Positions 1-32,040 of a DNA stretch of 32,040 bases are shown in pieces; position 1 is the first letter of the stretch; every line of letters starts with the position of its first letter. Location: NCBI GenBank assembly GCA_021205305.1, contig JAJPXU010000145.1:1-32040 (forward strand), written 5' to 3'. This stretch comes from Lachnospiraceae bacterium. Lineage in GTDB: Bacteria > Bacillota > Clostridia > Lachnospirales > Lachnospiraceae. Position numbers and translations under genes: made by a program. Under the pieces are notes generated by a model. That model was not told where the DNA came from, did no database searches, and saw only the letters and a list, made by a program, of their open reading frames with translations.

Positions 1-100
1 TAAACCTGCACAGTCTGTCTTTTCATTTCGATGCTGTTCTGAACTGTTACAAAAACACAGCCTTTAGCAGATAATGAACGGTTGTTATAAAATTCCAACA
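1..100. repeat. Inverted copy of a dispersed palindromic repeat unit
   Basis: Bases 1-75 read on the minus strand give TAACAGTTCAGAACAGCATC followed by a stretch ending in GACTGTGCAGGTTTA. The same unit lies in the plus orientation at about 22047-22125. The piece CTGCTAAAGGCTGT precedes the unit here (minus strand) but follows it at 22101-22115, as expected if the units can occur head to tail. No gene lies in 1-183. A weak promoter-like pair, TTTAGC (63-68) and TATAAA (86-91) 17 bases apart, could serve the gene at 184. Confidence 0.6.
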
Positions 101-183
101 TAAATTCGATAGGAATGTGCAGACTAAGGTAGAGAGAAAATGACAGGACAGATGAGGTCTGTCAGAAAGGCGGCTTTCTACCA

Positions 184-570
184 ATGAAGAATCGATTTAT
201 TCGCTGCGGGATGTATGGATGGTGTCTGGAAGTGCTGTGGACGGGTTTGCATTCCCTTGCCCGTCACGATCCGAAGCTGATGGGGTTTTCTTCTCTGCAT
301 ATGTTTCCCATTTATGGACTGGCCTCTCTGATTGCGCCGCTCTCGGGTGCTCTGAAGCGGTTTAATACCTTTACGAGAGGCCTGATTTACATGGTCGGCA
401 TTTTCGCGGTCGAATATTCCTCCGGGATGTGGCTGAAAAAGAGAGATCAGTGTCCCTGGGACTACAGTGATTCCCCTTACCAGGTGAATGGGGTGATTCG
501 GCTTGATTACGCGCCGATCTGGTTTCTGACCGGGCTGTTTTTTGAAAAGGCGGGAAAAGCGGGGGAATAA
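184..570 (+). CDS. CmpB-like putative ABC transporter permease (small membrane protein)
   Basis: A 128-residue integral membrane protein of the PF06541 type (putative ABC transporter permease, CmpB-like). The family is named after a loosely described permease and its substrate is unknown. The supporting motif is CPWDYSDSPYQVNG near residues 90-103, followed by a hydrophobic stretch and a tryptophan. Hydrophobic segments lie near residues 40-60, 66-80 and 108-120. An AAAGGCGG ribosome binding site (about 165-172) supports the ATG at 184. The gene stands alone and is convergent with the minus-strand operon, sharing a terminator with it. At 128 residues it is at the short end for the family. The family call is fairly safe; the biochemical role is unknown. 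Confidence 0.7.
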   Translation: MKNRFIRCGMYGWCLEVLWTGLHSLARHDPKLMGFSSLHMFPIYGLASLIAPLSGALKRFNTFTRGLIYMVGIFAVEYSSGMWLKKRDQCPWDYSDSPYQVNGVIRLDYAPIWFLTGLFFEKAGKAGE

Positions 571-587
571 CCATGCTTTCCCGCTTT
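556..587. terminator. Bidirectional terminator between convergent genes
   Basis: AAAGCGGG (556-563) pairs perfectly with CCCGCTTT (580-587). The hairpin overlaps the 3' end of the plus-strand gene at 184-570 and the stop of the minus-strand gene ending at 586. On the minus strand it is followed by TTTT, on the plus strand only by a short T run. Confidence 0.6.
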
Positions 588-1440
588 AATGACATCTGTG
601 GCTAGTGATTTGCCGAAGCAAATCAATGATTTCATGCTCGATCTCAGATGAAAAACCGTCCACGCTGGGGATGGGCTGTTTTGTGACACCGTCCACACAG
701 CCGAGCGCAACGATTCGGCAGAGGTAGCCGGATATGGTTTCATAAGAAGGAAAGAGCGGCTGTTCCTGCAGAAGATCCAGATAAGCGACCAGCGCATAGG
801 CCCCCCAGTTTGAGGTAGTAGCAATGATCAATTCATCGACCGTGATTTCGCAGGGGATGAGTGAAAGTTTTTCAGAAATTACATCTTTGAGGTTTCCCAT
901 CCCAATTTCGTTGCCGCCGTCGCCGATCCCGATGGTGAGAATATGGGCGGAGGAGGCAAGCTCAAACATGGTGTCAATGTGAGCAGTCTGCTCGGAGATA
1001 CTGACACCTCTCATGTTCGCGTATTCATGGTTCTGGTTTCTGCCGCAGCGTTCTACGGAAATCAGGCACACTGGGTGAAAGTGATCTATGAGACTCTGAT
1101 ACCAGGCTGTGTTTGCGTGTACTCCCACATAGAGGACAAAGATACCTTCCGGTTCAAACAGGCCGTCGCAGATGCGGTCTGTGATGATGATGGGGGTAAA
1201 TCCGAGCTTTTTAAGAGCCAGCGCGATGCTGAAAGCACCGGGCGGGCCGTCCGTTTCCGCATGCCCGGCCACATAAAACCCGGTCGTGAGAAAAACGGTC
1301 CCGCGCTCCAGCGAAAGAGGGCGCTCGGCGGCTTTTTTGCAGTAGGCTGTTTCAAGATATTCTTTTAGCTGTGACATCCCGCGTCCGGAGTAGCGCAGCA
1401 CAATGTCTTCGATGGTGTTTGACGGTCGGTTTGTGTTCAT
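586..1440 (-). CDS. DUF4392 / D-glutamate cyclase C-terminal (GLUCM_C) domain protein
   Basis: A 284-residue soluble protein of the DUF4392 family (PF14336), equivalent to the C-terminal half of animal D-glutamate cyclase DGLUCY, which converts D-glutamate to 5-oxo-D-proline. Seen directly: ETDGPPGA at residues 62-69, ERCGR near 130-134, and the glycine-rich motif GIGDGGNEIGMGN at about 171-183, which I recognise as typical of the family. The ATG is preceded by ATAGGAGAAA. It is the last gene of a minus-strand run containing a DUF1445 protein (the other DGLUCY half) and pxpABC, about 140 bases after pxpA. I infer a role in D-glutamate/5-oxoproline catabolism. Whether this domain alone is the cyclase is not known from the sequence. 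Confidence 0.8.
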   Translation of the reverse strand: MNTNRPSNTIEDIVLRYSGRGMSQLKEYLETAYCKKAAERPLSLERGTVFLTTGFYVAGHAETDGPPGAFSIALALKKLGFTPIIITDRICDGLFEPEGIFVLYVGVHANTAWYQSLIDHFHPVCLISVERCGRNQNHEYANMRGVSISEQTAHIDTMFELASSAHILTIGIGDGGNEIGMGNLKDVISEKLSLIPCEITVDELIIATTSNWGAYALVAYLDLLQEQPLFPSYETISGYLCRIVALGCVDGVTKQPIPSVDGFSSEIEHEIIDLLRQITSHRCH

Positions 1441-1582
1441 GCCCGTTTCTCCTATATCCTGCCTTGTCTGGTAATTATTTGTTACAAAAATCGGATCCTG
1501 CTGACAGCAAACATTGTCGGAATGTTATCGGTCACACTTTGGTTGATTTATCTTATCTTTGTCACCATAGTAATGCAAAGCA

Positions 1583-2362
1583 TCACTTTACACAGGCGAT
1601 CACATCGTCCATCGGCATGGGCGTAATGCCCTCCGCCTTAAGTGCATCGCGGATGCTTTTCGCGAAGGCAAGCGCTGCCGGATTGTCGCCGTGGATGCAG
1701 ACGGAATCCGCTTCCACCTCAATTTCCCGGCCGGTGATGGCAGTGACGGTGCCATATTTTACCATTTGAATGACACGGGCGAGTGCTTCTTCCCGGTTGG
1801 AAATGACAGCGCCCGGTTTGCTTCTGGCGACCAGGGAGCCGTCTTCTTCATACGCGCGGTCGGCAAAAACTTCCCGGGCGGCGCGAAGGCCGTATTTTTT
1901 TGCGGAGAAAACCAGCTGGCTTTTGGCGGGACCAAGTAAAATCAGGCTCGGATTCACCGCTGCGATGCCTTCGCAGATCGCGTCGGCAATGGCTGAATCT
2001 TTCACTGCCATGTTGTAAAGTGCGCCATGCGGTTTTACATGCTGTAATGTGACGTCGTTTGCCGCGCAGAACGCGTGCAGTGCTCCAATCTGATACACGA
2101 CGATGGCGGTGATTTCTTCCGCAGGCAGGCTCATATTGCGGCGGCCGAAGCCAACCAGATCCTGAAATCCGGGGTGTGCGCCGATATGCACCTGGTTTTC
2201 CTTTGCAAGACGTACGGTTTTCTGCATAACAAGCGGGTCTGAGGCATGGAAGCCGCAGGCGACGTTTGCAGAGGTGATATAGGGGAGAATTTCTTCGTCC
2301 ATCCCACATTTGTAGTTGCCGAAGCTCTCTCCGAGATCGCAGTTTAGATCAATGGTTTGCAT
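1583..2362 (-). CDS. pxpA: 5-oxoprolinase subunit PxpA (LamB/YcsF family)
   Basis: A 259-residue protein of the LamB/YcsF family. In bacteria PxpA, PxpB and PxpC together form the ATP-dependent 5-oxoprolinase that opens pyroglutamate to glutamate. Visible family motifs: DLNCDLGES at residues 5-13, NVACGFHASDP at 33-43, GAHPGFQD at 61-68 and HVKPHGALYN at 108-117. Length is normal for the family (about 250). The ATG has an upstream GGGAGGAAA site. It lies between the DUF1445 gene (73 bases upstream, with a palindromic repeat in the gap) and the DUF4392 gene. The grouping of ycsF, ycsI, kipI and kipA in Bacillus subtilis is the same association. Confidence 0.93.
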   Translation of the reverse strand: MQTIDLNCDLGESFGNYKCGMDEEILPYITSANVACGFHASDPLVMQKTVRLAKENQVHIGAHPGFQDLVGFGRRNMSLPAEEITAIVVYQIGALHAFCAANDVTLQHVKPHGALYNMAVKDSAIADAICEGIAAVNPSLILLGPAKSQLVFSAKKYGLRAAREVFADRAYEEDGSLVARSKPGAVISNREEALARVIQMVKYGTVTAITGREIEVEADSVCIHGDNPAALAFAKSIRDALKAEGITPMPMDDVIACVK

Positions 2363-2387
2363 AGTATTTCCTCCCAGAAGGTGTGGT

Positions 2388-2442
2388 TATTAACGGTTTA
2401 GAACAGCAGGCCACAGGTCTGGCTCTGAACGGTTATCAATAC
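2388..2442. repeat. Palindromic intergenic repeat copy between DUF1445 gene and pxpA
   Basis: Read on the minus strand this stretch runs from TAACCGTTCAGAGCC to CCTGCTGTTCTAAACCGTTA, the same layout as the copies at 22391-22456 and 27112-27165. It overlaps the last codons and stop of the DUF1445 gene, so part of the repeat is translated. Confidence 0.55.
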
Positions 2443-3230
2443 TTCAGTTCCGTATTTCGAATGTCGGTGATGAACATATGTCCCGGCGCGTGTGTGATTG
2501 CGAGCGATGGCTTCGATTCCATTACCACATTTTGCGGGGTGACGCCGCAGGGCCAGAAAACGGGGACTTCCCCGGCATGGATGGTCACCATATCGCCAAA
2601 ATCCGGATGACTGATATCGGCGATGCCGATGGCTTCCGGACATCCGATGTGGATCGGGGCGCCGTGGACGCGGGGCATGGCGCCGGTCACCTGGACGGCC
2701 CGCGGAACCAGCTCATAGGGGATGGGGCGCATGCTGACGACCATGCTGCCGTGAAAAATGCCGGCCGGGGTGCAGGGAATATTGGTGCGGTACATGGGAA
2801 CGTTGCGGCCTTCTTCGATATGACGAACAGGCACTCTTGCGTCGAGCAATTCCGCTTCAAAGGAAAAACTGCACCCGATCAGAAAGCTGACAAAATCCTC
2901 CTGCCAGAATTCGGAAACATCGGTGTATTCTCCGGCAAGAATACCATCCCGGAAAACACGATACCGCGGAATTTCGCGCGCGATATCCGCTCCGTCTGCG
3001 ATCTCTTTCAGGAAACGGCTGCCGGTATCACTGACCTCCAGAAGAGGGCAGGAGCGCGGGTTGCGCTGTGAAAACAGCAGAAAATCATAGGCGTAGGACG
3101 CCGGCAGTACGACCAGATTCGCCTGTGCGTATCCGGCGCACATTCCGGAGGTCTGTCCGCTGATCTGCCCATCGCGGATGCGTGCGCGCACTTCGCGCGG
3201 GGACATGGTGGTGTAATCCTCTATTTTCAT
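2436..3230 (-). CDS. DUF1445 / D-glutamate cyclase family protein (YcsI-like, 'putative hydro-lyase')
   Basis: A 264-residue protein of the PF07286 family, long annotated as putative hydro-lyase (B. subtilis YcsI) and equivalent to the N-terminal half of animal DGLUCY. Motifs seen: an N-terminal SPREVRARIRDG at residues 10-21, GYAQANLVVLP at 33-43, NPRSCPLLEV at 57-66 and FWPCGVTPQN in the C-terminal third. Length is normal (about 260). The ATG at 3230 has AAAGGAGT upstream. It sits 44 bases after pxpC and 73 before pxpA. In context, a role in making or handling 5-oxoproline from D-glutamate is likely. The exact reaction of the stand-alone bacterial protein is inferred. Confidence 0.88.
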   Translation of the reverse strand: MKIEDYTTMSPREVRARIRDGQISGQTSGMCAGYAQANLVVLPASYAYDFLLFSQRNPRSCPLLEVSDTGSRFLKEIADGADIAREIPRYRVFRDGILAGEYTDVSEFWQEDFVSFLIGCSFSFEAELLDARVPVRHIEEGRNVPMYRTNIPCTPAGIFHGSMVVSMRPIPYELVPRAVQVTGAMPRVHGAPIHIGCPEAIGIADISHPDFGDMVTIHAGEVPVFWPCGVTPQNVVMESKPSLAITHAPGHMFITDIRNTELKY

Positions 3231-3274
3231 GGAATGACTCCTTTGAATTTTGCTAACAGCTCGTCTGTTAGCAA

Positions 3275-4168
3275 TTACAGTTGCTCCTGTGCCGCCTCAA
3301 CCGTGATTTTTTGAAAACGCACAGTATACCCAGGCCGTACCTGAGCGAGCGCAGGTAAATCCGCAGTGCAGACCGTGGCGATTTTGGCATATCCGCCGGT
3401 CGTCTGGCGGTCAGCGAGCAGAATAATAGGCTGCCCCGCGGGTGTGACCTGGATGGAGCCGAATACGATGGCGTCAGAGACAATATCCGTCCCATGTCTG
3501 CTTTCAATGGCAGAGCCTGTCAGCCGGCAGCCCATGCGGTCGCTTTCCTGTGAAACCGTGTAGGCGTTTGTATAAAAGGTCTTCAGCCCCTCGTCCGAGA
3601 ACAGATCCTCCTGCGGGCCGCCGATCACGCGGACGGTAAGGTCCTCCGGGTATGTATAGGACGGCGCGGAACGGTCTGCGATCTCTTCATATATAACAGA
3701 AGAAATTCCCACCGGAAGCAGGTCGCCGGTTTTCAATGTGCGCCCTTCGAATCCGCCGATTGCGCATTTCAGGTTGGTGGAGCGGCTGCCGAGCACGATG
3801 GGAACATCGATGCCGCCGCTGAGGGCAAGGTAGCTTCTGCAGCCGGAAAGCGCGGTTCCTGCCATCAGGGTCTGTCCCTTTTTGACCGGAAACGGACGGT
3901 TCATTGGACAAGCGGCTCCGTCAAGCAGCGGAACCATATCCGCACCGGTGAGTGCCAGAATGGCGTCGCCTTCAAACTGATAAACGCCGCCGAAAAGAGT
4001 AAATTCCAGGACAGCCTCGCCGTGTTCATTGCCAACCAGATCATTGGCTGCCTGGTACGCGCGCGTATCCATTACGCCGGAACAGGGCATCCCAAGTGCC
4101 TGATAGCCGGTTCGTCCAAAATCCTGAACCGTAGTCAGTGCGCCGGGATTGAGTACGCGAATTGCCAT
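3275..4168 (-). CDS. pxpC: 5-oxoprolinase subunit PxpC (biotin-dependent carboxyltransferase-like, KipA family)
   Basis: A 297-residue protein of the PxpC/KipA family, one of the cyclophilin-like carboxyltransferase-type subunits of bacterial 5-oxoprolinase. Motifs: LNPGALTTVQDFGRTGYQ near residues 5-22, GMPCSGVMD just after, LALSGGIDVP in the middle, SDRMGCRL and DGRQTTGG-like ADRQTTGGYAKIA near the end. The frame stays open upstream to 4237, but the ATG at 4168 has an AAGGAGGC site seven bases upstream and matches the usual family start, so it is preferred. Only 19 bases separate it from pxpB, so the two are translationally close. PxpB and PxpC normally act as a complex. Confidence 0.93.
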   Translation of the reverse strand: MAIRVLNPGALTTVQDFGRTGYQALGMPCSGVMDTRAYQAANDLVGNEHGEAVLEFTLFGGVYQFEGDAILALTGADMVPLLDGAACPMNRPFPVKKGQTLMAGTALSGCRSYLALSGGIDVPIVLGSRSTNLKCAIGGFEGRTLKTGDLLPVGISSVIYEEIADRSAPSYTYPEDLTVRVIGGPQEDLFSDEGLKTFYTNAYTVSQESDRMGCRLTGSAIESRHGTDIVSDAIVFGSIQVTPAGQPIILLADRQTTGGYAKIATVCTADLPALAQVRPGYTVRFQKITVEAAQEQL

Positions 4169-4187
4169 GCATTTTGCCTCCTTATTT

Positions 4188-4913
4188 TCAGATTTCCAGC
4201 GGCCATTCCCCGCGCGTCTGCATCCGGCGGATGTCATAATAATCGCTGGAGTTAATCGGATAAAAACGGATAGTATCTCCCGCGCGGCAGAGCACAGGTT
4301 CTTCCCGCTCCGGATTATAAAAATCCAGCGGAGTGCTTCCGATCAGCCGCCAGCCGCCCGGTGATTCGAGCGGATATACGCCGGTCTGGTTTCCGCCAAT
4401 GCCGACCGCTCCTTTGGGGATTTTGACGCGGGGAGTGGAGAGCCTTGGCATGGCAATCCGCTCATCGAGTCCGCCCAGGTAGACAAAACCGGGCAAAAAG
4501 CCAAGCATGTAGACGCGGTATTCGGTTCCACTGTGGATAGCGATGATCTCATCCCGGTCAATTCCGGTATAGCGTTCCAGATCGGGCAGATCCGGCCCAA
4601 AGTGTGAGCCGTAGCAGCAGGGAATCTTAAGAACCCGGCCAGTGCCAGTCCTGGAAGACTGCGGAAGCTGTGCAAGCCGCAGGATTATTGATTTTAACTC
4701 GTCAAATTTCAGGATAGACGGCTCGTAAACGACCAGCAGAGAACGGAAGGTCGGTACGAGTTCCGTGATACCGGGGATGGACGCTTCCTGGATTCGTGCG
4801 GCGAGCGCATGGACGCGGTCGTTTATGGCCGGATCAATTTTGTCTCCGAATTCTGCTGCCAAAGCGCGGTCTCCGGCGGGCAATATTCGTACAGTTTCTG
4901 TCGTAGCTTTCAT
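4188..4913 (-). CDS. pxpB: 5-oxoprolinase subunit PxpB (KipI family)
   Basis: A 241-residue protein of the PxpB/KipI family, partner of PxpC in 5-oxoprolinase. Motifs: ILPAGDRALAAEFGD near residues 10-24, the Y-G-x-x-FGPDL segment in the middle, YRVYMLGFLPGFVYLGGL near 130-147, PRVKIPKGAVGIGGNQTGVYP-type region after it (typical of the family), and GGWRLIG near the end. Length is normal. The site upstream of the ATG is weak (AAAGGAT), and a 110-base gap with a short palindrome separates it from the aminotransferase gene. In B. subtilis KipI also inhibits the sporulation kinase KinA, but with this operon the metabolic role is more likely. Confidence 0.93.
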   Translation of the reverse strand: MKATTETVRILPAGDRALAAEFGDKIDPAINDRVHALAARIQEASIPGITELVPTFRSLLVVYEPSILKFDELKSIILRLAQLPQSSRTGTGRVLKIPCCYGSHFGPDLPDLERYTGIDRDEIIAIHSGTEYRVYMLGFLPGFVYLGGLDERIAMPRLSTPRVKIPKGAVGIGGNQTGVYPLESPGGWRLIGSTPLDFYNPEREEPVLCRAGDTIRFYPINSSDYYDIRRMQTRGEWPLEI

Positions 4914-5023
4914 GATTGAACGATATCCTTTGTATTATCTAAACTCTTATGCCCGATGCGCGGCTGCTGCCAAATATAAAAGTCTTCGCATCTATGCTTC
5001 GGCAGCCACTACAGCATGCTGTA

Positions 5024-5878
5024 TTAAACAGGTGCGCCGGGATTTGTCGCCTCATGGAATTCCGCGATCAGGGCCTCGCGGAGTTTCTCTAGCAGCTCCG
5101 GCTGTTTCCCGCCGACGGGTTTTCCATCAATTTCATTTGCCCACAGGCAGAGGTTGCTGGAGCTGGTTACAATTACTTCTTCCGCCGCGAACAGGTCGTC
5201 AAGCGTGAAAGCGGTTTCATTTACCGGAATGCAGAGCTTTTTGCACATTCGAATCAGATGCGCGCGGGCAATGCCCGGCAGGATCAGATTGTCTGTCGGC
5301 GCGGTGCGGAGCATACCGTCCTGTATAATATGAACGTTGCTGTGCGCACACTCGGTCACGCGTCCGCCCGGCCGGTAAAAAACAGATTCCTGGCATCCGG
5401 CTTCCTTCGCGCGCTGCGCTGCCATAACGGAAGGGATCAGGTTCAGCGTTTTGATGTTGCAGTGATAGAAGCGGGTATCCTCTGTTGTGACCAGTCGGAT
5501 CGGGTCTTTCCCGTCTGAGATCTCCTGATGCGTCAGGGTAATCCAGAGGTTTCCGGGACCATCTGTAAAAATATGATTGCGCTGTCCGGTGCCGCGCGTT
5601 ACCTGATAATAGACAAAGAGGTCGCCGCTGTCCATTTTGCGGACCAGATCATTCAGAAGGTCCTTCAATTCCACCTTCGTAACCGGCATCTGAATTTTCA
5701 GCAGTCCGGCGCTGTTGAAAAAGCGGTCAATATGTTCATCGAGCGCGAAAATGTGGTAATTGCGGCAGGGACCGGCATCGTACACACCGTCTCCGAACCA
5801 GCAGACCCGGTCATTCATCGGAATCGACATCTCTTCCAGTTCTCCGAATTTTCCATTATAATATCCGAGTGTTTTCAT
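5024..5878 (-). CDS. Class IV (branched-chain/D-amino-acid) aminotransferase, probably D-amino-acid transaminase
   Basis: A 284-residue PLP enzyme of fold type IV. The Schiff-base lysine is K143 in YHCNIKTLNLIPSVMA, very like the CDIKSLNLLPN motif of D-alanine transaminase. The family glutamate falls in the RVTECAHSNVHI segment near residue 174, and the N-terminal DRVCWFGDGVYDA matches the class IV start. D-amino-acid transaminase swaps D-Ala plus 2-oxoglutarate with pyruvate plus D-Glu. It is the first gene of the minus-strand operon with pxpBC, DUF1445, pxpA and DUF4392, so I infer it supplies or drains D-glutamate. The ATG has AAGGGAGGCGG upstream. 4-Amino-4-deoxychorismate lyase or branched-chain specificity cannot be excluded. 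Confidence 0.82.
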   Translation of the reverse strand: MKTLGYYNGKFGELEEMSIPMNDRVCWFGDGVYDAGPCRNYHIFALDEHIDRFFNSAGLLKIQMPVTKVELKDLLNDLVRKMDSGDLFVYYQVTRGTGQRNHIFTDGPGNLWITLTHQEISDGKDPIRLVTTEDTRFYHCNIKTLNLIPSVMAAQRAKEAGCQESVFYRPGGRVTECAHSNVHIIQDGMLRTAPTDNLILPGIARAHLIRMCKKLCIPVNETAFTLDDLFAAEEVIVTSSSNLCLWANEIDGKPVGGKQPELLEKLREALIAEFHEATNPGAPV

Positions 5879-5917
5879 AAAAATCCGCCTCCCTTAAGTT
5901 GAACAACAGTAAAAATG

Positions 5918-5972
5918 TAAAAAAAGAGACGAAGGGAAATCCGGGTTTGATCGTGACTTCTTTGTCGTCTCT
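5918..5972 (-). terminator. Intrinsic terminator in the leader of the D-glutamate/5-oxoproline operon (attenuator candidate)
   Basis: On the minus strand AGAGACGA (5972-5965) can pair with TCGTCTCT (5932-5925), followed directly by seven T residues (5925-5919). The hairpin begins only a few bases after the predicted transcription start (about 5976), and the first gene starts at 5878 beyond it. It is therefore placed to stop most transcripts before the operon. Confidence 0.6.
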
Positions 5973-5982
5973 GTCTGCCCTG

Positions 5983-6011
5983 ATTTTAGGAACGTTTGCG
6001 GAAATTGTCAA
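5983..6011 (-). promoter_or_regulatory. Sigma-A promoter of the minus-strand D-glutamate/5-oxoproline operon
   Basis: On the minus strand TTGACA (6011-6006) and TAAAAT (5988-5983) are separated by exactly 17 bases. The -35 box is perfect and the -10 differs from consensus by one base. It is the only strong minus-strand match I noticed in the 563-bp divergent region. Confidence 0.75.
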
Positions 6012-6154
6012 CCATCTTTTGAAATTCTTAAATAATTTTGCGGAAACAAAAATCGGGAAAATGTTTTTTTGAAAAGAGTTGAAACGACCGAAATAAATTT
6101 GGATGGTTTCAAAATTCGGCAATTTCCTTGCGGAAAAACAAAGAAGGGGCAGAG

Positions 6155-6183
6155 TTGACAGATCAAAAAGATTGGAGTATAGT
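6155..6183 (+). promoter_or_regulatory. Sigma-A promoter facing the livKHMGF operon
   Basis: TTGACA (6155-6160) and TATAGT (6178-6183) are separated by 17 bases. The predicted start is near 6190, leaving a leader of about 250 bases before livK at 6442. A terminator hairpin follows at 6208-6244. Confidence 0.75.
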
Positions 6184-6207
6184 CGGCGCATGGTCAGACG
6201 AACAAAG

Positions 6208-6244
6208 GCGTTTGGTGGCGAGAAAGCTGCCAGGCGCTTTTTTT
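6208..6244 (+). terminator. Intrinsic terminator in the liv operon leader (attenuator candidate)
   Basis: GCGTTTGGTGGC (6208-6219) can pair over its full length, with several G-U pairs, with GCTGCCAGGCGC (6226-6237) around a GAGAAA loop. Seven T residues follow (6238-6244). It sits about 20-55 bases after the predicted transcription start, mirroring the divergent leader. Confidence 0.65.
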
Positions 6245-6340
6245 ATGCGCAGGGCTGCGTAAGGATTATTCTGGCTGATGCCAGACGCAGCCCGCGCAGA
6301 CGAGTGGGACTTGGAAAGCCGCCTTCTGCTCGATTGTCCG
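6245..6340 (+). repeat. Hairpin-rich dispersed repeat in the liv leader
   Basis: GCGC-A-GGGCTGCG (6247-6259) pairs with CGCAGCCCGCGC (6286-6297), one bulged A apart, enclosing a second hairpin CTGGC-TGAT-GCCAG (6271-6284). The left part resembles 27257-27287 and 29124-29154. The right part (GACGAGT to CTGCTCGAT, 6300-6335) resembles 29222-29262. The rest of the leader to 6441 shows nothing clear apart from the ribosome binding site of livK. Confidence 0.5.
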
Positions 6341-6441
6341 AAATAACAATGACCATATCAGTCAGGATCAGGCAACTGTGAAGATAAGGAATTCTGTTAC
6401 GGCTACCGGATCAGAAAGCTCAGAAGAGGAGGAATTGTATT

Positions 6442-7596
6442 ATGAAAATGAAAAAGTGGTTGAGTACGGCACTTGCGCTTTCCCTGGCAGCGACTGCGGT
6501 CGCTCCTATGACAGCGTTGGCGGAGGAGGAAGAAGATTACATCATCAAAGTTGGTGTGATCTGTGCGATGACAGGTGGTTCCGCAGTGTATGGCGAGGGC
6601 GCGCAGAACGCGATCAACATGGCGGTGGAAGAGATCAACGCGTCGGATTCCGAGTATACAATTGAAATCCTGAACAATGGGAATGTGGCAGATGACGCGA
6701 AGGACGCAACGGAAGCGGTGAACGCTTACAATTCGCTGATGGCGGAAGAGCCGGAGGCAATTGTTGGCTCCTTCTTCTCGACACCGACCCTGGCAATGGC
6801 AGAGCTGGCAGCCGACGATGGGATGCTTCTGCTGGCGACAGGCGCAACGAATGTGAATGTTACTTTGACCGGCGACACGATTTTCCGTAACTGCTTCATC
6901 GATCCGTTCCAGGGGGAGATGGCGGCGCAGTTTGCTTCGGAGCAGGGTTATACCTCCGCATACGTGATCTACGCGAAGGATGACGATTATTCTAACGGTC
7001 TGAAGGATGCATTTGTAGAAAGCGCGGAGGCGCTTGGCATTGAGATCGCGGGTGTCGCGGAGTGTACGACCACTGATACGGACTTCACTGCGCAGGCAAC
7101 CAACGCGGTGGCATCCGGCGCGGACTTTGTATTCTATCCATGCTTCCTTGATACGGTTCCGCTTCTGGTGCAGCAGGTAAGAGACGCTGGCTTTGAGGGC
7201 GCGATCATGGGCGGCGACGGCTGGGACGGCGCAGACACGACCGGTTATGAGGATTATTTTGACAACTGCTATTTCACAAACCACTATTCATCGGAAGATA
7301 CCTCTGAGTCGGTTCAGAATTTCGTGACAAAGTATACGGAAGCCTATGGCACAGACAGCCTGAATGCCTGCGCGGCTCTGTATTATGACGCGATGTACAT
7401 GCTTCTGCAGGCAGCGGAAGACGGCGGCGACTCCGATACCGAATCTCTGGTGGCAGGCATGACAGAGATGGAATTCAGCGGTGTCGCAGGTGATATTTAC
7501 CTTGATGAGAACGGCGACGCAATCAAGCCGGTGGTCGTAAATACCTATGAAGACGGCCAGATCAAGTGGCTGATGACCATCGAGCCGGCAGAGTAA
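6442..7596 (+). CDS. livK: Branched-chain-amino-acid-type ABC transporter substrate-binding protein
   Basis: A 384-residue extracellular type I solute-binding protein (Peripla_BP_6/LivK family). It starts with a signal peptide (KMKKW, hydrophobic core, ending APMTALAEEE at about residues 21-30), then IKVGVICAMTGGSAVYGEGAQNA-type family start, here read as VGVICAMTGGSAVYGEG near 36-52. ATGAT-like TGATNVNVTLTGD and a conserved C-terminal GVAGDIYLDENGDA fit the family. No lipobox cysteine is present, unusual for a Gram-positive binding protein. AGAGGAGGA lies before the ATG at 6442. It heads livHMGF, with a 225-base gap holding a hairpin. Substrate is unknown; the divergent operon makes D-amino acids, glutamate or 5-oxoproline candidates besides Leu/Ile/Val. 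Confidence 0.9.
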   Translation: MKMKKWLSTALALSLAATAVAPMTALAEEEEDYIIKVGVICAMTGGSAVYGEGAQNAINMAVEEINASDSEYTIEILNNGNVADDAKDATEAVNAYNSLMAEEPEAIVGSFFSTPTLAMAELAADDGMLLLATGATNVNVTLTGDTIFRNCFIDPFQGEMAAQFASEQGYTSAYVIYAKDDDYSNGLKDAFVESAEALGIEIAGVAECTTTDTDFTAQATNAVASGADFVFYPCFLDTVPLLVQQVRDAGFEGAIMGGDGWDGADTTGYEDYFDNCYFTNHYSSEDTSESVQNFVTKYTEAYGTDSLNACAALYYDAMYMLLQAAEDGGDSDTESLVAGMTEMEFSGVAGDIYLDENGDAIKPVVVNTYEDGQIKWLMTIEPAE

Positions 7597-7695
7597 GGAC
7601 ATATGCGTCTGGCGGTGCAGGGGTGAAATGAAACCCTGAAAGGCATTCCGGCGCAGCCTGACAGAAATGCCGTGTTCGCTGAGAACAGGAATAAA

Positions 7696-7722
7696 GCCCC
7701 GTCATAGTATGGATGGCGGGGC
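7696..7722 (+). terminator. Hairpin between livK and livH (partial terminator or mRNA stabiliser)
   Basis: GCCCCGTCAT (7696-7705) pairs over ten bases with ATGGCGGGGC (7713-7722), followed only by GTTT. A weaker GGCATT/AATGCC hairpin lies just upstream. Such structures between a binding-protein gene and its permease genes usually keep the binding protein in excess. Confidence 0.55.
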
Positions 7723-7821
7723 GTTTCCTGTCAGAGCGCAGCCCCCGCGCGAAGCGCATCAGAATGGGCGAAGCGACCTGCATTATTTCCTGTCGGAACA
7801 AGTGAGGAGAGGTGAAAAAGA

Positions 7822-8709
7822 GTGTCGATATTCATACAGAGTTTAATTAATGGGTTGAACCAGGGTGCGATATACGCGCTGATCGCGCTCGGATATACCA
7901 TGGTGTACGGCATTTTGCGTATGATTAATTTCGCACACGGCGATTTTATCATGGTGGGTGCCTACACCCTGTTTTATACCGTGCCGATGATGGTAAATCA
8001 CGGGATGCCAGCGTGGCTGGCCGTGTTTGTGGCGATTGTCGTGTGCGTGATTGTAGGCGTTCTGGTTGAGCGCATTGCCTACAAGCCGGTACGGAATTCC
8101 GGTTCCATATCCGCGCTGATCACCGCTCTGGCCATGAGTCTGTTTCTGGAAAACCTGGCGATGGTTCTTTTTGGCGGGAATCCGAAAACCATCTCAAAAA
8201 TCTTTGACCTGCCGATGATTGAGCTTCTGGGAGCAAAGATTCAGGTGAAATACTTGCTGACGCTGGGAATCGGCCTGGTGATCATGGTGGCGCTGACGCT
8301 GTTTGTGCGGATGACGAAGATTGGAAAAGCCATGCGGGCAGTGCCGCAGGATCGTGAAGCGGCGACCATCGTGGGAATTAACGTAGACCGGATTATTACG
8401 GTCACGTTCGCGATTGGTTCCGCACTGGCGGCGGTGGCCGCGCTGATGTATTGCTCGACCTATCCGCGGGCGACGACGGATATGGGGACGATGATGGGCA
8501 TCAAAGCCTTTATCGCGGCTGTACTTGGCGGAATCGGTATCATCCCGGGCGCGATGCTCGGTGGGATATTGATTGGACTGATCGAGATCTTCGTCAAAGT
8601 GTACCTGGCGCCCGGCTGGTATGAGGCGATCACCTACGCGATTCTGATTGTGGTGCTTTTGATCAAACCATCTGGTATTCTGGGCAAGAATGTCAGCGAG
8701 AAGGTCTGA
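7822..8709 (+). CDS. livH: Branched-chain amino acid ABC transporter permease LivH
   Basis: A 295-residue inner-membrane permease with about eight hydrophobic segments. The N-terminal GLNQGAIYALIALGYTMVYG (residues about 11-30) followed by INFAHGDF is the LivH signature, and TGVNVDRI-like VGINVDRII with FAIGSALAA marks the cytoplasmic coupling region. It starts with GTG at 7822 after GAGGAGAGG, giving the usual LivH N-terminus. It forms the membrane channel with LivM and overlaps no neighbour; livM begins 16 bases downstream. Confidence 0.93.
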   Translation: MSIFIQSLINGLNQGAIYALIALGYTMVYGILRMINFAHGDFIMVGAYTLFYTVPMMVNHGMPAWLAVFVAIVVCVIVGVLVERIAYKPVRNSGSISALITALAMSLFLENLAMVLFGGNPKTISKIFDLPMIELLGAKIQVKYLLTLGIGLVIMVALTLFVRMTKIGKAMRAVPQDREAATIVGINVDRIITVTFAIGSALAAVAALMYCSTYPRATTDMGTMMGIKAFIAAVLGGIGIIPGAMLGGILIGLIEIFVKVYLAPGWYEAITYAILIVVLLIKPSGILGKNVSEKV

Positions 8710-8725
8710 GGGAGGAGTTGAGAAT

Positions 8726-9724
8726 ATGCCAAAGAAAATAAAAAGAAATTATCTCATCAACCTGATTGGCCTCATCCTGCTGTTTCTGGTCTTTTACGCG
8801 GTTTTCGAATCCGGAATCTTTGGGTCAAGAACCAATTATTTCATGGGAATCGCAACGACGGCCTGCTATACCATCATTATGGTTACCTCGCTGAACCTTC
8901 TGGTCGGCATTCTGGGTGAGTTTTCCCTGGGACATGCGGGCTTTATGTCGGTTGGCGCGTACGCCTCGGCAATCTTTACGAACGCGCTGGTGGATTCCGG
9001 CATGCCGCGTCTTCTGCTTTTTATCCTGGCACTTCTGATCGGCGGGATTGCGGCAGCCATTACGGGCGTTCTGGTCGGGATTCCGACGTTGAAGCTGCGC
9101 GGCGATTATCTGGCGATCGTCACCGTTGCGTTCGCGGAAATTATCCGGGTGGCCTTTACTAATTTTGAGATCACCGGCGGCGGCCGGACCATGTCCGGTA
9201 TCACCAAGCTTTCGAATTTCTACTGGGTATATTGGGTGATGGTGGTCTGCGTCGCTTTCATGTACATGTTTATCCGTTCCCGCTTTGGGCGCACGGTAAA
9301 AGCGATCCGCGAAGACTATATCGCAGCGGCCGCTTCGGGCGTAAACGTGACCTTTTACAAGGTGCTGGTGTTCACGATTTCTGCCTTTTTCGCGGGCGTG
9401 GCCGGGGCGGTCTATGCGCATTACATTACAGCTATGATTCCGACGACGTTCAACTTTAATTATTCAGCGGAATTTCTGACAGAGGTGATTATCGGCGGAA
9501 CCGGATCTATGACGGGTTCTGTGATTGGAGCCGCTTTCCTTTCCATCCTGCCGGAGATGATGCGGAGCTTTGCTACCTACCGCTATTTGGGATACGCCAT
9601 TGTCCTTGTCCTGATTATGATCTTTCGGCCGAAGGGTGTCTTCGGCGGATGGGAATTTTCGCTCACCGGTGTATTTTCGGGCCTTCGAAAAAGGGGAAGC
9701 AAATCCGGAAAGGGGGACGAGTAA
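8726..9724 (+). CDS. livM: Branched-chain amino acid ABC transporter permease LivM
   Basis: A 332-residue membrane permease pairing with LivH. Family motifs: SLNLLVGILGEFSLGHAGF near the first third, GVLVGIPTLKLRGDYLAIVT in the middle, TGGGRTM, and the coupling segment FGRTVKAIREDYIAAAASGV. The frame is open from 8690, but ATG 8726 has GGAGGAG (8711-8717) at good spacing and is preferred. The stop codon at 9722-9724 is directly followed by the ATG of livG at 9725, so the two genes are translationally coupled. The C-terminal charged tail of about 20 residues is unremarkable. Confidence 0.92.
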   Translation: MPKKIKRNYLINLIGLILLFLVFYAVFESGIFGSRTNYFMGIATTACYTIIMVTSLNLLVGILGEFSLGHAGFMSVGAYASAIFTNALVDSGMPRLLLFILALLIGGIAAAITGVLVGIPTLKLRGDYLAIVTVAFAEIIRVAFTNFEITGGGRTMSGITKLSNFYWVYWVMVVCVAFMYMFIRSRFGRTVKAIREDYIAAAASGVNVTFYKVLVFTISAFFAGVAGAVYAHYITAMIPTTFNFNYSAEFLTEVIIGGTGSMTGSVIGAAFLSILPEMMRSFATYRYLGYAIVLVLIMIFRPKGVFGGWEFSLTGVFSGLRKRGSKSGKGDE

Positions 9725-10513
9725 ATGGGCGCAGAAAAGAAAAATGTTCCCGTACTGCGGGCGTCTCATCTGGGGATTACGTTTGGCGGCCTGAAAGCCG
9801 TGGATGATTTTAATATGGAGATTGGCCAGTCGGAGCTGGTGGGTCTGATCGGGCCGAACGGTGCCGGAAAAACGACGGTTTTTAACCTGCTGACCGGTGT
9901 TTATCAGCCGACGGAGGGCGCGTATTACCTGAATGGCGAAAAGATGAACGGCAGGAAGACCTATCAGGTCGTAGAGGCTGGGATTGCCCGCACCTTCCAG
10001 AACATCCGTCTGTTTAAAAAGCTGACCGTCCTCGAAAACGTCAAGGTGGCAATGAATAAGGATATGAAATACTCGCTTCCGGCCGCAATTTTTCGGCTGG
10101 GCGCTTACTGGAAAGAGGAAAAGGAAACCGATGAGCGGGCAATGGAGCTGCTGAAAATTGTCCATCTGGAGGATAAGGCGGATTATGTGGCGGAGAATCT
10201 CCCTTACGGACAGCAGCGAAGACTGGAAATCGCGCGCGCACTGGCAACCGGCATGAAGCTGCTTCTTCTGGATGAACCGGCGGCCGGTATGAATCCGGTA
10301 GAGACCGCGGAGCTTCTGGAAATTATCAATAACATTCGCTCCGGCTTTGGTATTTCGGTGCTTCTGATTGAGCATGATATGTCTCTTGTCATGAAAATCT
10401 GTGAGCGCATCCAGGTGATCGATTATGGGGAAACCATTGCATGCGGCTCACCCGAAGAGATCGCGAATAACCCGCGCGTGATTGAAGCGTACCTGGGCAA
10501 GGACGACGACTGA
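9725..10513 (+). CDS. livG: Branched-chain amino acid ABC transporter ATP-binding protein LivG
   Basis: A 262-residue ATPase driving LivHM. Walker A is GPNGAGKTT near residues 39-47, the signature is LPYGQQRRLEIARALA, and Walker B is LLLLDEPAAGMNP followed by LLIEHDMSLVM. The IARTFQNIRLF segment is typical of LivG. It begins on the base after the livM stop and is followed 14 bases later by livF. Confidence 0.95.
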   Translation: MGAEKKNVPVLRASHLGITFGGLKAVDDFNMEIGQSELVGLIGPNGAGKTTVFNLLTGVYQPTEGAYYLNGEKMNGRKTYQVVEAGIARTFQNIRLFKKLTVLENVKVAMNKDMKYSLPAAIFRLGAYWKEEKETDERAMELLKIVHLEDKADYVAENLPYGQQRRLEIARALATGMKLLLLDEPAAGMNPVETAELLEIINNIRSGFGISVLLIEHDMSLVMKICERIQVIDYGETIACGSPEEIANNPRVIEAYLGKDDD

Positions 10514-10527
10514 GGGGAGGCGGGCAA

Positions 10528-11232
10528 ATGTTAGAGATAAAGGATTTGTATGTCAATTATGGGGCAGTAGAAGCCATCAAAGGCATTAGCTTTTACGTGA
10601 AGCCGGGAGAAATTGTGACGCTGATTGGTGCGAACGGTGCGGGGAAAACGACCACGCTTCATACGATTTCCGGTCTGGTGAAGGCGAAGAGCGGTTCTAT
10701 TACCTATAATGGAACGGATCTGTTAAAGACGGAGCCGTCCAAAATGATTTCGCTGGGAATTGCGCATGTGCCGGAGGGACGGCATGTTTTTCCGGAGATG
10801 ACGGTCGAGGAAAACCTGGAGATGGGCGCGTACAGCGGAAAGGATAAGAGTGTGATCGAAGCCTCCATGAAAGATGTCTTTGAAAAATTTCCACGCCTTC
10901 AGGAACGCCGCAAACAGCTGGCCGGAACGCTTTCCGGCGGCGAACAGCAGATGCTGGCGGTCGGCCGCGCCCTGATGGGAAAGCCGGGCATCATCCTCAT
11001 GGATGAACCCTCGATGGGACTCTCGCCGATACTGGTAAAAGAAGTCTTTTCCATCATTCAGGAGATTCACGCGGCGGGAATCACAGTGCTCCTCAATGAG
11101 CAGAACGCAAAAATGGCACTGTCTATCGCGGACCGCGCCTACGTGCTGGAGACCGGTACCATCTCGATCAGCGGGGACGCGAAAGAACTGCTGCAGGATG
11201 AGCGCGTGAAGAAAGCCTACCTGGGGCAGTAA
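10528..11232 (+). CDS. livF: Branched-chain amino acid ABC transporter ATP-binding protein LivF
   Basis: A 234-residue ATPase forming a heterodimer with LivG. Walker A GANGAGKTT near residues 35-43, VPEGRHVFPEMTVEENLEMG typical of LivF, signature LSGGEQQMLAVGRALM, and Walker B IILMDEPSMGLSP. GAGGGGAGG precedes the ATG at 10528. It is the last transporter gene of the operon. Confidence 0.95.
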   Translation: MLEIKDLYVNYGAVEAIKGISFYVKPGEIVTLIGANGAGKTTTLHTISGLVKAKSGSITYNGTDLLKTEPSKMISLGIAHVPEGRHVFPEMTVEENLEMGAYSGKDKSVIEASMKDVFEKFPRLQERRKQLAGTLSGGEQQMLAVGRALMGKPGIILMDEPSMGLSPILVKEVFSIIQEIHAAGITVLLNEQNAKMALSIADRAYVLETGTISISGDAKELLQDERVKKAYLGQ

Positions 11233-11268
11233 ATCAGACGATGTGAAGTAGTTACAGGAGGAGTAAAC

Positions 11269-11913
11269 ATGGGAAAGAAAAATTATGCGCTCTGCATCAC
11301 CAGAACCTGCGGCTCCGGCGGTACAGAGATTGGGAAAATGCTCGCGAAACAGCTTGGAATTGACCTTTATGACCGCAAGCTTCTGCGTGTGGCGTCGGAT
11401 GATTCCGGGATCAATGAGGAGCTGTTTGCGAGAGCGGATCAGGATACGAAGAAAACGATTTTATACAAGGTTTCAAAATCGGTCTATAACGGAGAGAAAA
11501 TACCGCCGGAGAGCGGCAACTTTCTCTCAGACCGCAACCTGTTCGAGTTTCAGGCGAGGGTGCTGCACGGGCTCTTAAAGAAGGAAAGCTTTGTGGTGCT
11601 TGGACGCGCGGCGGATTTTGTCCTCGCCGAAGAGCCAACCGCGATCAGCATTTTTCTGACTGCGTCGCCCGAAGCGTGCTTTCAGCGGGAGATGGAGCTG
11701 CTGCAGTCCGATGAGCTGGCTGTGAACCGCCATATCCGCAGCATCAACAGCTACCGCAGCGATTACTACAAATATCATACCGGGAAAAAGTGGAAGAATG
11801 TCGAGAACTATGATCTGTGTCTGCGCACGGACGTTCTCGGGTATCAGGGCTGTGTGGATGTGATTGTCAACTATCTGGAGACAAGGCTGGGAGGCAAGGC
11901 CGCGCGAAAGTGA
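11269..11913 (+). CDS. Cytidylate kinase-like family protein
   Basis: A 214-residue P-loop protein of the cytidylate-kinase-like family (PF13189). The N-terminal ITRTCGSGGTEIGKMLAKQL (residues about 9-28) is the family P-loop region, then DLYDRKLL. VVLGRAADFVL near the middle matches the second conserved block. It lies 36 bases after livF with an AGGAGGAG site, so it is probably cotranscribed with the transporter. Its substrate is not known; members of this family are often annotated by similarity only. True CMP kinase (Cmk) is usually longer and differently arranged. Confidence 0.82.
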   Translation: MGKKNYALCITRTCGSGGTEIGKMLAKQLGIDLYDRKLLRVASDDSGINEELFARADQDTKKTILYKVSKSVYNGEKIPPESGNFLSDRNLFEFQARVLHGLLKKESFVVLGRAADFVLAEEPTAISIFLTASPEACFQREMELLQSDELAVNRHIRSINSYRSDYYKYHTGKKWKNVENYDLCLRTDVLGYQGCVDVIVNYLETRLGGKAARK

Positions 11914-11976
11914 TGAAAGGTAAAATACAGCCGCCAATTCACTTAGAAAAAGTTTCGAAGTTTAGAAAAATTTAAG

Positions 11977-12005
11977 TTGACGCAAAACGAATGTTTTGTT
12001 AAAAT
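11977..12005 (+). promoter_or_regulatory. Strong orphan sigma-A promoter
   Basis: TTGACG (11977-11982) and TAAAAT (12000-12005) are 17 bases apart, in an A/T-rich setting. No convincing protein gene follows on the plus strand before the convergent tat gene, so it may drive a small RNA. Confidence 0.65.
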
Positions 12006-12011
12006 TAACGA

Positions 12012-12150
12012 CAAGTAGAAGAAATTTAAAAATTTTTTCAGCTAAAAAGACAGGGGCGTGCAAGAAGAGAGGCTTCATTACCTATCCTGTTTCAGGAGGA
12101 ATGAGAGCTGATCACTTCTTGTACGTCTCTCTTTATTGTTTAATAGGAAA
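12012..12150 (+). ncRNA. Candidate small structured RNA
   Basis: Downstream of the promoter at 11977-12005, AGGGGCGTGCAAGAAG (about 12051-12066) can pair along 16 bases, with some G-U pairs, with CTTCTTGTACGTCTCT (about 12116-12131). Inside lies a small TCCTG-TTT-CAGGA hairpin. A T-rich stretch (CTCTCTTTATTGTTTAAT) follows. The only overlapping frame encodes a 72-residue unrecognised peptide without a sensible ribosome binding site. I infer an independent RNA of about 130 bases, possibly also the 3' boundary of the convergent tat gene. Class not recognised. Confidence 0.4.
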
Positions 12151-12171
12151 GCATTCCGACGAAGAAAACTT

Positions 12172-12759
12172 TTATGCCAGAAGCTGCAGCATGAAAGGAA
12201 GGATCAGCTCATAGGTAAAAAGGATGCCGATGACGAAGCAGGCCAGATCAGAGAGGATAACGGCCAGAAAGACCATTTTTTTCTTTCGCTTTAAATCCGG
12301 CTGACTGAAAGCCCAGATGTGGTAGATGATGATTGGGAGCGAAATACATCCGCTGATGGCGAAAGAAATGCTGTACTGCTGACGCAGCAGCTGCTGCGGA
12401 GTGACGGAAGCGAGCTCGTAGCCATAGCTGGCGGCCATGGTATTCAGAAAGCTGATGATATTCTGCGAGAAAAACAGCGCGATGACAAACGCGATCACCG
12501 CACAGAAGACACAGATGGCCACCCGGGAGAGCAGCTCGCGCACCCGCACGGACGTATAGGTAGATGAGGGTTCCTCATCCAGCCATTTGGAAAAATCCAT
12601 TTTCTTGTCATTAGAAGCGCTGCTTTTGCTGTTCGGGCTTTTATCGGTATTTTTTTTGTTTTTACCAAACATACCTGCGAACTTGGGAATCTGGCTCGGA
12701 CCGAAAATAAGAATGAGGATTGCGAGAATAATAAGCAGTTCTGTTGTTCCGAATTTCAT
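12172..12759 (-). CDS. TatA-TatC fusion with truncated TatC part
   Basis: A 195-residue membrane protein. Residues 1-35 are TatA/E-like: one membrane helix with LLIILAILILIFGPSQIP, including the FGP hinge, and a short amphipathic stretch. Residues 36-60 are a Ser/Lys/Asn-rich linker. From about 70 on it is TatC-like: RELLSRVAI, TPQQLLRQQYSISFAISG, LPIIIYHIWAFSQPDLKRKK, then a third hydrophobic segment ending TYELILPFMLQLLA. TatC normally has six membrane segments and about 240 residues; here it stops after the third. I found no continuation in another frame downstream. Tat exports folded, twin-arginine proteins. This may be a remnant or a specialised minimal form. No other tat gene is in the window. 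Confidence 0.75.
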   Translation of the reverse strand: MKFGTTELLIILAILILIFGPSQIPKFAGMFGKNKKNTDKSPNSKSSASNDKKMDFSKWLDEEPSSTYTSVRVRELLSRVAICVFCAVIAFVIALFFSQNIISFLNTMAASYGYELASVTPQQLLRQQYSISFAISGCISLPIIIYHIWAFSQPDLKRKKKMVFLAVILSDLACFVIGILFTYELILPFMLQLLA

Positions 12760-13152
12760 ACAAGGTTCCTCCGTGTATTTTATCTCTTGCGGCAGGTCTT
12801 TTTGAACGGTAAAAGGATATTATGTAAACATAATCCTGCCAGAACGTATATTAAATAGGATATCAGTTTTTTACTTATTTTCCAGTTGATAATTTTTACT
12901 TTTTGTTTCACAATTTTTATGGTGCGTCTGGTTTTTCTTCCTGCTCCTGAAAGAAAAAAACTGGTAAACAGGAGCAGAAAGATGTTGTTTCGTCCGGAAA
13001 AGGATGGACAAACAGTCAGGGACACGGAAAGGCAAAGAGAAGGGAAGGTCGCAGTGGTGCAAACAAAATAAAATCAACAGAAAATAAACGGGTAAACAAC
13101 ATAAAAACGCAATAATAAGAAAGAAAAAGCAGACAAATGGTCAAAAAGGGGC
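12760..13152. other. Non-coding, A/T-rich stretch
   Basis: Between the tat fusion gene and the eutS promoter I see no supported gene. Open frames here are short, A/T-biased and lack family motifs. The stretch includes the upstream region of the minus-strand tat gene, for which no clear promoter was picked. Confidence 0.4.
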
Positions 13153-13181
13153 TTTTCAAGAGAAATGTTCTATGTTACAAT
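13153..13181 (+). promoter_or_regulatory. Predicted promoter of the eutS-eutS-eutP operon
   Basis: TTTTCA (13153-13158) and TACAAT (13176-13181) are separated by 17 bases. This leaves a leader of roughly 330 bases before the first shell gene. Confidence 0.5.
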
Positions 13182-13189
13182 AACAGACA

Positions 13190-13500
13190 GAGGCTCCAGA
13201 TGATATCCCGTACGAAGTGTGAGGTTACTGGTCACAACCCGACCACGCACTTGCTGCGGGGTCAGGGCTTATCCCGCACGAAGTGTGGGATGCCACCCGG
13301 CGAGGGTTGAAAACGTAGTGGTAGCAAGCATCCGGCTCCATCGCGCAGCGATTTAATTGGCCGGATGCGGTTATAGGTCACACCTGTAGTGGTTGAAATA
13401 AGGTAGATTTGGCTATGGTGTGACCTGTAACAGTGTGAGATATCGTCAGGCGGGGAATGAAAACGCAGCTGCAGTAAAAGAATGACAATGAAATAAAATT
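13190..13500 (+). ncRNA. Structured leader RNA upstream of shell genes (unassigned)
   Basis: The leader contains successive hairpins: CCCGACCACGCA / TGCGGGGTCAGGG (13238-13267), ATCCCGCAC-GAA-GTGTGGGAT (13270-13290), CATCCGGC / GCCGGATG around 13329-13369 with an inner ATCGC-GCA-GCGAT, and AGGTCACACC / GGTGTGACCT (13375-13427). Two stretches starting GTGTGGGAT (about 13282) and GTGTGAGAT (about 13434) are imperfect direct repeats of about 45 bases, both containing GGCG, GGG and TGAAAACG. A first ATCCCGTACGAAGTGTG at 13205 resembles the one at 13270. I found no cobalamin-riboswitch box or T-box. It may be a cis-regulatory RNA or a set of intergenic repeats. Confidence 0.45.
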
Positions 13501-13521
13501 CAGTTGAGATAGGAGACTGGC

Positions 13522-13884
13522 ATGGATAACAGAAATGACCAGATTCGGATTGTGCAGGAGACAGTTGCCGGCAAGGAAATCACGCTGGCGCATGTGATGG
13601 GAGGTCCCTCACCGATTATTTATCAGAAGCTGGGGATGAATCCGGCGATTGATTATGGCTCATCCGCGATCGGCATTATGAATCTGACGCCGCCGGAATC
13701 CGCGGTGATTGCCTCGGATATTGCTGTGAAGAGCGGGGATGTCTACCTGGGATTTGCGGATCGCTTTACCGGTACGCTGATAGTATCCGGGGATATTGCG
13801 GATGTGACGAGTGCGCTGACGGAGGTATTGCGGTATTTTCGGGATGAACTCCATTATGTGGTATGCCCTCTTACGAAGAGATAG
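13522..13884 (+). CDS. EutS-like microcompartment shell protein (first copy)
   Basis: A 120-residue circularly permuted BMC-domain protein of the EutS/PduU type, a hexameric shell component of bacterial microcompartments. Family features seen: VAGKEITLAHVMGGP near residues 15-29, GIMNLTPPESAVIASDIA near 51-68, VYLGFADRFTGTLIVSG near 74-90, and the terminal VCPLTK. Length is normal (about 110-120). The ATG has TAGGAGA upstream. A second EutS-like gene and an EutP-like gene follow, but no ethanolamine or propanediol enzyme. So the shell family is safe but the compartment content is unknown. Confidence 0.9.
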   Translation: MDNRNDQIRIVQETVAGKEITLAHVMGGPSPIIYQKLGMNPAIDYGSSAIGIMNLTPPESAVIASDIAVKSGDVYLGFADRFTGTLIVSGDIADVTSALTEVLRYFRDELHYVVCPLTKR

Positions 13885-13981
13885 GGATATTCTGCGGCTG
13901 GAAGTTCGAAGCAGGACAGAAGGGCATTTCCAGATGGGTTATGGCAGGTTGGAAAGGAAGCAGCGATCCGGAGAGGCGTCT

Positions 13982-14413
13982 ATGGACAGAAAAATTACCA
14001 GAGAAGAACTCCTTCGGGAGATTTTTCATGATTATGATACGCGAAAAGACGGGGAACCGCTGCGGCTTGTGCGTGTTCGGGTGCCGAGCCGGGATGTGAG
14101 TCTGGCTCATCTGACTGGTGTGTCGTCGCGGGAGGTCTATCAGACCCTCGGCTTACATATTGGTGTTCATGAGGGAGAAGATCACACGGGAGATACGCTG
14201 GGATTCCTGAAATTTACGCCCTGGGAAGCGACGGTGGTGGCTGCGGACATCGCGATCAAGAATGGCAATGTGGAAATTGGATTTCTTGACCGTTTTTGCG
14301 GAACCCTGATCCTGACCGGGCCATATGCAGAAGTTCGCTCTGCGGTAGAAAGCGTGGTTACTTTTTTCCGGGATGATTTGCATTTCCCGGTATGTGACAT
14401 TACGGAGAATTGA
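13982..14413 (+). CDS. EutS-like microcompartment shell protein (second, extended copy)
   Basis: A 143-residue EutS/PduU-type shell protein. DVSLAHLTGVSSREVYQTLG, GFLKFTPWEATVVAADIA, VEIGFLDRFCGTLILTG and the end FPVCDIT parallel the first copy closely. It has an added N-terminus of about 30 charged residues. The frame is open from 13844, but ATG 13982 follows GGAGAGG at good spacing and is preferred; this leaves 97 bases after the first gene. The two paralogues may form mixed hexamers. The stop at 14411 nearly touches the ATG of the GTPase gene. Confidence 0.87.
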   Translation: MDRKITREELLREIFHDYDTRKDGEPLRLVRVRVPSRDVSLAHLTGVSSREVYQTLGLHIGVHEGEDHTGDTLGFLKFTPWEATVVAADIAIKNGNVEIGFLDRFCGTLILTGPYAEVRSAVESVVTFFRDDLHFPVCDITEN

Positions 14414-14414
14414 G

Positions 14415-14918
14415 ATGAAAAAACTATTCCTGATGGGAAGAAGCGAGGCGGGAAAAACCTCTCTGGCGCAGGTGATGAAGGGAGAAACACTTCATTACCA
14501 GAAGACGCAGTATACTTTTGCGGAAGAAGACATGATTGACACTCCCGGAGAATATGCGGAGTCGAAGCAGGTCGGGGTTGGCCTGGCCTGTTTTTCGTTT
14601 GAGTCGGATGTGGTAGCACTTGTGTGTGCGGCGGATGAACCGTTTACGATATTCACGACAAACTGCAATGCCTTTCTGAATCGGCCGCTGATTGGGATTA
14701 TTACAAAGATTGATTCGCCGTATGCGAATGTCCCGATGGTTCGTCAGTGGCTGGAAAACGCGAACTGTGAGCGGATTTTTCTGATCAATAATGTCACCGG
14801 CGAGGGTCTGGATCAGCTGCGGGACTATCTGGAGGGAGAGCCGGAGAAGATCACACTCGAAGAGGCAAAAGCGCGACAGAGGCTGGGGCTGCGTGACTGG
14901 GATGATGGGCGTACCTGA
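14415..14918 (+). CDS. EutP/PduV-like GTPase
   Basis: A 167-residue small GTPase of the EutP/PduV family. P-loop GRSEAGKTSL at residues 8-17, DTPGEYAE as the switch II region, ITKIDSPYANV as the NKxD-like box, and NNVTGEGLDQLRDYL near the C-terminus. EutP/PduV proteins associate with microcompartments; their exact role is unsettled (acetate kinase activity has been reported for EutP). The ATG at 14415 lies one base after the preceding stop, so it is translationally coupled to the shell gene. Confidence 0.88.
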   Translation: MKKLFLMGRSEAGKTSLAQVMKGETLHYQKTQYTFAEEDMIDTPGEYAESKQVGVGLACFSFESDVVALVCAADEPFTIFTTNCNAFLNRPLIGIITKIDSPYANVPMVRQWLENANCERIFLINNVTGEGLDQLRDYLEGEPEKITLEEAKARQRLGLRDWDDGRT

Positions 14919-14967
14919 ACTGGTGTCCCAATTTTATGTATTTTTTATATACTTTGTAATAATTCCC

Positions 14968-14996
14968 TTGAAAAATCGGGCGAAATGTAATATCAT
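14968..14996 (+). promoter_or_regulatory. Promoter of the S41-like gene
   Basis: TTGAAA (14968-14973) and TATCAT (14991-14996) are separated by 17 bases, about 80 bases before the TTG start at 15078. This suggests the S41-like gene can be transcribed apart from the shell operon. Confidence 0.55.
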
Positions 14997-15077
14997 AGCA
15001 CATATGGCATGAAGCCGAAGAACAGTGAACGGATGAATGCGAATAATAAACACTAAAAGACTGGGGGATAAAATCCA

Positions 15078-16604
15078 TTGGAACCAAACAAGAATGAAAC
15101 AACACCGAATAATAATCCGGCAGCAAATGCCGAAAAGCCGGCGGCAGAGACTGCTGCTGCGAATACTTCTAAACCGGGCGCTCCGAATCCGGTGCCCAGG
15201 AATGTGCTGGCGAAGCCGGGTGCAGTGCCGCCGAAAGGCGCGATGCCGCCCAGACCGGGTGCAATGCCTCCGAAGCAGGGGGCTGCAAAGAAGCACAATT
15301 ATTACAAGATGATGATGACTGTGATTGACACAATCAAGCAGGACTATGCCGGTTTCCAGGAAAAAGAAGAGATCAATGATACCAAGTATCCGATGAATAT
15401 GCTCGTTTACGCTTATCAGAAGCATATGGTAAACGAAGTTATGTTTCTGCGGATTGTCAGCGAGTATCTGGCATCTTTGGGAGATCCGAACCTGAAGTTC
15501 TCTATGATCAATCATGGCAATTACAAGAACAATACCGTCGGCTTCCGGGCGCGCCGTTATGGGGATGATCTGTATGTGACAGAGGTTGGCCGCGATGACA
15601 GACTGAAACTCGGCGATAAGATTACGAAGCTGGATAAATACACACCGAGTGAGCACCGTACAAAGATTCCGAAGAACTTTATGACCGGCAATACACCGGA
15701 GCGTGAGCAGTGGGGCGGTTTCCTCAAGATGTTCCCGACTTTTGACGTGGAGCATGCGGACGGCACGACTGAGAATATGAAGTTCCGTCACTTTATCATT
15801 GAGAAGCCGAAGCGCAAGCTGGAGTTTGAAAGTCTGAATGAGAAGACGTTCTATATTTGTATTGAGGAGTTTTCACAGAACACAGCCGATCTGGAAAAGG
15901 CGATTGAGGAGCATGCTTCCGAGCTTACCTCTTGTGAGAACCTGATCATTGACCTGCGTAAGAATGAGGCAGGTACGGAGCCTGGCTTTGTACCGCTTCT
16001 GCCGATGATTTTTGATTCAGAGGAAGAGCTGGGAACGCTTCTTTTGAAGGAAGCGATTTACACCAATTACTCCGAGAAAAACTGTGAGCATACGACCACA
16101 AAGATCGAGAACATGAAAGCGCGCTACGAGAAAGCGAAGAATGAAGAAGCAGTGGCGCTGGCAGATCAGCTGATTGCAGAGTTTAAGGAAAAATCCGGCA
16201 AAGGATTCCAGAAGGATGTGCCGGAGGATGATATTCTGGCAGAGTATCATGAGATTCATGAAGGAAAAGAAGGCCTTTACAATCAGATCAGGAAGGTGAT
16301 CCTGATTACAGATACCTGGTGCAGAGACGCCGGAGAAGTCTTTGTCAAGATTTGCTCCGCTTCTGATAAGGTGACGGTAATCGGAAGGCCGACGATGGGG
16401 ACGATTGACTATACCAATTATGTCAACGCCAGCATCGATAAGACGTTTATCCTTTCTTATCCGATGAGCAAACGGCAGAATGTGGTAGACGGACATCCAT
16501 ACAATGAGACCGGACTTCCGGTGGATGTCTATATTCCATGGACACCGCAGGAGTGTACGGAAGATTTGCTGAGACAGAAAGCTCTGGAGCTTCTGGAAGC
16601 GTAA
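15078..16604 (+). CDS. S41 (C-terminal processing) peptidase-like protein, probably catalytically inactive
   Basis: A 508-residue protein beginning with TTG at 15078 behind GGGGGAT. Residues 1-75 are a low-complexity Ala/Pro/Asn segment with GAVPPKGAMPP and GAMPPRPGAMPP repeats. There is no signal peptide, so it is probably cytoplasmic. A PDZ-like region (DLYVTEVGRDDRLKLGDKI, about residues 165-183) is followed by S41 core motifs: LIIDLRKNEAG, ILITDTWCRDAGEVFV, GRPTMGTIDYTNY and ETGLPVDVYIPW. S41 peptidases have serine in the TxxxTASAAE-like block and lysine about 25 residues on. Here the serine position reads Asp (CRDAGE) and the usual GKG lysine is Thr. A non-catalytic or scaffold role is inferred. 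Confidence 0.7.
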   Translation: MEPNKNETTPNNNPAANAEKPAAETAAANTSKPGAPNPVPRNVLAKPGAVPPKGAMPPRPGAMPPKQGAAKKHNYYKMMMTVIDTIKQDYAGFQEKEEINDTKYPMNMLVYAYQKHMVNEVMFLRIVSEYLASLGDPNLKFSMINHGNYKNNTVGFRARRYGDDLYVTEVGRDDRLKLGDKITKLDKYTPSEHRTKIPKNFMTGNTPEREQWGGFLKMFPTFDVEHADGTTENMKFRHFIIEKPKRKLEFESLNEKTFYICIEEFSQNTADLEKAIEEHASELTSCENLIIDLRKNEAGTEPGFVPLLPMIFDSEEELGTLLLKEAIYTNYSEKNCEHTTTKIENMKARYEKAKNEEAVALADQLIAEFKEKSGKGFQKDVPEDDILAEYHEIHEGKEGLYNQIRKVILITDTWCRDAGEVFVKICSASDKVTVIGRPTMGTIDYTNYVNASIDKTFILSYPMSKRQNVVDGHPYNETGLPVDVYIPWTPQECTEDLLRQKALELLEA

Positions 16605-16714
16605 ATGAAAGCGTTGGGAATTGTAACCGAACCGCTTCCTATGGAATAAATTAAAGTATAATATCAATAAGAAACAGAATCATTTGCACTGCAATCATCT
16701 ACAGTACAAACTGA

Positions 16715-16862
16715 TCAGGCGTTGGAGCAGGCGAAGGGCGATGCATGATACAGCCCGGACGAGACTTCAATTGCCGGGTCGCAAATCGCGACAGCAGGTA
16801 ACGAAGCATCTGCGGGACAGTAGTAAGTACTTATTTTACTATCGTCCGCGGATGCTTTTTTG
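16715..16862 (+). promoter_or_regulatory. NiCo (czcD) riboswitch with terminator expression platform
   Basis: The order of conserved pieces matches the NiCo four-way-junction aptamer: GAGCAGGC (16725-16732), a variable arm, GCCGGG (16773-16778), a small stem TCGC-AAATC-GCGA (16779-16791), a stem GCAG / CTGC (about 16793-16813), and the conserved GGGACAG (16814-16820). The stretch AAGCATCTGCGGGACAGTAG then pairs alternatively with CTATCGTCCGCGGATGCTT to form a terminator followed by six T residues (to 16861). Ligand binding would hold the aptamer and prevent termination, turning on the downstream CDF efflux gene. These riboswitches respond to Ni(II)/Co(II), and Fe(II) has also been reported. 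Confidence 0.87.
16804..16862 (+). terminator. Riboswitch-controlled terminator before the CDF gene
   Basis: AAGCATC-T-GCGG (16804-16815) through AGTAGTAA pairs with TTACTAT through CCGCGGATGCTT (to about 16856), closing a long stem, followed by T residues to 16861. It overlaps the last helix and the GGGACAG of the aptamer, so aptamer and terminator are mutually exclusive. Confidence 0.8.
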
Positions 16863-17003
16863 TCCAATAGGAAAGTTCTCCATTGAAATCCAGGGACGAA
16901 GGCAAGCTGTAATGAGGGGTAACTGTCAAAGAGAAACGATTTCGTACCTTCACAGTTACACAGTCAGCTGCGATTGCAGAGACAGAAAGGAGTGTTACCT
17001 GCC

Positions 17004-17978
17004 ATGAAGAATGAGAATCCTTCCAATCCCCCTTTTATGAAAAAAGCAAAACAGGAGAATACAGCCAGCCGAAACCCTGACCGAGAGGGCAGGCTGAGTG
17101 AGGAACAGGAAAAGGCACTGACCGCCAGAGTTTCAGGCGTGAGTATTGTGGGAAATGTTTTTTTATCCGCATTTAAGCTTGTAGCCGGCATTTTTGGCCA
17201 TTCCAGCGCGATGGTGTCCGACGCGGTACATTCTCTCTCAGATGTTCTGACCACGGTGATCGCACTGATTGGCGTAAAAGTGGCGAAGCGCGGCGCGGAT
17301 ACGGAGCATCCGTACGGGCACGACCGGTTCGAGTGCGTTTCTTCGGAAATCCTTGCCGGGCTTTTGCTGGTTACCGGCGTGGGGATCGGTCTGTCCGGAA
17401 TCCGCACAATTCTTGCCGGAAATTACGGTGAACTGGAAATTCCCGGGATTCTCCCATTGATAGCAGCCATCGTGTCGATTGCATTCAAGGAGGCCATGTA
17501 CCACTATACAAAAGCCTGTGCGAAAAAGCTGCGTTCGTCTGCCTTTATGGCGGATGCCTGGCATCATCGCTCGGACGCATTATCTTCCATTGGCTCACTG
17601 GTTGGTGTGGCAGGCGCGCGCGCCGGATTTCCGGTGCTGGATCCGCTTGCCAGTGTTGTCATCAGCGCCTTTATTTTGAAGGTGGCGGTTGATATTTTCC
17701 GGGATGCGATCCGTAAAATGACGGATACGGCCTGTGATGCGGAATATACAGAGAAAATGCGGCAGTACATCGCCGGGCAGGAGGGCGTCGCGCGGGTCGA
17801 TCTGCTGCAGACAAGGATGTTTGGCGAGAAAGTTTATGTAGACGTAGAAATTGCCGTGGACGCGCATATGGAGCTGGAAGATGCGCACGCGATTGCCGAG
17901 CGGGTGCATGACGGGCTGGAGCAGCAGTTTGACAATATCAAGCATGTCATGGTGCATGTGAACCCTTATGAGAAATAG
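17004..17978 (+). CDS. Cation diffusion facilitator (CDF) family metal efflux transporter
   Basis: A 324-residue membrane protein with about six hydrophobic segments and a C-terminal cytoplasmic domain. Metal-site motifs: SSAMVSDAVHSLSDVL in helix 2 and DAWHHRSDALSS in helix 5 (HxxxD). EHPYGHDRFE in the second loop is a CDF hallmark. The C-terminal KVYVDVEIAVDAHMELEDAHAI matches the family dimerisation domain. TTG 16974 is in frame but ATG 17004 has AAGGAG (16987-16992) upstream and is preferred. The upstream NiCo riboswitch points to Ni/Co (or Fe) export, not zinc or manganese. It is a single-gene unit. Confidence 0.93.
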   Translation: MKNENPSNPPFMKKAKQENTASRNPDREGRLSEEQEKALTARVSGVSIVGNVFLSAFKLVAGIFGHSSAMVSDAVHSLSDVLTTVIALIGVKVAKRGADTEHPYGHDRFECVSSEILAGLLLVTGVGIGLSGIRTILAGNYGELEIPGILPLIAAIVSIAFKEAMYHYTKACAKKLRSSAFMADAWHHRSDALSSIGSLVGVAGARAGFPVLDPLASVVISAFILKVAVDIFRDAIRKMTDTACDAEYTEKMRQYIAGQEGVARVDLLQTRMFGEKVYVDVEIAVDAHMELEDAHAIAERVHDGLEQQFDNIKHVMVHVNPYEK

Positions 17979-17997
17979 CAGGTTAGGTAAAAAGAAC

Positions 17998-18026
17998 TTG
18001 ACCGATTCCCTCCTGTAAGGTATTCT
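17998..18026 (+). promoter_or_regulatory. Promoter of the SsuA/NitT-type transporter operon
   Basis: TTGACC (17998-18003) and TATTCT (18021-18026) are 17 bases apart, about 115 bases before the start of the binding-protein gene. Confidence 0.55.
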
Positions 18027-18140
18027 GTTTATGACAAAGAACAATCTGGCTGCGGATGTGCGGCAGTCTGGAACGGAAGGCGGAAGATCGTATATGCGCC
18101 TGTTTCAGTGAGATCTGCGCATTCAGAAAGGAAAAATACA

Positions 18141-19145
18141 ATGAAAAAATGGAAAATGGTTTTATCTGTTTTGACCGCCATGGCGATGACGGCTGCCCTG
18201 TCTCTCTCCGGCTGCGCGGAAGAAGCCGAAACAGCTGCTGCTGTGCATTTCGGCGTACTCTCCGGTCCGACCGGCATCGGCGCGGCGAAGCTTCTGACAG
18301 ACAGTGACAATGGCGAAACAGGAAATACCTATGAATATATCATTGCCGCGGATAACAGTGAGATTGTATCCGGCCTGACCACCGGAGAGCTGGACATTGC
18401 CTGCATGGCGTCTAATATGGCTCTGAATCTGTATAACCAGACAAAGGACAGTGAGGATGCAGGCATTCAGGTGATTGCGCTCGGCACACAGGGCGTGCTT
18501 CATATTCTTGAGAGCGGCGGCAGTGAGGAGATTCAGACCATCAGCGACCTGGAGGGTAAGACCATTTACGCGACCGGCCAGGGGAGCAACCCGGAATATG
18601 TTCTCCGCTATCTGTTGGAGTGCAACGATCTGGATCCGGATGAAGATGTAGAGATCGTATTTGCGGAAGCAACTGAGATCAGCGCCGGCCTGATATCCGG
18701 AGAGATCGAAGCAGCGATGCTTCCGGTTCCGGCGGCCACAGCGGCGATACTCCAAAGTGACGGCACCGTGCGCGATGCGATTGATGTAAACGATGCCTGG
18801 GAGGAGCTGGGAAACGGTTCCTCCCTGATCATGACTGCGGTCGTGGCCCGCACGGAGTTCATCGAGGAAAACCCGGATGCAGTCGAGACATTCCTGGATG
18901 AATATGAAGCTTCCATCGGTTATGTGAATTCAAATATAGAAGAAGCAGCCGAGTTGGTGGCAGCGCTTGGCATCACTCCATCCTCTGCGATTGCAGCCGC
19001 GGCGATTCCGCAGTGCAACCTCGTATTTATCTCCGGCGAGGCCATGGAGACGGCGATCACCGATTACTATGAGGTGCTCTACGAGGCGAATCCGGATTCC
19101 GTCGGCGGTGAGCTGCCGGATGATGAATACTATTATGTTGGATAA
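18141..19145 (+). CDS. NitT/TauT/SsuA-type ABC transporter substrate-binding lipoprotein
   Basis: A 334-residue lipoprotein. The signal peptide ends in the lipobox LSLSGC (cysteine at about residue 25). The mature part starts FGVLSGPTGIGAAKLL and contains GELDIACMASNMA, DLEGKTIYATGQGSNPEY and EENPDAVETFLDEYEASI, typical of the COG0715 NitT/TauT/Thi5-like proteins common in Clostridia. The frame is open from 18108, but ATG 18141 has GAAAGGA upstream and gives a clean signal peptide. The permease and ATPase genes follow. Substrate is unknown; sulfonates, nitrate and thiamine precursors are the classes known for this superfamily. Confidence 0.87.
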   Translation: MKKWKMVLSVLTAMAMTAALSLSGCAEEAETAAAVHFGVLSGPTGIGAAKLLTDSDNGETGNTYEYIIAADNSEIVSGLTTGELDIACMASNMALNLYNQTKDSEDAGIQVIALGTQGVLHILESGGSEEIQTISDLEGKTIYATGQGSNPEYVLRYLLECNDLDPDEDVEIVFAEATEISAGLISGEIEAAMLPVPAATAAILQSDGTVRDAIDVNDAWEELGNGSSLIMTAVVARTEFIEENPDAVETFLDEYEASIGYVNSNIEEAAELVAALGITPSSAIAAAAIPQCNLVFISGEAMETAITDYYEVLYEANPDSVGGELPDDEYYYVG

Positions 19146-19149
19146 TTAT

Positions 19150-19905
19150 ATGATTCGGAAGAGTGATTTCATAAAGAAATGCGCTAAAATTTTGCTGCCC
19201 CTGGCCTTTTGGCTGGGGGTTTGGCAAATTGCGGCTATGACGGCGGGTTTTCCGCTCCTTCTGCCAACGCCGATATCCGTTGGATATGCATTGCTGGAGC
19301 TGGCGGCGACCGGAGCATTCTGGCAAAGCGTGGCGCTCAGTCTTGGCCGGGTCCTGTGCGGGATGATTATGGGAAGCATTCTTGGATGTGTACTTGCGCT
19401 TATGACCTGGCGCTTTTCGATTGCGGATCTGCTTTTGTCCCCGGCAATTCGGGTCATCCGCGCAACGCCGGTCGTTTCCTTTATTCTCCTGGTGTACCTC
19501 TGGGTGACACGGACGCAGATCCCCAGCGTGATTTCTGCGCTGATGGTGCTGCCTGTGATCTGGAGCAGCCTGCGGGCCGGGCTGGATTCCGTCGATGGGC
19601 AGCTGTTGGAGATGGCGAAAGCGTATCGTTTTGGACGCGTGAAAACTCTGCGCCTGGTCTGGCTGCCCTCCCTGCGTGCACATATGAGCAGCGGTATCAG
19701 TACCGGACTGGGATTGGCCTGGAAATCCGGTATCGCCGCCGAAGTAATCTGCCCGCCGCGCTACGCGATTGGGACAGAACTTTCAAAGGCAAAGACAGCG
19801 CTGCAGTCGCCCAGGCTGTATGCGTGGACAATTGTGATTATCATTCTGTCATTGACGCTGGAGAGCATGCTCCGGCGGGCACTGCGAAAGAAAATCCATC
19901 CGTAA
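19150..19905 (+). CDS. SsuC/TauC-type ABC transporter permease
   Basis: A 251-residue inner-membrane permease with about six hydrophobic segments. Family features: LLPTPISV near the N-terminus, a central SLGRVLCGMIMGSILGC, the segment RATPVVSFILL, and the EAA-type loop LLEMAKAYRFGRVKTLRLVWLPSL, followed by SGISTGLGLAWKSGIAAEV. Two starts are possible, ATG 19135 (overlapping the upstream gene) and ATG 19150 (four bases after its stop). I chose 19150 because a short GGA lies at normal spacing, though both sites are weak, which suggests coupling to the binding-protein gene. Confidence 0.9.
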   Translation: MIRKSDFIKKCAKILLPLAFWLGVWQIAAMTAGFPLLLPTPISVGYALLELAATGAFWQSVALSLGRVLCGMIMGSILGCVLALMTWRFSIADLLLSPAIRVIRATPVVSFILLVYLWVTRTQIPSVISALMVLPVIWSSLRAGLDSVDGQLLEMAKAYRFGRVKTLRLVWLPSLRAHMSSGISTGLGLAWKSGIAAEVICPPRYAIGTELSKAKTALQSPRLYAWTIVIIILSLTLESMLRRALRKKIHP

Positions 19906-19987
19906 AAAAATTACGGATTATTCTTGTAAAACAATATATGATTATATATGGTAGGGATATTTTAGAAACAGGCAAGGAATACGATAT

Positions 19988-20590
19988 ATGGAAACTCTTT
20001 TCATCGAAAATCTCTGCTTTTCCTATGGCGAAAAGTGTGTATTAAATGACTTTTCTCTGAACTTTCTTTTAGAAGGACTGACCGCTATTTCTGGTCCGTC
20101 CGGCTGTGGAAAGACGACATTGCTGCGGCTTTTGGCGGGTCTGGAAAAACCATCGGGCGGACGTATCAAAGGAATTGCGCCGGAAGAAACAGCAATTCTG
20201 TTTCAGGAGGATCGTCTGCTTCCGTGGAGAACAGTTCGGGAACAGATCTCGGATGTGCTGCCAAAAGAACGGCAGTCGGAGACAGATCAATGGCTTGTTT
20301 TTGCTGAACTGGAGCAGGAAAAGGATGTGTATCCGGATGCCTTGTCCGGCGGAATGGCGCGCCGGCTTGCCTTGGCGCGTTGCTGTGCGCTGGGCGGAAA
20401 GCTGCTTCTTCTGGATGAACCGTTCGCGGGCGTCGACGCCAGGCGCCGTGCCCGCATGATGGAAAGGCTGAAAGAACTTGGAACTCCCGCGATTCTGGCA
20501 ACCCATGAGCAGGATGTTGTCGCGGCCTGTCAGAAGGTGGTATGTCTGGATGGGGCACCGCTGCGGGTGGTTTCCGGTGCTATTTCGTAA
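19988..20590 (+). CDS. SsuB/TauB-type ABC transporter ATP-binding protein
   Basis: A 200-residue ATPase. Walker A is GPSGCGKTTLL near residues 36-46, the Q-loop region reads ILFQEDRLLPWRTV, the signature is LSGGMARRLALARCCA, and Walker B is LLLLDEPFAGVD followed by ATHEQD. It is somewhat short for SsuB/TauB, lacking most of the C-terminal tail. The ATG has AAGGAAT upstream. The 82-base gap after the permease is unusually A/T-rich (ATATATG-type sequence), so a separate weak promoter is possible. It energises the permease at 19150. Confidence 0.92.
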   Translation: METLFIENLCFSYGEKCVLNDFSLNFLLEGLTAISGPSGCGKTTLLRLLAGLEKPSGGRIKGIAPEETAILFQEDRLLPWRTVREQISDVLPKERQSETDQWLVFAELEQEKDVYPDALSGGMARRLALARCCALGGKLLLLDEPFAGVDARRRARMMERLKELGTPAILATHEQDVVAACQKVVCLDGAPLRVVSGAIS

Positions 20591-20632
20591 CAAAACCTCA
20601 GAGACAGAGTGTTCTGCTGCTGAACAGCTGGA

Positions 20633-21151
20633 TTACTCCGTCTGGATCTGCCGGAGCGCTGCCCGCAGGATCGGATAAAGGACAGACGCGATGATCAGAC
20701 CGCTTACTCCCTGGACGCAGTTCGCCGGAACACTGGCAACCGCTGCCGGAGCGCCGTACAGGAAGATTTCGCAGAGGCAGTAGCCGAGTGCCACGATGAG
20801 AATGTCGATGACACCGCAGAATGCCACGACAATGTGGTCATTTACGGAAGAAACCGCATGGCTGTGATAGAGCAGCCCGCCGCAGAGCGCGACCAGACCT
20901 TTGATGACGAAGGTAATCGGGACATAGATGAAGTATCCGCCGAGCAGATCGGCTATTGCCGAGCCGATACCGGCCGCGAAGAAGGCAGTGACCGGATCCA
21001 GGAAGATGCCGCACAGAATAACCACGGCGTCACCGGGGTGAATGTAGCCTTGCGTCCCATAGATCGGAATCCGCACTGACATGGTCATGACGCAGGCGAG
21101 CGCCGCGAAAAGGGCGGCAAGTACAAGATTTTTTGTCGTTAGTTTTTTCAT
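20633..21151 (-). CDS. ECF transporter S component
   Basis: A 172-residue very hydrophobic protein with about five or six membrane segments. TTKNLVLAALFAALACVMT at the start, GYIHPGDAVVILCGIFLDP and AAGIGSAIADLLGGYFIYVP match vitamin-type ECF S components (substrate-specific subunits working with a shared EcfAAT module). Such proteins with this motif are often annotated for thiamine precursors or related vitamins, but I cannot assign the substrate. GAGGAGG precedes the ATG. It is convergent with the ATPase gene ending at 20590. I saw no TPP, preQ1 or other riboswitch in the 270 bases upstream. Confidence 0.88.
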   Translation of the reverse strand: MKKLTTKNLVLAALFAALACVMTMSVRIPIYGTQGYIHPGDAVVILCGIFLDPVTAFFAAGIGSAIADLLGGYFIYVPITFVIKGLVALCGGLLYHSHAVSSVNDHIVVAFCGVIDILIVALGYCLCEIFLYGAPAAVASVPANCVQGVSGLIIASVLYPILRAALRQIQTE

Positions 21152-21310
21152 AACAGAGCCTCCTCATAGATGCTGGTATCTGGCTGACCGATGAGCATTC
21201 GTATTGTTCGGAATCGTTAAGCCAGACCCCTGTTCGTATGCTTAGGCTCATTGTATGGCGAAAATGGCATTTTTAAAATAACCAATTAAAAGAAAATCGA
21301 CCATACCACT

Positions 21311-21343
21311 TTTAAAAAATCTTATGCGCCTGTGTGCGCATAA
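21311..21343 (-). terminator. Terminator of the DUF436 gene
   Basis: On the minus strand TTATGCGC (21343-21336) pairs with GCGCATAA (21329-21322) and is followed by ATTTTTTAAA. The 16-base string TTATGCGCCTGTGTGC at 21322-21337 (plus strand) is repeated at 21411-21426, over the stop of the gene. Confidence 0.75.
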
Positions 21344-21424
21344 TCGAGAATCGGCGTCAGCCGTATACTCGTGCGCCAGGCGCAGACAGCGGCAGCTGTC
21401 AGCTTCCTTATGCGCCTGTGTGCA

Positions 21425-22018
21425 TCATAAAAGTGCTTCGTCGTAGACTGCCCGGCTTCCGCCGACAAACTTATAGCGTGTCCGCGCACATACGACATGG
21501 GCTTCACCGATTGTTTTCTGTGTAATCCGCACGGGAACGGCGACTTCGCGCAGATGCATTCCGATCAGAGTGTCGCCGATATCGATTCCCGCGTGGGCGC
21601 GGATGTGCTCTACCGCTACCGGGTTTGAAAAATGGTGATAGGCCGCGGTAGCGAAGGAACCGCCTGCTTTTGGCTGCGGGATGACGTTGACCGGCTCATA
21701 GCCGTAACGAAGCGCAGCTTCTTTTTCTACGATCAGCGCACGGTTCAGGTGTTCACAGCACTGCGCCGCGAGATATACGTCTTTTTCCTTTGCGGCTTTC
21801 ATAATCCCGTCAAATACCGCTTCCGCCATCTGCGGGCTGGAGTACGAGCCGATGCGCGCCCCGGCGACTTCACTGGTGGAGCAGCCTATGACAAGCAGCT
21901 CCTTTGCCTGCAGCTTTGCTGTTTCAAGCAGCTCTTTTGCTGCCTGATATGCTTCCTGCGTCAATTGTAAAAGCTCCTCTGGTGTTTCCTCTGTTGGATT
22001 GATACCGTTTATTGACAT
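21425..22018 (-). CDS. DUF436 / UPF0340 family protein (YwlG-like)
   Basis: A 197-residue soluble protein of the TIGR01440/UPF0340 family (B. subtilis YwlG), of unknown function. Motifs: VIGCSTSEVAGARIGSYSS near residues 43-61, AAQCCEHLNRALIVE near 83-97, PQPKAGGSFATAAY near 113-126, AHAGIDIGDTLIGMHL near 141-156, and VCARTRYKFVGGSRAVY near the end. Length is normal. AAGGAGG lies upstream of the ATG. The gene is alone, between the ECF gene and a repeat-rich intergenic region. Confidence 0.92.
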   Translation of the reverse strand: MSINGINPTEETPEELLQLTQEAYQAAKELLETAKLQAKELLVIGCSTSEVAGARIGSYSSPQMAEAVFDGIMKAAKEKDVYLAAQCCEHLNRALIVEKEAALRYGYEPVNVIPQPKAGGSFATAAYHHFSNPVAVEHIRAHAGIDIGDTLIGMHLREVAVPVRITQKTIGEAHVVCARTRYKFVGGSRAVYDEALL

Positions 22019-22043
22019 TTCTATATTGGCCTCCTTGAAATGA

Positions 22044-22280
22044 TTTTGTGTAACAATTCAGAACAGCATCGAAAAGAAAAGACAGACTGTGCAGGTTTAC
22101 CTGCTAAAGGCTGTATTTTCTTTTCGGGATGGGCGGGCGCTGGACATCCAGTGGGTGTCCGTTTAGCGCCGACCGAAGTGGAACGGAGACGCCCATCAAG
22201 CCACAGACATATGCCGCGTTAGCGGCATATAGCCTGCAACGCAGGCGGTCTGCGGCCTGCTGTTCTGAATAATTACATTT
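22044..22280. repeat. Long palindromic intergenic element
   Basis: It starts TGTGTAACAATTCAGAACAG and ends CCTGCTGTTCTGAATAATTACA, imperfect inverted ends. Inside are nested stems: GATGGGCG (22128-22135) / CGCCCATC (22190-22197), GGCGCT (22136-22141) / AGCGCC (22165-22170), GGACATCC / GGGTGTCC (22142-22160), a perfect ATATGCCGC / GCGGCATAT hairpin (22209-22230), and GCAGG-TTTA-CCTGC (22091-22104). No open frame of interest lies here. Confidence 0.65.
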
Positions 22281-22310
22281 TGTGTAACAATTCAGAACAG
22301 TGCATTGCAT
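22281..22310. repeat. Half copy of the palindromic repeat
   Basis: TGTGTAACAATTCAGAACAG is repeated again directly after the previous element, followed by TGCATTGCATGCA. The 22311-22390 stretch has no visible gene. Confidence 0.5.
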
Positions 22311-22390
22311 GCACTGGGGACTGAACAAATGGATTTTAAACTGTATCATAAGCAGGTTTATCGTTTCCTGTCAAGTCCCTTTGTAAAATA

Positions 22391-22456
22391 TGTGTAACGA
22401 TTCAGAACGCCGACCGAAGCGGAGCGTAGACCTGCTGTTCTTAATTGTTACAAATA
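22391..22456. repeat. Short complete copy of the palindromic repeat
   Basis: TGTGTAACGATTCAGAACG at one end and CCTGCTGTTCTTAATTGTTACA at the other enclose CGACCGAAGCGGAGCGTAGA. About 66 bases in all, resembling a non-autonomous palindromic unit. The middle string also occurs, in variant form, at about 22168-22190 and inverted at 29167-29187. Confidence 0.6.
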
Positions 22457-22493
22457 TGTCTTGCGGCTATGAACGGAAGATGGCAGATAGGGA

Positions 22494-22522
22494 TTGCTTT
22501 TTCTGCGCAAATGGTTTATAAA
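22494..22522 (+). promoter_or_regulatory. Promoter of purC
   Basis: TTGCTT (22494-22499) and TATAAA (22517-22522) are 17 bases apart, 50 bases before the purC start. No purine riboswitch or PurR-type box was recognised. Confidence 0.5.
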
Positions 22523-22571
22523 AGAAAACGAAGTAAAACAAAACTATGTATTATGACAGGAGAGAACACAT

Positions 22572-23441
22572 ATGAGCGAATGGAAACCAATCAAAGAAGG
22601 AAAGGTACGCGAAATCTATGACAACGGTGAGAGCCTGATTATGGTGGCGACCGACCGCATCAGCTGTTTTGATGTGATTCTGAATAATGTTGTTTCAAAA
22701 AAAGGTACGGTATTGACCCAGATGTCCCGTTTCTGGTTTGATTTGACAAAGGATATTTTGCCGAACCACATGATTTCTGTGGATGTAAAAGATATGCCGG
22801 AATTTTTCCGGAAACCGGAGTTTGACGGCAACAGCATGATGTGCCGGAAGCTCACGATGCTTCCGATCGAGTGCATTGTCCGCGGCTATATCACAGGCAG
22901 CGGCTGGGCAAGCTATCAGAAAAATGGTACAGTATGCGGCATTACGCTTCCGGAGGGGCTCAAAGAGTCCGACCGTTTGCCGGAGCCGATTTACACACCA
23001 TCCACGAAAGCGGAAATCGGTGACCACGATGAGAACATTTCCTACGAGCAGAGTATCGCGCATCTGGAAAAATATTTTCCGGGCAAAGGCGAGGAGTATG
23101 CCTCGAAGCTCCGTGATTACACGATCGCGCTGTATCAGAAGTGCGCGGATTACGCGCGAAGCCGCGGGATTATTATTGCGGATACGAAGTTTGAGTTCGG
23201 ACTGGACGAAGAGGGGCGGATTGTCCTCGGTGATGAGATGCTGACGCCGGACAGCTCACGCTTCTGGCCGGCAGACGGCTACGAGCCGGGGCATTCGCAG
23301 CCGTCCTTTGACAAGCAGTTTGCGCGCGACTGGCTGAAAGCGAACCCGGGAAATGACTGGACGCTGCCGGAGGATATTGTGCAGAAGACCATTGACAAAT
23401 ATCTGCAGGCGTATGAATTGCTGACGGGGATGAAATTGTAA
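22572..23441 (+). CDS. purC: Phosphoribosylaminoimidazole-succinocarboxamide synthase
   Basis: A 289-residue enzyme of purine synthesis joining CAIR and aspartate with ATP to give SAICAR. KEGKVREIYD near residues 8-17, DRISCFDVIL, the family signature LPIECIVRGYITGSGW near 97-112, IADTKFEFGLD near 198-208, and DEMLTPDSSRFW. The type matches the longer PurC form with about 290 residues. AGGAGAGAA precedes the ATG. It stands alone in front of the accessory region, with no other pur gene nearby. Confidence 0.97.
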   Translation: MSEWKPIKEGKVREIYDNGESLIMVATDRISCFDVILNNVVSKKGTVLTQMSRFWFDLTKDILPNHMISVDVKDMPEFFRKPEFDGNSMMCRKLTMLPIECIVRGYITGSGWASYQKNGTVCGITLPEGLKESDRLPEPIYTPSTKAEIGDHDENISYEQSIAHLEKYFPGKGEEYASKLRDYTIALYQKCADYARSRGIIIADTKFEFGLDEEGRIVLGDEMLTPDSSRFWPADGYEPGHSQPSFDKQFARDWLKANPGNDWTLPEDIVQKTIDKYLQAYELLTGMKL

Positions 23442-23478
23442 GCAGTAATCCATAGGAGAGGGAAAAGTGTAATTTCGA

Positions 23479-23871
23479 ATGCGCTCAGGCGAAGCTGGCA
23501 ACAAGCATATCTGCATCACCCGGCCGAGGCGTTTCGGCAAGTCAGTGATGGCGGCGATGGTTGGGGCTTTCTTTAGCAAGGGCATTGACAGCAGCAGTAT
23601 ATTTGATTCTTTGAAAATAGCGCAGAAATCGCAGGAAAGTTCGACTGAATCAGCGGCAGAAGAGGAACTATTTGACTATCGGGAGTATATGAATCAGTAT
23701 AATGTGATTTATGTAAATTTCATTAAATCGGTTAATACCAGTAAAAGCTATGATGAATTTATAAACAGCATTGAGGCATTTTTAATCCAGTTCGGAAAAA
23801 GGATGAGGGTGATTTCGCCTGATGAGGTGGTTAAGGAATATCGGGCACGGTTAGAGAAAGTGCTGGAATAG
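23479..23871 (+). pseudogene. Broken DUF1703 AAA-ATPase/nuclease gene, joined to a WYL-like tail
   Basis: The frame contains the family P-loop region CITRPRRFGKSVMAAMVG and the following block to about SYDEFINSIEAFLIQF, but lacks the first about 45 codons and all of the rest (Walker B, C-terminal nuclease). Upstream bases 23461-23478 and beyond resemble the leader of the intact copy at 27325-27365, so the 5' coding part was deleted. The last residues MRVISPDEVVKEYRARLE look like the C-terminal end of WYL-domain regulators, which suggests a junction with a second decayed gene. Not expected to be functional. Confidence 0.7.
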
Positions 23872-23960
23872 AAATTCAGGAATATAACAAAAACACACCA
23901 CGGTGTGGGGCAAATTGGAATGATGTTTGTGAGTGAGATTTTAAAGGAAGGTAATGGCTG

Positions 23961-25334
23961 ATGGCAGAAAGTCAAAATATAGAATGGAAGGAATCCTGGC
24001 GGGATGAATATTTAAAGTGGATTTGTGGTTTCGCCAATGCACAGGGCGGCAGAATTTATATTGGCACAAGCGATGATGGAACCGTAATCGGTGTAGAGGA
24101 AAGCAAAAAATTGCTGGAGGATATTCCGAATAAGATACAAAATACATTGGGAATCATAGCAGATGTAAATCTGCTATCGAAAAACGGTCTTGATTATATT
24201 GAAATTGTCGTGAGTCCAAGCTCCTACCCTGTCAATTATAAGGGAGAATATCATTATCGCAGTGGCAGCACAAAGCAGCAGCTTCGTGGCGCGGCGCTTA
24301 CTCAATTTATCGGAGAAAAGACGGGATTACTCTGGGATGCAGTTCCTGTCGATAACATCAGCGTAGCTGACCTTGACCAGCGCAGCCTCGATATTTTTCG
24401 CAGGGAAGCTGTGAAAAAGGAACGGATGACTAAAGAGGATTTGGACATTCCAAACGAAGAACTATTGGATCATCTTGACCTATTGACGAATGGAAAACTG
24501 AAGCGCGCAGCTGTAATGCTGTTTTATAATAAGCCGGGAAAGATTATAACCGGATGTTATGTAAAAATCGGGAAATTCGGCGAAGGCTCTGATCTCCAGT
24601 ATCAGGACACCGTCGAAGGCTCCCTTTTCGACATTGCGGACCGGGTGATTGACTTGATTTATACCAAATATCTCAAAGCCGCGATTACCTATGAGCATGA
24701 TGTTCGGGTGGAAACTTACCCATTCCCCAGGGATGGGGTGCGTGAAGCTGTCTATAATGCCTTGGGGCATAACAATTACGCTGACAGTGTCCCGATTCAA
24801 ATCCGCATCGAAGATGACGCCATGTATATCAGCAATAACTGTATACTTCCAAAGGACTGGACGACAGAAACACTGATGAAACCGCATAAGTCCATGCCAT
24901 TCAATCCATCTATCGCCAATGCATTTTACCGAGCCGGATATATTGAGGCTTGGGGACGCGGTATACAGAAAATATGCGAAGCATGCCAGGAACTTGGCAC
25001 ACCAAATCCGGAATATACTGTGTTTGGCAATGACCTGACCGTGAAATTTACTGCTCTTGAAAGCGCAAAAATTTCTGATTTTAAAACGCCAAACCGCCAA
25101 AATGGCGGTTTAAGTGGCGGTTTAAGTGGCGGTTTAGAGGAAGAAACGCAGATTATATATAGGAAAATACTGGAAATTATTGCAAATGATTCCAAAGTCA
25201 CACAAAGGGAAATAGCGCAAAATTCCGGCATTCCTCTCCGAACAGTACAACGAGCCATGAAAGAACTCACTGCACGAGGACAGATACATCGGCAAGGCGG
25301 TAAGCGGTATGGATATTGGAAAATAACTGGTTAA
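23961..25334 (+). CDS. AlbA_2 (Schlafen-type) ATP-binding protein with C-terminal winged-helix region
   Basis: A 457-residue protein. N-terminal AlbA_2/Schlafen-like domain: NIEWKESWRDEYLKWICGFAN (about residues 6-26), GGRIYIGTSDDGTVIGV after it. A middle HATPase_c_4-like domain: YPFPRDGVREAVYNALGHNNY near 255-275 and GRGIQKICEACQELG near 330-345. A linker of three GGLS/GGLE units (12-base repeats at about 25105-25137) leads to a helix-turn-helix: ITQREIAQNSGIPLRTVQRAMKEL-type segment, read as TQREIAQNSGIPLRTVQR. AAGGAAGG precedes the ATG. Family members are often annotated as putative transcriptional regulators. It lies between two decayed DUF1703 genes, and its stop falls inside the sequence shared with their leaders. 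Confidence 0.85.
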   Translation: MAESQNIEWKESWRDEYLKWICGFANAQGGRIYIGTSDDGTVIGVEESKKLLEDIPNKIQNTLGIIADVNLLSKNGLDYIEIVVSPSSYPVNYKGEYHYRSGSTKQQLRGAALTQFIGEKTGLLWDAVPVDNISVADLDQRSLDIFRREAVKKERMTKEDLDIPNEELLDHLDLLTNGKLKRAAVMLFYNKPGKIITGCYVKIGKFGEGSDLQYQDTVEGSLFDIADRVIDLIYTKYLKAAITYEHDVRVETYPFPRDGVREAVYNALGHNNYADSVPIQIRIEDDAMYISNNCILPKDWTTETLMKPHKSMPFNPSIANAFYRAGYIEAWGRGIQKICEACQELGTPNPEYTVFGNDLTVKFTALESAKISDFKTPNRQNGGLSGGLSGGLEEETQIIYRKILEIIANDSKVTQREIAQNSGIPLRTVQRAMKELTARGQIHRQGGKRYGYWKITG

Positions 25335-25351
25335 ATGGGGAGGTGCAGGAA

Positions 25352-26524
25352 GTGGGGTACTATCTGAATAGCACACAGGTATACTCACTTTATGAAAGTG
25401 AGACGAAAAAGCCATACTTTGTAGATAAAACAGCCATGCTGAAAGAACTGAATCCGTTAGTGGAAGAAGGAAAGAACCATATCTGCATCACCCGGCCGAG
25501 ACGTTTGGCAAGTCAGTGATGGCGGCGATGGTTGGCGCTTTCTTTAGCAAGGGGATTGACAGCAGCCGCATTTTTGATTCCTTGAAGATAGCGCAGGATT
25601 CTCAGAAAAGTTCGGTTGGGTCAGTAGCAGCCGATGAATCATTGGACTATCGGTAGTATATGAATCAGTATAATGTGATTTATATTAATTTTATTAATCC
25701 TGCCAATTTAAGCAAAAGCTATGATGACTTTATAAGTCGCGTGGAAAAGCCGCTGACGAGGGACTTACAGCGGATTTTTCCAGAGGTTGATTTTTGGGAG
25801 GGTGCTTCTCCGATAGAAGATATGGCTCTGATTCATGAGGAAACGGGGGCGAATTTTATCCTCATATTTGACGAGTGGGACTGTATCTTCCACAAGTCTT
25901 ATACTTCGAATGAAGACAGAAAAAGCTTTATCAACTGGCTTGCGGCCATGACGAAGGATACAGGTTATGTCGCTTTAAGCTATATGACAGGAGTCCTTCC
26001 GATTGCGAAATACTCAAGTGGTTCCACAATTAATAACTTTCAGGAATATACAATGGCCACGGACGACCTGTTCAGTGAATATTTTGGATTCTCAGAGGCC
26101 GAGGTTGACGTGCTTTACGCCAGGTATCAGAAAAGGACTCTGCATTGCGAGATGGCAAGAGAGGATTTGAAATACTGGTATGATGGTTACCACACTCCTT
26201 CTTCCGAGCGGATGTACAATCCAAGATCCGTGGTAGAAGCGCTCACGCGCAACCGTATCCGGAGCTACTGGACAGCAACGGGCACCTATGGTGAAATAGC
26301 CACGTACATTGCAAATGACCGTGCTGATGTGAAAAAAGAAGTAGCCCTGATGGTCGCCGGAGAGGGCGATTGCCCAGATCAAAGATCGGAACTATATTCT
26401 CAAATACAGGGGAAAGATGGCGGAGAAGAAGCGTCATAGCGGACGGGTTTTGCTAGTCGGGATCGGGTATGACAAAAAAGAGAAAGAGCATCACTGTAAA
26501 ATAGAAATTGTACAGAGTGTATAG
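25352..26524 (+). pseudogene. Second broken DUF1703 AAA-ATPase/nuclease gene
   Basis: It begins with GTG 25352 after GGGGAGG and reads GYYLNSTQVYSLYESETKKPYF-type N-terminus, then is broken three times. A one-base loss near 25502 (CGTTTGGC where the other copy has CGTTTCGGC) shifts the frame. A TAG at about 25654 replaces the GAG found in the first copy. After LMVAGE (about 26355) an internal deletion of around 150 codons joins, in another frame, to AQIKDRNYILKYRGKM and GRVLLVGIGY, ending at TAG 26522. The P-loop-like RPRR and Walker B ILIFDEWD are still recognisable, but most of the nuclease domain is gone. Confidence 0.8.
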
Positions 26525-26584
26525 TGTAGGATTGTCATTCGCTTATTTCACGAAACGTCGGTTTTATGGCACAAATGGTAGGGG

Positions 26585-27067
26585 TTGCTCGCACGAATAG
26601 TTGTGCCGTATGACGGCAGCCTGTTCTTCATCAAAAACGGCCTGATTGATTTTGATGCAAACGAACTCTGTCTGTATGAGGACGTGTGGTATTACGTATC
26701 CCTGGGGCAGGTACAGCTGCAGTACACGGGACTGGCGATGCACGACGGCGCGTGGTTCTACATCACCGACGGCATCTTGGACACCACGGTAAACGGCCTG
26801 ATCCCATACGACGGCGAGCGCTTTCTTTTCGCCGCCGGCCGGCTGGTAAGCGAGCACAACGGCCTGTGGCTGAATGCCGCGTCCATCGGCGGGGACAGGA
26901 AATGGTACTTCCTGGCCGAAGGCAGGGTCTGCAGCGTATCGCAGGTCGTGATGTATGACGGGGCATGGTTTGTGGTAAAGAACGGGATTTTTGACAGCAG
27001 CTATAACGGGACAATCGAGTACGATGGGGCGACGTTCAAAGTGGTGAACGGGCAACTCTACGGGTAA
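26585..27067 (+). pseudogene. Fragment of a cell-wall-binding repeat protein
   Basis: 160 residues made of about six repeats with the pattern YDGxWFxIxNGxxDxxxNG, for example YDGSLFFIKNGLIDF, HDGAWFYITDGILDT and YDGAWFVVKNGIFDS. Such repeats occur at the C-terminus of secreted clostridial surface proteins. The frame starts at a TTG with no ribosome binding site, directly after an in-frame TAG, and has no signal peptide or catalytic domain. It is best read as the 3' remnant of a larger surface gene. A short stand-alone protein cannot be fully excluded. Confidence 0.6.
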
Positions 27068-27111
27068 TCTCCAATACGATTCTAAAAATGCGGAGTAATT
27101 GGCTACCGCAT

Positions 27112-27165
27112 TGATTCGTTCCGAAACGGAACGGCGACCTGCTGTTTGGATCGTTACAAAATTTG
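27112..27165. repeat. Copy of the palindromic repeat
   Basis: GATTCGTTCCGAAACGGAAC is followed by GGCGACCTGCTGTTTGGATC and GTTACAAA, the same layout as 22391-22456 but diverged at the left end. Confidence 0.45.
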
Positions 27166-27210
27166 CGAAGACATAATAGAATAGGAAAAAATACAACAGG
27201 AAAAGAAACA

Positions 27211-27287
27211 GGCTCCCGGTACGCTTCGGCGTATCAGGAGCCTTTTGCAGTCTTATGTGCAGGGTCGCGAGAGGTATTTTCCGGTTG
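27211..27287 (+). terminator. Terminator hairpin followed by a conserved repeat tail
   Basis: GGCTCCCGGTACGC (27211-27224), loop TTCG, and GCGTATCAGGAGCC (27229-27242) form a 14-pair stem with one mismatch, then TTTT (27243-27246). The following GTGCAGGGTCGCGAGAGG (27257-27274) and TATTTTCCGGTTG match 29124-29154. A promoter-like pair TTGAAT (27285-27290) / TAATCT (27308-27313), 17 bases apart, lies immediately after and may serve the DUF1703 gene. Confidence 0.6.
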
Positions 27288-27381
27288 AATTATAGAGAAT
27301 ATCGTGGTAATCTATACGTAAAGGAAAAGTGTAAATTCGTATACGGCCAGGTGAAACTGGCAAAATGGGGAGGTGCAGAAA

Positions 27382-28992
27382 ATGGGATATTATCTGAACC
27401 CGGAAGATGTTCTCGATATGTACAGAAGAGAAACTGTAAAACCATACTTTGTAGATAAAACGCAAATGTTAAACGAACTTATCCCTCTCGTGGAGCAGCA
27501 GGGCAGTTACATTTCTGTCACAAGGCCGCGGAGATTTGGAAAGTCTGTGGTCGCCGCGATGATTGGCTCTTTTTTCGGTAAGGGTGTGGACAGTTCTGAG
27601 GTGTTTGCTCATCTTAAGATTGCAGAACACGATGGCTTTGAAAAACATATGAACCAGCATAATCTGATTTATATTGATTTCAGCAGGGATGTAGCAGAGT
27701 GTAAGTCTTATACGGAGTATATCAGTACGATTAAAATTCGGCTGTTTGCTGACTTAAGGAAAGCTTATCCGAATGCAGAGATATGCAAAGACGATTCGAT
27801 TGGAGCCACTTTGCGCATTGTATCATTGGCAAATAGGAATGAAAAGTTCCTGCTGATTTTTGATGAATGGGATTATGTTTTTCACAAAGACTATTTTACG
27901 GAATCGGACAGGGGAAAATACACCGCCTTTTTAGGGGATATGACCAAGGGCAGAGCTTATGTCGAAATGGCATATCTGACGGGCGTCCTTCCGATCAAAA
28001 AATACTCTGCCAGCGACACGATGAATCATTTTGCAGAATACAATATGGCAAATAGTATTCGCTTCCGGGAGTATTTTGGATTTACGAACGCAGAAGTAGA
28101 TGAGCTGTATCAGCGTTATCTGAAAATAACCCCGGCTCCGGACGTGTCCCGTGAGGAATTGACGGACTGGTACGACGGCTATCACAAGGAAAGAAAAGAA
28201 AGTATTTATAATCCGAATTCCGTCGTACTGGCCCTTACGGAAAATATGATTAGTGATTACTGGCCGAAAGCCGGTGAGTATGAGGAACTCAAAGATTATG
28301 TTCTGAACGATATTGATGGTGTGAGGGAAGCTGTGATGCTGTTGGTGGCTGGTGAACCAGTGAAAGCGGATATTTCCGAATATGCTACGACGGCCTCAGT
28401 TCTCAAGAGGCGGAATGAGATTTTTTCAGCTATGACAGTATACGGTTATCTGAATTATTATAATGGCTGTGTACGGATTCCCAATAGAGAACTGTGGGAA
28501 GAATTTGACCGCATCATCCAGGAAGAGCCGAAATACAGTTATATGCGTGAGCTGGAAAAAGAATCCGCTCGTATCCTGCAGGCAACCTATGACGGGGATG
28601 AGGATACCGTTGGGAAGGTATTGGCGATTGTACACACGACAGAATCACCGCTGAAAGCATACAATGACGAAGCAGAATTATCTGGAAGTGTCAAGCTTGC
28701 TTACATTGCCGCAAGAAATAAATATAACATAGAACGAGAAGACCAGGCAGGTATTGGTTATGTAGACTATATTTTCTATCCACATAATCTTTCCGACGAC
28801 GGCATTATAATAGAATTAAAGGTAGACGATTCTCCCGAGACTGCTCTACAGCAGATCAAGGACAAGAATTATGCTTTGAAATTTCAAGGGAAAATGGGAG
28901 AACCGCCCAAAACAACCGGCAGAATTATTCTGGTCGGGATCGGGTACTATCGTAAGGACAAAGTGCATAAGTGCAGGATTGAGATTCTTTAG
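27382..28992 (+). CDS. DUF1703 AAA-ATPase-like / PD-(D/E)XK nuclease family protein (intact copy)
   Basis: A 536-residue protein of the type PF09820 (AAA-ATPase_like) plus PF08011 nuclease. VDKTQMLNEL near residue 25 and the atypical P-loop TRPRRFGKSVVAAM near 47-60, Walker B FLLIFDEWDYVF near 150, then EYFGFTNAEVD and WYDGYHKE typical of the family. The C-terminal nuclease core reads GYVDYIFYPHN and GIIIELKVDDSPETALQQI (D...ExK). ATG 27382 has GGGGAGG (27367-27373) at good spacing; the in-frame GTG 27373 overlaps that site. Cellular role of the family is unproven; a genome-defence or mobile-element role is often suggested. Confidence 0.88.
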   Translation: MGYYLNPEDVLDMYRRETVKPYFVDKTQMLNELIPLVEQQGSYISVTRPRRFGKSVVAAMIGSFFGKGVDSSEVFAHLKIAEHDGFEKHMNQHNLIYIDFSRDVAECKSYTEYISTIKIRLFADLRKAYPNAEICKDDSIGATLRIVSLANRNEKFLLIFDEWDYVFHKDYFTESDRGKYTAFLGDMTKGRAYVEMAYLTGVLPIKKYSASDTMNHFAEYNMANSIRFREYFGFTNAEVDELYQRYLKITPAPDVSREELTDWYDGYHKERKESIYNPNSVVLALTENMISDYWPKAGEYEELKDYVLNDIDGVREAVMLLVAGEPVKADISEYATTASVLKRRNEIFSAMTVYGYLNYYNGCVRIPNRELWEEFDRIIQEEPKYSYMRELEKESARILQATYDGDEDTVGKVLAIVHTTESPLKAYNDEAELSGSVKLAYIAARNKYNIEREDQAGIGYVDYIFYPHNLSDDGIIIELKVDDSPETALQQIKDKNYALKFQGKMGEPPKTTGRIILVGIGYYRKDKVHKCRIEIL

Positions 28993-29078
28993 AAGGTTTG
29001 GCTGGGAAAGCTGATCGCGAAGGAAAAGCGCAGGTAATGGAGATGCAAAGATTCCATACACGGTCGCGTGCATAGAAA

Positions 29079-29115
29079 CAGTCACCCGGTACGTAATTTA
29101 TGTATCGGGTGACTG
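29079..29115. terminator. Hairpin between the DUF1703 gene and the convergent PPDK-like gene
   Basis: CAGTCACCCGGTAC (29079-29092) pairs with GTATCGGGTGACTG (29102-29115) with one G-U pair. A short TTT follows on the plus strand and TTTC on the minus strand, so it may act in both directions. Confidence 0.5.
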
Positions 29116-29117
29116 CG

Positions 29118-29262
29118 TTTGATGCGCAGGGCTGCGAGCGGTATTTTCCGGCTGTCGCCGGACGCTGTCTACGCTCCGCTCCGGTCGTTGCTAAACGTGT
29201 GCCACTGGCACACAGCAACCGCGCGGGCGAGTAGGAGCCGACGAGCGCCTCCTGCTCGATCA
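29118..29262. repeat. Multi-hairpin dispersed repeat
   Basis: GCGCAGGGCTGCGAGCGG (29124-29141) starts a block shared with 6247-6264 and 27257-27274. Further in are GTTGC / GCAAC enclosing a perfect GTGTGCC-ACT-GGCACAC hairpin (about 29199-29215), and GAGTAGGAG / CTCCTGCTC (about 29229-29257). The block ends CTGCTCGATCACACGACCG. The stretch 28993-29298 has no gene. Confidence 0.5.
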
Positions 29263-29298
29263 CACGACCGGGTATGGAGTTTTGCGGCTGATATAGTT

Positions 29299-31920
29299 TT
29301 ACGGCTGCATCGCGCAGATCACATGGTTTTCGATTCCGTCTACCCACAGCTGCATCCCATCTGCCCGATAGACGCGCACGATGGAGGAAAGCTCCGCGCG
29401 GTCGGGACAGATCTGCGGGAAGAGGTTTGGCTGCTCTTCAAAAAAGTCTCTCTGGTAGGAAAGGGTGCGGCGGTCGCCGAAGATCGCGCCGTAGAAGATG
29501 TTGGCTTCTACGAGATCCTGGAACATATGGCTGCCGTAGCTGAGCTCCGGCATATATCCGGCGCGGTTGTCGGTCACTTCGCAGATGGCGTCGACGCCGG
29601 AGATATCCACGAAGCGAACCGGGACGCCAAGCTCCGGCGAGCTGGTGCCGATGCGGCCGGGAACGGTGAGCAGGATGTGGTGGCCGCTTCCTTTGTAATA
29701 TTGGTTGACAGCCCCGATGGCTTCGGCAATCTGGGGCTTTTTTACGTGTTCGAATTCATAGTATTCTTTTGGCTCGACCTGAATGACGATGTCAATCGGG
29801 CGGACACAGGACTGTCCCATGGAGGAATCGCGGATGTCGAAGAAAACCTTCTCCGGGGCGGCCTCCGGCATCTGAATGCGGCCGCCGTCCTTTCCGACAT
29901 AGAGCGGGCGGCATTGCAGGAGATTGACGACAAAATCATTTTCCTTGCTGAGGTTCACCGTGTATTCGATGTCGACCGGATTTCCGTATGCCTGCTGAAG
30001 CTCGTGCAGAGTTTTTTTCATCATGGAGGTGAATTTGCGGTTGGCCAGAAGCTGCTGGCAGCTGACGAAGTATACGTCCCGGTAGCGCCCGGCTTCTTTT
30101 AAGCGGTCCTCGGCTTCCGTGTCATGCTCCAGAACGGTGTTTTTGTACCAGCGCGGCAGATAGGGGAGCAGGGCGGAGAGAGGAACCTCCTCCAGTTCGT
30201 TTTTTTCCATATTAATGACGTCGATTTTGTGCTGCGAGAAGCGGTGCTTATCGGCTACACTTGTCAGCATGGTCACCTCCGGACGGTCGAGATTGACCAG
30301 GCGCGGATAATCGTTTTCCGTGCGGTCCACAGCCTTTGTTCCGAGTCCCATCACGATGCGGAGCATCCCCGCGGAGGGGTCCATGTCCGGCATCCATTTG
30401 TAGGCGCTGTAGCTGTAGCCGACGCCGGCGGTACAGGGCATAAAATAGGGGCCGTAGTAAGCGCCGGAGACGCGCTGCACCAGGATCGCCATCTGCTCAT
30501 CCTTGTTGTCGAGGCCGCGGTTGCGGCGGTATTCCAGGGCAGAGGGGTCCATCGTGCTTGCGTAGACGATGCGCACGGCGTTTTCGAACGCTTCCATGCG
30601 CTCCTCAATCTCGCCGCGGTTCGGGCAGAAGACGGATTCATATTTTCCGGCAAACGCGTTGCCAAAGCCGTCCTCGAGCAGGCTGGAGGAGCGCACTATG
30701 ATCGGGTTTTGCCCATAGTATTCGAGCATATTGCGGAACTGCTCGCGCGTAGCGGGTGAGAAAGAGCCGTGCAGCAGCCCCTGCTTTAATTCTTCCGCTT
30801 TTTCCATGTAGCCTTCGCTGGTACGCTGCTCGATACGCAGATTCCAGCAGCCATTGGAGACGATATAGGTGTAAAAAATATCCGAACCGATGTAAAAGGA
30901 GTCATGCTGCTCTGCGTGCTTGTGATAGCCGTCCAGCTTTTTTTCTACGATTTTGCGGGCGAGCAGCATACCGCAGGCTTTTCCGCCGATCGCGCCGCTG
31001 CCGATCATGCGGTCGCGCAGGGTGAAATAATCCTCCACCTCAAAGAATTCGTGAATCAGCTTCTGCATCTTCGGGTCGCGGCTCATCATGCTCTCGATGA
31101 TCATAGACTCCGTATTTTCCGTGAAATATCCGGCCTGATAGTCTGCCTTGGCCTTGGAGAAAAAGCGGTCGTAGCTGTCGTAGGACTGTTCCTGGTTAAA
31201 GGTCGAAGAAGACTTGATCAGCGAATAGTAGCGGCTGGCAGCTACCGGGTCAGTCAGCGGCTCAAAATGGTCGTCCGCCCCGCTGCAAAAATGCGGCAGA
31301 AACATCGTGGAAGAGTAGCGCTTCCACACCTTGAGCGGATGGACATAGATTTCGCTGCCATCGGAGTGAACGTCCAGCAAAAGCTGGGTCGTCTCGCGGA
31401 TGCGCGCGACCGCGTCAAAGGAGTGCCGTCCGCGGATCAGCGGGAAATACGCCACGGTATCCAGGATAAATAAGTAAGGGCAGGTCACGCAGAAGAAGTT
31501 GCCCATCATCAGATCGGTATACCAGGCTGACTGCAGCTCGGAGAGACTGTCAAATACATAAAACGCGTCGCGCCCTTCTTTCGTAATCACGTCGTGGATG
31601 GCTACGGTGAAGGGTTCAAAGCCCACTTCCGGGTCGAAACGGTAGACCTTGATGCCGGAGTCCGGCAGAATGCAGGAGGGGACGCAGTCCTTTGACAGGG
31701 CCGGTTCTTCCGGCAGCGGGATAATCGGCGCGTGCTGCGCAAAGCGAATGTAGATGAGATTCCTTTGGTCTTCCAGCGCCTGCCGGATATAGGGTTCTAC
31801 AAAAAATCGGTATTCGTCCAGGCTGGTGACCTGCCATACCACGTTGTCGCCGAGCCGGATATTGTCCAGAATCCGGTCCAGGCCGGAAAGTCCGCTTTTT
31901 ACTTTTTCAAATGCTGCCAT
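29299..31920 (-). CDS. KaiC-like (P-loop-less) plus PEP synthase/PPDK nucleotide-binding domain protein
   Basis: An 873-residue soluble protein. Residues 1-210 resemble KaiC/RadA-type ATPases: VKSGLSGLDRILDNIRLGDN is the family start, but the Walker A glycine-lysine is replaced by WQVTSLDEY, while a FYVFDSLSELQ Walker-B-like strand is kept. From about residue 300 to 650 it matches the PPDK/PEP-synthase N-terminal ATP-grasp: GAIGGKACGMLLARKIV, IIVRSSSLLEDGFGNAFAG and ILVQRVSGAYYGPYF. No phosphohistidine (TSH) domain is seen, so it is not a complete PEP synthase. AAAGGAGGC lies before the ATG. Its substrate is unknown. It is convergent with the DUF1703 gene. Confidence 0.78.
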   Translation of the reverse strand: MAAFEKVKSGLSGLDRILDNIRLGDNVVWQVTSLDEYRFFVEPYIRQALEDQRNLIYIRFAQHAPIIPLPEEPALSKDCVPSCILPDSGIKVYRFDPEVGFEPFTVAIHDVITKEGRDAFYVFDSLSELQSAWYTDLMMGNFFCVTCPYLFILDTVAYFPLIRGRHSFDAVARIRETTQLLLDVHSDGSEIYVHPLKVWKRYSSTMFLPHFCSGADDHFEPLTDPVAASRYYSLIKSSSTFNQEQSYDSYDRFFSKAKADYQAGYFTENTESMIIESMMSRDPKMQKLIHEFFEVEDYFTLRDRMIGSGAIGGKACGMLLARKIVEKKLDGYHKHAEQHDSFYIGSDIFYTYIVSNGCWNLRIEQRTSEGYMEKAEELKQGLLHGSFSPATREQFRNMLEYYGQNPIIVRSSSLLEDGFGNAFAGKYESVFCPNRGEIEERMEAFENAVRIVYASTMDPSALEYRRNRGLDNKDEQMAILVQRVSGAYYGPYFMPCTAGVGYSYSAYKWMPDMDPSAGMLRIVMGLGTKAVDRTENDYPRLVNLDRPEVTMLTSVADKHRFSQHKIDVINMEKNELEEVPLSALLPYLPRWYKNTVLEHDTEAEDRLKEAGRYRDVYFVSCQQLLANRKFTSMMKKTLHELQQAYGNPVDIEYTVNLSKENDFVVNLLQCRPLYVGKDGGRIQMPEAAPEKVFFDIRDSSMGQSCVRPIDIVIQVEPKEYYEFEHVKKPQIAEAIGAVNQYYKGSGHHILLTVPGRIGTSSPELGVPVRFVDISGVDAICEVTDNRAGYMPELSYGSHMFQDLVEANIFYGAIFGDRRTLSYQRDFFEEQPNLFPQICPDRAELSSIVRVYRADGMQLWVDGIENHVICAMQP

Positions 31921-32040
31921 AGAGGGAGCCTCCTTTCAGGAAAACGACTGCTTCTGCAATCGAATTTGCGGTATCGTTTCGGGTAACAGGAATGGAAACC
32001 GTGCAATATGTGAAAAGATTTCAGTTATTTTCTTTATAAT
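31921..32040. other. Upstream region of the PPDK-like gene
   Basis: Contains the ribosome binding site (minus-strand GAAAGGAGG, about 31929-31937). I did not find a convincing promoter pair for the minus strand within the visible 120 bases, and no other feature. Confidence 0.4.

Follow-up and report, generated by a model that had tools for sequence, protein, structure and literature searches.

A six-gene cluster proposed to convert D-amino nitrogen into L-glutamate in a Lachnospiraceae bacterium and other bacteria

The window analyzed here is the whole 32,040-nucleotide stretch (positions 1 to 32,040, forward strand) of contig JAJPXU010000145.1 from Lachnospiraceae bacterium GCA_021205305.1. 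We give an even chance to the reading that one of its loci is an ATP-driven converter of D-amino nitrogen to L-glutamate, with its enzymes working in series. In the ORF listing of the window this locus (586–5878) comprises six co-directional ORFs, all on the minus strand:

5024..5878, minus strand: class IV (fold type IV) PLP transaminase, D-amino-acid-transaminase-like (Aminotran_4 PF01063, 154.7 bits)
4188..4913, minus strand: PxpB, 5-oxoprolinase subunit (CT_C_D PF02682, 255.8 bits; TIGR00370, 206.5 against a cut-off of 145.55)
3275..4168 (ORF opens at 4237), minus strand: PxpC, 5-oxoprolinase subunit (CT_A_B PF02626, 321.8 bits)
2436..3230, minus strand: DUF1445/YcsI-like protein (D-Glu_cyclase PF07286, 236.3 bits), proposed 5-oxoproline racemase
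1583..2362, minus strand: PxpA, 5-oxoprolinase subunit (LamB_YcsF PF03746, 357.8 bits; NF003814, 381.5 over 226)
586..1440, minus strand: DUF4392/GLUCM-like_C PF14336, metal-site protein (257.2 bits), proposed D-glutamate cyclase

The Pfam domains of all six products score far above cut-off, and the gene identities given in the initial annotation stand, as does the operon-like layout, with one strand and short gaps between neighbors (110, −50, 44, 73, and 142 bases from the transaminase to DUF4392). For PxpC, a ribosome site makes a start at 4168 (MAIRV...) likelier than the one at 4237, and with this start the PxpB/PxpC overlap disappears. All three 5-oxoprolinase subunits are present (NF003814, TIGR00370, and TIGR00724 each over cut-off); since PxpC falls below the equivalog NF045499 (258.5 versus 500 bits), we name the complex PxpABC-type. 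Two promoter-like sites lie upstream, both tentative because such sites are no more numerous than in shuffled sequence:

5983..6011, minus strand: promoter-like site facing the six genes (11/12 matches)
6155..6183, plus strand: promoter-like site facing transporter genes (11/12 matches)

In the proposed series, the transaminase, judged by its signature residues, would use D-alanine, or some other D-amino acid, as amino donor for 2-oxoglutarate and so produce D-glutamate. D-glutamate would then be cyclized to 5-oxo-D-proline, a reaction reported for the fused mouse DGLUCY (PMC5339696), and DUF4392 would most likely be the cyclase. DUF1445 would invert the ring carbon to yield 5-oxo-L-proline. 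PxpABC would finally open the ring with ATP to L-glutamate, an ATP-dependent reaction known for PxpABC elsewhere, and this ATP-driven opening would pull the whole sequence forward. The net reaction would be D-Ala + 2-oxoglutarate + ATP to pyruvate + L-Glu + ADP + Pi; where there is also an alanine racemase, the starting amino acid would be L-Ala. If correct, the scheme would allow gut and rumen bacteria to use D-amino acids without oxygen-linked oxidases, including oxygen-free feeding on the amino acids of cell walls. Feeding on peptidoglycan D-amino acids is a plausible use of the cluster, although L-alanine could be the input. The pathway proteins are small and probably soluble.

The closest solved match to the window transaminase is the Bacillus D-amino-acid aminotransferase 1daa (E 1e-45). 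The window protein has the class IV domain, its K143 aligns with the PLP lysine, and Y33, R100, H102, K143, and E176 occupy D-amino-acid aminotransferase positions. The K143 motif likened earlier to that of D-alanine transaminase is accompanied by the pocket residues of D-specific enzymes, Y, R-x-H, K, and E, of which Y and R-x-H bind the carboxylate in D-specific members. Two features set the protein apart from 1daa: it lies among D-glutamate and 5-oxoproline genes, and it scores below the TIGR01121 equivalog cut-off (215.9 versus 277.45 bits), for which reason we term it only D-amino-acid-transaminase-like.

A survey of the co-occurrence of the six genes revealed that the grouping recurs across phyla and is not unique to this genome. 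A D-amino-acid-transaminase-like gene is found in 27 of 96 counted DUF4392 loci, a share inflated because the loci include the 80 most window-like of the 552 relatives listed. Thirty of the 96 loci have pxp genes, and 26 have both (Fisher 3e-18, overstated because several loci, e.g. L045, L046, and L048, are near-copies and the loci are not independent). L125, L134, and L135 were left out of the 96 as duplicates; L131, one more DUF1445-DUF4392 pair, is also outside them, and its inclusion gives 97 loci and 34 pairs. Short contigs hide genes both in clusters (L045, L054, L085, L091, L122, L127, L136) and in loci counted as DUF4392 alone (L052, L073, L100, L101, L104). The transaminase clusters show seven complete gene orders in at least four named phyla, their DUF4392 proteins come from separate lineages, and in L077 PxpA is fused to DUF4392. 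R-x-H, K, and E are conserved in 27/27 cluster transaminases and Y in 26 (one is truncated); the unlinked transaminase of L109 has neither R-x-H nor Y. Alanine racemases of one homology group occur in 5/27 transaminase loci and 0/69 others, Lrp/AsnC regulators, again of one homology group, show the same counts, and a Na+:alanine symporter is found in one of the 27 clusters (L043, Dorea phocaeensis). Together with the D-transaminase signature, the alanine racemases and symporter favor the route from D-Ala and 2-oxoglutarate through D-Glu and 5-oxoproline to glutamate that the initial annotation had suggested.

The transaminase might instead serve the cell wall by supplying D-Glu or D-Ala, the other genes clearing surplus D-Glu. 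D-transaminases are reported to be able to supply wall D-Glu (PMC8788868), and four cluster genomes (L070, L117, L119, G395) have neither MurI over cut-off nor MurL. However, MurI is over cut-off in 11/16 and 8/10 cluster genomes (two samples sharing three genomes), the window's included, and co-expressing a source and a sink would be wasteful; we consider this explanation unlikely.

DUF1445 and DUF4392 had been described as both halves of one D-glutamate cyclase, a claim that fits poorly with how commonly each is found without the other. As subunits of one enzyme they would leave PxpABC to take 5-oxo-D-proline, or an unlinked racemase to invert it. The domains are fused in animal DGLUCY and adjacent, without pxp genes, in 33 counted loci, and in the phylum sample DUF1445 is enriched in DUF4392 genomes (28/38, including G370, which is below the Pfam cut-off, versus 33/359 others). 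Yet 10 of these 38 genomes lack DUF1445, 33/61 DUF1445 genomes lack DUF4392, and no DUF1445 is present in 11 of 18 tested genomes with a stand-alone DUF4392 (18 of the 32 loci called alone). Around 29 DUF1445 loci, those with the highest scores among 63 matches and not counting the locus of the window, a pxp gene lies nearby in 23 and DUF4392 in 5 (reach ~1.5 kb). The two-halves view is doubtful because DUF1445 mostly accompanies pxpABC without DUF4392 and DUF4392 often occurs without DUF1445. Moreover, PxpABC acting on the D form would give back D-Glu in a futile ATP cycle, and the PxpA proteins of the clusters do not form a separate lineage. We consider the subunit arrangement less likely than the series.

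The stereochemical step could, as a hypothesis, be assigned to DUF1445. Two of its cysteines, C120 and C228, located at strand-helix joints, are invariant in 42/42 sequences. MurI, DapF, and proline racemase are two-cysteine racemases, whose catalytic cysteines face each other across the substrate. Solved structures of DUF1445 are 2PIF and 3DB9. The fold comparison of DUF1445 returned no racemase among the matches listed, which excludes nothing. We tentatively suggest that DUF1445 may racemize 5-oxoproline without a cofactor and that DUF4392 may cyclize D-glutamate on its own, so that the cluster would invert D-Glu to L-Glu in an oxygen-independent, one-way manner, with a lactam being formed, inverted, and opened again at the expense of ATP. 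If so, DUF1445, a common companion of 5-oxoprolinase, would gain a function that explains why it so widely accompanies that enzyme, the two domains of a mitochondrial enzyme of humans would be given separate roles, and the route would gather D-amino nitrogen in anaerobes.

The DUF4392 protein of the window has the six acidic metal ligands and the fold that define the TON_0340 type, and its fold resembles Mn phosphoesterases. DUF4392 might be a Mn phosphatase in a cluster whose substrate resembles glutamate or carries a phosphate, instead of being free D-Glu. This appears improbable: mouse DGLUCY turns over D-Glu, and DUF4392 is found both with D-transaminases and with MurL-like and MurD genes. 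In L063 and L068, DUF4392 is directly followed by MurL-like and MurD genes, kinds of genes linked to D-Glu, although the MurD here may take either D- or L-Glu; we write MurL-like because the matches in L063, L068, and L047 reach 200 to 272 bits against an NCBIfam cut-off of 700. This arrangement recalls the Xanthomonas MurD2/MurL route (PMC8788868), which is a different pathway and lies outside the six-gene set; the genome of the window yielded no match to MurL. MurL-like genes occur in 12/19 tested genomes of loci with DUF4392 alone (MurL and MurI were sampled in the same genomes, from 19 of 32 alone, 16 of 27 transaminase, and 3 of 33 pair loci). Among the 398 phylum genomes neither the NCBIfam model, run without a positive control, nor a protein query found MurL; the query works, since it matched in 14/38 locus genomes. 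The association with MurL is therefore a feature of DUF4392 proteins close to that of the window; it does not extend to the 10 phylum-sample genomes that lack DUF1445.

The individual parts of the cluster are already known. Niehaus reportedly described the prokaryotic 5-oxoprolinase PxpABC in 2017, with pxpABC accompanied by ycsI. The B. subtilis ycsG/pxp operon resembles the window in combining pxpABC with ycsI (DUF1445) but includes the Mn importer ycsG, and the available part of its description names no DUF4392, D-transaminase, or alanine gene (PMC10448178). Animal DGLUCY (9030617O03Rik/C14orf159) has the same two Pfam domains as the window (PMC5339696), whereas the window has two separate ORFs with pxpA between them, plus 5-oxoprolinase and the D-transaminase, and each domain also occurs alone in bacteria. 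According to a table in PMC11580864, gut bacteria have 6 homologues of human GLUCM in split form and 0 at full length; the available part of that paper gives the split homologues without a transaminase, pxp context, or pathway description. A literature search covering few subscription papers found nothing on the gene combination beyond this table.

Outside the range first noted, a LIV-type ABC transporter (6442–11232) is divergent from the six genes:

6442..7596, plus strand: LIV-type substrate-binding protein (PF13458, 175.1 bits), with a homologue in 8 cluster loci
7822–8709 and 8690–9724, plus strand: LIV-type permeases (PF02653 twice)
9725–10513 and 10528–11232, plus strand: LIV-type ATPases (PF00005 twice)
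11269..11913, plus strand: cytidylate-kinase-like protein adjoining the transporter (PF13189)

Homologues of the binding protein together with a permease are found in 8/27 transaminase loci versus 0/69 others (the pair locus L113 has a distant binding-protein homologue and no matching permease), and the transporter probably imports the amino acids. Cytidylate-kinase-like homologues lie beside the transporter in L041 and between the transporter and the transaminase in L121 and L123.

The six genes that the initial annotation had read as one minus-strand run were correctly identified: between 586 and 5878 they follow the order transaminase, PxpB, PxpC, DUF1445, PxpA and DUF4392, with intergenic gaps of at most 142 bases, and all six score far above their Pfam cut-offs. 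NCBIfam concurs with Pfam for PxpA, PxpB, a PxpC-type domain and DUF1445 (named "putative hydro-lyase"); PxpC, for which 4168 is the better start, falls below the strict NF045499 cut-off, and DUF4392 has no NCBIfam match. Between the set and a LIV-type ABC transporter on the opposite strand, which diverges from it, the two strongest promoter-like sites stand back to back, although such sites are no more numerous than chance would give. The window is one complete contig of a 3.1 Mb genome in 173 contigs.

DUF4392 (PF14336) is uncommon, scoring above cut-off in 10/150 genomes of the same family and 38/398 genomes of the phylum sample (the window's own genome included in both). A survey of gene co-occurrence, in which the six genes were sought by BLAST around the best 80 of 552 relatives and in 20 further stretches, confirms that the grouping is not unique to this genome. 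Four loci were dropped as duplicates (one of them, L131, is in fact no duplicate), leaving 96. Within the DNA examined, 27 of these have the transaminase, 33 DUF1445 and DUF4392 only, 32 DUF4392 alone, and four another context. The pxp genes occur in 30 loci, including 26 of the 27 with transaminase; in the other four (L074, L088, L136 and L077, where PxpA and DUF4392 form a single protein) no transaminase was found. By record title, the 21 transaminase loci assigned to a phylum belong to Bacillota (12), Spirochaetota (5), Pseudomonadota (2), Actinomycetota (1) and, by a doubtful label, Chloroflexota (1). The record of locus L049 is titled Thermoflexaceae, a doubtful label: the cluster there shares 52 to 79% identity with the Lachnospiraceae-like genes of the window.

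Seven complete gene orders were found: those of the window, of Treponema (with PxpB and PxpC fused, as checked in L048 and L050), of L121, L061 (shared by another genome, G440, which also has all six genes), L117 and L132, and the divergent order of L062, an Eggerthellaceae genome. Loci with the transaminase occupy separate places on the DUF4392 tree (the main group, L121–L123, L132 and L117/L119), and the association has therefore been made or kept repeatedly; the starred branches of this quick tree, which has some long branches, force at least seven context changes.

The LIV-type transporter accompanies 8/27 transaminase loci versus 0/69 others, and in L121 and L123 the transporter, a cytidylate-kinase-like gene and the six genes all share one strand.

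Cytidylate-kinase-like gene adjoining the LIV-type transporter
L121: 4912-5556
L123: 8925-9593
Window: 11269-11913

Alanine genes, present in 6/27 transaminase loci, suggest that alanine is a common amino donor: an alanine racemase follows the set in L045, L046, L048, L050 and L119 (Pfam check in L045, L048 and L119), and a Na+:alanine symporter precedes it in L043. A single group of Lrp/AsnC regulators is represented in L044, L051, L071, L119 and L126, with identity checks for L044, L119 and L126. Neighbours differ in other clusters, examples being citrate synthase (L044) and PLP-dependent enzymes (L047, L051).

The window transaminase is best matched in NCBIfam by TIGR01121 (D-amino-acid transaminase), below its cut-off, and among solved structures D-amino-acid aminotransferases come closest to it (E 1e-45). 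The R-x-H pair, lysine and glutamate are present in 27/27 cluster transaminases and the tyrosine in 26/27, being unreadable in the truncated L122; in D-specific members the tyrosine and R-x-H bind the D-substrate carboxylate. The L109 transaminase, 7 kb away and outside any cluster, has neither R-x-H nor tyrosine.

DUF1445 and DUF4392 are linked across genomes, yet each also occurs alone. Among 397 sampled genomes (the window's own excluded), DUF4392 is found in 38, DUF1445 in 61 and both in 28 (Fisher 5e-18), leaving 10 with DUF4392 only and 33 with DUF1445 only. DUF1445 is absent from 11/18 tested genomes whose DUF4392 is alone at its locus; within ~1.5 kb of DUF1445 (n = 29 loci) there is a pxp gene in 23, DUF4392 in five and a transaminase in none. 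The description of the two as "both halves" of one enzyme should thus yield to enzymes in series, in which DUF1445 is likely the inverter. The 33 loci with this pair, 23 labelled Chloroflexota, have no pxp genes within the DNA examined.

In two loci MurL-like and MurD genes come directly after DUF4392.

MurL-like gene regions
L063: 3237-6852
L068: 10001-13739

A MurL-like gene was found in 12/19 genomes whose DUF4392 is alone at its locus, 2/16 cluster genomes and 0/3 pair genomes, and MurI exceeds its cut-off in 0/14 MurL-like genomes versus 15/24 remaining genomes. According to PMC8788868, MurD2/MurL is a route used by bacteria in which the genes to form D-Glu are missing. A stand-alone enzyme for D-Glu removal would suit such bacteria, since wall-released D-Glu could not be racemised. 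The link is not general, because MurL was found in 0/398 genomes of the phylum sample, 10 with DUF4392 but no DUF1445 included; the MurL context offers independent, if limited, support for DUF4392 acting on D-Glu by itself. MurL-like genes were seen in Clostridia, Bacteroidota, Omnitrophota and Rokuibacteriota, a range broader than the genera given in PMC8788868.

The pathway initially proposed, from D-Ala and 2-oxoglutarate through D-Glu and 5-oxoproline to glutamate, gains good genomic support; the functional steps assigned to the cluster proteins are all inferred. No description of the six-gene set was found in the literature searched; split GLUCM homologues in gut bacteria are already tabulated (PMC11580864).

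Elsewhere in the window, a single ORF at 12172-12759 (minus strand) combines a TatA/B/E segment with the beginning of TatC (profile 4-126 of 208), whose remainder is absent from the frame. At 13522-14918 (plus strand) two adjoining ORFs look alike by eye; the second carries a BMC shell domain, and a PduV/EutP-like GTPase comes after the two. Among the window ORFs listed, no further microcompartment genes were noticed. At 25660-28992 (plus strand), an ORF with a partial AAA-ATPase_like match, below cut-off, lies upstream of a longer AAA-ATPase_like and PDDEXK_9 ORF.
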